From Acidobacteriaceae bacterium (lineage in GTDB: Bacteria > Acidobacteriota > Terriglobia > Terriglobales > Acidobacteriaceae): a DNA stretch of 64,000 nucleotides. The stretch's first letter is position 1. The number at the start of each line of letters is the position of its first letter. Made by a program: the position numbers and the translations under genes. The stretch is from contig PLDC01000028.1 of the NCBI GenBank assembly GCA_003134995.1, positions 1-64,000 of the forward strand. The letters are read 5' to 3'. Shown piece after piece: positions 1 to 64,000 of the stretch. A model generated the notes under the pieces. The model did not search any database. It saw only the letters and a program-made list of their open reading frames with translations, and was not told the DNA's origin.

Positions 1-61
1 TGTTTTTGTTTAGGTTATGTTGTTATGCAGCCGCCAGTTGCCAGCTTCCTGTTGCCAGTTT

Positions 62-997
62 TCAATTCGCTGACTGTAGTCGCGGAGAAAACCATTCCAG
101 GTGGCGGTGTTCGAATTCCCTTGGGGATGTGCTTATCGCTCCGCAGTGATCGGCGTTGGGGACTTCCCAGAGAATTGCATTTTTGTTGTGGGCTTTGATT
201 TCTTGCGCGTGGCGCAGGGGGATGTTGCTGTCGATCTGGCCGTGGATTAGGAGGACTGGAACTTTGGTGGCTGCTACTGAATTTTCTGGCGAGACTTGCT
301 GCATTTCCAGGTGGTACTTCAGGCGGACGTAGAGGAAGGCGAATTCTACTACTGGGCGGAGCAGGGTGCGTCCGAACCAAGGACCTAGATGAAACGGCTG
401 GCCCATGCGGTCGTAGGCTATTTCGCGGAAGCTGGAGAAAGAGGATTCGGCGGCTACGGCGCAGAAGTTGGGCTCGGATTCCAAGGATTGGAGGAGTTCG
501 GCTGCGCCCATGGATTCTCCTAGTCCATAAATGCAAGTGGGGTGGGACTGGGCTGATAGGAAGTCGAACCATCGGTGGATGTCGTTGCGTTCCAGCAGGC
601 CGTAGGTGGCTAATTGGCCTCCGCTTTGGCCGTGGGCGCGGGCGTCTGGGAGGAGGACTGTGAATCCGTGAGTTAGGAGGAGTTGGGCGTATCCGGTCAT
701 GCCTGCGCGGTTGTCGGCTAGTCCGTGCAGGAGGATTGCGGCGTTGCCGTTGGTGTGGTGGGGTCGGATGATCCAAGCGCGGAGGGTTGTGGCGTCTGGA
801 GCGGTGATGGTGACGTCTTCCAGTTCGGAGTCTAGATTGTGGGCGATGGTTCGCATGGTGGATTGGTCTTCTGGAGTTAGAGGGCGGTGGGCTGGGTGCA
901 TGGTGCCGTCGGCTAGGAAGATGCCTGCTAGTAGGCAGAATGCGAGGTAGAGAGTTAGGAATAGGAATAGGCGGCGAGGGCGGTTGGGGCTTGGCAT
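62..997 (-). CDS. alpha/beta hydrolase (membrane-anchored or secreted serine hydrolase)
   Basis: N-terminal hydrophobic segment (LFLFLTLYLAFCLLAGIFL), ILLHGLADNR oxyanion region, nucleophile elbow GLGESMG, late HGQIDSNIP and DHCG catalytic motifs. Confidence 0.85.
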   Translation of the reverse strand: MPSPNRPRRLFLFLTLYLAFCLLAGIFLADGTMHPAHRPLTPEDQSTMRTIAHNLDSELEDVTITAPDATTLRAWIIRPHHTNGNAAILLHGLADNRAGMTGYAQLLLTHGFTVLLPDARAHGQSGGQLATYGLLERNDIHRWFDFLSAQSHPTCIYGLGESMGAAELLQSLESEPNFCAVAAESSFSSFREIAYDRMGQPFHLGPWFGRTLLRPVVEFAFLYVRLKYHLEMQQVSPENSVAATKVPVLLIHGQIDSNIPLRHAQEIKAHNKNAILWEVPNADHCGAISTSPREFEHRHLEWFSPRLQSAN

Positions 998-1141
998 TGC
1001 GTCTTTGGGATGGTACGGGACGGACTGGCGCGCGGTTCCGGTATCAGTTTAGGGCGCGGGGAGAATTCCTTGCGGCGGGTGAAACGGTGCGGGCGGGGTA
1101 GGGATCCCCTCGGCTTCGCTCGGGGCAGGCTCTTCGACTTC

Positions 1142-1171
1142 GTGGCCGCTCCGCTTTCGCGGAGCGGCCAC
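1142..1171. repeat. Perfect 13-bp inverted repeat (GTGGCCGCTCCGC-TTTC-GCGGAGCGGCCAC) in an intergenic element ending ...GCTCAGGATGACAA
   Basis: Direct reading of both arms; lies between convergent/flanking ORFs. Confidence 0.85.
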
Positions 1172-1213
1172 TACGCTCAGGATGACAATCCTAATAAGGC
1201 AGTCCGGCTCGAG

Positions 1214-1864
1214 CTACCGGTGAGCCATGGCTGGCTCTTGGACTTGCTTGCCGCTTTTGAAGGCTTCGTAACGCTGGTTGACTTCGTCCCAGTTGATTAC
1301 GTTCCACCAGGCGGTTAGGTATTCAGGGCGGCGGTTGTTGTATTTCAGGTAGTAGGCGTGCTCCCAGACGTCGTTGCCGAAGATGGGATGGTGGCCTACG
1401 GAGATGGGGCTGTCCTGGTTGGGCGTGGACATGATGTGAAGATCGTCGCCGCCTTTGCTGGCGAGCCAGACCCATCCAGAGCCGAATTGTTTTACGCCGG
1501 CGTCGTTGAATTTAGTTTGGAAATCTTTGAAGCTGCCGAAGGTTTTGGTGATGGCCTGGGCGATGGGGCCTGAGGGATCGCCTCCACCTTTGGGCTTCAT
1601 GATTTTCCAGAACATGGTGTGGTTGACGTGGCCTCCGCCGTTGTTGCGGACGGCGGCGCGGATGTCTTCGGGGATGGCGTTGAGGTCGCGGATTAAATCT
1701 TCGGCGGACTTGCTAGCTAGTTCGGGATGCTTTTCGATGGCGGCGTTGAGATTTTTTACGTAAGCGCCGTGGTGCATGTCGTGGTGCAGGGTCATCGTTT
1801 GCTTGTCGATGACGGGTTCGAGAGCTGCGTAATCATAGGGCAGTGGGGGTAGTTCGAAAGCCAT
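1214..1864 (-). CDS. superoxide dismutase, Fe/Mn family
   Basis: [18 protein letters not shown], [14 protein letters not shown], [37 protein letters not shown] are canonical Fe/Mn-SOD motifs. Confidence 0.97.
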
Positions 1865-1958
1865 GATTTTATTTCCTCCAAGTTCTTATTGTACTGATGA
1901 CGGGGTGGCGGTTGCGGTTGCGAAGAGTTTTAGATACGCGGAGATGACACGCACCACC

Positions 1959-1972
1959 CGGGCTAAAGCCCG
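1959..1972. repeat. Short REP-like palindrome CGGGCTAAAGCCCG in intergenic DNA
   Basis: cgggct-aa-agcccg read directly; followed by gcggcgctaaagcggcg, a second similar motif. Confidence 0.6.
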
Positions 1973-2020
1973 CTATCAAAAGTGAATCCTAACGCGGCGC
2001 TAAAGCGGCGATCTTCCACG

Positions 2021-4639
2021 TTAGTTTGTTGGTGGGCCTAGGATTTCTCTTACTTTGCGGGCCAGGCTTTGGAGGGTGAAGGGTTTTTGCAGGAAGGTTT
2101 TTTGGGCGTCGGCGGCTAGCGGAGTGGGGAAGGCGTCTTGCGCGTAGCCGGAGAGGTAGAGGACTTTGATGGCGGGGCGCGCGCGCAGGAGTTGTTGGAC
2201 TAACTCGTGTCCGTTGAGGCCGGGCATGATTACGTCGGTGATCAGTAGATGAATTTGGTTGCGATGGCTTGCCGCTAAAGTCAGCGCGGCTTGGCCGTTG
2301 GCGGCTTCCAAGACGCGGTAGCCTCGGGATTCGAGAGTTTCGCGGACTAACTGACGGACAGAGTCTTCGTCCTCGACTAGAAGGACGGTTTCGGTTCCAC
2401 CAGCGGCTGCTAGAGAAACGGGATTCTCGATGTGAGGGTCGGAGGGTTCGTCTACGCGCGGGAAATAAATGGTGAAGACGGTGCCGCGGCCTAGTTCGCT
2501 TTGGACGAAGACGTAGCCTCCGCTTTGCTTGATGATGCCGTAGACGGTGGAGAGCCCGAGGCCGGTGCCTTTGTTTTTCTCTTTGGTGGTGAAGAATGGC
2601 TCGAAGATGCGGGCTTGCGTTTCGCGGTCCATGCCCTGGCCGTTGTCGCTGACGGAGATCATCACGTAGGGGCCGTTTTTGATGAAAGTGTTTTCGGGGC
2701 GATAGGAATCGTCGAGGTTTACTGCGGCGGTGCGAATGGAGATTTTGCCACCACTCGGCATGGCGTCTTTGGCATTGACCACCAGATTCATGATGACCTG
2801 CTCGAGCTGGCCAGCGTCGGCGCGGGTGCAGCCGATGTTGGGCGCGAGACTGGTGGTGAGTTCGATATCTTCACCGATGAGCGGGCGCAGCAGGCGCTCC
2901 ATGTCGGTGACGATGGCGTTGACGTCGATGACTTTGAGTTCGAGAAGCTGCTTGCGGCTGAAGGCCAGAAGCTGGCGAGTCAGCGTGGAGGCGCGATCGG
3001 AGGCTTGCTGAATGGCTTCGGCTTTGGCGTGCAACGGATGGCCTAGCGTTAGCTGGTCGAGCAGGACTTCGGTGTAGCCGCTGATGACCATGAGCAGATT
3101 GTTGAAGTCGTGAGCGATGCCTCCGGCGAGGCGGCCTACGGCTTCCATTTTCTGCGCCTGGCGGAATTGATCTTCGAGCAGGCGGCGCTCGGTGATGTCT
3201 TCGGCGATGGCTTCGAGAACGTCGGAGGGTTCGTCGCCTCCGGCTACGGCGCGTCCGCTGATGCGGACTGTGATGATGCCTTCGTCCCGGCGCTTCCAGC
3301 GAACTTCAAAACCGTCCATGCGGCCGCTGTGGCGGAATTCATCGACGAGTCGCGTGTATTCGGCGGCATCGACGAAGACGTCTTTTTTCGGATCTAGCGC
3401 CAATATTTCATCGGCGGAGTTGTAGCCGAGCATTCCGATCAGGGCTGGGTTTACATCTAGAAAACGGCCGTCGAGGCTGGAGCGATAGATTCCATAGACG
3501 GCAGTTTGCACCAGCGAGCGGTAGCGAACTTCGGAGCGGCGCAGGACTTGCTCGTTGCGCTTGCGATCGATAGCGGCAGCTAATTGCTGCGAGATCAGGG
3601 TGAGGACGTCCTGATCGCGATCGCGGAATTGCGAGTTTTTGGAATAGCTCTTGAGGACGATCGCTCCGAGGACGCGATGGTTGATTTTCAGCGGCACGCC
3701 CAGCCAATAGAGTGGAGGCTTGCGGGCAAGTTCGAGTTCGCCGCGCTTCTGCATTTGTTGCGCGAGGTCCGGAGTGCAGAGCAGTGGATCTCCGGTTCGC
3801 AGCACGAATTCGAGAAGACCGGAGGCGGGCTTTCCGGGAGCGGAAGCCGATTCGTGCTCGTCGACGAAGTAGGGAAAACTTATCAGTTGCGATTCGGGAT
3901 CGCGAATGGCAATAGAGAAGTTGCGCGCTGGCATGAGTTCGTCGATGATGCCGTGAACGGCGGCGAAGAGCTGTTGGAGATCCTGCGCGGCGCTGGCCTT
4001 TTCGGCGACGCGATAGAGAGCGGAGCTGAGCGCCTCGGCGCGCTTGCGCTCGGAGATGTCGCTATAGATGGCGTAGAAGGCTACGGTTTGGCCGCCGATG
4101 ATTAGCGGGGCGGCGGAGATGGAGACGTCGATCAGGGATCCGTCATGGTGGCTGCGTTGGGATTCGAGAGTGATCTGCTCGCCACGCCTCAGGCAAGTCG
4201 CAGCCCAATCGGATTCCGGGGCGCGATCTGCAGGCACGATTAGCGAGTCGATGGGTTGTCCCATGGCCTGAGATGCGGAGTAGCCGAACATGCGCTGGAA
4301 CTCGCGATTCACGCACTGCGTGCGGAAGCGGGTGTCGAGCACGACGGCGGCATTGGGCGCACTCTCGAACAGCTGTTCGAGATAGCGGCGGCGGAGGTTG
4401 AGAACTTCTTCGGCTGTTTGTGGTGCCGAATTTTTCTCGGCTGGATGCTTTTCTGCGGAGACGGTGTCCCCGGAATGCTTTTCCCCGGAATACCAGGAAA
4501 GCGAAGACGGCTCGGCTGCGGGATTGGGAAGATCCGGCGGAACGAACGAGGGTGCGGCCCCGCGCTTGAGAGCGCGGCGCAACGATTTGGCGCGTACGAT
4601 TTCCCCCGACTGCGGTTCTCGGGTGACACGATCACCCAT
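2021..4639 (-). CDS. hybrid sensor histidine kinase: PAS-GAF-PAS-HisKA-HATPase-receiver, no obvious TM
   Basis: PAS-like [35 protein letters not shown]-like segment; H-box [12 protein letters not shown]-box [11 protein letters not shown]1/G2 [15 protein letters not shown]; receiver [25 protein letters not shown]. Confidence 0.93.
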
Positions 4640-4721
4640 AGCGACAGCTCCCCCTCTGAAGCTTTAGCCAGAGGCATGGTAGAACGTAGGGGATTGACTC
4701 GAAAGTTACTGAGGTAATTGT

Positions 4722-4758
4722 GGAAAATTTGGTAATTGGGAAATTTGGTAATTTGAGG
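4722..4758. repeat. Short imperfect tandem repeat (GAAAATTTGGTAATTGG/GAAATTTGGTAATTTGAG)
   Basis: Direct reading. Confidence 0.6.
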
Positions 4759-4797
4759 ATCTGGAGGCGGGTGCGACCTTGCCCAACGATAATAATG

Positions 4798-5157
4798 TCA
4801 GACTACGTGCGATATCTGGGCGCCTGTTACCACGATTCTCGCAGGCCTCTTAGAGCGGGGCTTCTTTCTGATAACGATCTCGATATCGCGGTCAAGAGCA
4901 TTTAGAAAATGCAACAGACGTTCCACGGAAAACCCTTCCAGCCGATAATTCGCCAAGGCGGAAATCTTCGGCTGATTTATATCGAGCAGTCGCGCCGCCG
5001 CAGTCTGCGAAAGGTGACGCGCATCGATGATCTGATTGATGGCAACCGCGAGGCGCACCCGAGTTTGCTTTTCGCTGGCGTCGGGCAGGCCAAGATCTGC
5101 GAAGACGTTGCCCGAACTCTGAATGACGGATTCGTTATTATGTCTCCCGTTTGCCAT
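4798..5157 (-). CDS. HTH (XRE/HTH_37-like) antitoxin of a HigBA-type TA pair; start set at MANGRHNN
   Basis: RLAVAINQIIDARHLSQTAAARLLDINQPKISALANYRLEGFSVERLLHFLNALD is a typical HTH of this antitoxin family; overlaps the toxin ORF. Confidence 0.85.
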   Translation of the reverse strand: MANGRHNNESVIQSSGNVFADLGLPDASEKQTRVRLAVAINQIIDARHLSQTAAARLLDINQPKISALANYRLEGFSVERLLHFLNALDRDIEIVIRKKPRSKRPARIVVTGAQISHVV

Positions 5158-5524
5158 ATCGCGCCTCGTAATCTTCACTTGCCGTCTTGAGCCTTCGAGA
5201 AATCATTTCCACATCCGCATGGGCTGTCTTGATACCCTTCGGCGACTTCTTTTGGAAGGCATGTAAAACGTACGCAGCTTTCTCAAACTTCACCGTATAC
5301 ACCGCCCGATAGGCGTCGCCCCTGTAATCCTCAACGATCTCAAGAATGCCCGGGCCTTCGCCCTTCCACGGCTTCGCCTTCGGGTGCTTCCCGCCAAACT
5401 GCGCGACGCTCAGGGCGATGCCAATCTCATCCTGCACCGCATCGGGAAATTTCAACAAGTCGTTCCTGGCGGAGCCGATCCAAAACAGCAGCTTCTCGCC
5501 GGGAGCATTCTTCAATCGCGACAT
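5138..5524 (-). CDS. RelE/HigB-type toxin, phage-derived Gp49-like family
   Basis: FWIGSARNDLLKFPDAVQDEIGIALSVAQFGGKHPKAKPWKGEGPGILEIVEDYRGDAYRAVYTVKFEKAAYVLHAFQKKSPKGIKT matches the Gp49/HigB signature; toxin-first order. Confidence 0.88.
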   Translation of the reverse strand: MSRLKNAPGEKLLFWIGSARNDLLKFPDAVQDEIGIALSVAQFGGKHPKAKPWKGEGPGILEIVEDYRGDAYRAVYTVKFEKAAYVLHAFQKKSPKGIKTAHADVEMISRRLKTASEDYEARYGKRET

Positions 5525-5530
5525 CTAAAT

Positions 5531-5548
5531 TATCCTAGTTCTAGGATA
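5531..5548. promoter_or_regulatory. Perfect palindrome TATCCTAG-TT-CTAGGATA, candidate TA autoregulatory operator
   Basis: 8-bp perfect arms, 2-nt spacer, begins 7 nt upstream of the toxin start codon. Confidence 0.7.
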
Positions 5549-5572
5549 TTTCGTCAAATCTACGCGAACCGC

Positions 5573-6112
5573 CTATTGCTTCTGCAGTTGATCGAGTGCG
5601 GCTAGGACCTCTTCGCTGTGTTTTGCGGGATCGACGCTCGTGTACATTTTGGCAACTTTGCCGGCGGGATCGATTAAGAAAGTGTTTCGCTTGGCGAACT
5701 TTACTACCGCGAGATTGGTGAGCGAACCGTAGGACTGGCTTACTTTGCCTTCGCTATCGGCTAGCAGCTTGAAGTTCAGTCCCTCTTTGGCGCAGAACTT
5801 TTTGTGGGAATCTACGCTGTCTACGCTTACCCCCAGAACTACTGCGTGGCGCTCGGCGTATTTGGACTGATCGGCCTGGAAGTTATGGGCTTCGCGGGTG
5901 CAGCCGGGAGTTTGATCCTTGGGATAGAAATAGAGGACGATCCAGTTGCCGCGGTAATCTTTGAGGCTGACGGGAGCGCCTTGCTGCGAGGGCAAGGAGA
6001 AGTCGGGCGCGATGCTGCCGGGGGTAGGAGCGGCGGCGCGCGAGCCTGAGATCAGGCGCGGGACTAAGAAGATGATGATTATTACGGCTAGGACGATTAG
6101 CGCGATTCGCAT
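5573..6112 (-). CDS. bcp: peroxiredoxin, Bcp/AhpC-TSA family, N-terminally anchored (start set at MRIALIVLAVIII)
   Basis: GSIAPDFSLPSQQG, VLYFYPKDQTPGCTREAHNFQ (PxxxTxxC), GVSVDSVDSHKKFCAKEGLNFKLLAD, RNTFLIDPAGKV. Confidence 0.92.
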   Translation of the reverse strand: MRIALIVLAVIIIIFLVPRLISGSRAAAPTPGSIAPDFSLPSQQGAPVSLKDYRGNWIVLYFYPKDQTPGCTREAHNFQADQSKYAERHAVVLGVSVDSVDSHKKFCAKEGLNFKLLADSEGKVSQSYGSLTNLAVVKFAKRNTFLIDPAGKVAKMYTSVDPAKHSEEVLAALDQLQKQ

Positions 6113-6389
6113 TTTAGGGCCTCGTGGCTTGGGTGCGGGCAAGCCTGTGGCATTGTAGAACGTTTGGACCGAGCCAACAGCGGTGTCTTGTTCTGACGGC
6201 GTCGCCGTGGTGTGACGGCTCGCTTCGCTCGCTGGACCCCTCGACTCCGCTCGGGGCAGGCTCCCGAATGCGTCCGTCCCTCCATGGACATTTTCATAAG
6301 CATTTCCACATGGCCGTAGCCCTTCTTTTAGCAAAATTCTGCGTAATTGAATATCATGGAACATTCGGCACAATCAGACGGAGAGATCA

Positions 6390-9080
<2,691 letters not shown>

Positions 9081-9207
9081 GCGGCAAATATTCTTTGCGG
9101 GCAGCGCGGCGAAAAGCTTAAGCGCGGAGTGCGCTGAGAAACGCCGCGGAGGACGCGGAGGAAACCAGCACTCGCAGTAAACCAGCAATAGATAAGGAAT
9201 AGAATCA

Positions 9208-11016
9208 GTGATCGAATTCAAACTCCCCGCACTTGGCGAAAATATTGAACAGGGCGACCTTGTGCGCCTGATGATTGCGCCCGGTGCGACGGTAAGCGAG
9301 GGCCAGGCGGTGATGGAACTCGAAACCGATAAGGCGGTCGTGGAAGTGCCTTCGTCGATCAGCGGGACGGTCGACAAAATCATGGTGAAGGAAGGCGACA
9401 AGATCAAAGTTGGCCAGGTGATTTTTACCGCTGACAATAATGGAGCTTCCGCTGCTGAGGCGAAGGAAACTCCGCGCAAAGAAGAACCTGCGAGACCTTC
9501 CGCGAAGGCCCAAGCGAAACAGTCGTCTTCCAGTGCAACCTCCACTTCTCCTTCTACTGCAACAGCAGTTGCCGCCGAGCCACAGCCGGCTCGCGCGTCG
9601 CAAACTGAACCTCAGCCAGCGCCGCAGCGCACTCGATCGACCGACGCTCCGGCGGCTAGAGAATTCCGGCTGCAGGAACTTGGAGAAAACATTTCGGAGG
9701 GTGATCTGGTGCGGCTGATGATCGCTCCGGGCGCGAAAGTTTCCGAAGGCCAGCCGGTGATGGAACTCGAAACCGAAAAAGCTGTGGTCGAAGTGCCGTC
9801 GACCGTGAGCGGCTTTGTGAATGAAGTGAAGGTCAAAGAAGGCGAGAGGATCAAAGTCGGGCAGGTGATTTTTACTTTGCAGGGAGGGGCGCTAGCGCAA
9901 GCCGAAGTGTCTCGACCGCAGAGCAAGCCAGTCGAGCATGTCACCGGGCAACACGGCGCGCGGCTAGCTTTTCAGGCTGCGATTCGCGCGGAGGGCAAGA
10001 CCGAGGAGCAGGCGCTGCCTCCAGATCAGCCGCGGCAGCAACCCGAGGCGTTCTCAATGCCGGTGCAATTGGGCAAAGTTGCGGGAACGGAATATCGAGA
10101 GCCGGTTCCAGCGGCTCCGAGCACGCGGCGTCTGGCCCGCGAAATCGGCGTCGACATTTATGAAGTCAAGGGCACGGGGCCGGGCGGGCGCATCAGCGAA
10201 GATGACGTCAAAGCCTACGCGAAGGCTCTCGTCACGAATGTGGCTGCGGCCGCGCAAGCGCCGCCGCGGGCCGGACATTTCATCGAACCCAAGCTGCCCG
10301 ATTTCGCGAAGTGGGGAAAGATCGAACACGTTCCCATGCGCGGGGTTCGCCGCAAAACGGCGGAACATCTGGCGGAATCCTGGAACATGATTCCGCACGT
10401 CACGCAGCATGACCGCGCCGACATTACCGAACTCGAGCAGTTGCGCGCGCGCTTCGCGCCCAAGGCGGAGCAGGCCGGCGGCAAGATGACCGTCACTGCC
10501 ATCGCGTTGAAAGTCTGCGCAGCTGCGCTGAAGGTGTTTCCGCAATTCAACGCCAGCATCGATATGGCGAAGGAAGAAATTATTTACAAGCAGTACATCA
10601 GCATTGGGGTTGCGGCGGATACGGATCGCGGCCTGCTGGTTCCGGTGATTCGCGATGTGGATAAGAAAAATATCGTGGAGCTGGCGGTCGAGCTGTCGCA
10701 ACTTTCGCAAAAGGCTCGCGAGAAGAAAATCACGCTCGCCGATATGGAAGGCGGAACCTTCACCATCACCAATCTGGGCGGCATCGGGGGCACGGCTTTC
10801 ACTCCGATCGTGAATCATCCCGAGGTCGCGATTCTTGGGCTTTCGCGCTCGCGCATGGAGCCGGAATGGATTGGCGGAAAGTTCGAGCCGCGGCTCATTC
10901 TGCCGCTCTCGCTCTCTTACGATCATCGCCTGATCGATGGCGCGGATGCCGCGCGTTTTCTGCGCTGGGTGGCGGAGGCCTTCGAGCAGCCTTTCCTGCT
11001 TTCGGTGCAAGGATAG
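9208..11016 (+). CDS. aceF: dihydrolipoamide acetyltransferase (E2) with two lipoyl domains
   Basis: Two lipoyl domains each with [13 protein letters not shown] / [14 protein letters not shown]3-binding segment [33 protein letters not shown]-terminal [14 protein letters not shown] catalytic motif. Confidence 0.97.
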
Positions 11017-11057
11017 CGCGCGCGATCAAGAAGACCATTCTCAGAGAAAGTCAGTTC

Positions 11058-12512
11058 ATGAACGAACCTCTCAACCAAACATCAGATGAAACTCAGAAGT
11101 TGCGCGTCGCCGTCGTGGGCGGCGGACCCGGCGGTTACGCCGCCGCATTCCTCGCCGCTGATCTCGGCATGCAGGTCACGTTGATCGATCCCGAGGCGAA
11201 TCCGGGCGGCGTGTGTCTTTATCGCGGCTGCATTCCTTCGAAGGCGCTGCTGCATGTCGCGAAGTTGATTGAAGAATCCGAGCAGGCCAAGAATTGGGGA
11301 ATCGAATTTGCTGCGCCGAAGATCGATCTGGCGCGCCTGCGGTCGTGGAAAGAGAGCGTGGTCAAGAAGCTCACCGGAGGGTTAGGACAGCTTTCGAAGC
11401 AGCGCCACGTGGAATACATTCAGGGGCGTGCGGCGTTTGAGAATTCGACGACGTTGCGGATTGGCAAAGCGGATTCCACCGAAGCCGTTCTCAGTTTCGA
11501 CCGGATTATTCTGGCGACGGGTTCGCGGCCCGCGATCATTCCGGCGTTCAAGCTCGATTCACCGCGCCTGATGGATTCGACTGGCGCGCTCGATCTCGAA
11601 GACATTCCCGGCACTCTTCTAGTTGTCGGCGGCGGCTACATCGGGCTCGAACTTGGCTCTGTGTATGCCGCGCTGGGCACTCGCGTCACCGTGGTGGAAA
11701 TGCTTCCCGGCCTGCTTCCCGGCGCGGATCGCGACCTGGTTCTTCCGCTGCACAAACGCCTGGAAAAAATGTTTGAGACCATTCTGCTGAACACTACCGT
11801 TGCTTCCCTGAAAGAAGACGGTGCGGGAATTCGCGCGACGTTCGACGGCGCGGCCATCACAGACGCAAACCGGGAAAAGGTTTTTGACCGCGTGCTGGTT
11901 TCCGTAGGCCGCAAGCCGAACTCCGAGATCCCCGGACTCGATAAAACGCAAGTGCACGTCAACCCGCGCGGCTTCATCGAAGTCAACAAGCAACTGCAGA
12001 CCGCCGATCCTTCTATTTATGCAATCGGCGACGTCGTCGGCGAGCCCATGCTGGCGCACAAGGCTTCACATGAAGGGCGAGTCGCTGTCGAAGCTATTGC
12101 CGGGCACAAAGTTGCGTTCGAACCTGCGGCGATTCCGGCTGTCGTTTTCACCGACCCTGAAGTGGCATGGTGCGGTCTGACTGAAACTCAGGCGGAAAAA
12201 GAGAATCGCGAAATCAAAGTTGCGAAATTTCCCTGGGGCGCATCGGGGCGCGCGGTCACGCTGGATCGTCCTGAGGGAATGACCAAGCTGCTCATCGACC
12301 CGCAGACCGAACGCGTGCTCGGCGTAGGTATTGTTGGTGTAGGCGCAGGTGAACTGATTGCCGAGGGCGTGCTGGCCATTGAAATGGCTGCACTGGCAAG
12401 CGATGTAGCGATGACCATCCATCCGCATCCCACGCTTTCAGAAACGGTGATGGAATCAGCCGAAGTTTTCTTTGGCACGAGCACGCACGTATATCGTCCC
12501 AAACGCGCGTAA
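11058..12512 (+). CDS. lpdA: dihydrolipoyl dehydrogenase (E3); start corrected from the track ORF to [26 protein letters not shown]
   Basis: [35 protein letters not shown] (redox CxxxxC), [29 protein letters not shown]. Confidence 0.97.
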
Positions 12513-12527
12513 GCTGGAAGCAACCTC

Positions 12528-14231
12528 ATGTCCACTTTCTCCAAAGCAATTATTGTTCTTACGCTTGCCGTTGCGGCGTGCCTGCCGCTTTGTGCACAGA
12601 GTCCGCTGACGCAGTTGTTGCAAGGCTCGTCTACCGCGGCGCCTCCCTCGAAAACTTCCGACCAACTCGGCCGCGATACTCCGTATGGGGCTGTCTATGG
12701 ATTTCTGCAGGCGGCGCAAGGCGGCGATTACAGCATCGCAGCGCAATATCTGCAGATGAGCGCGGCGCACCGCCAATCTGACGGCGATGCGCTGGCGATG
12801 AAACTTTATGTGGCGATGAATAGCGCGTTCTCCGGCAACCTGCGGCCGAGTCGCCTGCCTGAAGGCACGCTGCAGGAAGACGTTCCGTCCGGCCGGCAAA
12901 GGCTGGGAACCATGTCGGCGGGCGATGTGGAATCCGAACTCGAATTGGTTCGTGTGACCGACCCAACGGTGGGAAGAATCTGGCTGATTTCTTCCGACAC
13001 TCTGGCGAGAGTTCCGGAACTTTACGAGCAGGTTGAAGGGCGGCAGGTCGAGACAAAACTGCCGCGATGGATGGTGAAGCATCAGTGGGGCGGGATGCCG
13101 TTGTGGCAATGGCTCGCTTTGCTGCTGCTGATTCCCGTAGCAACGGCGGCGGCATGGCTGCTGCTGGTGGTGGCGCAAGTCCCTGTGCGTTGGTGGGCGC
13201 GGCGGCATGGCGACGTTGAACAGGTGCACTGGCGCTCGGTTTCGGCTCCGGCGTGGCTTCTGGCGGGCGCGCTCATTCACCGGATTCTCGCGAGCTTTCT
13301 AGGCATCGCCCTGCTGCCGCGGCATTACTACAATCAGGTCGTCGCGGTCGCTGTCATCATCGGCGCGTTTTGGATTCTGTGGCGCGTGATTCGCTGGTTC
13401 CTGCAGCGCGTGCGCAACCGCGCTCTGGCGCACGGCCACTCGGGCACGGGCTCGCTGATGTTGTTGGGCGAACGCATCATCAAAGCGGTCGTGTTCGTGA
13501 TGGGCCTGTTTCTTGTGTTGAGCGTGCTGGGCTTCAACATGAGCACGGCGCTGGCCGGCGTGGGCATTGGAACTCTCGCGGTTGGTTTCGGTGCGCAGCA
13601 GACCATTGCGAATCTATTTGGCGGCGTTTCGGTGCTGGGCGATGAAGTGATTCGCGTTGGGGATGTGTGCAAGTTCGGCGACCGCACTGGCACCGTCGAG
13701 GATATCGGACTGCGCTCGACTCGCGTGCGCACTGAAGAACGAACTCTGCTCGCGATCCCCAACGGCACGGTCGCGACCATCAACGTCGAGAACCTGAGCC
13801 GGCGCGACAAACTTCTTTTCAAAACTGTGCTGGGCTTGCACCTGGATACTACGGCTGATCAGCTGCGGCATGTGCTTACGGAAATTCGAGGAGTGTTATC
13901 CGGCCACGAGAAGATTGAGAAGAATACGATTCGCGTTCGGCTTACGGAACTGACGCCGAGTGCGATTAACGTGGAGCTCGTCTCCTACGTGCTGACGCGG
14001 GACTTTGATGAATTCGCTGCCGTGCGCGAGGAGTTGCTGTTGCGCATCATGACGTTTGTTGAAGACTCAGGGACGAATCTCGCGTCGCCGTCGCAGAAGC
14101 TTTATTTGAGTGGCGACCCGGCATCGAATAAAGATGTGGTGAAACAGATTACTGACTCGCGCGAGGGTAAGCCCTCGACGGCGCCTGAAGGAAAGGATAC
14201 GAGCACTTCTTCCGGCCAGACAAAACAGTAA
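12528..14231 (+). CDS. mechanosensitive ion channel, MscS family, with N-terminal secreted/periplasmic extension
   Basis: GFNMSTALAGVGIGTLAVGFGAQQTIANLFGGVSVLGDEVIRVGDVCKFGDRTGTVEDIGLRSTRVRTEERTLLAIPNGTV is a canonical MscS TM3-beta domain. Confidence 0.94.
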   Translation: MSTFSKAIIVLTLAVAACLPLCAQSPLTQLLQGSSTAAPPSKTSDQLGRDTPYGAVYGFLQAAQGGDYSIAAQYLQMSAAHRQSDGDALAMKLYVAMNSAFSGNLRPSRLPEGTLQEDVPSGRQRLGTMSAGDVESELELVRVTDPTVGRIWLISSDTLARVPELYEQVEGRQVETKLPRWMVKHQWGGMPLWQWLALLLLIPVATAAAWLLLVVAQVPVRWWARRHGDVEQVHWRSVSAPAWLLAGALIHRILASFLGIALLPRHYYNQVVAVAVIIGAFWILWRVIRWFLQRVRNRALAHGHSGTGSLMLLGERIIKAVVFVMGLFLVLSVLGFNMSTALAGVGIGTLAVGFGAQQTIANLFGGVSVLGDEVIRVGDVCKFGDRTGTVEDIGLRSTRVRTEERTLLAIPNGTVATINVENLSRRDKLLFKTVLGLHLDTTADQLRHVLTEIRGVLSGHEKIEKNTIRVRLTELTPSAINVELVSYVLTRDFDEFAAVREELLLRIMTFVEDSGTNLASPSQKLYLSGDPASNKDVVKQITDSREGKPSTAPEGKDTSTSSGQTKQ

Positions 14232-14259
14232 TCTCGTCGTTCGCTTATCACCACATCTA

Positions 14260-14273
14260 GTGACCGAGATCAC
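14260..14273. promoter_or_regulatory. CRP/FNR-family-like box GTGA-N6-TCAC
   Basis: tctaGTGAccgagaTCACagg about 70 nt upstream of the ATG at 14340. Confidence 0.45.
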
Positions 14274-14339
14274 AGGCTAGTTCGTTCGACAGTGGCATCC
14301 TTACGTCTCTAGCCATTTCTGGCTATTGTGAGAGGTCCT

Positions 14340-15893
14340 ATGGCCACGTTTGCCCTGCCCTCTGTTACATCTACATCTCGAGTTTTGAATTCCAACCTGG
14401 CATCGCTCATCATGAGCGCCGACGAAGCGGCTGCACTGATCGAGTTTGGCACTCGCATCGGCATGAGTGGATTCACCGGCTCCGGCTATCCGAAGGCCGT
14501 GCCTTTGGCGCTGGCCCGTCTTATATCCGACGCAAACCTGCGCGGGCAGAAAGCTCAGGTCAGCATTTTCACAGGAGCTTCCACGGGACCGGAGTTGGAC
14601 GGCGCGTTGGCGCGAGCTGGCGGCATTCAGCTTCGGCTTCCCTACCAGTCTGATCCGGAAACACGCAAACGGATCAACGCCGGCGAGATGGAATACATGG
14701 ACATCCATCTTGGCCACGTCGCGCAGTATGTGGAGAACGGATTTCTCGGCAAGATGGACTGGGCGATCATCGAGGTCACAGCGATTCTAGAAGACGGACG
14801 GCTGGTTCCCAGTTCGTCGGTCGGGAATAACCGGACGTGGATTGAGCAGGCGGAGAAAGTGATTATCGAAGTGAACGCCCGGCAGCCGGCTGAACTCGAG
14901 GGCATGCACGACATCTATTACGGGATGAAACCGCCGCCGAATCGCCAGCCCATTCCGCTGGTGCATCCGGGGCAAAAGATTGGCACACCTTATCTTCACG
15001 TTCCATTGGAAAAAGTTGCGGCCGTGGTGCTCACCGATTCTCCCGATCGCAACAGCCCCTTCAAAGCGCCGGACATAAGCTCGCGCCAGATTGCCGGCCA
15101 CATTCTGGAATTCCTCGGATGGGAAGTGAAGAAAGGGCGCATTCCCGCTTCGCTGCTACCGCTGCAATCGGGCGTGGGGAACATTGCCAACGCTGTATTG
15201 TTCGGCTTGCTCGAGGAGACAAAGTTTGAAGATCTCACTGCGTACACAGAAGTGATTCAGGATGGGATGATCGAGCTCTTGCGCAGTGGCAAGCTAACAT
15301 GCGCGTCGGCAACCGCGTTCTCGCTTGGTCCGGAAATGCTCGAGAAGGTTAACAGTGAGATGGCAAACTACCGAGATCGCATTGTGCTTCGGCCGCAGGA
15401 AATCTCCAACCATCCGGAAATCATCCGCCGGTTGGGCGTGATTGGAATGAATGGAATGATTGAGGCCGACATCTACGGCAACGTGAATTCCACGCACGTG
15501 ATGGGATCACGAATTCAGAATGGTATTGGAGGGTCGGGCGATTTTGCGCGCAATGGATACCTGGCGATCTTCATGGCTCCGTCGACTGCGCAGAAAGGCG
15601 ACATCAGCACGATCGTGCCCATGGTCTCGCACGTGGACCATACCGAGCACGATGTCGATGTAGTCGTGACCGAACAGGGTCTTGCCGACCTCAGAGGTCT
15701 GTCGCCGCGGCAAAGAGCCAAGGTCATTATCGAAAACTGTGCGCACCCCAACTATCGATCACTGCTGCTCGATTACCAGGGGCGGGCGGAACGGTTGTCC
15801 TTTGGCAAACATACTCCGCACTTGCTGCGCGAGAGCCTGAGCTGGCATGAACGCTATGTGCGCAGCGGACGGATGCTCCCCGGGGAAGACTGA
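14340..15893 (+). CDS. acetyl-CoA hydrolase/transferase family protein
   Basis: GFTGSGYPKAVPLAL, GVGNIANAVLFGL, GGSGDFARNGYLAIFMAPSTAQKGDISTIVPMVSHVDHTEHDVDVVVTEQGLADLRGLSPRQRAKVIIENCAHPNYR are typical of this family. Confidence 0.93.
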   Translation: MATFALPSVTSTSRVLNSNLASLIMSADEAAALIEFGTRIGMSGFTGSGYPKAVPLALARLISDANLRGQKAQVSIFTGASTGPELDGALARAGGIQLRLPYQSDPETRKRINAGEMEYMDIHLGHVAQYVENGFLGKMDWAIIEVTAILEDGRLVPSSSVGNNRTWIEQAEKVIIEVNARQPAELEGMHDIYYGMKPPPNRQPIPLVHPGQKIGTPYLHVPLEKVAAVVLTDSPDRNSPFKAPDISSRQIAGHILEFLGWEVKKGRIPASLLPLQSGVGNIANAVLFGLLEETKFEDLTAYTEVIQDGMIELLRSGKLTCASATAFSLGPEMLEKVNSEMANYRDRIVLRPQEISNHPEIIRRLGVIGMNGMIEADIYGNVNSTHVMGSRIQNGIGGSGDFARNGYLAIFMAPSTAQKGDISTIVPMVSHVDHTEHDVDVVVTEQGLADLRGLSPRQRAKVIIENCAHPNYRSLLLDYQGRAERLSFGKHTPHLLRESLSWHERYVRSGRMLPGED

Positions 15894-16048
15894 ACGGCGG
15901 CTTCCGGCTCCGGCTTCCGGCTCCCGGCTTCCGCGTAACGCAGAAATCATGAGGTGCTGAACGCCCCTTCTTTCGAGGCTTGCCGCCTCAAGTGCGAGCA
16001 CCACCGTAACTTGATGAGGCTTACGAGTGTACCTACGATGACCTTAAT

Positions 16049-17752
16049 ATGGGTTATCAAGCACTCCTTTTCTGTCCTGATGAGAAGACGGCTCGCACTG
16101 TAACGCAGGTTCTCAGCGAACTGGACTTCTCCGTTATTCCCTGCACTGAACCATTCGGCGCCGTCAAGAAGCTGATGAGCGAGCACTTCGACGCCGTGGT
16201 GGTCGATTGCGATAACGAGCAGAACGCCACGCTACTGTTCAAGAGCGCGCGGAACTCGCCCAACAACCATTCGTCTCTGGCCGTTGCAGTGGTCGAGGGT
16301 CAAGCGGGAGTGGCGAAAGCGTTTCGAATCGGCGCCAACCTGGTCCTTACCAAGCCGGTGAATGTGGAGCAGGCGAAAGGCACACTGCGCGTTGCGCGGG
16401 GACTGTTGCGCAAGAGCGAAGCTTCGAAATCCACGGCTGGAGCGGCGGGCGCAGTTGTGAAGCCTGTGACAGCTCCGACGCTTACATTGCAACGCGCGAC
16501 GCCAACTGCGCCCGCCGCTAGCCCAGCGGCTTCGATTGCATCTTCGGCGGTCGCAGCAGCGACTGCTATGCCAATTCAGAAATCGGTGGAGCAGACGAGA
16601 GTCGTGGCTTCTGTTCCGTCAGAGATCAAAGAGACTGACATCGAAGAGACAAACGTCGAGATTCTCGACGAAGAGAATGATGTGATCGCTTCTGCTTCGG
16701 CGGTTGCACCTGAAGCGAAGATCGCTGCCAGCAAGCCGGAAGTTGTGTCGTCGTCCGTTCAGCGTCCGCTGAGTTCGGGAGGATTCGGTGCGAGTTCTGC
16801 CAGCGCGCCTGCGCCGGCACGCGAGTCGAAGTCCAGCGCGACTGAGACTAAGACTCCGAGCGTGAGTGCGGAGCCGAAGAGTGCAGTTGAGAAAGTTGTG
16901 GCACGCGAGAGTATTGCCATTGCTGAGATGTCTGCGCCTGCGGCTTCACTTGCGGTTCCGTTCGGCAACACTCTTGAGCAGAGCACCAAGCCTGCTGGTG
17001 GCGGAGGAAGCAAGAAGATCCTGCTGGCGGTGGCTGCGGTTGTGTTGGTTGCCGGTGGAGGTTACGAAGCTTGGACGCTGTGGGGACACGGAAATACGGC
17101 TGCACCTGCTCACGTTGCAGCGCAGCCAACGACGGCCGCTGCACCAGCGACGACCGCCGCGAAGGTTGCGAAGGTGACGCCTAGCGTGCCGGCTCCAGTG
17201 GCTATGCCTTCCAGCACATCAGCAGACACTACGTCGAGACCAGAAGAGACCGAGTCCGTCGCTCCGACGAAGAAGGTTGTTGAGACGGAAGAGCCTGCGG
17301 TGAAAGTAGCTGCGAAACCGATCGCGATCAAGAGTGGCGGTGTGAAGTCTGCGACGGCCGTGGATGCGCCTGCTCCGAACATGGTCGCGATTGCTGCGAC
17401 GGGAAACAGCGCTGTGCTTCCGAGCCTGATGGTGAGCGGCAAAGCTCCGGCACCCGTGTTGCAGAACTTGAATGTGTCGCAGGGAGTATCGCGGGGATTG
17501 CTGGTGAAAGAGGTTCCGCCGGCGTATCCGCAGACGGCGCTGCACATGCGAGTTGAAGGCGCGGTTGAGTTGATGGCAACGATTAACAAGAACGGCGACA
17601 TCTCGGCGGTGAAGGTTCTGAGTGGAGATCCGCAACTCTCGCATGCAGCGGCGGAGGCGGTAAGGAAGTGGAAGTACAAACCTTACCTGCTGAATGGGGA
17701 GCCGGTTGAGATCCAGACGCAGGTTACAGTGAAGTTCAGGCTGCCGCAGTAG
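16049..17752 (+). CDS. receiver-like domain - Ala/Pro-rich linker - single TM - TonB C-terminal domain fusion
   Basis: N-term QALLFCPDEKTARTVTQVLSEL...DAVVVDCD...LTKPVN (receiver-like D and K); TM KKILLAVAAVVLVAGGGYEAW; C-term PPAYPQTALHMRVEGAVELMATINKNGDISAVKVLSGDPQLSHAAAEAVRKWKYKPYLLNGEPVEIQTQVTVKF (TonB_C). Confidence 0.85.
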   Translation: MGYQALLFCPDEKTARTVTQVLSELDFSVIPCTEPFGAVKKLMSEHFDAVVVDCDNEQNATLLFKSARNSPNNHSSLAVAVVEGQAGVAKAFRIGANLVLTKPVNVEQAKGTLRVARGLLRKSEASKSTAGAAGAVVKPVTAPTLTLQRATPTAPAASPAASIASSAVAAATAMPIQKSVEQTRVVASVPSEIKETDIEETNVEILDEENDVIASASAVAPEAKIAASKPEVVSSSVQRPLSSGGFGASSASAPAPARESKSSATETKTPSVSAEPKSAVEKVVARESIAIAEMSAPAASLAVPFGNTLEQSTKPAGGGGSKKILLAVAAVVLVAGGGYEAWTLWGHGNTAAPAHVAAQPTTAAAPATTAAKVAKVTPSVPAPVAMPSSTSADTTSRPEETESVAPTKKVVETEEPAVKVAAKPIAIKSGGVKSATAVDAPAPNMVAIAATGNSAVLPSLMVSGKAPAPVLQNLNVSQGVSRGLLVKEVPPAYPQTALHMRVEGAVELMATINKNGDISAVKVLSGDPQLSHAAAEAVRKWKYKPYLLNGEPVEIQTQVTVKFRLPQ

Positions 17753-17784
17753 CGGGAACGGCTCTTCGAGTGTTAGTAATCTAA

Positions 17785-17816
17785 TGGTTAACAATTGGTC
17801 GGCGAGCTGTTAACCA
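17785..17816. promoter_or_regulatory. Inverted repeat TGGTTAACA-N14-TGTTAACCA downstream of the receiver-TonB gene
   Basis: 9-bp perfect arms read directly; no T-tract, so terminator vs operator is undecided. Confidence 0.5.
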
Positions 17817-17907
17817 GTGGGATATCAATCAAAAAATTTAAGCGGGATTCCACTTAATTCCATGGAATCAATGACTTGCGCGGTGCCGATCTGCGCCTTA
17901 TCCGGCT

Positions 17908-17960
17908 AAAATACTGATTCTGAGCCAGTTACTCGCAAAATATTGATTCTTAGGTAGTTA
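17908..17960. repeat. Imperfect direct repeat AAAATACTGATTCTGAGCCAGTTA / AAAATATTGATTCTTAGGTAGTTA
   Basis: Two 24-mers, 20 of 24 positions matching by eye, 29 bp apart start to start. Confidence 0.7.
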
Positions 17961-18217
17961 GATCACTCTTCTTCGCGTAAGTCGTTTAGAATCAGCACGG
18001 CTGTTTCTGTCTGGACAGAAATTATCGTATTGATGCCGTAAATTATTGTTAGTAAAAGACTTAGTGTCTCGATATTCAATTTTCAATGAGCTTTCCTGCT
18101 AAGACGAGTATCTTCCGCTTGTGCAGCCAAGTCAAGGTAAAACCGGGTCATCTTCGCGAGCCGCGATCCGTTTTGAGAAAGGTAGCTCGAGGTATTCGTC
18201 TGGCGCCGAGTTACGTC

Positions 18218-18424
18218 TCGGGACAGAGCAACGACAACGGCGTGTGGCGTCGGCATTCGTTATTCCCAGTTCTCGCAAAAGAGGCGAGAAATGGGGCACC
18301 CATTTTTGGTGATTTGGGCTTGTAACTCCGGGCTTCCCACTCGGGACAAACCAACGACGACGGCGTGTGGCGTCGGCATTCGTTATTCCCAGTTCTCGCA
18401 AAAGAGGCGAGAAATGGGGCACCC
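18218..18424. repeat. Two near-identical 84-bp direct repeats (18218-18301 and 18341-18424), each with an internal TTCTCGC-N7-GCGAGAA hairpin
   Basis: Period 123 bp, 3 mismatches counted by eye, clustered at the left end. Confidence 0.9.
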
Positions 18425-18502
18425 GATTTCTTGATGGCTTCGGGCTTGTGACGCGACGGCGAAATCGTGTAGCGGAATGGGCTGTCGTGCATCGAACATC
18501 AC

Positions 18503-19819
18503 ATGAAATTTGGACATGGGTTGTTGCTTAATCGACGGGATTTTGTGAAGGGGATTGCCGGTGCGGGCTTGGCGCTTGCTTCGGGCGACGGATTTGGTTT
18601 CGCGAAGAAGCATTATGACGACTTGTTGCTGGATGACCTGGCGCGGCGATGTTTTCAGTATTTCTGGGACGCTAGCGATCCGGAGACGGGCATTTGCCGG
18701 GATCTGATTCACGGCGATGTTGCGGACAATGCGAAGAAAGGTGATGAGGCGCGCGGGAGTACGGGCGTCACTGGGTTTTCGCTGACCGCAATGTGCATTG
18801 GGGCGGAGCGGAAATGGATTCCACGCGTGGAGGCGAAAGACCGCGTGCGGCGTGCTCTTCGAAGTTACACCGATGGGAAGGTGCTGACGCAGAACGGATG
18901 GTTTTACCATTTTCTCGATATTCATACGGGCCAGCGATGGAAAGACGTTGAGATGTCGACGAGTGATTCGATCTGGCTTCTTGCCGCCGCACTTACATGC
19001 CGCCAGTATTTTCATGAGGATCACGAGATCGGCGATTTGGCCATGCTGCTTTACAGCCGCTATGACTTTCCGTGGATGACGAATGGTGATGGCAAGATGC
19101 TTTCGCACGGCTGGCGGCCGGAGGGGTTTATAAAATTTCGATACGACAGGTACTGCCAACTGGCGGCGATGTACCTGCTCGGGATCGGTTCGCCGACGCA
19201 TGCTCTTCCGGCGGATGCGTGGTATGGATGGGAGCGGACTCCGAATTCGTATGCGAGTTACAACTACATTGGCAACACATTGCTTTGGACATATCAGTAT
19301 CCGTTTGCGTGGTTTGACTTTCGCGGGCGGCGCGAGAGTCGCGGGAGTAAAGTTGACTGGTTCGAGAACTGCGAGATTGCGACTCGAGCGCATCGTGAGT
19401 GGTGCTACAAAGATCTGTCGAAAGATTTTCCTGGATACACCGAGAGCGTCTGGGGAATTACTAGTTCAACCAGTCCCAAGGGATATAAGGCGTGGGGTGG
19501 GCCTCCATTGCACTCGCAGGTGGATGGGAGTGTGGTGCCGTGCGCGGCGGGTGGATCGCTGATGGTGGCTCCGGATATATGCATTGCGGCGATGCACGCG
19601 ATGAAGGATAAGTACGGCGAAAAGATCTGGGGCAAGTATGGATTTGCCGATGCATTCAACCCGGGAACGGGATGGGTGTCGACGGATACGCTGGGGCTTG
19701 ACGTGGGGATGACTCTTCTGAGCATTGAGAATCTTCGGCACGGCAGCGTATGGAGGTGGTTCATGGCGAATCCGGAGCCGCAGAAGGCGATGAAGCTGGC
19801 GGGGATCGAGAAAGTTTAG
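18503..19819 (+). CDS. glucoamylase-like (glycoamylase, PF10091-type) protein with Tat-like signal
   Basis: NRRDFVKGIAGAGLALASG Tat-like N-term; LARRCFQYFWDASDPETGICRDL, STGVTGFSLTAMCIGAERKWI, GWFYHFLDIHTGQRW, EVSTSDSIWLL-like motif, AWGGPPLHSQVDGSVVPCAAGGSLMVAPDICIAAMHAM. Confidence 0.88.
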   Translation: MKFGHGLLLNRRDFVKGIAGAGLALASGDGFGFAKKHYDDLLLDDLARRCFQYFWDASDPETGICRDLIHGDVADNAKKGDEARGSTGVTGFSLTAMCIGAERKWIPRVEAKDRVRRALRSYTDGKVLTQNGWFYHFLDIHTGQRWKDVEMSTSDSIWLLAAALTCRQYFHEDHEIGDLAMLLYSRYDFPWMTNGDGKMLSHGWRPEGFIKFRYDRYCQLAAMYLLGIGSPTHALPADAWYGWERTPNSYASYNYIGNTLLWTYQYPFAWFDFRGRRESRGSKVDWFENCEIATRAHREWCYKDLSKDFPGYTESVWGITSSTSPKGYKAWGGPPLHSQVDGSVVPCAAGGSLMVAPDICIAAMHAMKDKYGEKIWGKYGFADAFNPGTGWVSTDTLGLDVGMTLLSIENLRHGSVWRWFMANPEPQKAMKLAGIEKV

Positions 19820-19934
19820 GGTGGGAACTCCTGCTTGTTTTGAGTCTCAGGTCTTTTGTGCGACACATTTCAGTTCATACGTGGCCTATACTCGGATGTA
19901 GCGCCTTTCAGAACTGGAGAAACTCTTTACATCA

Positions 19935-20519
19935 ATGGCTAAACAAAAGACAGACTTTCAGTTTCCGCTCACCGCGACCAGTCCGATTCTCGTAAGCGGC
20001 AAGTCGGATCATTCCCTGCGAAAACTTTTGTATGACTTTTTCACGGTGTCGGCGCGCATGGAAACGGTAAGACGCTATCTGGGGGAAAGGGTGAATATTA
20101 CGGTTCCCCAATACAGCATCATCATGGCTGTGGCCGAACTGCAGGGCAAGAGCGGGGTCAGCGTTGGCCGAGTGGGCGAATATTTGCATGTGACCGGACC
20201 GTTCGTGACGATGGAGTCGGGAAAGCTTCTCAAGAAAGGTTTCCTGGAAAAAAACCCTGACCTGCAAGATAAACGACTTTCGCTTCTTACCCTCTCTCCA
20301 GAAGGGGCAAAGGCGCTGCAATCCCTGGTTCCGGGATTGCAACAAATTAATGACGTGTTTTTTGAGCTGGACTCGCGGGCTGAGTTTGAGCGCCTGTGCA
20401 AGACTTTGGACAAGCTTGTGGGCAATAGCCAACGGGCGCTCGCGCTGATCAATGCTACGCGGGGTAATCCGCGGCTTACGCTTGATCGTGGCGGGATCGC
20501 GGTCAGCGACCTTCGGTAG
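19935..20519 (+). CDS. MarR-family transcriptional regulator
   Basis: VPQYSIIMAVAELQGKSGVSVGRVGEYLHVTGPFVTMESGKLLKKGFLEKNPDLQDKRLSLLTLSPEGAKAL is a wHTH/wing arrangement typical of MarR. Confidence 0.88.
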   Translation: MAKQKTDFQFPLTATSPILVSGKSDHSLRKLLYDFFTVSARMETVRRYLGERVNITVPQYSIIMAVAELQGKSGVSVGRVGEYLHVTGPFVTMESGKLLKKGFLEKNPDLQDKRLSLLTLSPEGAKALQSLVPGLQQINDVFFELDSRAEFERLCKTLDKLVGNSQRALALINATRGNPRLTLDRGGIAVSDLR

Positions 20520-20520
20520 G

Positions 20521-20575
20521 TTTGGGCTTCGGGCTTCGGGCTTCCGGTTGCCGGCTTCCGGCTTCCGGGCCTCGG
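20521..20575. repeat. Degenerate (GGCTTCSG)n short tandem repeat
   Basis: gggcttcgggcttcgggcttccggttgccggcttccggcttccgggcctcggg; similar tract at about 15899-15932. Confidence 0.8.
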
Positions 20576-20775
20576 GTTGCTGACAAGCGTTCGTTCGTCT
20601 GTGGTTAGCCAGAAGTATTGATTTCGTAATACAAATTATTTATAGGCTATTTCGCAACAACCCCCTCAAACATCCGGCTATCACGCCCCGTTGAAGGCCG
20701 ACCGCAACGGGCCGTTCATGAACATTCGTCGAAAGCTCCACTAACTAAAATAGCTAACTAACTTATCTTTTTCTC

Positions 20776-20804
20776 TTGACAGCCAAATAGACCTGAAGTA
20801 CATT
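20776..20804 (+). promoter_or_regulatory. Consensus-like sigma70 promoter TTGACA-N17-TACATT upstream of the propeller array
   Basis: ttgaca gccaaatagacctgaag tacatt; exact -35 and 17-nt spacer. Confidence 0.65.
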
Positions 20805-20828
20805 GAAGGCCCCCAAGTCAGGGGCTTC
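20805..20828 (+). promoter_or_regulatory. Hairpin at the predicted 5' end of the array leader (GAAG-g-CCCC / GGGG-CTTC)
   Basis: gaaggccccc aagtca ggggcttc: 8 bp with one bulged G. Confidence 0.45.
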
Positions 20829-21147
20829 TGTGGGCCCCGGCTGTTCTTCGACCGAACTCAAACTGAAATCGCTGCGATAGCGGCTCTGCTACGCCTGTGG
20901 GGGTTTTCGTGCAAGATAAGATGCAGTACTTTCCAACCGCTGTCAGCCTTCCCGGGACGGCATGCAGGTTCCGAGACCTTTCTCCCTCTGAAATCACCAT
21001 CATGCCGAGCGCCCTTGGGACAGGAGCTGTCGAAATGATTGCCGGAGAAATGAAAGATGTAAGCTCGCGACCTGGCCGGCTGCTGTCTCCTCCGTTCGGC
21101 TTATTCTTGCGCGCCGCCATGTTGGCCCACCTTGGAAGGACATTCCG

Positions 21148-22644
21148 ATGAAAAGATCCAAAGCTTTGCTGACTCTTGGCCTTGCACTGACGTGCGCGGC
21201 CTTTAACTTTGGTTTGGCGGTGCGCTCCCAGGCACAGACCGTCACCAACCTTGCGAACTTCGATCGCGAAACCGGAGATGCACCCTTCGGATCGGTGATC
21301 CAGGCGACGAACGGGCGCTTTTACGGCGCTACCTTCGCCGGCGGCTTTTACCGGCAAGGCAACATCTTCGAGGTTACGTCCGGCGGAGAGCTTCGCGACG
21401 TTTACAGTTTTTGCGCAAAGCCGCTCAAGGGCGAGTGCACCGACGGGGCAAGTGCCATCTGGGCCCCTGTGCTCGCGAGCGATGGAAATCTCTACGGAGT
21501 GACGACGGCCGGCGGCAGCAATGCTGGCGACTACAACGGCGATGACGATCCTGGCTCAGGAACCATCTATAAGCTGACGCTTGGCGGTAAGCTCACGACG
21601 CTCTACACCTTTTGTCCCACCACTCCATGCATTGACGGGCAGAGCCCGACTGGGCTCATCCAGGGCAGCGACGGAAATTTCTACGGCACGACGACCACTG
21701 GGGGAAGGTTTAAGGAAGGAGTGATCTTCAAGGTCACTCCGGAGGGCGCGTACTCCGAGCTGTACTCTTTCTGTTCGCTGGCGAGTTGCGCCGATGGCGA
21801 ACGCCCGGTCTTCCCGCCACTCCAAGGCGTCGACGGAAACTTTTATGGCACTGTGGGCACTGGCGGCGCGACGGGAGCCGGAGTTGTTTACAAGCTCACA
21901 GCTTCTGGAACCTATACGGTGCTCTACAACTTCTGCAGTTACGGGAACGGGCCCTGCCCAGGTGGCTCAGGTCCGACCAACATCGTGCAGGATGCCAACG
22001 GAAATCTCTTTGGCACAACCGAGTTCGGCGGCACCAGCGAGAGGGGCGAAGATGCAGGGGAAGGGATCGTGTTCGAGATCACACCGACGAATCAGTATAT
22101 CGTCCTGCAAAATTTCGACTTTCGTCATGGATCTGCCCTCGGAGGACTGATGATAGCGAACGACGGCAACCTCTATGCCGCGACCATAGGCGACGAATTC
22201 GGCACGAACGGGGGAACCATTGTTGAGATCACACCAGCGGGCGTTGCCACGACGGTCTACACGTTCGGGGAATGTGGTTCTACCGGCTACAACCCGGTGA
22301 GCACGCTTTTTCAGGGCACCGACGGCACTCTCTACGGAATGACTGTTTATGGCGGCGACGGCTGCGGAGGCTATGGCACGATCTATTCGGTTTCGAACGG
22401 CTTGAGTCCGCTGGTGGAAACTTCACCCGTGGCGGGCAAGGTCGGCCAGAGCGTGATCATCCTGGGCAATGGGCTGACGGGATCTTCCAGCGTGACGTTC
22501 AACGGAGTCGCGGCGTCGTTTACGGTGGAGTCCGACACGTACATTCAGGCGACGGTTCCGGCGGGCGCGAGTACTGGTGTGGTTTCTGTTGTTACTCCGT
22601 CGGGAACGCTTAAGAGCAATCCGCAGTTTGTGGTGAGCAAGTAG
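21148..22644 (+). CDS. array gene 1: secreted Gloeo/Verruco repeat protein + TIG domain
   Basis: Repeat motif DGNFYGTTTTGGRFKEGVIFKVTPEG; TIG VGQSVIILGNGLTGSSSVTFNGVAASFTVESDTYIQATVP; upstream ggaaggacattccg. Confidence 0.93.
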   Translation: MKRSKALLTLGLALTCAAFNFGLAVRSQAQTVTNLANFDRETGDAPFGSVIQATNGRFYGATFAGGFYRQGNIFEVTSGGELRDVYSFCAKPLKGECTDGASAIWAPVLASDGNLYGVTTAGGSNAGDYNGDDDPGSGTIYKLTLGGKLTTLYTFCPTTPCIDGQSPTGLIQGSDGNFYGTTTTGGRFKEGVIFKVTPEGAYSELYSFCSLASCADGERPVFPPLQGVDGNFYGTVGTGGATGAGVVYKLTASGTYTVLYNFCSYGNGPCPGGSGPTNIVQDANGNLFGTTEFGGTSERGEDAGEGIVFEITPTNQYIVLQNFDFRHGSALGGLMIANDGNLYAATIGDEFGTNGGTIVEITPAGVATTVYTFGECGSTGYNPVSTLFQGTDGTLYGMTVYGGDGCGGYGTIYSVSNGLSPLVETSPVAGKVGQSVIILGNGLTGSSSVTFNGVAASFTVESDTYIQATVPAGASTGVVSVVTPSGTLKSNPQFVVSK

Positions 22645-22697
22645 TTGTTTGCAGCGAATTCTTGTACTGCCCTATGAGGCAAATTGAGGAGATTTCG

Positions 22698-24167
22698 ATG
22701 AAGAGTTCCAAAGCTTTATTCACTCTTGGCCTTGCACTGGCCTGTGCGGCTATCACCTTCAGCCTGGCGGTGCGCGCGCAGGCACAAACTTTCACTAGCC
22801 TTTACAGCTTCTGTACCGAGACTGGGTGCCCGGATGGCGCCGGTCCTTTTGGAACTATGGTGCAGGGCACGGACGGAGACATCTACGGGATCACGCAGAG
22901 TGGTGGGTCCAGCGGCTCGGGAACGTTCTTTAAGTTCACCACGGCCGGAGCTCTCACTACGCTCTACAACTTTTGTCCTTCGTCTCCGTGTACGGATGGC
23001 GCCACTCCGTTTGGGGGATTAGTGCTGGCCACCGATGGAGACTTCTATGGCGTCACGTATGAGGGTGGGAATGTATACGGCTATGGCACTGTGTTCAAAA
23101 TCACCGCGGCCGGCAAGCTCACCCTGCTGCACACTTTCGAAGGAACGGACGGAGAGGGACCGCAGGCGGCATTGGTTCAGGCCAACAACGGAAATTTCTA
23201 CGGAACCACATTCCGGGGCGGGGCCTACGGCGAAGGCACAGTGTTTGAGATTACCTCGAGCGGAACTTTCAGGACGCTGCATAGTTTTTGTGCAAGCTCG
23301 GGGTGTCCCGATGGAAGTGGTCCGAACGGGCTGACGTTGGCCGCGAACGGAAATCTTTATGGGACCACCTACACTGGGGGCGAAAGTAGCTGCAAGACTT
23401 CTGAAACAAATGGAACCTTTTTCGAACTCACGCCGACCGGAACGCTGACCACGCTGGCCGTCTTCTGCGCGCCGACGGGATATCTTCCGGCCTCGGCGGT
23501 GGTCCAGGCTGCGGACGGAAATTTCTACGGCACAACTTTAGCCGGCGGAGACGGTTCCAAGGTCGTCTACGGCACTGTCTATGAGATGACTTCCAGCGGT
23601 TCGATCACTTCGCTCCACAGCTTTTGTCTTGAGACGGGATGCACTGACGGCAAAACTCCGACGGCCCTGACGTTGGGAACGGACGGAAACTTCTATGGAA
23701 TCACAACGGGCGGTGGAGCAAACAGCGGTAAAGGGACGATCTTCGAAATCACTCCGGCGGGCGCGCTGACCACGCTGTACACCTTCAACAGTACAAACGG
23801 AAATTACACAGACGGATCAAGTCCGGCCGGTCCCATGCTGTTAGACACCAACGGCACCTTCTATGGATTAACCCAACTTGGGGGCAAGACCGCGAGCGGC
23901 ACGATCTTCAGCCTCAGCACCGGGCTGGGACCGTTCGTCAAGACCATCCCTGCGTCGGGCGCGGCGGGAAAGAGTGTAACGATTCTGGGAACGAATCTGA
24001 CGGGAGCAACTACCGTGAGCTTCGATGGAATTGCGGCTACGTTCAAGGTGGTTTCCGCTACGGAAATTACTACGACTGTGCCTAGCGGGACATCCAGCGG
24101 GACGGTGATGGTGACGACCTCGAGTGGCACGAAGCTCAGCAGCAATGTTGCGTTTCAGGTGCCTTAG
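22698..24167 (+). CDS. array gene 2: secreted Gloeo/Verruco repeat protein with divergent TIG tail; start set at MKSSKALF
   Basis: Same repeats; tail AAGKSVTILGTNLTGATTVSFDGIAATFKVVSATEITTTVPSGTSSGTVMVTTSSGTKLSSNVAFQVP differs from the common tail. Confidence 0.92.
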   Translation: MKSSKALFTLGLALACAAITFSLAVRAQAQTFTSLYSFCTETGCPDGAGPFGTMVQGTDGDIYGITQSGGSSGSGTFFKFTTAGALTTLYNFCPSSPCTDGATPFGGLVLATDGDFYGVTYEGGNVYGYGTVFKITAAGKLTLLHTFEGTDGEGPQAALVQANNGNFYGTTFRGGAYGEGTVFEITSSGTFRTLHSFCASSGCPDGSGPNGLTLAANGNLYGTTYTGGESSCKTSETNGTFFELTPTGTLTTLAVFCAPTGYLPASAVVQAADGNFYGTTLAGGDGSKVVYGTVYEMTSSGSITSLHSFCLETGCTDGKTPTALTLGTDGNFYGITTGGGANSGKGTIFEITPAGALTTLYTFNSTNGNYTDGSSPAGPMLLDTNGTFYGLTQLGGKTASGTIFSLSTGLGPFVKTIPASGAAGKSVTILGTNLTGATTVSFDGIAATFKVVSATEITTTVPSGTSSGTVMVTTSSGTKLSSNVAFQVP

Positions 24168-24201
24168 AAACATGTCATAGGTCACTTTAGGGGACAGCTC
24201 A

Positions 24202-25638
24202 ATGAAGAATTCGAAATCTCATTTCACTCTCGGCCTTGTACTGGCGTGCGCGGCCGTCACTTTAAGCCTGACGGTGTGCGCGCAGGCACAGACCTTTTCC
24301 TACTTCGCTAACTTCAACGCGGGAGCCGATGGCGTCGCTTCGGTGATGCAGGCGACGGACGGAAACTTTTACATGGGCGGCTTCCCCGGCGCATACGGCC
24401 ACCGCGGGGCCATCCTGAAACTGACGCCCTCCGGCGAGTTCAGCATCTTATACAGTTTTTGCGCGCAGCGCGGCTGCCCAGACGGCAGCTATCCCTTTAC
24501 TCCCATTCTTGGAAGCGATGGAAACTTTTACGGAACGACACAAGAAGGCGGCAGCCATTACGAAGGAGGAACGGTTTTCAAGATGACCCTTGCCGGCGAA
24601 CTCACGACGCTCTACACGTTTTGTACCACCAAGGAATGCCCGGACGGCGCTAGCCCGGAGGGAATTCTCCAGGCCAGCGACGGGAATCTTTACGGAATGG
24701 CAGGCGGCGGCGGGATCGGCAGCCAAGGCACGATTTTCCGGGTGAGCGCTACGGGAGAGTTCACGAAGCTGCACGATTTTTGTTCGGCTGCGAATTGTGC
24801 AGACGGTTACAACCAGTTTTCCCCGCCAATCCAGGGCAATGACGGAAATCTTTACGGCGCAACCTATGCGGGGGGATCCCATAGCGCAGGTCTGCTGTAC
24901 AAGCTAACGCTCGCCGGGGAGTACAGGATCATTTACGACTTCTGTTCTCTTTCTAACTGTGCCGACGGTGGTGGGCCGAACGCGATCGTGCAGGATGCCG
25001 ACGGGAATTTTTTTGGCACAACCCAGGGCGGCGGCAACCTGGGCTATGGGACGGTGTTCGAGCTTACATCGACAAATCAATACATCGTCCTGGCCAACTT
25101 CGACTTCGTTCACGGCACTCCTCTTGGAAAATTGACACTGGCTAGCGACGGCAATCTCTATGGAAATACACAAGGCGGAGAAAATGCCGGAACTGTTTTT
25201 GAGGTCACGCCGAAGGGAGAGGTCACGTTTCTCAACATCTTCTCAACCTGCGCCCTTGATAGCGGCTGGTATCCACTGGGCTTGCTCTTTCAGGGCACCA
25301 ATGGCACTCTCTACGGAACCACCGCCTTCGGCAACAGCGTTGGTGACTGCAATCCCTATGGCGCTGGCTATGGCACGATCTACAGCGTCTCCGGCCCCAC
25401 CCCGTTGGTAGAAACCGCACCCGTGGCTGGCCCGGTTGGGCAGAGCGTGATCATTCTCGGCAACAATCTGACTGGATCGACCGGCGTTACCTTCAACGGG
25501 GTGGCCGCAAAATTTACCGTCGAGTCCGACTCGTACATCAAGGCGACGGTTCCGGCGGGCGCTGCTACGGGCGTGGTGTCTGTTGTCACTCCGAGTGGAA
25601 CGCTGAAGAGCAATCCGCAGTTTGTGGTGAGCGAGTAG
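24202..25638 (+). CDS. array gene 3: secreted Gloeo/Verruco repeat protein + TIG
   Basis: First blade variant DGNFYMGGFPGAYGHRGAILKLTP (shared with gene 12); common TIG tail. Confidence 0.93.
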   Translation: MKNSKSHFTLGLVLACAAVTLSLTVCAQAQTFSYFANFNAGADGVASVMQATDGNFYMGGFPGAYGHRGAILKLTPSGEFSILYSFCAQRGCPDGSYPFTPILGSDGNFYGTTQEGGSHYEGGTVFKMTLAGELTTLYTFCTTKECPDGASPEGILQASDGNLYGMAGGGGIGSQGTIFRVSATGEFTKLHDFCSAANCADGYNQFSPPIQGNDGNLYGATYAGGSHSAGLLYKLTLAGEYRIIYDFCSLSNCADGGGPNAIVQDADGNFFGTTQGGGNLGYGTVFELTSTNQYIVLANFDFVHGTPLGKLTLASDGNLYGNTQGGENAGTVFEVTPKGEVTFLNIFSTCALDSGWYPLGLLFQGTNGTLYGTTAFGNSVGDCNPYGAGYGTIYSVSGPTPLVETAPVAGPVGQSVIILGNNLTGSTGVTFNGVAAKFTVESDSYIKATVPAGAATGVVSVVTPSGTLKSNPQFVVSE

Positions 25639-25715
25639 TTGAACGGCACCGAGCCGCGCAGTTCTGGCGGGCTGCGCGTCTCGGTTTCGGATCTTTGAAG
25701 ATTGGAGACGTAAAC

Positions 25716-27116
25716 ATGAAGCTCGTCAGACTTTCACTGCTCGTTTTGGCATCGCTTGCAATCACCTTCAGCCTGGCGGTGTGCGCCCAGGCCCAAAGAC
25801 TGACTGGCCTCGCCGTTTTCGACGGGACTGATGGGTACGGACCGTATGGAGGGCTGGTCCAGGGGACGGACGGAAACTTTTACGGCACAACCAACGGCGG
25901 CGGCAATGACACTCAGTCCGGTACGTTCTTCCGCATAACTCCCAGCGGAAAGATCACCAGTCTTTACAGTTTCTGCTCCCTGCCCAAGTGTGCGGATGGG
26001 GATTTTCCCAGTTCGGCTCCCGTCGTGGGAACCGACGGAAACCTTTACGGAGCGATGAGCAGCGGCGGAGCCGGCCGCGGGGGCACGTTTTACAAAATGA
26101 CGCTGGAGGGCAAACTCACCACTCTCTATTCGTTCTGCCCCACTGATCCCTGCACTGACGGCATTAGCCCGAACGGAATCGTCCTGGGCGGCGACGGAAA
26201 TTTCTACGGCACGACAGCGGTAGGGGGGAACGCCTCAGGCTCCGGCACGATTTTTTCCATCAGCCAAACCGGCGAGTTCAAGCTGCTCTACACGTTTTGT
26301 TCGCTTACGCCGAATTGCCTGGATGGCGATAACCCTTACTACCCGCCGATTTTGGGCACCGACGGCAACTTGTATGGCGTGACGTACTTTGGAGGAAGCC
26401 AGGAAGGCGGTGTGTTATACGAACTGACTCCTTCCGGGACTTATACGGTGCTTTACAACTTCTGTGGTGGATTGGGGGGTTGTAACGACAACGGAACTTA
26501 CGATGTAGCGCGAGATGCCAAAGGAAATTTCTTCGGCACAACTGCCATCAACGAATTCGAGATCACGTCGACGAATCAGTATGTCTCCTTGCGCACCTGG
26601 GACATGTTCACTTATCCCACATGGCCGTACACAGGAGTAACGGTGGCCAACGATGGGAACGTCTATGGGGTGATTGGTGGCAACTATAACAATGCCGGAT
26701 CGATTTATGAGGTCACTGCGGCGGGCACGTACACGACGCTGTATGCCTTCGAGACTGGGATCGGCTCCCCACCAGTTGGCCCGCTGATTCAGGGCACCGA
26801 TGGCAGCTTTTACGGAGTCGCCACCTACGGACCGGGCGACTACGATGGCGAGGTTTTCAAATTCTCGAACAACCTTAGCCCGCTGGCGGAAACCGTGCCC
26901 GTGATTGGACCGGTGGGCACGAGCGTCCTCATCCTGGGCAACGGTCTGACTGGATCTACCAGCGTCACGTTCAATGGAGTGGCGGCAAAGTTCACGGTGG
27001 AGTCCGATACCTACATTAAGGCGACTGTTCCAAAGGGTGCGACGACCGGGACGGTTTCTGTGGTCACGCCATCGGGAACGCTCGATAGCTATCCGCAGTT
27101 CTTGGTGAGCAAGTAG
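25716..27116 (+). CDS. array gene 4: secreted Gloeo/Verruco repeat protein + TIG; start set at MKLVRLSLLV
   Basis: Repeats and TIG tail; subfamily YGPGDYDGEVFKFSNNLSPLAETVPV shared with genes 5 and 10. Confidence 0.92.
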   Translation: MKLVRLSLLVLASLAITFSLAVCAQAQRLTGLAVFDGTDGYGPYGGLVQGTDGNFYGTTNGGGNDTQSGTFFRITPSGKITSLYSFCSLPKCADGDFPSSAPVVGTDGNLYGAMSSGGAGRGGTFYKMTLEGKLTTLYSFCPTDPCTDGISPNGIVLGGDGNFYGTTAVGGNASGSGTIFSISQTGEFKLLYTFCSLTPNCLDGDNPYYPPILGTDGNLYGVTYFGGSQEGGVLYELTPSGTYTVLYNFCGGLGGCNDNGTYDVARDAKGNFFGTTAINEFEITSTNQYVSLRTWDMFTYPTWPYTGVTVANDGNVYGVIGGNYNNAGSIYEVTAAGTYTTLYAFETGIGSPPVGPLIQGTDGSFYGVATYGPGDYDGEVFKFSNNLSPLAETVPVIGPVGTSVLILGNGLTGSTSVTFNGVAAKFTVESDTYIKATVPKGATTGTVSVVTPSGTLDSYPQFLVSK

Positions 27117-27171
27117 TTGTTGTAACTCACTTCTGTTTCGCATTGGTCGAACAAATTAGGAGGACATTTCG

Positions 27172-28611
27172 ATGAAGGCGTCCAAAGCTTTTCTGAGTCT
27201 TGGTCTTGCACTCGCATGTGTGGTCTTTACTTTCAGTCTGGCGGTGCGAGCCCAGGCCCAGACCCTGAAAGTCATTGGTTTCTTCGATGGGTCCGACGGA
27301 AACGGACCGTACGGGCCTGTCGTCCAGGGAACCGACGGAAACATTTACGGCACAACCGACTACGGCGGCAACGCATTTGCGTCCGGTACTCTCTACCGAG
27401 TTACGCCCACTGGTGAGGTCACCGATCTTCACAACTTCTGCTCCCAGCCTAGATGTGCCGACGGGTCTACCGCCTTTTCACCTCCCGCGGTCGGGACCGA
27501 CGGAAACCTTTACGGAGTCGTAGGGAGCGGCGGAGTCGGCTTTGAGGGGACGTTTTACAAAATGACGCTTGACGGACAATTCACTACTCTCTACGCCTTT
27601 TGCTCCACCGAACCTTGCACTGGCGGCGGCGGTCCGAACGGAATCATCCTGGGCGCCGACGGGAATTTCTACGGCACCGCAGGAGGCGGTGGCAATCACG
27701 AAAATGGCGGCACATTTTTTTCCCTCAGCCCAACCGGCCAGTTTAAGCTGCTGCACACGTTTTGTTCCGTTGCCCCGAATTGCCTGGATGGCGCAGTTCC
27801 GTCTTACGCTCCGATCCTGGGAACCGACGGCAACTTTTATGGCGTCACCTACACCGGGGGAAGTCTGGGAGGTGGTGTCTTGTACGAACTGACTCCTGCG
27901 GGAACCTACAGTGTGCTTTACAACTTCTGTGGTTTGTCTGCGCCCTGTTCCGGTCCTGGGGAGCCCTACCAGGTAGTGCGGGATGCCTACGGCAACTTCT
28001 TTGGACAAACCGAGTACGACAGTAGAGGCTACCAGTACGGAAGCGTATTCGAGATCACCTCGGACAATCAATTACTCGTTCTGCATAATTTCAACTATGA
28101 CAACTACTGGCCTTACATAGGAGTGACGCTGGCCAATGACGGCAACGTCTACGGAGTATTTGGATATGACGTCACCAATGCCGGATTCATTTTTGAAGTA
28201 ACTCCAGCGGGCAGGTATGCGGAGATCTATAACTTCCCGGTGGACGACAACGCCAGCGGCGCCCCGCCAGTTGGCCCGCTTTTTCAGGGCACTGACGGCG
28301 ACCTTTACGGAGTCACTCCCTACGGTCCCGGGTCCTTTTATGGCGAGGTCTTCCAGTTCTCGAACAACCTCCGGCCGTTGGTGGAAACCGTGCCTGTGGC
28401 TGGCGCTGTGGGGAACAGCATACTCATCCTGGGCAACAATCTGACAGGGTCCTCCAGCGTCACGTTCAACGGCGTGGAAGCGGCATTCACGGTCGAATCC
28501 GACACTTACATCAAAGCCACAGTTCCGGCGGGCGCGACGACGGGTGTGGTTTCGGTCGTGACTCCGTCGGGGACGCTGAACAGCTATCCGCAGTTTGTGG
28601 TGACGGAGTAA
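27172..28611 (+). CDS. array gene 5: secreted Gloeo/Verruco repeat protein + TIG
   Basis: Repeats and TIG tail; SD aggaggacatttcgATG. Confidence 0.93.
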   Translation: MKASKAFLSLGLALACVVFTFSLAVRAQAQTLKVIGFFDGSDGNGPYGPVVQGTDGNIYGTTDYGGNAFASGTLYRVTPTGEVTDLHNFCSQPRCADGSTAFSPPAVGTDGNLYGVVGSGGVGFEGTFYKMTLDGQFTTLYAFCSTEPCTGGGGPNGIILGADGNFYGTAGGGGNHENGGTFFSLSPTGQFKLLHTFCSVAPNCLDGAVPSYAPILGTDGNFYGVTYTGGSLGGGVLYELTPAGTYSVLYNFCGLSAPCSGPGEPYQVVRDAYGNFFGQTEYDSRGYQYGSVFEITSDNQLLVLHNFNYDNYWPYIGVTLANDGNVYGVFGYDVTNAGFIFEVTPAGRYAEIYNFPVDDNASGAPPVGPLFQGTDGDLYGVTPYGPGSFYGEVFQFSNNLRPLVETVPVAGAVGNSILILGNNLTGSSSVTFNGVEAAFTVESDTYIKATVPAGATTGVVSVVTPSGTLNSYPQFVVTE

Positions 28612-28653
28612 TAAGTAATTTGGATCGAGGCTATGCCCAACGAGGTGATGACA

Positions 28654-30078
28654 ATGAACCGCTCGAAATTTCAACTGACTATTGGTTTTGCACTCGCATT
28701 TGCGATCACAATCAGCCTGGCGGTGCGCGCAGAGGCACAAACCTATGCCGACCTTGCCAACTTCAATGGCACGGACGGCAGCTTTCCCGGTGGATCGGTG
28801 ACCCAGGCGACGGACGGAAACTTTTATGGCGTAACCTACTACGGCGGCGCTAACAAGAAAGGCAGCCTCTTTCAAGTTACGCCGGGTGGAACGATTACCT
28901 CGATTTACAGTTTTTGCTCACAGTCCAATTGCGCCGACGGGGAAGGCCCCGTATCTACCCCGGTGCTGGGAAGCGACGGAAACCTTTACGGGGCAACTTG
29001 GGGAGGTGGTGGCACCGCCGAGGGCGGAATCGTTTACAAGATGACGCTTGGGGGCGAAATCACCATCCTCCACACCTTCTGTACCACTTCCGCATGCCTG
29101 GATGGCGACGCCCCGGCCGCAGTCATGCTTGCCAGCGATGGGAACTTCTACGGCACGACCTTCTTCGGCGGGGAGTTCAAGGGAGGCACGCTCTTCAAAA
29201 TCACTCCAACGGGCGTGCTGACAGTACTGCACTCTTTTTGCTCAGAGGCGAATTGCGCGGACGGCAATTCTTCCGACTCGGCGCCGATACAGGCCAGCGA
29301 TGGAAACTTTTACGGTGCAACTCAAGGTGGGGGCGTCGATGGAGTTGGCGTTCTTTACGAGATGACGGCGACGGGAGGTTACAAGGTAATCCAGAATTTC
29401 TGTTATGGCGCTCTCTATGGCTGCCCGATGGGCTCGACGCCGAACCCGCTCGTACAGGATGCCGATGGGAATTTGTTTGGCACAACTAAATTTGGCGGCA
29501 GCTACAACTCGGGAACTGTATTCGAAATCACGTCGGCAGGTCAAGACATCGTCCTGCACAAATTCGAGTACGGCGGATCAATCGACCCGTCGGGCGCGTT
29601 GATCATCGCCAATGACGGGAATCTGTATGGAGCGGCCGCAAACAACAGCTTCGACGACGGCAACGGGTATAGCTCCGTTTTCGAGATCACCGAAGCGGGC
29701 GTATTCACGGCGTTGGCCAGCAACTATGACAGCCTGAATGGCCCGGTTCTTCAGGCCACCGATGGCAATTTCTACGGAACCACCGCCTTCGGCGGCGCCG
29801 ACAATTATGGCACGGTCTTCAAACTCTCGACCGGCCTCAGTCCGCTGGTGGAAGCTGTGCCCGTGGCCGGCCCAGTCGGGAAGATCGTCATCATCCTGGG
29901 CAATGGCCTGACTGGATCTACCAGCGTCACGTTCAACGGCGTGGCGGCGGCGTTTACGGTGGAGTCCGACACCTACATCAAAGCGACGGTTCCAAAGGGC
30001 GCGACTAGCGGCGCGGTGTCTGTGGTCACTCCGTCGGGAACGCTTAAGAGCAATCCGCAGTTTGTGGTGAGCAAGTAA
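28654..30078 (+). CDS. array gene 6: secreted Gloeo/Verruco repeat protein + TIG; start set at MNRSKFQLTIGF
   Basis: Repeats and TIG tail; SD gaggtg before the ATG at 28654. Confidence 0.9.
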   Translation: MNRSKFQLTIGFALAFAITISLAVRAEAQTYADLANFNGTDGSFPGGSVTQATDGNFYGVTYYGGANKKGSLFQVTPGGTITSIYSFCSQSNCADGEGPVSTPVLGSDGNLYGATWGGGGTAEGGIVYKMTLGGEITILHTFCTTSACLDGDAPAAVMLASDGNFYGTTFFGGEFKGGTLFKITPTGVLTVLHSFCSEANCADGNSSDSAPIQASDGNFYGATQGGGVDGVGVLYEMTATGGYKVIQNFCYGALYGCPMGSTPNPLVQDADGNLFGTTKFGGSYNSGTVFEITSAGQDIVLHKFEYGGSIDPSGALIIANDGNLYGAAANNSFDDGNGYSSVFEITEAGVFTALASNYDSLNGPVLQATDGNFYGTTAFGGADNYGTVFKLSTGLSPLVEAVPVAGPVGKIVIILGNGLTGSTSVTFNGVAAAFTVESDTYIKATVPKGATSGAVSVVTPSGTLKSNPQFVVSK

Positions 30079-30146
30079 TGATTTAAACAATGGAATTTGA
30101 AACCAAGATACACCTTGAACACTGGGGTTCGACCGAGGAGACAGTC

Positions 30147-31391
30147 ATGCGAATCAAGAAGCAGTATTTCGCGCCCATCACCTTGCTCTTGCTTACCGTG
30201 TTGCTTTCGGTCACCCACGCGGTCGCGCAAGAAGGCTCAGCAAGAGAAAAAGTGCTTGTCAGTTTTACAGCCGAGAGCTCTGTCGGCAATACGCCGACTG
30301 GCGCACTGATTTCCGACGGTGCCGGAAATTTTTACGGGGTTAACGGTAACGGGGGCGTGGGGGGCGGAACGGTCTTTGAGATATCTCCCTCGGGCGAAGG
30401 AGGATGGACCGCAAAGTTGATCGATGATCTCCAATCGAACTCGCACTACGACAATGCGCTGGTCATGGATTCGTCCGGGAATCTTTACGGCACCCTCTAT
30501 GCCGGCGGCGCCAATGCCTGTACCGACGGTTACGACGATTACTTGTGCGGTGGGGTTTACGAGTTGTCGCCGAACGGCTCGGGTGCATTCACGGAAAACA
30601 TCCTATGGAACGCCAGCCAGAGGGGAGGGTGGCGACCGTATCACCTGATCATGGGCCCTGATGGAAACCTGTATGGCACCACCTATTGGGGCGGCGATTG
30701 GGGCAGCAACGTGGGAGGGGGAACTGTCTTTGAACTACAGCATACGGGTGAGCAATGGACGCACAGCATATTGTCCACCGGTGACGACTTGCCAGACAGC
30801 CTAGTTTTCGACAAGGCCGGAAACCTCTACGGCACGAACTACTACGGCGATGACTGGGTCGGAGGCGGCGCCCTCTTTGAGTTGAAGAAGACGAACGGCG
30901 GCTGGCAGGAAATCAATTTGTTCGAGTTCAACGCCAGCGGCTCCGGAGCATCGGGGGGATTTGGCCTAAACGGGGTGATCCTCGGCAGCGATGGCAATTT
31001 CTATGGGACGACGGATTCGGGCGGCAACGGACATGGTGTTGTATTCGAGTTGTCGCCGACGTCGGGTGGGGCCACGCAAGAGACCGTTTTGTACACCTTT
31101 CTAGACGGGGGACCAGACGAATACGCCGCTAACCCGCTCCTCGTCGAGTCAGCGGGCAATCTTTATGGCGCTACCTTCGGTGGCGGCCCGGGAGGGTATG
31201 GAACTGTCTTCCAACTCACGCCGTCAGGAAACGGCGCGTGGTCCTATACCCTCCTGCACAGTTTTCCGAGTGACGCTGAGGACGGCAAAAGCCCGAATGG
31301 TTTGCTAGTCGATTCAAAAGGAAATATTTACGGCACAACGGTGGGCGGCGGTACGGCGGGGTTGGGAACGGTGTTTGAGATTACGCCGTAG
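30147..31391 (+). CDS. array gene 7: divergent Gloeo/Verruco repeat protein lacking TIG and lacking the FC-x4-C motif; start set at MRIKKQYFAP
   Basis: Repeats DGNLYGTTYWGGDWGSNVGGGTVFELQ, ends GTVFEITP*; distinct signal peptide; SD gaggag. Confidence 0.9.
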   Translation: MRIKKQYFAPITLLLLTVLLSVTHAVAQEGSAREKVLVSFTAESSVGNTPTGALISDGAGNFYGVNGNGGVGGGTVFEISPSGEGGWTAKLIDDLQSNSHYDNALVMDSSGNLYGTLYAGGANACTDGYDDYLCGGVYELSPNGSGAFTENILWNASQRGGWRPYHLIMGPDGNLYGTTYWGGDWGSNVGGGTVFELQHTGEQWTHSILSTGDDLPDSLVFDKAGNLYGTNYYGDDWVGGGALFELKKTNGGWQEINLFEFNASGSGASGGFGLNGVILGSDGNFYGTTDSGGNGHGVVFELSPTSGGATQETVLYTFLDGGPDEYAANPLLVESAGNLYGATFGGGPGGYGTVFQLTPSGNGAWSYTLLHSFPSDAEDGKSPNGLLVDSKGNIYGTTVGGGTAGLGTVFEITP

Positions 31392-31460
31392 CCTCAAGAG
31401 GATTTTCACAAGTGCAACAGACGGCGTTCGTTTTGCAGCGCGGATTGCGAGGAGATTGTT

Positions 31461-32951
31461 ATGAAGAATTCTAAATTACAGCTCACCCTTGGCCTTGCAT
31501 TGGCGTGCGTAGTTTTCTCCTTTGGCCTGGCGGTGTGCGCCACGGCACAGACTTATGCCAACCTCGACTACTTCAATAAGCAAGACGGATGGGATGGCGC
31601 CGCCGGACCACTGATCCAGGGGACGGATGGAAACTTTTACGGCGCAACCGTCGTCGGCGGCGCAAACGTCGTCGGCTACGTTTTCGGCGCAGGAAATGTC
31701 TTCCAGTTGTCTCCCGCCGGAGAACTTCGATCGATTTACAGTTTTTGTTCGCAGCCCAACTGCGCTGACGGGCAATATCCGCTGCTGGGTCCCGTCCTCG
31801 CAAGCGACGAACACCTTTACGGAGTGGCGTCGGTGGGTGGAAGCTATGCTGGATCCATATATGGCTCAGGAACGTTTTACAAGCTGACGCTTGGCGGCGA
31901 GTTCACGCTCCTCTATACGTTCTGTCCCACCTCTCCATGCACTGACGGCTCGGGCCCGAACGGAATCATCCTGGGCAGCGACGGGAATTTTTACGGCGCG
32001 ACAGCAGCCGGGGGAGCATTCAGTGGCGGCACGATCTTCAGGATCAGCTCAACCGGCAAGCTCACGGTGTTGCACTCCTTTTGTTCGCTCAGCAATTGTA
32101 AAGATGGCAAAGAACCAAACTACGCGCCAATCCAAGCGAGCAACGGAAACTTTTATGGCACAACGATGGAGGGCGGAACCACGGGAAGCGGCGTCGTTTA
32201 CGAACTGACTCCATCCGGGATCTATACGGTGGTCCACAACTTCTGTTCTCTTGCTGGCTGCGCGGATGGAAGCGAGCCAACAACCTTAGTCCAGGGCACC
32301 GATGGAAATATTTTTGGCACAACTGTGGGAGGCGGCAGCGACGGCTACGGCTGGGGAACTGTATTCGAGATCACATCGACAAATCAATATGTCGTCCTGG
32401 ATAGTTTCGACATCCTGCGGGCCCATCCTTTTGCGGGACTGGCGCTGGCCAACGATGGCAATCTCTACGGAACTACGACCGGCGACGGGACCGGGTCAGG
32501 CATCAACGGCGGAACCATTTACGAGGTCACCCCACAGGGCAGGTATACGCAGCTCTACACGTTCAGCGAATGTAAGGGCGGCTATAACCCATCCGCGCCA
32601 TTGTTTCAGGGCACCGACGGCCTTATCTATGGAACCACTGGCTACGGCGGCTACGTCTCGCCGGATGGCTGCGGTGGCTATGGCACGATCTTCACCCTCG
32701 CGAATGGGCTCAGCCCGCTGGTGCAATCCGTACCCGTGGCTGGCCCCGTCGGGCAGAGCGTCATCATCCTGGGCAACGGTCTGACTGGATCGACCAGCGT
32801 CACCTTCAACGGCGTGGAGGCGGCGTTTACGGTTCAGTCCGATACCTATATTAAGGCGACGGTTCCAACGGGTGCGACGAGCGGCACGGTTTCTGTGGTC
32901 ACGCCATCGGGAACGCTGAACAGCAATCCGCAGTTTGTGGTGAGCAAGTAG
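31461..32951 (+). CDS. array gene 8: secreted Gloeo/Verruco repeat protein + TIG
   Basis: Repeats and TIG tail; SD gaggagattgttATG. Confidence 0.93.
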   Translation: MKNSKLQLTLGLALACVVFSFGLAVCATAQTYANLDYFNKQDGWDGAAGPLIQGTDGNFYGATVVGGANVVGYVFGAGNVFQLSPAGELRSIYSFCSQPNCADGQYPLLGPVLASDEHLYGVASVGGSYAGSIYGSGTFYKLTLGGEFTLLYTFCPTSPCTDGSGPNGIILGSDGNFYGATAAGGAFSGGTIFRISSTGKLTVLHSFCSLSNCKDGKEPNYAPIQASNGNFYGTTMEGGTTGSGVVYELTPSGIYTVVHNFCSLAGCADGSEPTTLVQGTDGNIFGTTVGGGSDGYGWGTVFEITSTNQYVVLDSFDILRAHPFAGLALANDGNLYGTTTGDGTGSGINGGTIYEVTPQGRYTQLYTFSECKGGYNPSAPLFQGTDGLIYGTTGYGGYVSPDGCGGYGTIFTLANGLSPLVQSVPVAGPVGQSVIILGNGLTGSTSVTFNGVEAAFTVQSDTYIKATVPTGATSGTVSVVTPSGTLNSNPQFVVSK

Positions 32952-33007
32952 TTGTTTGCGACTCATTCTTATTTCGCATTGATCGAACAAATCAGGGAGA
33001 GATTTCG

Positions 33008-34429
33008 ATGAAGAATTCCAAAGCTTTGCTTAACCTTGGCGTTGCACTGGCGTGTGCGGCCTTCATCTTCAGCCTGGCGGCGCGCGCCCAGGCACAGACC
33101 CTTTCCTACCTTGCCGACTTCGATGGTACGAACGGCTTCGGGCCCTTTGGTGGGGTGATCCAGGCGACGGACGGAAACTTTTACGGAACGACGACCAATG
33201 GCGGCGGTCATGGGTATGGGAACGTCTACCGCATAACACCGAGCGGAGAGATCACCTCGATTTACGATTTTTGCAAACGGCCCAATTGCGCCGACGGCGC
33301 AACTCCCGAGTCGGCTCCAGTGCTCGGAAGTGACGGCAACCTTTACGGTACGACCAATGGGTTCGCCTACGGCGGATACGGAACGGTATACAAGATGACG
33401 CTGAGCGGCGAACTTACGACCCTTTATACGTTCTGCTCGCTCGCGGAATGCGCCGACGGCTCGGTGCCAAACGGTCTCATGCAGGCCAGCGACGGGAACT
33501 TTTACGGCACAACATTCTCGGGAGGAAATTCCAACGCGGGCACGATCTTCAAGATCACCCCGGCCGGCCAGTTCACATCGCTCTACAGCTTTTGTTCGCT
33601 GGCGAATTGCGCAGATGGCAATAGTCCGGTCTATTCGCCGATCGAGGGCAGCGATGGAAACCTCTATGGCGCGGCGTGGGAATACCAGGGGGGAGGTGTC
33701 TTATACAGATTCACGCTGGCGGGAAACTATAAGGCCCTCTACAGCTTCTGCAGGGGGATCTTTTGCTCCGGCGGCTCGGGGCCGCTGGCGTTGGTGCAGG
33801 ATGGCAATGGAAATTTCTTTGGCACGACCCAGTATGGTGGCGGCAGCGACGACGTGGGAACCCTATTTGAACTCACAGCGAAGCAACAATTCATCAACCT
33901 GCACAACTTCGACAAAACTGATGGAGCCTACCCCAGTGCAGGATTGACGCTGGCCAGCGACGGCAATCTGTATGGAGCGACAGTAGAGGGTGGGCCGGCT
34001 GACGCGGGAACTATTTTTGAGATCACCACAGCGGGTACGTTCAGAACGCTCTATACATTCGCACATCCTTATGCCTTCAACCCGACTGGGCCGCTTTTTC
34101 AAGGCACCGATGGAAGTTTCTACGGAGCCACCCCCGGCGGCAATGGCGACGGCCCCCTGGGCACGGTCTTCAAATTCTCGAATGGCCTGGGCCAGTCGGT
34201 AGAAACCGCACCGGGGGCGGGCGCAGTCGGAAAAAGCGTTCTCATCCTCGGCAACGGGCTGACCGGATCTAGCAGCGTCACTTTCAACGGCGTGGCGGCG
34301 GCGTTCGCGGTGGAGTCCGATACCTACATTAAGGCGACTGTTCCAACGGGCGCGACGACCGGGACGGTTTCTGTAGTCACGCCTTTGGGAACGCTGAATA
34401 GTAATCCGCAATTTGTGGTGACGAAGTAA
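33008..34429 (+). CDS. array gene 9: secreted Gloeo/Verruco repeat protein + TIG
   Basis: Repeats and TIG tail. Confidence 0.93.
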   Translation: MKNSKALLNLGVALACAAFIFSLAARAQAQTLSYLADFDGTNGFGPFGGVIQATDGNFYGTTTNGGGHGYGNVYRITPSGEITSIYDFCKRPNCADGATPESAPVLGSDGNLYGTTNGFAYGGYGTVYKMTLSGELTTLYTFCSLAECADGSVPNGLMQASDGNFYGTTFSGGNSNAGTIFKITPAGQFTSLYSFCSLANCADGNSPVYSPIEGSDGNLYGAAWEYQGGGVLYRFTLAGNYKALYSFCRGIFCSGGSGPLALVQDGNGNFFGTTQYGGGSDDVGTLFELTAKQQFINLHNFDKTDGAYPSAGLTLASDGNLYGATVEGGPADAGTIFEITTAGTFRTLYTFAHPYAFNPTGPLFQGTDGSFYGATPGGNGDGPLGTVFKFSNGLGQSVETAPGAGAVGKSVLILGNGLTGSSSVTFNGVAAAFAVESDTYIKATVPTGATTGTVSVVTPLGTLNSNPQFVVTK

Positions 34430-34528
34430 TGATTGCACGTAGGGGCGGACGCATTCGTCTTGTCCGAGCGAAGCGAGCGCCCGCTAATTCCTGCGCTGCC
34501 TGACCGCGCACCTTAGGAGGACACTTCG

Positions 34529-35956
34529 ATGAGAGGTTCGAAATCTTTGCTGACCCTTGGCCTTGCGCTAGCGTGTGCGGCTATCACCTTTAGCTTGGCG
34601 GTGTGCGCGCAGGCGCAAGTCCTGCACACCGTGGGCGTCTTTGACGGCTCGAACGGTAACGGACCGTATTCATCTGTGGTCCAGGGGCCGGATGGGAATA
34701 TTTATGGCACAACTGACTCCGGCGGCAACGACACTCAGTCCGGCACTCTCTTTCGCTTAACACCCTCCGGGGAGGTCACCGATCTTTACAATTTCTGCTC
34801 TCTGGCTAAATGTGCCGACGGATGGGGTCCCGATGCGGCTCCCGTGGTGGGAATCGACGGAAACCTTTACGGAGTAGTTCAGGGAGGCGGAACCGGCCAA
34901 TTAGGGACATTTTACAGAATGACGCTTGATGGCGAATTTACCACCCTCTATACCTTTTGCCCCACTCGTCCCTGCACCGGGGGCGGCGCCCCGACCGGAA
35001 TCATCCTGGGCGGCGACGGGAATTTCTACGGCACCACAGACGGAGGGGGCAATGACTCCGGCTCCGGCACGATTTTCTCTATCAGTCCAACCGGCCAGTT
35101 CAAGCTGCTTTACACCTTTTGCTCGCTTACGCCGAATTGCCTCGATGGCACAAGGGCATTCTACCCGCCAATCCTGGGCAGTGACGGCAACCTTTATGGC
35201 GTAACCTGGGCCGGCGGAAGCCTGGGGGGCGGGGTCTTATACGAACTAACTCCTTCGGGAACTTATACCGTGCTTTACAACTTCTGTGATACAGACTTGG
35301 GCTGTTCCGGCATTGGAGAGCCCTACTACGTAGTGCGGGACGCCAATGGCAACTTCTTCGGCACAACTGAGTACAACGCCGAGGGGCGTGGGTACGGAAG
35401 CGTGTTTGAGTTCACGTCGACCAATCAACTGCTGGTGCTGCACAATTTCGATGACGACAACGACTGGCCCTACACAGGACTGACGATTGCCAATGACGGC
35501 AATGTCTACGGGGTGTTTGGATATGACACCAAGGCTAGCGGATCGATTTTCAAGGTGACTCCGGCGGGTGTTTACAGCAGGGTCTATTCCTTCTTCGGCA
35601 CGGCCGCTCCACCCGTTGGTCCGCTCTTTCAGGGCACCGATGGAAGTTTTTATGGAGTTACTCCCTACGGCCCCGGCGACTTTGATGGCGAAGTTTTCAG
35701 ATTCTCGAACGGCCTCAGCCCGCTGGTGGAAACTGTGCCCGTGATGGGCCCGGTCGGGCAGAGCGTCCTCATCCTGGGCAACGGCTTGACTGGATCTACC
35801 AGCGTCACCTTCAACGGCGTGGCGGCGGCGTTCACCGTGGAGTCCGACACTTACATCTCAGCGACGGTTCCTTCGGGCGCGACTACGGGAGCGGTTTCCG
35901 TGGTCACTCCGAGTGGAACGCTTAAAGGTAGTCCGCAGTTTGTGGTGACCAAGTAG
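34529..35956 (+). CDS. array gene 10: secreted Gloeo/Verruco repeat protein + TIG
   Basis: Repeats and TIG tail; close to gene 5 (VFDGSNGNGPYSSVVQGPDGNIYGTTDSGGN). Confidence 0.93.
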   Translation: MRGSKSLLTLGLALACAAITFSLAVCAQAQVLHTVGVFDGSNGNGPYSSVVQGPDGNIYGTTDSGGNDTQSGTLFRLTPSGEVTDLYNFCSLAKCADGWGPDAAPVVGIDGNLYGVVQGGGTGQLGTFYRMTLDGEFTTLYTFCPTRPCTGGGAPTGIILGGDGNFYGTTDGGGNDSGSGTIFSISPTGQFKLLYTFCSLTPNCLDGTRAFYPPILGSDGNLYGVTWAGGSLGGGVLYELTPSGTYTVLYNFCDTDLGCSGIGEPYYVVRDANGNFFGTTEYNAEGRGYGSVFEFTSTNQLLVLHNFDDDNDWPYTGLTIANDGNVYGVFGYDTKASGSIFKVTPAGVYSRVYSFFGTAAPPVGPLFQGTDGSFYGVTPYGPGDFDGEVFRFSNGLSPLVETVPVMGPVGQSVLILGNGLTGSTSVTFNGVAAAFTVESDTYISATVPSGATTGAVSVVTPSGTLKGSPQFVVTK

Positions 35957-36034
35957 TTGTTGCGGCGATTTACTGACCCTGATTTTGTTGTGAGACAAAT
36001 TGATGTTTGGCGCAAAGCCATTAAGGAGCATTCC

Positions 36035-37267
36035 ATGCATTCTCCCTCGCGTAGTCTCTCTGCTCTTGCCGCGGTTGTTTTGATCACATTGGTCGCGTTG
36101 CCGCTCGCCGCTTCGGCGCAGGACTTCGCAGTTTTGCAGAACTTCAACGTTACGAACGGCGACGATCCGCTTACGCCGCCAATTCTGGCGAGCGACGGCA
36201 ATCTATACGGCGCTACTGGGCATGGCGGCGCAAATGCGACCGGCCTGATTTACAAGCTCACGCCTCAGAATGAACTCACCACTCTCTACGCTTTCTGCTC
36301 CCACACCAACTGCGCCGACGGTTCTGATCCGGCGAGCGGTCCTTTCCAGGGCAGCGACGGTAATCTCTACGGAACTACATCCTACGGCGGAGCTAATGGC
36401 TTCGGCGTAGTGTACAAACTCACGCTGAGCGGCAAACTCACGGTGCTGCACAGTTTTTGCCAATGTGACGACGGGTGGTATTCAGACGGCTTAGTTGCGG
36501 ACGCCAAGGGCGGTTTCTATGGCACCACCCTCGAAGGCGGCTCGCATCAGTACGGAACCATCTTTCACCTCACCGGGCAGGGCAAGCTGAGCACGCTCTA
36601 CAACTTCTGCGACTCGCAAGCAAACTGCATCAACGCCTACGACAACAGCGCACCTCAGCCGCTGATCCTCGGGATCGACGGCAACGTCTACGGCATCACC
36701 AATACAGGCGGGCAATACTCCTATCCATGCTCGGCGGGCGGCTGCGGAACGGTCTTCAAGATCACGCCGCAAGGAGAATTCAGCATCGTCTACAGCTTCT
36801 GCAGCCTCACCAACTGCGCCGACGGCGGCCAGCCCGCAGGGCTGATTCAGGCTTCCGACGGAAACTTCTATGGCACGACGAGCCTCGGCGGCTCTGAGGC
36901 TTCCGGCGGCGGTACGGTCTTCCAACTCACAACCAGCGGCGTGCTGAAGACTCTACACAGCTTCTCCGCGGCCAAGGATGGAACCTCAGGCTATGCCCCG
37001 TACGACCTGATCCAGGCCAGCAACGGAACCTTGTACGGCACCACCATTTTCGGCGGCAACGAAGACCAGACATGCAAGAACCTGGGATGCGGCACCGTTT
37101 TTTCGGTGACCACGTCGGGCGCTTTCGAATCGCTGCACAATTTCGATGCCTCCGACGGCTATGTGCCCGTAGGGTTGGTACAGGCTTCGGACACTACGCT
37201 CAGTGGGACCACATCTTTCGGCGGCGCCCACAACGGCGGCGTTATTTTCAGCCTGAACTTGAACTAG
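36035..37267 (+). CDS. array gene 11: secreted Gloeo/Verruco repeat protein without TIG; start set at MHSPSRSLSAL
   Basis: Repeats throughout, ends GGVIFSLNLN*; different signal peptide; SD aaggag. Confidence 0.9.
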   Translation: MHSPSRSLSALAAVVLITLVALPLAASAQDFAVLQNFNVTNGDDPLTPPILASDGNLYGATGHGGANATGLIYKLTPQNELTTLYAFCSHTNCADGSDPASGPFQGSDGNLYGTTSYGGANGFGVVYKLTLSGKLTVLHSFCQCDDGWYSDGLVADAKGGFYGTTLEGGSHQYGTIFHLTGQGKLSTLYNFCDSQANCINAYDNSAPQPLILGIDGNVYGITNTGGQYSYPCSAGGCGTVFKITPQGEFSIVYSFCSLTNCADGGQPAGLIQASDGNFYGTTSLGGSEASGGGTVFQLTTSGVLKTLHSFSAAKDGTSGYAPYDLIQASNGTLYGTTIFGGNEDQTCKNLGCGTVFSVTTSGAFESLHNFDASDGYVPVGLVQASDTTLSGTTSFGGAHNGGVIFSLNLN

Positions 37268-37322
37268 AGGTTGCAGCGGGAAAAGTCTAGGACCTGTTGA
37301 TCCACATTAGGGGGATATTTCG

Positions 37323-38765
37323 ATGAAACGCTCCAAAGCTTTGCTGACTCTTGGCCTTGCTGTCGCGTGCGCGGCCATTACCTTCGCCTTGGCGGCTGGC
37401 GCCCAGGCACAGACCTTCTCCTACTTCACCAACTTCAGCGCCAGAGACGGGGGCTCGTCGGTGATGCAGGCGACAGACGGCAACCTTTATATGGGTGGCG
37501 GCCCCGGCGCGTACGGCCGAGGGGCCATCCTGCGAGTGACGCCCTCCGGAGGGTTCAACGTCTTATACAGTTTCTGCTCTCAGCGCGGCTGCCCAGACGG
37601 GTATGGTCCCTCTACTCCCATTCTTGGAAGCGACGGGAACTTTTACGGGACGACGGAAGCCGGCGGCAACCGTTTCGGTGGAGGAACGGTTTTTAAGATG
37701 ACCCTCCACGGCCAGCTCACGACGCTCTACTCATTCTGCACCACGAACGAATGCCCCGATGGCGCCGAACCGGGAGGAATCATTCAGGCTAGCGACGGGA
37801 ATCTTTACGGGATAACGATCGGCGCCGCATTGCAGGATTCAGGCACGCTTTTCCGGATCAATCCCACGACGGGTGAGTTCACGACGCTGCACTATTTCTG
37901 TTCGGCGGTGAATTGCGTGGATGGTTACGAACAATCGACGCCCATCCAGGGCATCGACGGCAACTTGTATGGAACCACACTTCTGGGAGGAGCAAACGGA
38001 GGTGGTGGCGTCCTCTATAAGCTAACCCTCGATGGCCAGTACACCATCCTCTATAACTTCTGCTCTCTTTCTCAATGCGCGGACGGCGGTGGGCCCACTG
38101 GGCTCGTGCAGGATGCCGAGGGGAATTTTTTTGGCACAACGGAGGGGGGTGGCGAAGATGGATATGGAACCGTGTTCGAGTTTACGACTACCCACCAAGA
38201 GATCGTCTTGGACAACTTTGACTACGTTCGCGGCGATCCGTGGGGATCGTTGACTTTGGCCAATGATGGCAATTTCTACGGAACGAGTGGAGGCGACGGG
38301 AGCCTCCAGGACGGCGGAACTGTCTTTAAGGTGACTCCGGCCGGTGAGATCACATTTCTGACTGTCTTTGGACCATGTGCCGATGATAGCGGTCGCTACC
38401 CGGGTGGGATCGTCTTTGAGAGTACGTCTGGAACTCTCTACGGAGTCACTTCCTACGGCAACAGCCTCGGCGACTGCAATAACAATGGCTTCGGCTATGG
38501 CACGATCTTCCAAGTCTCGGGCCTGAGTTCGCTGGTGGAGACCGCACCGCTGGCCGGCCCAGTCGGCCAGAGCGTCATCATTCTTGGCAACGGGCTGACG
38601 GGATCGACGAGCGTCACCTTCAACGGCGTGGAGGCGGAGTTCACGGTTGAGTCCGATACCTACATCAAAGCAACGGTTCCGGCGGGGGCGACTACTGGAG
38701 TGGTTTCTGTTGTTACACGGTTGGGAACACTTAAGAGCAATCCGCAGTTTGTGGTGAGCAAGTAG
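37323..38765 (+). CDS. array gene 12: secreted Gloeo/Verruco repeat protein + TIG
   Basis: Repeats and TIG tail; first blade DGNLYMGGGPGAYGRGAILRVTP as in gene 3. Confidence 0.93.
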   Translation: MKRSKALLTLGLAVACAAITFALAAGAQAQTFSYFTNFSARDGGSSVMQATDGNLYMGGGPGAYGRGAILRVTPSGGFNVLYSFCSQRGCPDGYGPSTPILGSDGNFYGTTEAGGNRFGGGTVFKMTLHGQLTTLYSFCTTNECPDGAEPGGIIQASDGNLYGITIGAALQDSGTLFRINPTTGEFTTLHYFCSAVNCVDGYEQSTPIQGIDGNLYGTTLLGGANGGGGVLYKLTLDGQYTILYNFCSLSQCADGGGPTGLVQDAEGNFFGTTEGGGEDGYGTVFEFTTTHQEIVLDNFDYVRGDPWGSLTLANDGNFYGTSGGDGSLQDGGTVFKVTPAGEITFLTVFGPCADDSGRYPGGIVFESTSGTLYGVTSYGNSLGDCNNNGFGYGTIFQVSGLSSLVETAPLAGPVGQSVIILGNGLTGSTSVTFNGVEAEFTVESDTYIKATVPAGATTGVVSVVTRLGTLKSNPQFVVSK

Positions 38766-38809
38766 TTGTTCGCGGTTGATCGGCGCGAAGGCGCCGAAGG
38801 AGATTCTTT

Positions 38810-38917
38810 ATGAAACGCAAGAAGCAGTTCCTCACACCCATCGCGTTGTTTCTGGTGACCGTTTTGATTGCGGTTGCACACCTTAAGACCTTTCCTGAAG
38901 GGATTTCAAAATTTTGA
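38810..38917 (+). pseudogene. signal-peptide relic of a gene-7-like array member (MKRKKQFLTPIALFLVTVLIAVAHLKTFPEGISKF*)
   Basis: Retains SD (gaaggagattcttt ATG); N-term aligns with gene 7 MRIKKQYFAPITLLLLTVLLSVTHAV, then loses homology and stops. Confidence 0.75.
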
Positions 38918-38961
38918 TCGGATGCAATTGGCTTTGCAGCGCGCAGCACGAGGACATTTCG

Positions 38962-40434
38962 ATGAAAGGCTCAAAATCTCTGGCGACCGTTGGTCTTGTA
39001 CTCGCTTGTACTGTTATCACCATCAGCCTGGCGGTGTGCGCCCAGGCGCAAACTCTGACCCAGTTCGACCTCAATGGGCAGACTGGCTATGAACCCTACA
39101 CCACGGTCACCCAGGCTACGGATGGAAATTTTTACGGGACAACTGGCTTCGGCGGTCCTAACTTCGAGGGAAACATTTTCCGCGTCACTCCCAGCGGAGA
39201 GGTCACGAATGTTCACAACTTCTGCCAGGAGCCCAATTGCGCCGACGGTTGGGCCGGTAACTGGCCTCCGATCCTCGCTTCGAACGGAAACCTCTACGGA
39301 GTAACCGAGGGCCAGACTGTAGATGGAGTGACGTACGGGCAAACTCTGTACAGGCTGACCGTGGATGGCGAGTTCACGAATCTGTTCTCCATCTGCAGCT
39401 CGGGATGCTCGCACCCCCTCGGCATCACACTGGCCCGCGACGGTAATTTTTACGGCGTAGGCGGCGGAGGGTCGAGCAACAACGGGACGATCTTCCGGGT
39501 GAGCCTGAACGGCCAGTACACGGTGCTCCACTCTTTTTGCGTGCTCCCAAACTGCATTGACGGCAATTACGCACTCTACCCTCCGATCCAGGGCAACGAC
39601 GGAAACTTTTACGGTACAACCCTGGTTGGGGGATCCGAGAACACTGGCGTGGTCTACAAAATTACCCCTTCGGGTACGTACACAGTAATCCATAATTTCT
39701 GCGCTTTCGAAAACGGCAACTGCCCTGGCGGAACGTATCCCGCGGCAGGACTGGTGCAGGATGCCGACGGCAACTTTGTGGGCGCGACTCAAAGCGGAGG
39801 CACGGGTTACAACGGCGTTGTCTTCAAGATTACCCCGGCCGGCCAATACTCGGTAATTTATAACTTCGATCGAGCTAGCGCCTACGTAGGCTGGAGTTCG
39901 GCAGCACTGACGCTTGGCAGCGACGGTAATTTTTATGGCGTTTTAGGAGGTGGTCCTTCTGGTTCGTGGGATCCGGACGTCTCAGGCGGCGTCTATCGAC
40001 TCACACCCGAGGGCGTGTACACGCTGCTCTACAAATTCCGTGAAGGTCTTGGGTATGGCTTCAATCCGCTCGCGCCGGTTATTCAAGGCACAGACGGAAA
40101 CCTTTACGGAACCGACGCCTTTGGCGGCATTCCCGCCGGATACTTGACTCCAGATGACGGCTATGGAACCGCCTTCCAATTAACGACCGGCCTCAGCCCT
40201 CTTGTGGAAACGGTGCCCGCGGCCGGACCAGTCGGGCAGAGCGTGATCATTCTTGGCAATGGCCTGACTGGAACTACCAGCGTCAAGTTCAACGGGGTAG
40301 AAGCGGAGTTTACTGTGGAGTCCGATACTTATATCAAGGCTACGGTTCCGGCTGGCGGGACTACGGGTGTGGTTTCTGTTCTTACTCCATCGGGAACGCT
40401 TAACAGTAATCCGCAGTTTGCGGTGAGCAAGTAG
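38962..40434 (+). CDS. array gene 13: secreted Gloeo/Verruco repeat protein + TIG; start set at MKGSKSLATVG
   Basis: Repeats and TIG tail; SD gaggacatttcgATG. Confidence 0.92.
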   Translation: MKGSKSLATVGLVLACTVITISLAVCAQAQTLTQFDLNGQTGYEPYTTVTQATDGNFYGTTGFGGPNFEGNIFRVTPSGEVTNVHNFCQEPNCADGWAGNWPPILASNGNLYGVTEGQTVDGVTYGQTLYRLTVDGEFTNLFSICSSGCSHPLGITLARDGNFYGVGGGGSSNNGTIFRVSLNGQYTVLHSFCVLPNCIDGNYALYPPIQGNDGNFYGTTLVGGSENTGVVYKITPSGTYTVIHNFCAFENGNCPGGTYPAAGLVQDADGNFVGATQSGGTGYNGVVFKITPAGQYSVIYNFDRASAYVGWSSAALTLGSDGNFYGVLGGGPSGSWDPDVSGGVYRLTPEGVYTLLYKFREGLGYGFNPLAPVIQGTDGNLYGTDAFGGIPAGYLTPDDGYGTAFQLTTGLSPLVETVPAAGPVGQSVIILGNGLTGTTSVKFNGVEAEFTVESDTYIKATVPAGGTTGVVSVLTPSGTLNSNPQFAVSK

Positions 40435-40510
40435 GTGGAAGAAAAAGGGGACGAGCTAAGTCGGATGGAATGTTCCCCGTCTCGCTCGGGAGAGGCAAAG
40501 CAGGTTCCTC

Positions 40511-40529
40511 ACCGGGCTTGGCGCCCGGT
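40511..40529. terminator. Hairpin ACCGGGC-TTGGC-GCCCGGT between convergent genes
   Basis: 7-bp perfect stem; weak T-tract, so terminator role is tentative. Confidence 0.4.
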
Positions 40530-40570
40530 TCGGAATGACAGGCGTTAGTGCGAATCAGATTTTCTGACGG

Positions 40571-43069
40571 CTACTCGTGCTTCAGGACTTCGTCGATTAC
40601 TGCTTTGCCGCCTTTGTCTACGGTGATTACTTTGTGGACGGAGACGTAGCCGCTCATGGTTATGTCTACCATGTAGTTGCCGGGGTCAAGGGTAAAGTCG
40701 ACGGGCGAACTCTTATCGAGCATGTGCTGGTTGACGGCGACCTGGGCTCCCTTGGGCTGAGTCTTGACGCTGACCGAGCCCATGGCCTTGGCATCTTTGC
40801 CGCCGAAGAGCTTATTCATTTTCCCGACAGTTTTGATGTCGTCGACGTTGCCCAGGAGGCGCAGCGTGGGCGAAAAGTTCACGGTTTGGCCCAAGGTGAA
40901 CTGGGCGTTGGTAGTTTCGTCCAGGTAACCCGACTTGCGTACGAGAACTATGTGCGTCCCTTTGTCTAGCGAAACCTGAGCGGGAGTTTGTTTTCCGGTG
41001 TCTTTGCCGTCGATGTAGACGCTGGCTCCGGCGGGAGTGCTCGACACTGCGAGCGTCGCCATGAGTTGAGTGAGATGGGTTACCACAAACGACTTGCTGC
41101 CAGAGGTGACCTCGACGGTTCGCGTATCGGAAGAGTAGCCGGACTTGCTGGCAGTAACGGAATGTTGGCCGGGGTCTAATCCGGGCAGGGTGAAGGGCGT
41201 AACCCAAGTGGGATCGGTCTTGCCATCGATTGAAACTTGCGCACCTTGAGGAACGGAATCGACCGACATTTGTCCGGGAACTACTATGGCGGCGACTGCG
41301 GGAGGAGCGGCTTTCTTTTTTGCATTTTTGGTTCGGGCCGCCGCGTGAGTCGAGGCTGGCTCGGCCTCTGCCACAGGCGCGACGGGTTGAGGCTGCGCTG
41401 TTTCGGCGGGCTGGGCTGGCTGCGTGGGCGTTGGCTGAGGGCGCGCGACTGGCTGGCTGGCCGCGGGTTGCGCAGTGGATTCGGCGACTGGACGAGGGGA
41501 ATCGTTGTCGCTATTCAAACTGTTGACGTGGAGAACTAGAACTACAGCGATGATCAAAATTACGACCGCAGCTCCGGCGATGGAATAAACCATCAGGCTG
41601 GGCGGGATGTTCTTCACTTCCTTCAACGCTTTCTGAGCGACTTCACGGGGCTGAACCTTGGGCTTCTCCTCTTCATACTCGTAGAGCGTGGAGTTGCGTG
41701 ATTGAGAAGACGACTTTCCGAAGACCGGCGGCGGAGGTGGTACTTGCGACGGTGGAGGCGGCGCTAGATAGACTTCTTTGAGCGGAGGCAGTTCGGTCAT
41801 CTCCGAGAAACTCACGCTGCCGCCGCGAGACCCAGCGTTGTCCTCGGACATCATGGGATCTACGGCGATTTTGGGCGACTGCACTCGGGAAGCGACGACG
41901 GCCGGTTCATCTACGACGGCTGAAGACGAGAAAGCTGGCGGCGCCGTGTTGCTGGAAGGCCTGGCAGGTGCAGATGAAACGGCATCTGTGGTCGTGCATC
42001 CGGGGCCGCAGCCCGCGGCGGCGGCTTTGGTGAAAGTTGGCGGTGGAGGTGCGATTTTCTTTTCTGCCGCCGGTTTTTGAACTGGCTGGTTCTGAACCGG
42101 CTGGTTCTGAACCGGAGTTGTTTGTACGGGAAGCGCGGCCGGCTTGGCTGCTGGAGGAGTGGACGCTCCGACGAATTTTGCCTGGTTTGCCGCTTTGACA
42201 GCCTCTGGAATGGCCGGAGCTTTCGCGGGCGCGCTTGCCGGCTTTGCAGCCTGCGGCTTAGATTCTTTGCACTTCTCCAAATCGTCGAGCAGTTCCCTTC
42301 CGCTCTGGTAGCGTTCGCCGGGATCTTTGGCGAGAGCCTTCATGATGAGATCACTCAGCACCGGGTGGAGTTTTGGATTCAGGTGCATGGGCGGGATTGG
42401 CGTGCTCTCGAGGATGCTCTGACGCAGGGAGTCGGCGTCTTCCCGATCGAAGGCCTTGCGATCAGCGACCATCTCGTAAAACATGGCGCCGAGACTGAAG
42501 AAGTTAGAGCGTGCATCGATATTGTCGCCGCGGATCTGCTCGGGAGACATGTATGGCAGGATCGCGGGAACGCCGGGCATTTGCGCGGTAAATTTGCCAA
42601 CGCCGGAAATGCCGTAGCTCAAAATTCTGACGGTACCGTCCCATCCGCACATGATCTTTGCGGGTTCGAGACTATAGTGGAAAACTTTGTGGGAGTGGGC
42701 GTGGTCGAGGCCGCTGCAAACTTGACGTCCGATATCGAGAAGGTCCCAGATGGAAAAGCCTTCTTTGCGGGCGAGCATGGTCGCAATGCTGTTGCCCTGA
42801 ATGTATTCCATGGCGGCGCAAAATTGGCCGTCCATTTCTCCCGCACCGAAAACGGGCGTGAGATTGGAGTGGCTGAGGACCTTGGTAGCCTCGGCCTCGG
42901 CGAGGAGGCACTGCTCCAGTTCCGCTGATTGCTCGCCAAAGGCGGATAGCTGAATCGCTTTCAGGGCGACGGTTTGGCTGGTTTGCGGGTCCGTCGCCTT
43001 GTAAACGGCGCCAGTCGCAGACTTAGAGAGTTCACTCAGGATTTCGAAGTGGCCGATTTTTGTGGACAT
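40571..43069 (-). CDS. Ser/Thr protein kinase-like protein with degenerate active site (predicted pseudokinase), TM, and PEGA repeats
   Basis: Kinase fold motifs VALKAIQL, YMSPEQIRGDNIDARSNFFSLGAMFYEM; HRD position reads HYS, DFG position reads SYG; TM LMVYSIAGAAVVILIIAVVLVLHV; C-term PEGA-like units (VDSVPQGAQVSIDGKTDPTWVTPFTLPGLDPGQHSVTASKSGY etc.). Confidence 0.88.
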   Translation of the reverse strand: MSTKIGHFEILSELSKSATGAVYKATDPQTSQTVALKAIQLSAFGEQSAELEQCLLAEAEATKVLSHSNLTPVFGAGEMDGQFCAAMEYIQGNSIATMLARKEGFSIWDLLDIGRQVCSGLDHAHSHKVFHYSLEPAKIMCGWDGTVRILSYGISGVGKFTAQMPGVPAILPYMSPEQIRGDNIDARSNFFSLGAMFYEMVADRKAFDREDADSLRQSILESTPIPPMHLNPKLHPVLSDLIMKALAKDPGERYQSGRELLDDLEKCKESKPQAAKPASAPAKAPAIPEAVKAANQAKFVGASTPPAAKPAALPVQTTPVQNQPVQNQPVQKPAAEKKIAPPPPTFTKAAAAGCGPGCTTTDAVSSAPARPSSNTAPPAFSSSAVVDEPAVVASRVQSPKIAVDPMMSEDNAGSRGGSVSFSEMTELPPLKEVYLAPPPPSQVPPPPPVFGKSSSQSRNSTLYEYEEEKPKVQPREVAQKALKEVKNIPPSLMVYSIAGAAVVILIIAVVLVLHVNSLNSDNDSPRPVAESTAQPAASQPVARPQPTPTQPAQPAETAQPQPVAPVAEAEPASTHAAARTKNAKKKAAPPAVAAIVVPGQMSVDSVPQGAQVSIDGKTDPTWVTPFTLPGLDPGQHSVTASKSGYSSDTRTVEVTSGSKSFVVTHLTQLMATLAVSSTPAGASVYIDGKDTGKQTPAQVSLDKGTHIVLVRKSGYLDETTNAQFTLGQTVNFSPTLRLLGNVDDIKTVGKMNKLFGGKDAKAMGSVSVKTQPKGAQVAVNQHMLDKSSPVDFTLDPGNYMVDITMSGYVSVHKVITVDKGGKAVIDEVLKHE

Positions 43070-43611
43070 GGTTCCGTGCCTCATCCCAGAAAAAAGCCGC
43101 GCAGTTCTTTGTGGAGAACGCGTGGTCTAAAACCCGGGGCAGGTTAAGGCTAGGATAGCGCTGGGGAGTTTGAGGTTCGAGTTACCAAAGTACTGTGAAA
43201 TCAGTGTGAAACGGTGGGGAGCGGGCTCGATGATTTGCGCCTGAGGTTTGGTTGGTGAACGGATGCGCCACCGAAAATCATGATAGATCTCCTTATGTAC
43301 GCATTTTGTACGCGCGCAAAATAACGGAGCTTCCGGCGTTACTTTTCTTTTGGGGCAAACGTTAAGTTCGTTGACGGAGAGAAGTGTGACAATTGTCATG
43401 TGGGCCGTGTGACGATCTCCACTGGCGTTGGGGCGCTCGCGGATCGAATATGGAGGCAGATGGTCGTTGCGCGTGGCGGTTTTTTGCGGGATCGGGCGCA
43501 GGTTGTGAGAAGCGGACTTATTCGTTTATCCTTGTGGCCTGCTTGGACTGAGCTGCTGGTCTGCTCGCCAGCACGCCGCGTCTTCTCTTGGGTTCAACTG
43601 GGTTTCAAAAT

Positions 43612-44760
43612 ATGACGTTAACCCGATTTGTCACCAAGAACGCTCTCCGCAACAAGCGCCGCAGCATTCTGACCGTACTGAGCATTGGAGTTTCACTGCT
43701 GCTCCTGACTTTCATGATCACGGTGTGGCGCGGTTTCTACATCGAGAAGGGGAGCGCGGAATCGACGCGGCGGTTGGTGACGCGACACCGAGTGTCGCTT
43801 ACTTTCGACTTGCCGGGCTTCTATCGCGAGAAAATCCGCTCGGTGCCGGGAGTGGTGGCGGTCGTTCCCAATTCCTGGTTTGGCGGCCTATATAAAGATA
43901 ACAAGCCGGAAAACTTTTTCGCGCAGTTCGGGACCGATCCCGATGAGTTTCCGAAAGTCTTCCCGGAGATGCAGATACCAGCCGACCAGCTTGCGGCGTG
44001 GCAACGCGACCGGGCCGGGACGATCGTGAATGACGAACTGGCCAAGCAATTCGGCTGGAAGCTGGGAGATCGCGTTGTGCTGCAGGGGACGATCTATCCC
44101 GTCAACCTGGAATTGACGATTCGCGGCATCCACCATTGGCCGACGGCTAACAAGACGCTTTACTTCAACTCGAAGTATTTGGAAGAAGCGGTGCCTGAGT
44201 TTAAGGGCAAGGCCGGCACGTTCGGCATTATGGCGGCGTCGCCCGAGGACGTGAGCAAAATCGCCAGCGCTGTTGACGATATGTTCCGCAATTCGCCGCA
44301 GCCTACCAAGACCGAAAGCGAGAAAGCTTTTGGGCTGACTTTTGTGAACATGCTGGGGAACGTGAAGGCTTTCATCCTCAGCATATGTTTGGCTGTGGTC
44401 TTCACTACGCTTCTGGTTTCGGCCAACACGATGGCAATGTCGATTCGCGAAAGAACGCGCGAAGTGGCCGTGCTTAAGACTTTGGGATTCGAGCGGCAGA
44501 CCATCCTTGGCCTATTTGTTGGCGAGGCCATGTCGCTTTCGATTGCAGGCGGACTGTTTGGTGCCGGGTTCGCGTGGCTACTGCTAACGCTGATGAAACA
44601 TTCGCCGATGGGTTTTTTCCTGGCGCAGATGCAAGTTACGCTTGGAACGATAGCCGTGGCAGTGTTGGCAGCGGCGCTGGTGGGATTCTTCAGTTCGCTG
44701 GTGCCGTCTTACCACGCATCGCGCGTGGAGATTGTAGAAGGGTTACGGCATATCGGCTAA
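43612..44760 (+). CDS. ABC transporter permease, FtsX/MacB family
   Basis: MTLTRFVTKNALRNKRRSILTVLSIGVSLLLL; FtsX core VFTTLLVSANTMAMSIRERTREVAVLKTLGFERQTILGLFVGEAMSLS. Confidence 0.92.
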   Translation: MTLTRFVTKNALRNKRRSILTVLSIGVSLLLLTFMITVWRGFYIEKGSAESTRRLVTRHRVSLTFDLPGFYREKIRSVPGVVAVVPNSWFGGLYKDNKPENFFAQFGTDPDEFPKVFPEMQIPADQLAAWQRDRAGTIVNDELAKQFGWKLGDRVVLQGTIYPVNLELTIRGIHHWPTANKTLYFNSKYLEEAVPEFKGKAGTFGIMAASPEDVSKIASAVDDMFRNSPQPTKTESEKAFGLTFVNMLGNVKAFILSICLAVVFTTLLVSANTMAMSIRERTREVAVLKTLGFERQTILGLFVGEAMSLSIAGGLFGAGFAWLLLTLMKHSPMGFFLAQMQVTLGTIAVAVLAAALVGFFSSLVPSYHASRVEIVEGLRHIG

Positions 44761-44764
44761 ATTT

Positions 44765-45916
44765 ATGACGCTCAGCAGTTTTGTCGTGCGCAATACGTTT
44801 CGCAACAAGCGGCGCAGCATTCTGACGCTGCTGAGCATTGGCTTTTCTCTTTTGCTGCTCACTCTAATGGCCTCGATCTGGCGCACATTTTATATCGACG
44901 TGGGAGCGCCGGATTCAGCGAGACGGGTGATTACGCGCGACCGCGTTTCTCTGGCATTTTTTCTTCCCGCGTACTACCGCGAGAAGATTCGGAGCCTTCC
45001 CGGTGTGGTTGCAGTCGCGCCCATGACCTGGTTTGGAGGCCGTTATAAGGATGACCGTCCGGAGAACTTCTTTGCGCAGTTGGCGACCGATCCCGACGAG
45101 TATATGAAGGTTGCATCCGACAAGATCATTCCGCCGGAGCAGGTAGTGGCGTGGCAGCGTGATCGCTCGGGCGCCCTGGTGGATGTAACGCTGGCCAATA
45201 AGTATGGCTGGAAAATCGGCGACAAGATCATTCTGCTGGGAACGATATTTCCGGTGAACCCCGAATTGACGATTCGCGGCATCTACCACCGGGACCCGCC
45301 GCAGAACGCGCTGTATTTTAACGCCAAGTATCTGGAAGAAGCGGTGCCATGGTTCAAAGGGCAGGCGGGCTGGTATTCCACGCAGTTGGCGAATCCGGAC
45401 GATGTGGCGCGCGTCTCGGGTGAGATCGACGACATGTTCCGCAACTCGCCCGAGCAAACGAAAACCGAGAGTGAAAAAGCCTTCCAGCTTTCGTTTGTGG
45501 CCACGCTGGGCAATGTGAAGGCATTCATTCTTGGCATCTGTGGAGCGGTGGTGTTCACCATCCTGTTAGTGTCGGCCAATACGATGGCCATGTCGGTTCG
45601 CAGCCGGACCCGGGAGATCGCTGTGCTGAAAACACTGGGGTTCACTCGCCAGCGAGTGCTGTCGCTGTTTGTCTTCGAAGCGGTGGCTCTGGCGGTGGCG
45701 GGCGGGGTGCTGGGCATACTCGGGGCGACTGGATTGATTCAGTTGATCACGCATTCTTCGATCGCGATCGGCATTCCCATCGACATGAAAGTTAAGCTGC
45801 CGACAATGGGCCTCTGTTTACTGGTGGCGGCGACCGTAGGGTTTCTTAGCGGATATATTCCCGCCTACGGCGCGTCACGCGTAAATATTGTGGAGGGGTT
45901 GCGGCATATCGGGTGA
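44765..45916 (+). CDS. ABC transporter permease, FtsX/MacB family (paralog of the preceding gene)
   Basis: Colinear similarity to the upstream ORF over its whole length (NKRRSILTLLSIGFSLLLL, MAMSVRSRTREIAVLKTLGF, VNIVEGLRHIG). Confidence 0.92.
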   Translation: MTLSSFVVRNTFRNKRRSILTLLSIGFSLLLLTLMASIWRTFYIDVGAPDSARRVITRDRVSLAFFLPAYYREKIRSLPGVVAVAPMTWFGGRYKDDRPENFFAQLATDPDEYMKVASDKIIPPEQVVAWQRDRSGALVDVTLANKYGWKIGDKIILLGTIFPVNPELTIRGIYHRDPPQNALYFNAKYLEEAVPWFKGQAGWYSTQLANPDDVARVSGEIDDMFRNSPEQTKTESEKAFQLSFVATLGNVKAFILGICGAVVFTILLVSANTMAMSVRSRTREIAVLKTLGFTRQRVLSLFVFEAVALAVAGGVLGILGATGLIQLITHSSIAIGIPIDMKVKLPTMGLCLLVAATVGFLSGYIPAYGASRVNIVEGLRHIG

Positions 45917-45991
45917 TGCGGGGCGGCAGTGCGGAGGCGGGCGGCCTGCGCTACGGGATGCGTTGATGTTGCACCGGAATTGAGTTTACTT

Positions 45992-47155
45992 ATGGCGATA
46001 CCTATCAGTTACAACGTGCGGAATTTGAAGCTTCGCAAGGGGCTCACCATCATGACTGCGCTGGGGATTGCGCTGACGGTTACCACGGCGATTTTCCTGA
46101 TGGCCTTACTGGCGGGACTTAAGAAGGCTTTCGTTTCCAGCGGGAATTCGCAGAATGTGCTGGTGCTGCGCAAGGGGTCGGAGGCGGAATTATCTGGCGG
46201 CTTCGATGCGTCGCTATTCCCTACGCTGAAAGTTCTGCCCGGAATCGCGAAGGACAGCCACGGCGAGCCGATGGCATCCGGCGAGTTGGTGGTGGTGATC
46301 GTGCTGCCGCGCAAGGATGGGACAGGAGAAGTCAACGTCACTGTGCGCGGCATGATGCCCGATGGCCTGGAGCTTCGGCCGGGCGCGAAATTGGTTGATG
46401 GGCGCTGGTTCCAAACGGGGCAGCGGGAGGTGGTGGTAAGTAAATCCATCCGCTCGCGCTTTTCGCATGCCAACATTGGCGACACAATGGAGTTCGGCAA
46501 GGGCTCGTGGAAGGTGGTTGGCGTATTTGACGCTGGAGGTTCGGCTTACGAATCCGAGGTGTGGGGCGATGTGAATCAGATGGCCACGGACTTCGACCGG
46601 CAAGGTGGATATTCTTCCGCGTACTTGGCCGCCACGGATGCGATTTCCGCGGACGCCCTCACCAAGCGGGTTAGCGATGACCAGCGGCTCAAACTTGAGG
46701 GAGTGCTGGAGACAGATTATTACGCGAAGCAAACCAGTTCCGGAGGCCCGATTAAGTTCATTGGCATTGTCGTTGCGATCATCATGGCCGTTGGGTCTAG
46801 TTTCGCGGCGATGAATACGATGTATGCGGCGGTGGCGTACCGTGGCCGTGAAATTGCGACCTTGCGAGTGCTGGGATTCTCGCGTCCGGCGATTCTGACT
46901 TCTTTTGTTCTGGAATCTCTGATGCTGGCTTTGCTCGGCGCGGTGGTGGGGATTCTGCTGATGCTGCCATTTAACGGAATGCAGACCGGAACGTCGAATC
47001 AGGTGACGTTTAGCGAGGTGGTATTCAGTCTGCAGATTACGTGGGCGGTTGCCGCGGCTGCAATTGGATTCGCGCTGGTGATGGGGTTAGTTGGCGGATT
47101 CGCTCCGGCGTGGCACGCGGCGCGGCAGAATATTCTTACGGCGCTGCGAGGGTGA
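45992..47155 (+). CDS. ABC transporter permease, FtsX/MacB family (more divergent third permease)
   Basis: LKLRKGLTIMTALGIALTVTTAIFLMALLAGL, AAMNTMYAAVAYRGREIATLRVLGFSRPAILTSFVLESLMLAL. Confidence 0.9.
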   Translation: MAIPISYNVRNLKLRKGLTIMTALGIALTVTTAIFLMALLAGLKKAFVSSGNSQNVLVLRKGSEAELSGGFDASLFPTLKVLPGIAKDSHGEPMASGELVVVIVLPRKDGTGEVNVTVRGMMPDGLELRPGAKLVDGRWFQTGQREVVVSKSIRSRFSHANIGDTMEFGKGSWKVVGVFDAGGSAYESEVWGDVNQMATDFDRQGGYSSAYLAATDAISADALTKRVSDDQRLKLEGVLETDYYAKQTSSGGPIKFIGIVVAIIMAVGSSFAAMNTMYAAVAYRGREIATLRVLGFSRPAILTSFVLESLMLALLGAVVGILLMLPFNGMQTGTSNQVTFSEVVFSLQITWAVAAAAIGFALVMGLVGGFAPAWHAARQNILTALRG

Positions 47156-47272
47156 AGTAAGGAAGCGAGCCAAACGCGCGATTATTGCGTCGCAAAGAAC
47201 GCGACGCTTCGCGCGGCTCGCCCAGATCCTTCACCGCGCGAAGAACGCTTGCTCAGGATGACAGGTGGATAG

Positions 47273-48637
47273 ATGCCGATTGATGCAAAACACGAAGACT
47301 TGCAGAGCTTGCGGATCGACCGCTCGGCGCGCGGCGCGAGCACTGGGGAACCGCCGCGGTGGGCGCGCCGCTACATTGTGATTGGGATTGTGGTCGTCGC
47401 GGTGCTGAGCTTGTCCGTTCTTGCCTACCGGTTGCTTTCTCGCGATGTGCCGGAAGTTGAGGTGACACGCGCTTCCGCGGAGAGCAGCGATGTGGGCGGC
47501 ACGGTGCTTTCGGCTACCGGATACATTGTGGCTCACCACACCATCAATGTGAATTCCAAGGTCACTGGACGCCTGGCCTGGATTGGCGTGGAAAAAGGCG
47601 ACAAGGTTAAAGAAGGACAGGTTCTGGTGCGGCTGGAAGATGAGGAGTTTCGCGCTTCGTACAATCAGGCGAAGGGCTCGCTCGACAATGCTCGAGCTTA
47701 TCTTGACGAGCTTGAGCATGGGTCGAGGCCGGAAGAGATTCAGCAGGCGCAACATAATCTTGACGAAGCCCGCGCCACGCTGGTGGATGACAAGCTGACT
47801 CTGGATCGCACGAAACAACTCTCATCTGCTGGAGTGGTTTCGCGGCAAGTCATGGACGATGCTACGGCGAAGTTCGAGGCGGATCAGCAGAGAGTGAATT
47901 CTCTAGAAAAAGCGTCTCAACTCATGAAGATCGGCCCACGCGCGGAAGAAATCGCGCGTGCGCGCGGATCGTTGGCTCAAGCGCAAGGCCAGTTGGACTA
48001 TGCGAAGTCGCAGCTCGACGCTACGGTGATCCGGGCGCCGGTCACCGGCACGATTCTTGACCGTACGGCGGAGAAAGGTGAACTGATCACGGCGCAGTTC
48101 GCTAGCGCAGCGGCCGGTGGGCCGCAGGGATCCGTGGTATCGCTGGCGGACTTGAACGATCTTCAGGTTGAGCTTGATATCGCGCAGGCGGACTTCGCGC
48201 GGCTGGGGCCCAAACAAAAAGGGATCGTCACTACCGACGCTTATCCCGATCGCAAATACAACGGGGAGATCGCACAAATTTCGCCTGAGGCCAATCGGCA
48301 GAAGGCGACCGTGCAGGTGAAGGTGCAGGTGCTGAATCCGGATGAGTATCTGCGGCCGGAGATGAATGCCACGGTGAAGTTCCTGGCGGACGAACAGAAA
48401 TCCACTGGCAAGCAGCCCGCAGGAGCGTTTGTGCCTGCGACAGCGGTGCGGGATCACGATGGCAAGAAGGTGGTTTTCCTGGCGTTCAATGGCAAGGCGA
48501 CGATGCGCGAGGTTCACGTGCTGAGCCAGCGCACCGATGGTTTTCTCGTGGACGGACTGGTGGGCGGCGAGAGCGTGATCAGTAAGGGTCCGCAGGATAT
48601 GAAAGACGGCGACACAATTAAAATCAAGGGGCAGTAA
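47273..48637 (+). CDS. HlyD/MacA-like periplasmic adaptor (membrane fusion protein)
   Basis: N-terminal [45 protein letters not shown], coiled-coil region, [18 protein letters not shown]. Confidence 0.92.
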
Positions 48638-48639
48638 TC

Positions 48640-49353
48640 ATGAGCGCAGTTATGGAAAACAAGGTTGCTACCGGAACGAAAGTTGTGCAGGCGCGAAATG
48701 TCAGCAAGATTTTCAAGCGCGAGGCGTTTCAAGTGACGGCTCTTGACGATGTCTCGATTGACATTGAAGCCGGCGAATTCATGGCGTTGATGGGGCCTTC
48801 AGGCTCGGGCAAGACCACGCTGCTGAATATGATCGCGGCCATTGACCGGCCAACGTCCGGCGAATTGCTGGTGCAGAATCAGAACGTTTTTCAGTTCAGC
48901 GACTCGCAGGCGGCGCACTGGCGCAACGAGCACATCGGGTATGTCTTCCAGACATTCAACCTGATTCCGGTGCTGACGGCGTTTGAAAATGTGGAACTGC
49001 CGCTGCTGCTGACCAAGCTCAATGCGCAGCAAAGGCGCGACCATGTTGTGACCGCATTAAAACTTGTGGGATTGGAAGACCGGCTGAATCATCTTCCCAA
49101 GCAGCTTTCTGGCGGACAGGAACAACGGGTTGCAATCGCCCGCGCGATCGTCAGCGATCCCACGCTGTTGCTGGCCGATGAGCCGACGGGAGATTTGGAT
49201 AGTCACTCGGCGACCGAAGTCCTGGAAATCCTGAAGCGGCTGAATGAGGACTTTCATAAAACGATCGTGATGGTGACGCACGATCCGCACGCAGCATCGT
49301 ATGCGCACGTCACGCGGCATCTGGAGAAGGGGATGCTGTTGCCGCCGGGATAG
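48640..49353 (+). CDS. ABC transporter ATP-binding protein (LolD/MacB-type)
   Basis: Walker [10 protein letters not shown], signature [15 protein letters not shown], Walker [14 protein letters not shown]. Confidence 0.96.
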
Positions 49354-49355
49354 CT

Positions 49356-49490
49356 CTAGCGCGGCGGTACAAGTCTTGGCCACGCTGATGACCGGCGAGA
49401 TAATACGATTGCCAGCAGCGAACCTATGCCCAACCCCGCCATGAGAAACGTTACCGCCGTCGGAAGATCGTATTGAGATCTGGATTGCAT
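49356..49490 (-). CDS. small ORF (44 aa): MQSRSQYDLPTAVTFLMAGLGIGSLLAIVLSRRSSAWPRLVPPR, single-TM small protein (YtxH-like flavour)
   Basis: SD-like GAAGG 7 nt upstream of ATG; one hydrophobic helix followed by RR; below the ORF track size cutoff. Confidence 0.45.
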   Translation of the reverse strand: MQSRSQYDLPTAVTFLMAGLGIGSLLAIVLSRRSSAWPRLVPPR

Positions 49491-49600
49491 ATCAAAGCCT
49501 TCGTCTATTGAATTCCAGTTGCTCTGGTGAGCAAACTGGAGGGGTTGGAGTCACAATTTTCTTCGCGCAATAAACTCAAATCACGGAAGACACTCAATCG

Positions 49601-50080
49601 TCATGAAATTGGTTCGATGTCCTGTACTTGGATCGTGTTGCTATCCGCGTCGAGCTTGCCGGTAACTTTCACTTGCTTGCCTACGTATTGTTTGGCCTTC
49701 ACCGGTTCATCGAATTTGTAGATAACCTTCGTCACCGGGTCCTGCAAAACGAGTTCTCCTTTTTCATTCACAATGCGTCCGCTGAAGACCTTGGCTTCCT
49801 GGGTCGTAGACGCGCCGGAGGCAGGCATCTGGGCTTCGCCCTGCTGCTGTCCTTGAGCGGCGGCCGTGTCGGACTGCTTGGGAATTGCGGAAGCAGGGCC
49901 TTGGTCGGCTTGCTGAGCATGGATCGAGGACGGTTGGGCGAGAGTTAAGACAGCAGCGAAGATAACCAAGGAGAAGTGCGGCAAAGCTTTTTCATCCTGA
50001 AACCTCCAAAACATCCAACTAACTCGCTCAACATGCTGCAATGGTCTTGCCAACTGTCGCAGGCAGCTTAACGATTGCAA
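49601..50080 (-). CDS. secreted DUF5818-like protein (start uncertain)
   Basis: Signal-like FSLVIFAAVLTLAQPSSIHAQQ; VFSGRIVNEKGELVLQDPVTKVIYKFDEPVKAKQYVGKQVKVTGKLDADSNTIQVQDIEPI. Confidence 0.7.
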   Translation of the reverse strand: MQSLSCLRQLARPLQHVERVSWMFWRFQDEKALPHFSLVIFAAVLTLAQPSSIHAQQADQGPASAIPKQSDTAAAQGQQQGEAQMPASGASTTQEAKVFSGRIVNEKGELVLQDPVTKVIYKFDEPVKAKQYVGKQVKVTGKLDADSNTIQVQDIEPIS

Positions 50081-50398
50081 ATAAAAGCGTTGGCGGGTGA
50101 TTCGTTGCGCGGATTGTGAAGATTACACTGGACGCCAGGAAGTTCTTGCTCACGGGGTCGGCCCGCGGGAATCACAGCTGGCTCCTGAGCATTGTGGGTG
50201 CGGAAGAACGTAGCAAATCCTTAAGGAAACTTTACGCAGTCTACGTGATTTACCCGAGTGCCATTGCAGCGGTTAAAGCGTAGCTTAAAACTTGGTCCGG
50301 TTCGACGGATCGCGAGATTCGGTTCTGTAGCGCTTCCCAATCAACCCTGCAGCATAAACAAGAGCTCACGGAACAGATTTCTTCAGGGAGCAAACGCC

Positions 50399-50923
50399 AT
50401 GGCAATGAGTGCAGCAGCCGCGTACGGACTTTATTCGCAAGACGTCGCCGTCAGCGACATCGTGCGCAATCTGAATCAGGCTGGCTTTGAAAACGAAGAT
50501 ATCTGCATGATGTTGCCGGCCGCTCACCCTATTGCGTCGATCGTTCGGGACGCAAGCCTGTTTAATTCGGAAAAAGGAGCCAGCGCAGTGACGGCCGAAC
50601 TCATTGGATGGCTGTCGGAGTTCGGCGCAGTACTGATTCCAAGCGTGGGTTTCTTCATCCGGTCGCAGGCGTTTTTTCGTGCTCTGATGGTGACCGACGA
50701 TGCCCCTGCCCTCTGCGGAAATGCACGAACGCTGGTGGGGCTCGGTTTTTCTGAGGAAGAAGCGGAACGATTCGAGGATCAGCTTGGCGACTTCGGAGTT
50801 CTGGTGTATGTCTCTTGCGCAGAGGGCACGAAGACGCAGTGGGCGCGAGAAGTGTTACGTCACATGGGAGCCCAAGAGTCGGCCACGCTGGAAGATAGAA
50901 TGTGTGTCGCCGCCACGGCTTGA
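50399..50923 (+). CDS. hypothetical protein, possible stress-type small protein; start set at MAMSAAAAYGLYSQ
   Basis: Coherent ORF with gggag SD; internal AVSDIVRNLNQAGFENEDICMMLP and C-terminal LGFSEEEAERFEDQLGDFGVLVYVSC. Confidence 0.6.
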   Translation: MAMSAAAAYGLYSQDVAVSDIVRNLNQAGFENEDICMMLPAAHPIASIVRDASLFNSEKGASAVTAELIGWLSEFGAVLIPSVGFFIRSQAFFRALMVTDDAPALCGNARTLVGLGFSEEEAERFEDQLGDFGVLVYVSCAEGTKTQWAREVLRHMGAQESATLEDRMCVAATA

Positions 50924-50967
50924 ATCGGTCTCCCCTCTGAATCAGTCGGCCGAAGCTAGCAGGAGAG

Positions 50968-51180
50968 CTACCAGAAATAGAGCTTCAAATCGTCCACGTA
51001 AACGGTGTACCCCGCGGTCGTATTTCCATTATCAAGTTGAATATGAATCCCCAGCAGTTCCAATCATGTTGTCTGCGGCTCAGGCGGCAATGAAAGTTGT
51101 GATGGGCTGAAGAATGCCATCGGGACTTACTCCCTCAAAGTTTGTCGTGCCTCCCACCGCTGAGTACTGGACGGTCGCCC
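50968..51180 (-). pseudogene. frame-disrupted fragment related to the C-terminus of the secreted protein at 54357-55706
   Basis: Minus strand reads LLGIHIQLDNGNTTAGYTVYVDDLKLYFW*, compare WWGITINYQMDGNYKQSAYSVYLDELTFTYE*; upstream in another frame VQYSAVGGTTNFEGVSPDGILQP. Confidence 0.55.
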
Positions 51181-51343
51181 GCCGACGCGCGGGTACATTT
51201 TCAAGGATTTAACGGCACGAATGAATTCGTGCTCTTCCCGTTACACGCGATCGTTTCTTCGTTCGTGATTCATGGCTACCTCTTGCTTGATAGAGACATC
51301 CAAAAGGTTGCTCTGAAAAGAGCTAGATGAACAAGGAGGCATT

Positions 51344-51466
51344 ATGAGCACATCTGCAGCAACATTAACCAAGGTAGTTGGTACAGCGTCTTTACTGTTC
51401 ATGGGATATGTTTTCCTGAGCGCACTTCCGGACTTGCGCCGCTACATCAGAATCAGCATGATGTAG
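51344..51466 (+). CDS. small ORF (40 aa): MSTSAATLTKVVGTASLLFMGYVFLSALPDLRRYIRISMM, DUF6893-like small membrane protein
   Basis: Strong SD (aaggaggcattATG), one TM helix then LPDLRRYIRISMM; below the ORF track cutoff. Confidence 0.7.
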   Translation: MSTSAATLTKVVGTASLLFMGYVFLSALPDLRRYIRISMM

Positions 51467-51658
51467 ACGAGAACGCTGGATGCATCCCATACAGCGCGAG
51501 CGTGCTTGACTTAAGGATTCCGCTGTATGGGCAGGTTTGTGGTGGGTCTCTAGGCTTTCGGGTGCCGTAGCTCGTATCTAGCCTTTCAGTCCACGCAACC
51601 CGCAGCAGCAGCAGAGCATTAACGGGCAAGCGAAGGATGATTGGCAAGAGGAAAGACT

Positions 51659-52780
51659 ATGCATCTCAATTTCTCCGTTCGCACATTTGCTCTTCGTTCA
51701 ATGTCGCTGGTCCTCGTGATGCTGGCCCTGACGGCCGCATCCTTCGGTCAGTTCAGATTAGCAATCACTGTCGGTCCACCGGCAATTCCGGTGTATGAGC
51801 AACCCATTTGCCCTGGCGATGGTTACCTGTGGACGCCGGGGTACTGGTATTGGGACGACGATATTGCGGATTACTACTGGGTGCCGGGCACATGGGTGCT
51901 CGCGCCTGAGGTTGGATTTCTGTGGACCCCGGGCTGGTGGGGCTGGGGTGGCGAAGCATTTCTGTGGCATGAAGGGTTCTGGGGTCCGACAATAGGTTTT
52001 TATGGCGGTATCAACTATGGGTTCGGCTACTTCGGCGTGGGATTCTCCGGCGGACGTTGGGATGGTGGACACTTTTTCTATAACCGCGCGGTGATGAACA
52101 TAAACGTCACCGACATTCACAACGTTTACAACGAAACAGTTGTGAACAACACCGTGAATCGTGTGAGTTACAACGGGGGCAACGGAGGGATCAGCGCGCG
52201 TCCGACGCCTCAAGAAGAAGCGGCGGCGCAGGGGAGGCACATTGCACCGGTAGCCGCCCAAACTCAGCATGTGGCGGCGGCGCGCGGCAATCCGCAGCTT
52301 CGTGCCTCGGCGAACCATGGCAAGCCGCCGATCGCAGCCACTTCACGCCCGGGAGATTTTAGCCACGGTGCGGTAGAGGCGAAGGATGCAGGTGGTGCTT
52401 ATAAAGGACCGGAAGATCGTGGCGCGGGTGCAGCGCGTCCTGAGGGTGGTGCCGGGAATGCGGCAATTCACCCGAGAGATCTGCCTCCGGCCGAGCGGCC
52501 TGCCGCGCCGAATACGGGAAATGCCAAGCAGGACAAGAAGTACCAGCAACAGCAGCAGAAGCTGGCTGCCCAGCAAGATAAGGAACGGCAGAAACTGCAA
52601 CAACAGCAAGACAAGGAACACGCGCAACTGGCCAAGCAAAAGGGAGACCAGGCCAGGACGCAGCAGTTGGAGCAGAAGCACCAGCAACAGACACAGGCAT
52701 TACAGCAGAGGCACACGGCGCAGACGCAGCAGATGCAACAGCGTATGGCTCCGGCACCTGCGGCAGGACCTCGGCGGTAG
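51659..52780 (+). CDS. secreted YXWGXW-repeat protein with Gln-rich C-terminal tail
   Basis: Repeats WTPGYWYWDDD / WVPGTWVLAPEV / WTPGWWGWGG / WHEGFWGP; C-term KKYQQQQQKLAAQQDKERQKLQQQQDKEHAQL... Confidence 0.85.
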   Translation: MHLNFSVRTFALRSMSLVLVMLALTAASFGQFRLAITVGPPAIPVYEQPICPGDGYLWTPGYWYWDDDIADYYWVPGTWVLAPEVGFLWTPGWWGWGGEAFLWHEGFWGPTIGFYGGINYGFGYFGVGFSGGRWDGGHFFYNRAVMNINVTDIHNVYNETVVNNTVNRVSYNGGNGGISARPTPQEEAAAQGRHIAPVAAQTQHVAAARGNPQLRASANHGKPPIAATSRPGDFSHGAVEAKDAGGAYKGPEDRGAGAARPEGGAGNAAIHPRDLPPAERPAAPNTGNAKQDKKYQQQQQKLAAQQDKERQKLQQQQDKEHAQLAKQKGDQARTQQLEQKHQQQTQALQQRHTAQTQQMQQRMAPAPAAGPRR

Positions 52781-52994
52781 CGGTTCGTGCCTTAGTTGAG
52801 CGTTTAATTCGTTGAAGTCTACGCGGCCGGGTGCACGTCACCCGGCCGTAGTGTTTGTATCGAACTTCCTCGTCGCATGAGTTAGCCAGTGTGCGCTCGC
52901 GCATCAAGGACGTACAACCTTACGAAGCCCCGCTTCGTCTAACGCCGGGCCATAAGCCGAACTAATTTCATGCCAACGAGGTCAAAAGGAGAGT

Positions 52995-53543
52995 ATGAAA
53001 ACGATTAACTTACATTTAGCCTTGCTCGCGCTGCTTGCTGTCGGCATCCTCGCTGGGTGCACGCGGACATCTGCAAAGTCGCCTGACGTTGCCGACAGCA
53101 TCCGGAAATCTCTGGACCAGTCCGGACTCAAGAATGTTTCCGTATCGCAGGATCCGGACAAGGGAGTGGTGACGCTCAGCGGGAACGTTGCAACCGACGC
53201 CGATAAATCCCAAGCCGAGTCGATTGCGCGATCGATCGCGGCTGGCCAGGTTGTCGCCGACCAGATTGCGGTTCTGCCTCCGGGCGATGAACGGAATGCA
53301 AAGACGGTGACTTCCGATCTGGACAAGGGCATCGAGAAAAATCTGGATGCGGCACTTATTCAGAACGGCTTGGATAAAGGCGTTAAGTATGAAGCAAAGA
53401 ATGGAGTGGTGACTTTGACCGGCGATGTTAACTCGGAAGCGACGCGCGCGCAGGTTCAAAAGGTGGCATCAACCGTTCCGAACGTGCAGCAGGTCGTGAA
53501 CGAGTTGCAGATCAAGGATCAAAAAGCCAGCTCCATGCGATAG
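52995..53543 (+). CDS. lipoprotein with two BON domains (OsmY-like)
   Basis: Lipobox LLAVGILAGC; KGVVTLSGNVATDADKSQAESIA and NGVVTLTGDVNSEATRAQVQKVASTVPNVQQVVNEL. Confidence 0.9.
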   Translation: MKTINLHLALLALLAVGILAGCTRTSAKSPDVADSIRKSLDQSGLKNVSVSQDPDKGVVTLSGNVATDADKSQAESIARSIAAGQVVADQIAVLPPGDERNAKTVTSDLDKGIEKNLDAALIQNGLDKGVKYEAKNGVVTLTGDVNSEATRAQVQKVASTVPNVQQVVNELQIKDQKASSMR

Positions 53544-53755
53544 CCGACAGGTCCTAGGGCGATTGCCAGAACGGTGGGAATCGAACACGCGCGGGTACCG
53601 GATTCTTTGCAGCCGGCTACGGCATCCGGTGGATGGTTTTGGTTTGGGTGGCCGCGCACACTGGGACTAGATCCGTGAACATGGAACATTGATCTGCGAG
53701 CCGGCGATTGGGCTGCGGATCACGCACCAAAAATTACTTCTGGAGGCTTGGTTAA

Positions 53756-54271
53756 ATGTCCGCAAGAAAACTTTCTATACTCTCTGTACTTTTGTTTTGC
53801 GCCACTTGGGTAGTGGCACAAAGTGGTTCTGCTGGCGGCGGAGCAGCGCCGAGTGGATCGGCAGGGCAAACCCAGGCTCCGAGTTCAGCGACGCCTGCGC
53901 CGAACACGGCACCCCAGACCGGTTCCGTTACACCCCAGACGGGTTCGGTTAAGCCGCAGACTGGGTCAACGAATCCGCCAACCGCTCCATCGACTGTGCC
54001 CGGATCAAACTCTACGAAGCCCGCCACTCGTGGCAGCAACACGAGTCCATCGACCGTGAATCCGAATACGTCTACGGCTCCTGGGACCACGCCAGGCGGA
54101 TCGCCTTGCGGAACTTTGCCGGGAAGCGGCTCGACGCCGAATGCCGGAGCTGACAATTCAGGTTCGCCCTCGACCTCAGGAAATGGTCAGGGGAATTCCG
54201 CGACGCCAGGCGCCTCGACTACAGGCAAGCCTTGCCCGCCGACGGCCTCGGCTGGGAGCAATCCGCGCTAA
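53756..54271 (+). CDS. secreted low-complexity (Ser/Thr/Pro/Gly) protein
   Basis: Signal peptide MSARKLSILSVLLFCATWVVAQ; TGSVTPQTGSVKPQTGSTNPPT repeats; followed by a strong terminator. Confidence 0.6.
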   Translation: MSARKLSILSVLLFCATWVVAQSGSAGGGAAPSGSAGQTQAPSSATPAPNTAPQTGSVTPQTGSVKPQTGSTNPPTAPSTVPGSNSTKPATRGSNTSPSTVNPNTSTAPGTTPGGSPCGTLPGSGSTPNAGADNSGSPSTSGNGQGNSATPGASTTGKPCPPTASAGSNPR

Positions 54272-54307
54272 CGAAATAAGCGCAAAGATTTTTGGCCCTC
54301 AAACTTC

Positions 54308-54341
54308 ATGCGGATCCGGGTTCTCCGGATCCGCATTTTTT
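54308..54341 (+). terminator. Rho-independent terminator: ATGCGGATCCGG-GTTCT-CCGGATCCGCAT-TTTTT
   Basis: 12-bp perfect stem, 5-nt loop, T-run immediately following. Confidence 0.92.
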
Positions 54342-54356
54342 GTGGCTCGAGCAGGT

Positions 54357-55691
54357 TCACTCGTACGTGAAAGTTAATTCGTCGAGATAGACGGAGTAGG
54401 CTGATTGCTTGTAGTTTCCGTCCATCTGGTAGTTGATGGTAATGCCCCACCAGCTGGATGGCGCGGAACCGTGGCCGTAAGTCCAATTGAGGGTGCTGGT
54501 CACCCCGTTGAGCTCGATGGATTGATAGGTAAGCTGATTATCCGTGGTGCGTTCGACCTTGATGGTGAGGTGGTTCCACTCGTTGTCGATGGGATTGCAG
54601 GCAATACCAGTCGGAATCCATTTTCCGCTGGCGTCATCCCAGACATCCCATTCGTTGCCCGCCGCGATGCGGCACTCGTGGCCGAAGATGAAACCCATGC
54701 TATCGAAAAACTGATTGACGTCGAACTCTAGCGCCTGCGACAGGGCGAGGTCGCTGCCATAGAAGTAAACGTCGTAGGTGAAGTTGTGGTAGGTGTTCAC
54801 CTCGTCGTGACCGCTATCGGGCATGCCCTGGGACGATTGGGAACCGATAAGATGATTGTTCCACAGGCCGTCGCCGTAGGCGATAGCTTTGTCTGAGCCC
54901 AGATTGTATTCGGTGGCTTCTCCACTCATCGAAGGCGACTTGATATTCTGCTCCATAGAGAAAGTGATGCCGTCACAGGGCGAAGGCGAGCAGTCGACGT
55001 AGGTCGGAGCAATCTGCCCGTATTCATCCCATCCGCCGCTATGCTGAAGCTCGGCGAAAGAGGAGCCACCGGAACCACTTCCGCCGCCGCCGCCACTGCC
55101 TACCGTGAAGGTGACGGGGGTAGAGCTGGAGCCGCCGCAATTATCCCATTCGGTCACGGTGGCGTTGTAGGTCCCTGTGCTCAACGTCAGGTTGGTGTTG
55201 AGGCTCGATCCGTTTCCTACGTAGGCCAGCTGATAAGGAGCCGTATAAATGCCCATGGACGCGACTCCCTTGGAACAAGTGGAGCTCGCGGAGGCAACGA
55301 AATTCACGGGAGAGCCCGGATTGCCATTGTTGGTGGGCGCGGTGATAGTCACGCCTGATTGACCGCTGCTGACCGTAACGGTGACCGCCTTGGTGGACGC
55401 ACCGCCGCAATAGTCCCACTCTTCGACCGTGGTGTTATAGGTTCCGGCGCTCAGGCTTAGGCTGGTATTCAAGCTGGATCCGTTCGCTACGTAGGCTAAG
55501 ACCCCGGGCGCTGTGTAGATGCCCATGGAGGCGACTCCCTCTGAACACGAACTGGTCGCCGACGCAACGAAGGACACGGGACCTGGAACCGTGGAACCAT
55601 TCGCGGGGCTGGTAACAGTAACGGAACTGGAGGCGGCGGAGGCACAGATGGCGGACAAGAGGCACACGATTAGCAGCAGGCTCTTCTGCAT
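54357..55691 (-). CDS. secreted protein: two Ig-like (Big_7-type) domains + Gly/Ser linker + LamG/concanavalin-like C-terminal domain; start set at MQKSLLLIV
   Basis: Repeated VTSPANGSTVPGPVSFVASATSSCSEGVASMGIYTAPGVLAYV / ITAPTNNGNPGSPVNFVASASSTCSKGVASMGIYTAPYQLAYV; SGGGGGSGSGGSS linker. Confidence 0.82.
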   Translation of the reverse strand: MQKSLLLIVCLLSAICASAASSSVTVTSPANGSTVPGPVSFVASATSSCSEGVASMGIYTAPGVLAYVANGSSLNTSLSLSAGTYNTTVEEWDYCGGASTKAVTVTVSSGQSGVTITAPTNNGNPGSPVNFVASASSTCSKGVASMGIYTAPYQLAYVGNGSSLNTNLTLSTGTYNATVTEWDNCGGSSSTPVTFTVGSGGGGGSGSGGSSFAELQHSGGWDEYGQIAPTYVDCSPSPCDGITFSMEQNIKSPSMSGEATEYNLGSDKAIAYGDGLWNNHLIGSQSSQGMPDSGHDEVNTYHNFTYDVYFYGSDLALSQALEFDVNQFFDSMGFIFGHECRIAAGNEWDVWDDASGKWIPTGIACNPIDNEWNHLTIKVERTTDNQLTYQSIELNGVTSTLNWTYGHGSAPSSWWGITINYQMDGNYKQSAYSVYLDELTFTYE

Positions 55692-56157
55692 GAAACACAT
55701 CTCCAAGTAAGGTTTTATTTACTACTGAACTGCGTGCGAACTGCCCTCGCGCGAGCGGGCGCTAGGAGGCTACCTTAAAGAAGTGGCGTGTGACGCTAGG
55801 TTCGGCGGAGGTCGATTCACATCCTTGAAGTCGACCGAGGTCGTACTCAAGGAGATCTTCAGTGAAATCAATCCGTTGAACAGTGTAGTTACCATACCAG
55901 AAACCCTGTATTTCTCCCAAGCGAAAATTATGCATTTTTAACTCAAAGGTTCTAACCCTCATTAATGCGGTGTGGGAAATTGCTGCGGGATCGCCTAGGG
56001 TGTTTACCGTAGCTTCTGCTCGGAAATCGCAGCATCCAAACCTCTATGGGATGTTCGGCATCGAATCCGCGCACTTGAATTAGGCGTCGAATATTTCAGA
56101 ATCAGTCCAAGGGATAGGGGTCTCAGCATTAAAGTTGAAGAGTGCGAAGATGTTAAA

Positions 56158-57819
56158 GTGGCGACTATGCATCAATCCCCAACTCGGGAGCCCAAGCAGG
56201 GAGCGAGGTTATGGAGATGGGTCGCTTTGGTCGGCGTCATTCTTCTGGTTGGCGCAGGAGTCGCGGCGCGGTTCGTGATTGATCGCGCGCAACCAATTAT
56301 TCGGGCGCGGGTTATCAGTACTTTATCGAATCGCTTCGACGCCAAAGTGGAGCTGGCGAGTTTTCAAGTTTCCGTGGTTCACGGAATCCAGGTTTCGGGA
56401 AATGGGCTTAAGATTTTTGGCAAGACGGATCCTAATCCGTACGAACCGGGAATCCAACCGCTGATCGCGGTCGCGGAATTCAGCTTTCAAAGCTCGTTGC
56501 GGAGCCTTTTTCGCTCTCCGATGCATGTGAATACTGTGTACGTGAAGGGCCTGGAGCTAAATATTCCGCCCAAGCAAGATCGCCAGCAGATGACAAGCAT
56601 GAGTTCGAAAACGACGAAGATGACCATCGTCGTCGACCAGTTTGTCTGCGAAGACACGAAGCTAGTGATTAACACTCCAAACCCGGAGAAGCCGCCGCTG
56701 GAATTTGCCATCTCAAACTTGAAGATGAGGGATATTGGGCAAGGCCAACCTTTGCAGTTTAATGCGACGCTGGTAAATCCGAAGCCAGTCGGGGACATTC
56801 AATCGACCGGACTGTTTGGACCCTGGCAACAAGACAGTCCGCGGGACACGCCGGTGCAAGGCGACTACTCGTTCAGCAATGCAGACCTGAGCACGATCAA
56901 GGGCATCGGCGGAACGCTTTCATCCACTGGCAATTACTCTGGAACTCTGAGCGACATCACCGTGCATGGAACGACCGATACGCCGGACTTTCAAATTGCG
57001 ACGAGCGGACACCCCGTGCCGCTGCACACTGAGTTTCATGCCATTGTTGACGGCACCAGCGGAGACACACAGCTCCGGCCGGTGAATGCAACGTTTCTTC
57101 ATACGTCTCTTACCGCAAATGGATCGGTGGTCCGCATGAAGAATGCAAAGGGGCACGACATAGAACTTGACGTCGTGCTGGACCGGGCTCGGATTGAAGA
57201 TCTGCTCAAGCTGGGCGTGCGCACAGACACGCCAGTGATGACCGGCGCTGTGCAAATGAAGACGAAACTGAGCCTTGTTCCGGGTGACGCAAGCGTGGCC
57301 GACAGATTAAAATTGGCAGGCACTTTTCGTGTGCCCCAGGCGCAGTTCACGAACGAGAAAGTGCGGGAGAGGCTTGACTCGCTGAGCATTCGCACCCAGG
57401 GAAAGATTAAAGAGGCGAAGGAACGCGCGGGCGAAGATGTGACGGCTGATTTGCAGGGAGTGTTCACTCTGAAGAACGGGATGCTGTCCTTTTCCTTACT
57501 TCATTTTCTTATTCCAGGGACGCACATCGATATCACCGGCGACTATGGGCTGGATGGAAGAGAGTTCAACTTTCACGGAAAAGCGATGCTGGATGCAAAG
57601 CTTTCGCAAATGACAACCGGCTGGAAGTCGATTCTGTTGAAGCCGGTCGATCCGTTCTTCAGCAAAGACGGAGTTGGAACAGAAGTTCCGATTCGAATTA
57701 CCGGAACGCAATCGGAGCCGCACATCGGCTTGGAGTTCGGTCGCAAGAGCGAGCATGACACTATGGCGGGCCACACCGACGCGGGAACGAAGCGTGACGC
57801 GGGAACTAAGCCTGAATAG
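56158..57819 (+). CDS. AsmA-like large periplasmic protein (GTG start; ATG alternative at 56167)
   Basis: N-terminal TM; FDAKVELASFQVSVVHGIQVSGNGLKIF; TGAVQMKTKLSL; FNFHGKAMLDAKLSQMTTGWKSILLKPVDPFFSKDGVGTEVPIRITGTQSEPHIGL. Confidence 0.8.
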   Translation: MATMHQSPTREPKQGARLWRWVALVGVILLVGAGVAARFVIDRAQPIIRARVISTLSNRFDAKVELASFQVSVVHGIQVSGNGLKIFGKTDPNPYEPGIQPLIAVAEFSFQSSLRSLFRSPMHVNTVYVKGLELNIPPKQDRQQMTSMSSKTTKMTIVVDQFVCEDTKLVINTPNPEKPPLEFAISNLKMRDIGQGQPLQFNATLVNPKPVGDIQSTGLFGPWQQDSPRDTPVQGDYSFSNADLSTIKGIGGTLSSTGNYSGTLSDITVHGTTDTPDFQIATSGHPVPLHTEFHAIVDGTSGDTQLRPVNATFLHTSLTANGSVVRMKNAKGHDIELDVVLDRARIEDLLKLGVRTDTPVMTGAVQMKTKLSLVPGDASVADRLKLAGTFRVPQAQFTNEKVRERLDSLSIRTQGKIKEAKERAGEDVTADLQGVFTLKNGMLSFSLLHFLIPGTHIDITGDYGLDGREFNFHGKAMLDAKLSQMTTGWKSILLKPVDPFFSKDGVGTEVPIRITGTQSEPHIGLEFGRKSEHDTMAGHTDAGTKRDAGTKPE

Positions 57820-57861
57820 GATTGGATGTTAGACTACCCGAAAGGAAGTGAGGAGCGATCC

Positions 57862-58131
57862 ATGAGCGATAAACCCAGCACCACTCTGACTGCCACGGTT
57901 GAGAAGATCATCGAGTCTCCATCTCCAAGCGTTCCGGAGAAGGCTCAGATCGCCGTCGAAGGGGCCGATCACCTCTATCGAGAGCTTCGCATCGAAAACT
58001 CTCTCACAGACGAGAATGGCGAAAAGGTACGCCTTAAAAAGGGGGCCGAGGTAGAAGTCACCATCGCGGCAGACCCCGGGGCGACGATTCCAAAGAGTGG
58101 ACAGCAAGGGCCAATCGCAATGCGGCCATGA
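57862..58131 (+). CDS. small hypothetical protein; start set at MSDKPSTTLTATVEKII
   Basis: SD (aagtgaggagcgatccATG); coherent basic/acidic small protein directly after the AsmA-like gene. Confidence 0.65.
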   Translation: MSDKPSTTLTATVEKIIESPSPSVPEKAQIAVEGADHLYRELRIENSLTDENGEKVRLKKGAEVEVTIAADPGATIPKSGQQGPIAMRP

Positions 58132-58249
58132 GTCTTGCGCGCCGTTATCACGAATCACTGAGATCGATCTCTCGAGTTACGCGAGCAAAAGATTTCTGGT
58201 GCCAATAAGGCAATCATTCGCAGGTGTGCAGTCGCGTCCTCGCGGTGCG

Positions 58250-60565
58250 TCAGGCAACGGCGACATTCCCACGAAATTTCTCTCGATCGCGATCCGCATC
58301 GAGTCTCAGCTCACAGAGTTCGGTGATCAGACTTCCCGCCCAGCGGTAGATGTTGTGTTCTTTAACGTTTCTGCGCATGCGGTGCATGCGTAACTGCTTT
58401 TCTTCCGGTTCCATTTCTAGCGCAGCTCGAATCGCTTCGGCAGTCTGATCGATATTGTAGGGGTTCACCAGCAACGCATCGCGCAATTCGCGGGCTGCGC
58501 CGGTAAATTGGCTCAAGATCAATACGCCACGTTCGTCGCGCCGCGCGGCGATAAACTCTTTTGCGACCAAGTTCATGCCGTCGTGCAGGGACGTCACCAG
58601 GCAAAGATCGGCGGCGGAGTAATAACGCTCAATCTCCTGGTGGTTATGCTGCCGTTTCAGGAAAATAATGGGCTTCCATTTGCCGGTCTGGAATCGCCAA
58701 TTGATTCGCTCCGATTCGGCTTCTACCTCTGCGAGCAGATCGTGATACCGCTTTATGTGAGTGCGGCTGGGCGCGCCTATCTGGACGAAGGTGAATTTGC
58801 CTTGATATTTAGGATACTTTTCGAGAAACTGCTCGATCGCACAAAAGCGCTCGGGGATTCCCTTCGTATAGTCGACGCGATCGACGCCGACCCCCATAAA
58901 CTCCGCCTCAACGCCCAAGTTGTGCATCAAGGTTGAGCGCTCGAGGTAGTTGACTCCGTGCCGGTCGCTTTCGACGGACTCATCATCCGTAAGGTCTACA
59001 CTGATTGGGAAAGGCCGGACCATGGTGCGATGGCTTTGGCGCAGAACGGAAAAGTGTTCCCAGTCCACGCGTGATTCCAGAGTCCGATCCACCGTTTGCA
59101 AGAAATTGTTGCAATGCGATTGGATGTGAAAGCCGATGAGATCCGCTCCCAACAACCCGTCCACCAATTGGCGCTGCCATGGGCAAATGGCGAAGGCTTC
59201 CTGGTTTGGCCACGGGATGTGCCAGAAAATGGCCACGCGCGCGTCCGGCCTTTTCTCTTTGATCATTCGCGGCAACAATGCAAAGTGGTAATCCTGGACG
59301 AGCACCACCGGGTTGGGCGTATCCGCGATTTCTTCGAGCACTGCGGCGGTGAACTTGCGATTGACATCCTGATAGTGCTGCCAGTCCTGTGCCCGAAAAA
59401 GGGGACGGGTATGAGCGATGTGACAAAGCGGCCACAAACCTTCGTTGGCAAACCCGTAGTAATAACCTTCTTCCTCTTCCTTGCTCAGCCACAACCGGCG
59501 CAGCGTGTAACGAGGATCGTCGGGAGGAACGCGCAAACGATCATGCGCGTCGACGACTTCGGTGTCGGCGTCTCCGCTGCCGTGTGCGATCCAGGTTCCG
59601 TCGCAGGCGTTGAGCACTGGCTCCAGAGCGCTCACCAAGCCGCTTGGCGGTACGACCACATCGATCAATTTGCCGTTGTGCTGGTGCATGTAAGGTTCAC
59701 GATTCGACACGACGAACAAGCGGCTGCCTTGCAGTCGAGTCTGTATCTGCACCGCCAGCCGATCCGCCGTCCACATGGATTCTGAGGCCTCGCGCAAACG
59801 GGCTTCATTTTCTGCCGCATTGCGAGCCTGACTCAGGCTTTCCGCCAGCGTGACTACTTCCCACGCAAGCGGCCTGAAGAGATCGAGGTCAGGCATTTGC
59901 TGGCGTGACGAGATTCTGCCCGTGCGAAGCTCGCGCATCCATTGCGCGGCTCTTGCGATTGGACCCGCGATGCTCCAACGCACAATAAGCAGCGTGATGA
60001 GAACGATAAGGAAAACCTGAACGAGTACTCTTAAGAAGGCCGCGCGCCAGACGCGAAGGCTTTGTGCACGGATGTAGGTAGCGTCATGCACGACCGCGAG
60101 CCCGCCCACAACTTGATCCTGGCGGTGGAGTGGCAGCGCGAAAATTTGCGCCGGAGTATTGCCCACTCGCACGAATGAACTCTCGCCGTGGCCCTCTGCC
60201 ATGGCTTTGGTCACTTCCGGCGGTGTCGTCGTAAGAAGTTGCCCTAACTCGGAGGTGATCGCCATCGTTTTTCCTTGGCGATCGTAAACGGCAACTCCTA
60301 AGAGGTGTTCGCGATTGCCGAAGCGCTGCACCAGCCGCTGCAATCCGCGCTGCGATCCGGCCTCCCACGACTTCTCAACATTTCCTGCTACGCTTTCACC
60401 GAGCACCTCAGCGCGACGTTCCAGATCATTGCGCAAGGAACGTTTTTCGCCGACCACCTCGTAGTAGGAAAACCCCAGAGATACCAGGGTGATGCCTACG
60501 ATGAGGGAAACAATAAGCCGGGCGCTCAACAGACGCATAGAAGTCGCTTTCCGATTACTATCCAC
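58250..60565 (-). CDS. trehalose-6-phosphate synthase (GT20) fused C-terminal to a two-TM sensor + HAMP module
   Basis: N-term TM-periplasmic sensor-TM (LIVSLIVGITLVSLGFSYYEVV ... FLRVLVQVFLIVLITLLIVRWSIAGPIARAAQWMRELRTG); GT20 motifs FVVSNREPY, FWHIPWPNQEAF, GFHIQSHCNNFL, GVDRVDYTKGIPERF, LHDGMNLVAKEF. Confidence 0.92.
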   Translation of the reverse strand: MDSNRKATSMRLLSARLIVSLIVGITLVSLGFSYYEVVGEKRSLRNDLERRAEVLGESVAGNVEKSWEAGSQRGLQRLVQRFGNREHLLGVAVYDRQGKTMAITSELGQLLTTTPPEVTKAMAEGHGESSFVRVGNTPAQIFALPLHRQDQVVGGLAVVHDATYIRAQSLRVWRAAFLRVLVQVFLIVLITLLIVRWSIAGPIARAAQWMRELRTGRISSRQQMPDLDLFRPLAWEVVTLAESLSQARNAAENEARLREASESMWTADRLAVQIQTRLQGSRLFVVSNREPYMHQHNGKLIDVVVPPSGLVSALEPVLNACDGTWIAHGSGDADTEVVDAHDRLRVPPDDPRYTLRRLWLSKEEEEGYYYGFANEGLWPLCHIAHTRPLFRAQDWQHYQDVNRKFTAAVLEEIADTPNPVVLVQDYHFALLPRMIKEKRPDARVAIFWHIPWPNQEAFAICPWQRQLVDGLLGADLIGFHIQSHCNNFLQTVDRTLESRVDWEHFSVLRQSHRTMVRPFPISVDLTDDESVESDRHGVNYLERSTLMHNLGVEAEFMGVGVDRVDYTKGIPERFCAIEQFLEKYPKYQGKFTFVQIGAPSRTHIKRYHDLLAEVEAESERINWRFQTGKWKPIIFLKRQHNHQEIERYYSAADLCLVTSLHDGMNLVAKEFIAARRDERGVLILSQFTGAARELRDALLVNPYNIDQTAEAIRAALEMEPEEKQLRMHRMRRNVKEHNIYRWAGSLITELCELRLDADRDREKFRGNVAVA

Positions 60566-60690
60566 CGTAAGCTTAGTGAGGCGAAGCGTCTGAGGGACAT
60601 ACCGGAATCACCCTAATGTTCAGAATAAAAAAGCGGAAGGAGTGCTCAGCGAAGGAGGCGCGATTTGCCCAGAGGGAGTTGAGAATCTGA

Positions 60691-61853
60691 CTAAGGCGTC
60701 AGGCCGTTCCCTGATTTTTGCACGCCGCTGGGCTTTGAGTCTTGAAGCGGCAACGTGGCCGTTACCGCGGTGCCTGTGCTATCCGAGCGAATTTCCAAAT
60801 CCCGCCCAGTTGTCTTAGGCGCTCGCGCATTCCGCGAAATCCCACTCCAGTCCGAGTAGATGAGCTGATCTGGGCCTGTTTTTCCGGGGGTATACCTTTG
60901 CCCTGGTCTTGAATCTCGACGCGAAGGTGGTGATCTTCCTCATGCACGCGAATCGTCGCCGAAGACCCTCCGGAATGGCGGTGAATATTAGTAAGGCACT
61001 CTTGAACCATGCGAAAAATGGCAATTTCCATTTCGTCGGAAAGACGGCCAAACTCCTGTGGCATATCCAGATCGACTTTGATCTTGCTGCGCTCCGAGAA
61101 CCCGTCCACGTACCAGCGCAGCGCAGATGCCAGCCCGGCCGCATCGAGCAAAGGAGGATGAAGCAGATGAGAGATGGTTCGAATTTCGCGGCTGATCTGA
61201 TCGACCATGGCGGCATTTTCGGAGACGGCTCGGGCTCCCGCCGAATCGAGCTTGTCGGACTGACGCTGTACGGCCGCGATATTCATGCTCAGGGCGGCGA
61301 GCAGTTGGCCCACGCTGTCATGTAGCTCTCTGGCAATTTGGCGCCGCTCTTCGTCGCGCATCTGCTGCAGGCGGCTTGAAAGTTCGCGCAGGCTGTCGTT
61401 CGCAGTCTTCAAGTCTGCGGTTCGCTCCTGAACCTTGCGCTCCAATTCGTCATGCGCTCCTCGCAGTTGCTCCTCGGCCCACTTTGTTCGGGCGATGGAG
61501 CGGCGGTTTGCTTCACCGAGAGCGATGATAAGGCCGGAGAAGATCAGAAAACCGAGCATCCCAGAAATCTCGACTTTGGGATCTTGAAGGCTGAAGGAAT
61601 TGTATGGAGGCAGGAACCAGTACCAGATGCCGGCCAGTCCCAGCAGGCTGGTAACAATGGACGGACCAAGTCCGCAATACCATGCGGAAAAGACTACGGC
61701 GGGCCAAAGCGTGTGATACGGGTTCGTTTCTCCCAGGAGAGGAGAAAGCACCCACCGAAGCCACAAAGCAAGCGTGGCCGCCAAAATCGCGAGCGCATAG
61801 CGGCGCACTACTTCATATCTATGGTCACCGGCTGGAATGTGATCGGTCGTCAT
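60691..61853 (-). CDS. sensor histidine kinase (DUF4118/KdpD-like TM region, HisKA_3 + HATPase, NarL-type), probable 1-nt frameshift near 60800
   Basis: RRQIARELHDSVGQLLAALSMNI; HLLHPPLLDAAGLASALRWY; QDQGKGIPPEK, GVGFRGMRERLRQLGG; the expected tail LEIRSDSTGTAVTATLPLQDSKP continues in the adjacent frame to a stop at 60691. Confidence 0.82.
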
Positions 61854-62357
61854 CCTGGGCACTTATCTTGCAGAGCACTAATCGATGGCAGTTGTAAGCG
61901 GGTCGCACCTACTTAAGATAGATCATACGTGATTCGTGCGGTTGCAGTCTCCGATCCCCGCCGCGCGACTTCGGCCTTCAGGCGCGCCAACGGATTGAAA
62001 CCGATAACGACGTTGGCGTTATGAAGCGGCTCGGTCATAGCCAGCAGGCTCGTGACGGATGCCCTTTTCATTCCGCCCAGTACAGTAAATACCCTAGAGT
62101 CATCCCGCAGATTGTCGTGTTCCAATTAGATGTTTGTCGGTGGATCCCCGTAGCATCTTAGAAAACAGACCGATGGTTAGGGCTATCCCTGAGTTCGGCG
62201 ATTCATCAGCCCCCCGCGCCCCGCGTGCGAATAATCTCGTCTATGCGAGAGTCAACTCCTTCCACTTTGCATTGGTTGAAACTCAGGCGAGCACCGAAAG
62301 CCAAGCCGTGAAAGGCTTATCAAAGCGCCGCAAACTAACTCGGTCCTGGAGAAGACC

Positions 62358-64000
62358 ATGAAGAAAAGCAGTCAAGACCCTGCAATTGCCGTGGCCAATG
62401 GTGCGTCCGATGAAGGCAAGGGGAGCAAGCGCAACGGCAATTCTGTAGCTTCTGCTCAGCCTGACTCAGGCGATCTCAGCGTGATTCTGGCCAGCCTGCA
62501 AACCATGCGGGACGGCGACTTTTCCGTACGCCTACCGGGCTCGTGGACCGGACTATCAGGAAAGATTGCCGACACTTTCAATTCCATTGTTGCCGCCAAT
62601 CAGCAGATGGCGCAAGAGTTGAAGCGCGTGGGGCACGTGGTGGGCAAAGAGGGACGCACTCGTGAGCGTACCCGCTTTCATGAATCCCGCGGGGCGTGGG
62701 GCGAGATGGAAGTCTCGATCAACACATTGGTTGAGGACTTGCTCCGGCCGACAGAAGGTGTGACGCGTGCTATCGCCGCCGTTGCGCAGGGCAACCTGAC
62801 CCAGACCGTGCGCCTGGATGTGGATGGACGGCCGCTCGAGGGCGAGTTCCTGCGTTCAGCCAACATCGTTAACACGATGATTCAGCAGCTCAGCGTGTTC
62901 ACTGCCGAAGTAACGCGCGTGGCTCGCGAGGTCGGCACGGATGGAAAACTGGGCGGTCAGGCACAAGTGCCCGGCGTGGCCGGAACGTGGAAGGATCTCA
63001 CGGACTCAGTGAACTCGATGGCCAGTAACCTTACGGGCCAGGTTCGCAATATCGCTGAAGTTGCAACCGCCGTCGCCAGCGGCGATCTTTCCCGCAAAAT
63101 CACAGTCGATGTGCGCGGTGAAATTTTGCAGCTCAAAGAAGCCATCAACACGATGGTGGATCAGTTGCGTTCGTTTGCTTCCGAGGTAACGCGCGTTGCA
63201 CGTGAAGTGGGTACGGACGGCAAACTGGGTGGCCAAGCGGTGGTCGTAGGCGTGGCGGGTACGTGGAAAGATCTTACCGACTCGGTGAATGCCATGGCCG
63301 GCAACCTGACGGCTCAGGTGAGGAACATCGCCGAAGTAACCACGGCCGTGGCGCGCGGCGACTTGTCGCGCAAAATCACGGTCGACGTGAAGGGCGAAAT
63401 TCTCGAACTCAAAGACACTATTAATACGATGGTCGATCAGCTCAACGCGTTCGCCGGCGAAGTTACCCGCGTCGCTCGCGAGGTCGGTACTGAAGGTAAG
63501 CTGGGCGGGCAGGCGCAGGTGCCCGGAGTGGGCGGCACGTGGAAAGATCTCACCGACAACGTCAACTTCATGGCCAGCAACCTCACCGGCCAGGTGCGAA
63601 ACATCGCGGAGGTCGCGACTGCCATCGCCAACGGCGACTTGTCGCGCAAGATTACGGTGGATGTTCGCGGCGAAATCTTACAGCTGAAAGAAACGCTGAA
63701 CACCATGGTCGATCAGCTCAACCGCTTTGCTGGCGAAGTAACGCGCGTCGCTCGAGAAGTGGGAACTGAAGGCCGCCTGGGAGGACAAGCCAACGTTCCC
63801 GGCGTCGCCGGCACATGGAAAGATCTCACGGACTCCGTGAATTCGATGGCTGGAAACCTCACGGGTCAGGTTCGAAATATCGCTGAGGTAACTACTGCTG
63901 TGGCCCGTGGCGATTTGTCACGCAAGATCACGGTCGACGTGAAAGGCGAAATTCTCGAACTGAAGAACACTATCAATACGATGGTGGACCAACTCAATGC
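62358..64000 (+). CDS. tandem-HAMP sensor kinase (Nik1/group III hybrid HK-like), truncated by window end
   Basis: Repeated [11 protein letters not shown](D/E)[75 protein letters not shown] with exact 276-bp (92-aa) spacing; no stop before 64000, so absent from the ORF track. Confidence 0.9.

Follow-up and report, generated by a model that had tools for sequence, protein, structure and literature searches.

A 64,000-nucleotide stretch of acidobacterial DNA (the window) encodes on its minus strand a protein built like a PEGA-domain receptor Ser/Thr kinase in which HRD reads HYS and DFG reads SYG. The locus raises two questions: whether such a protein can still transfer phosphate and, if it cannot, what it has been kept for.

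A kinase fold with a rebuilt active site

The open reading frame spans 40571-43084 and has two candidate starts, 43069 and 43084; since the Met at 43069 (MSTKIGHFEIL) is common to the orthologs, the ATG at 43084 is the less likely one. Pfam recognises a single kinase domain (Pkinase, PF00069, E 5.5e-32) and three stretches of PEGA (E 5.3e-40), and in the AlphaFold2 (AF2) model the kinase domain has two lobes and, like the three PEGA domains, scores mostly pLDDT >90; a transmembrane helix lies at residues ~490-520, and the linkers, of which the cytoplasmic one is long, are disordered (Table 1). The top solved fold in Foldseek is PknB of M. tuberculosis (TM-score at most 0.83, by target length; identity 25-27%). 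Profile, model and PknB match agree on a protein kinase-like fold, and the N-terminal kinase domain, transmembrane helix and C-terminal PEGA repeats (Pfam, AF2) give the layout of a PEGA-domain receptor kinase; the retained fold, the membrane helix and the several PEGA units of the original prediction are all borne out.

VALK (with Lys37), LSKSATGAVYKA, SPEQ and RSNFFSLG are all present, as first described, and HYS (codons at 42671-42679) and SYG (42611-42619) lie exactly where they had been placed. Alignment to PknB pairs HRDVKPAN and DFG with HYSLEPAK and SYG and reveals more replacements than first claimed: the loop Lys (K168-equivalent) has become Glu135, the metal-binding Asn (N171-equivalent) Lys138, and the subdomain IX Asp Asn189. 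The Gly-rich loop, described at first as having lost its glycines, is mostly degraded, position 17 being Gly in 15/15 active sister kinases and Ser in 29 of 31 members of the pseudokinase clade, but G20 remains in the window protein. The residues expected of an active Ser/Thr kinase (HRD Asp, DFG Asp, loop Lys and Asn) are missing, and the protein belongs to a conserved family that lacks both Asp residues and keeps the beta3 Lys, as a pseudokinase would. An active kinase with shifted motifs was considered and rejected: the PknB alignment is unambiguous and no intact HRD or DFG occurs anywhere in the protein.

Table 1. Features of the pseudokinase gene and the divergent exporter operon
Feature	Position in window	Strand	Evidence or remark
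PEGA pseudokinase CDS	40571..43069	-	832 aa + stop
Pseudokinase domain, residues 1-270	42260..43069	-	PF00069, AF2, PknB fold
Degenerate Gly-rich loop LSKSATGAVYK, residues 14-24	42998..43030	-	sequence and ortholog alignment
Beta3 Lys37 (VALK)	42959..42961	-	invariant 72/72
AlphaC Glu58	42896..42898	-	invariant 72/72
Pseudo-catalytic loop HYSLEPAK (H131-K138), replaces HRDxKPxN	42656..42679	-	E135, P136, K138 invariant
SYG (151-153), replaces DFG	42611..42619	-	position 151 G or S in 71/72 rows
Asn189 for subdomain IX Asp (RSD to RSN)	42503..42505	-	Asn 71/72; Asp 15/15 active sister kinases
Linker motif PKIAVDPMM...SFSE..ELPPLKEVY, residues 399-440, disordered cytoplasmic linker	41750..41875	-	72-row alignment
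Juxtamembrane helix, residues 474-486	41612..41650	-	AF2; conserved in alignment
Transmembrane helix, residues ~490-520	41510..41602	-	AF2
PEGA domain 1 (601-668)	41066..41269	-	Pfam, AF2
PEGA domain 2 (669-738)	40856..41065	-	Pfam, AF2
PEGA domain 3 (760-832)	40574..40792	-	Pfam, AF2
Intergenic region, divergent pseudokinase/exporter genes	43070..43611		542 bp
MacB/FtsX-type permease 1, likely start ATG 43612	43612..44760	+	Pfam FtsX 3.3e-16, MacB_PCD 5.7e-08
MacB/FtsX-type permease 2, paralogue of permease 1, same cluster	44765..45916	+	clustering
MacB/FtsX-type permease 3	45929..47155	+	MacB_PCD 1.9e-19, FtsX 1.1e-15
HlyD-type membrane fusion (adaptor) protein	47273..48637	+	HlyD_D23 4.7e-20
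ABC ATPase of exporter	48640..49353	+	ABC_tran 3.4e-38

With the catalytic base and both metal ligands lost, no phosphotransfer is predicted; the original prediction to this effect holds as far as sequence can test it, the HRD Asp, DFG Asp, loop Lys, metal Asn and subdomain IX Asp all being replaced, and the pseudokinase is strongly predicted to be non-catalytic. Since the Lys37-Glu58 pair and the fold are kept, the domain would serve as a binding platform. On the other side, some pseudokinases without both HRD and DFG motifs are reported as active (IRAK2, in work cited in PMC2686265), and the intact Lys37 and Glu58 leave room for nucleotide binding or weak activity; sequence alone is an unreliable predictor of nucleotide binding by pseudokinases (PMC4718504).

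The same residues bear on two further readings. As a Mg-independent nucleotide sensor, the pocket would hold ATP or ADP without catalysis, Lys37 and Lys138 would neutralise the phosphates, and the nucleotide state would set a conformation read by the linker and a partner. Lys37 and Glu58 (72/72) and Lys138 are invariant among the orthologs, STRADalpha binds ATP without Mg via basic residues at equivalent sites (PMC2686265) and murine MLKL is similar (PMC4718504); yet the Gly loop is degenerate, the acidic Glu135 occupies the normal site of the Lys that contacts the gamma-phosphate, and in TRIB1, where the metal-binding Asn is likewise Lys, the pocket is occluded (PMC4718504), so that we think a sensor of this kind rather unlikely. 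Far less probable still is a new enzymatic activity on the kinase fold, comparable to SelO AMPylation or SidJ glutamylation: the invariant non-kinase polar residues Glu135 and Lys138 in the former active site would suit it, but neither canonical metal ligand (the equivalents of Asn171 and Asp184) remains, whereas SidJ, as it is described in PMC12599244, still works with its beta3 Lys and metal Asp, and the AF2 model is that of an ordinary kinase domain.

Conservation and descent from active PEGA kinases

Orthologs, full or partial, are present in 44 of 45 same-genus genomes, with the altered motif kept, and about 42 of the 150 genomes sampled from the family-level lineage of Acidobacteriota carry one too. 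The relatives that have names are Candidatus Sulfotelmatobacter and other Terriglobales MAGs, and dozens of genera of soil acidobacteria have kept the rebuilt centre. Outside this lineage, a 109-genome sample of the phylum yielded no further pseudokinase of this class at E<=1e-55, the one further match being an active sister kinase, and no plasmid-borne relatives were found at 1e-40. Over an alignment of 72 rows (the window protein and 71 orthologs), H131, E135, P136, K138, K37, E58, W143, D144 and G153 are invariant and position 133 is Ser in 69, with H-x-S-L-E-P-x-K and L-[GS]-[FY]-G as the conserved patterns. For the 14 closest pairs, pairwise dN/dS of the kinase domain was 0.04-0.23 except in one pair with very low dS (0.35), and the linker is under looser constraint.

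Taken alone, the loss of catalytic residues might suggest a decaying or mis-sequenced, functionless kinase gene, a reading to which we give almost no credence. The orthologs across genera have the altered HYS/SYG-type site and no intact HRD or DFG, which excludes the local sequence error that the original prediction had allowed for, and the invariant altered residues and low dN/dS indicate that the site is maintained and not decaying, which rules out a pseudogene.

From its own genome 43 kinase-domain ORFs were recovered, a count that a very divergent kinase may have escaped since the pseudokinase itself was the search query; it is the sole one without HRD/HGD and DFG, the 42 others having HRD (HGD in one) and DFG. 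In the family sample, where six candidates were scored per genome, genomes with a LEPAK pseudokinase had no active PEGA sister kinase at E<=1e-60; the active sister was found in other genera, some of which also have an intermediate pseudokinase.

A kinase-domain tree of 60 rows, with the catalytic columns removed, groups all 38 HRD-less members in one clade beside the active PEGA kinases (bootstrap 100, SH-aLRT 98, with the bootstrap not fully settled and L102 on a long branch). On this tree parsimony counts a single change for each of HRD Asp, subdomain IX Asp, E135, K138 and W108; the DFG Asp takes three. The path from the active PEGA kinases is a staircase, with a single loss of the HRD Asp first and then loss of the DFG Asp and the Glu/Lys swap: intermediates read HGN, HRN, HPN or HPE and retain DFG (DYG in one), the basal member L088 reads HKRLHPAN with LGFG, and H-x-S-L-E-P-x-K is the next stage. 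Loss of DFG coincides with a new linker motif and with linkage to an exporter, neither of which was seen in those active and intermediate paralogues that were examined.

Two side branches of this history may be mentioned. The intermediates L092, L094, L113 and L102, in which the beta3 Lys is replaced by Arg and the alphaC Glu and HRD Asp are lost while DFG is kept, are sister pseudokinases that followed a route opposite to that of the window clade; judging from these residues, loss of the catalytic Asp came first and is common to all, and sublineages then appear to have taken apart opposite halves of the ATP site. In the LEPAK clade, two members (L061 and L083) read LDFG, with the metal Asp, kept or regained, beside an SLEPAK loop.

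The linker motif and the neighbouring exporter

Within the otherwise variable linker the motif core is DPMM...SFS[ED]..ELPPLKE, and seven of the motif residues (D404, P405, F421, S422, E426, P428 and P429) are invariant in the 72 rows. The basal member L088 carries the motif, the intermediate and active sister kinases examined do not, and no second copy was found elsewhere in the genome at E<=5. In combining disorder with an invariant motif, the linker resembles the tail of the MviN pseudokinase, which recruits FhaA according to the account in PMC12599244.

The main rival to an exporter-serving scaffold takes up this likeness: the protein would be an allosteric partner or decoy that forms a dimer with one of the ~42 intact kinases, activates it or is its substrate, and the exporter link would be incidental synteny. 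Candidate partners exist in the 42 kinase ORFs with HRD/HGD and DFG, the invariant Ser of SFS is a possible phospho-acceptor, and PknB is described as phosphorylating the MviN tail (PMC12599244). We hold this to be possible but doubtful, for no active kinase gene is adjacent and the recurrent neighbour is the exporter.

That exporter, of the MacB type, is encoded by a divergent operon spanning 43612-49353 in the window. At 44 of the 63 loci that have 2.5 kb or more of upstream sequence, the operon adjoins the pseudokinase, and the locus of the basal member L088 (L209) also has it. Among 150 genomes, 34 have both pseudokinase and permease, 8 the pseudokinase alone, 7 the permease alone and 101 neither (Fisher 3e-19, a value that ignores common descent), and the two genes lie within 8 kb of each other in 25 of the 34. 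No exporter was seen beside active or intermediate PEGA paralogues in the flanks taken. This conserved neighbourhood of permeases, HlyD adaptor and ABC ATPase points to the MacB-type exporter as, from its genomic position, probably the partner. The linkage is suggestive and not proof, because co-occurrence is confounded by shared ancestry and some downstream genes of the same block, a REC-TonB gene and pyruvate dehydrogenase genes, are likewise conserved; the 19 loci without the operon and the 8 and 7 genomes with one gene only also count against it.

The REC-TonB gene of the window (16049-17752, plus strand) encodes a protein that ends in a TonB domain and has a weak match to a receiver domain, under the Pfam cut-off and possibly degenerate; at 34 of 58 loci its relatives (cluster 2) are downstream neighbours of the pseudokinase. 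In many relatives the two are close convergent neighbours; here an array of 13 tandem paralogous genes (20992-40434, plus strand; open frames of ~430-590 codons) for GNLYGTT-repeat proteins sits between them, and both of the repeat proteins tested have a TIG domain. Elsewhere in the window (58250-60565, minus strand), a weak match to a single-cache sensor is fused to a glycosyltransferase family 20 domain of the trehalose-phosphate synthase type.

We favour, with moderate confidence, a descendant of an active PEGA-domain Ser/Thr kinase that has lost phosphotransfer and been re-used as a membrane-spanning signalling scaffold. The three PEGA domains would read some periplasmic signal, Glu135 and Lys138 together with the Lys37-Glu58 pair would turn the ATP/Mg site into a pocket that is fixed or independent of Mg, the disordered SFSE..ELPPLKE motif would be a docking or phospho-accepting element, and as its output the protein would control either the MacB-type ABC exporter next to it or an active kinase that acts on this exporter. 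The transmembrane scaffold or sensor of the original prediction keeps its conditional form, but is strengthened by the clade-specific linker motif, the purifying selection and the exporter-operon linkage. A bolder version, which we put forward only tentatively, makes the pseudokinase a dedicated accessory subunit of the exporter, in which PEGA would sense substrate or envelope state, and the Glu135/Lys138 pocket and the ELPPLKE docking motif would relay it to the pump. If true, the flux-sensing module BceS-BceAB would have in such a subunit an analogue built on the kinase fold, one whose evolutionary intermediates survive.

Comparison with known systems

The nearest relatives are the active PEGA Ser/Thr kinases of the same family-level lineage (L093, L096-L112), which form the sister group on the tree and have the same order of kinase domain, transmembrane helix and three PEGA domains (tested for L093), but in which HRD, loop Lys, Asn, DFG and RSD are intact, SFSE..ELPPLKE is missing and the flanks taken hold no MacB operon. 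PknB, the closest solved fold, is likewise active, whereas the pseudokinase is without the catalytic and metal-binding residues. BceAB-BceS (PMC5985334) shares the coupling of a MacB-type ABC transporter to a membrane-bound sensor of kinase type, but the sensor there, BceS, is a histidine kinase for which a two-hybrid interaction has been reported, while the link of the pseudokinase to the exporter is a genomic one.

For the altered site, the parallels are TRIB1 and STRADalpha (PMC4718504, PMC2686265), which also have a basic residue at the metal-binding Asn position, loss of DFG and the logic of a regulatory scaffold: Lys210 of TRIB1 makes a salt bridge in an occluded pocket (PMC4718504), and STRADalpha employs His200 there in binding ATP without Mg (PMC2686265). 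Both are eukaryotic, unrelated at the family level and without transmembrane or PEGA segments, and a counterpart of Glu135 is not reported there. As PMC12599244 describes it, the ActPs3/MviN protein is, like ours, a membrane-associated pseudokinase with all-round motif loss, a functional C-terminal tail and a scaffold role; it differs in having VALT and an activation-loop deletion, in being fused to the MviN transporter body and in being actinobacterial, whereas the window protein keeps the beta3 Lys, has no such deletion and has a PEGA ectodomain. These parallels and the retained features favour a transmembrane scaffold or sensor, most likely one that serves the exporter.

Most bacterial pseudokinase functions are unknown. 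A 2025 review names seven bSTK pseudokinase families, ActPs1, ActPs2, ActPs3, GLW, CP1, DYD and DLHK (PMC12599244), with the marks, in its descriptions, of a beta3 Arg (ActPs2), an activation-loop deletion (ActPs3), GLW for HRD, DYD for DFG, no transmembrane segment and COG3899 (CP1), or no transmembrane segment and the HRD Asp kept (DLHK). None is tied to acidobacteria or PEGA in the main text of the review, from which 'acidobacter-' and 'PEGA' are absent as words, and we found no relevant literature on acidobacterial PEGA kinases. A defined rebuild of the active site, a series of losses of single origin whose intermediates survive, a putative docking motif confined to the clade and a candidate partner make the role of a kinase fold after loss of catalysis directly testable here. 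With its beta3 Lys, HxS, [GS][FY]G, transmembrane helix and PEGA domains, the protein falls outside the seven families as they are described (from ActPs1 in part only) and is, by these descriptions, a new family within a known kind, the bacterial STK pseudokinases.
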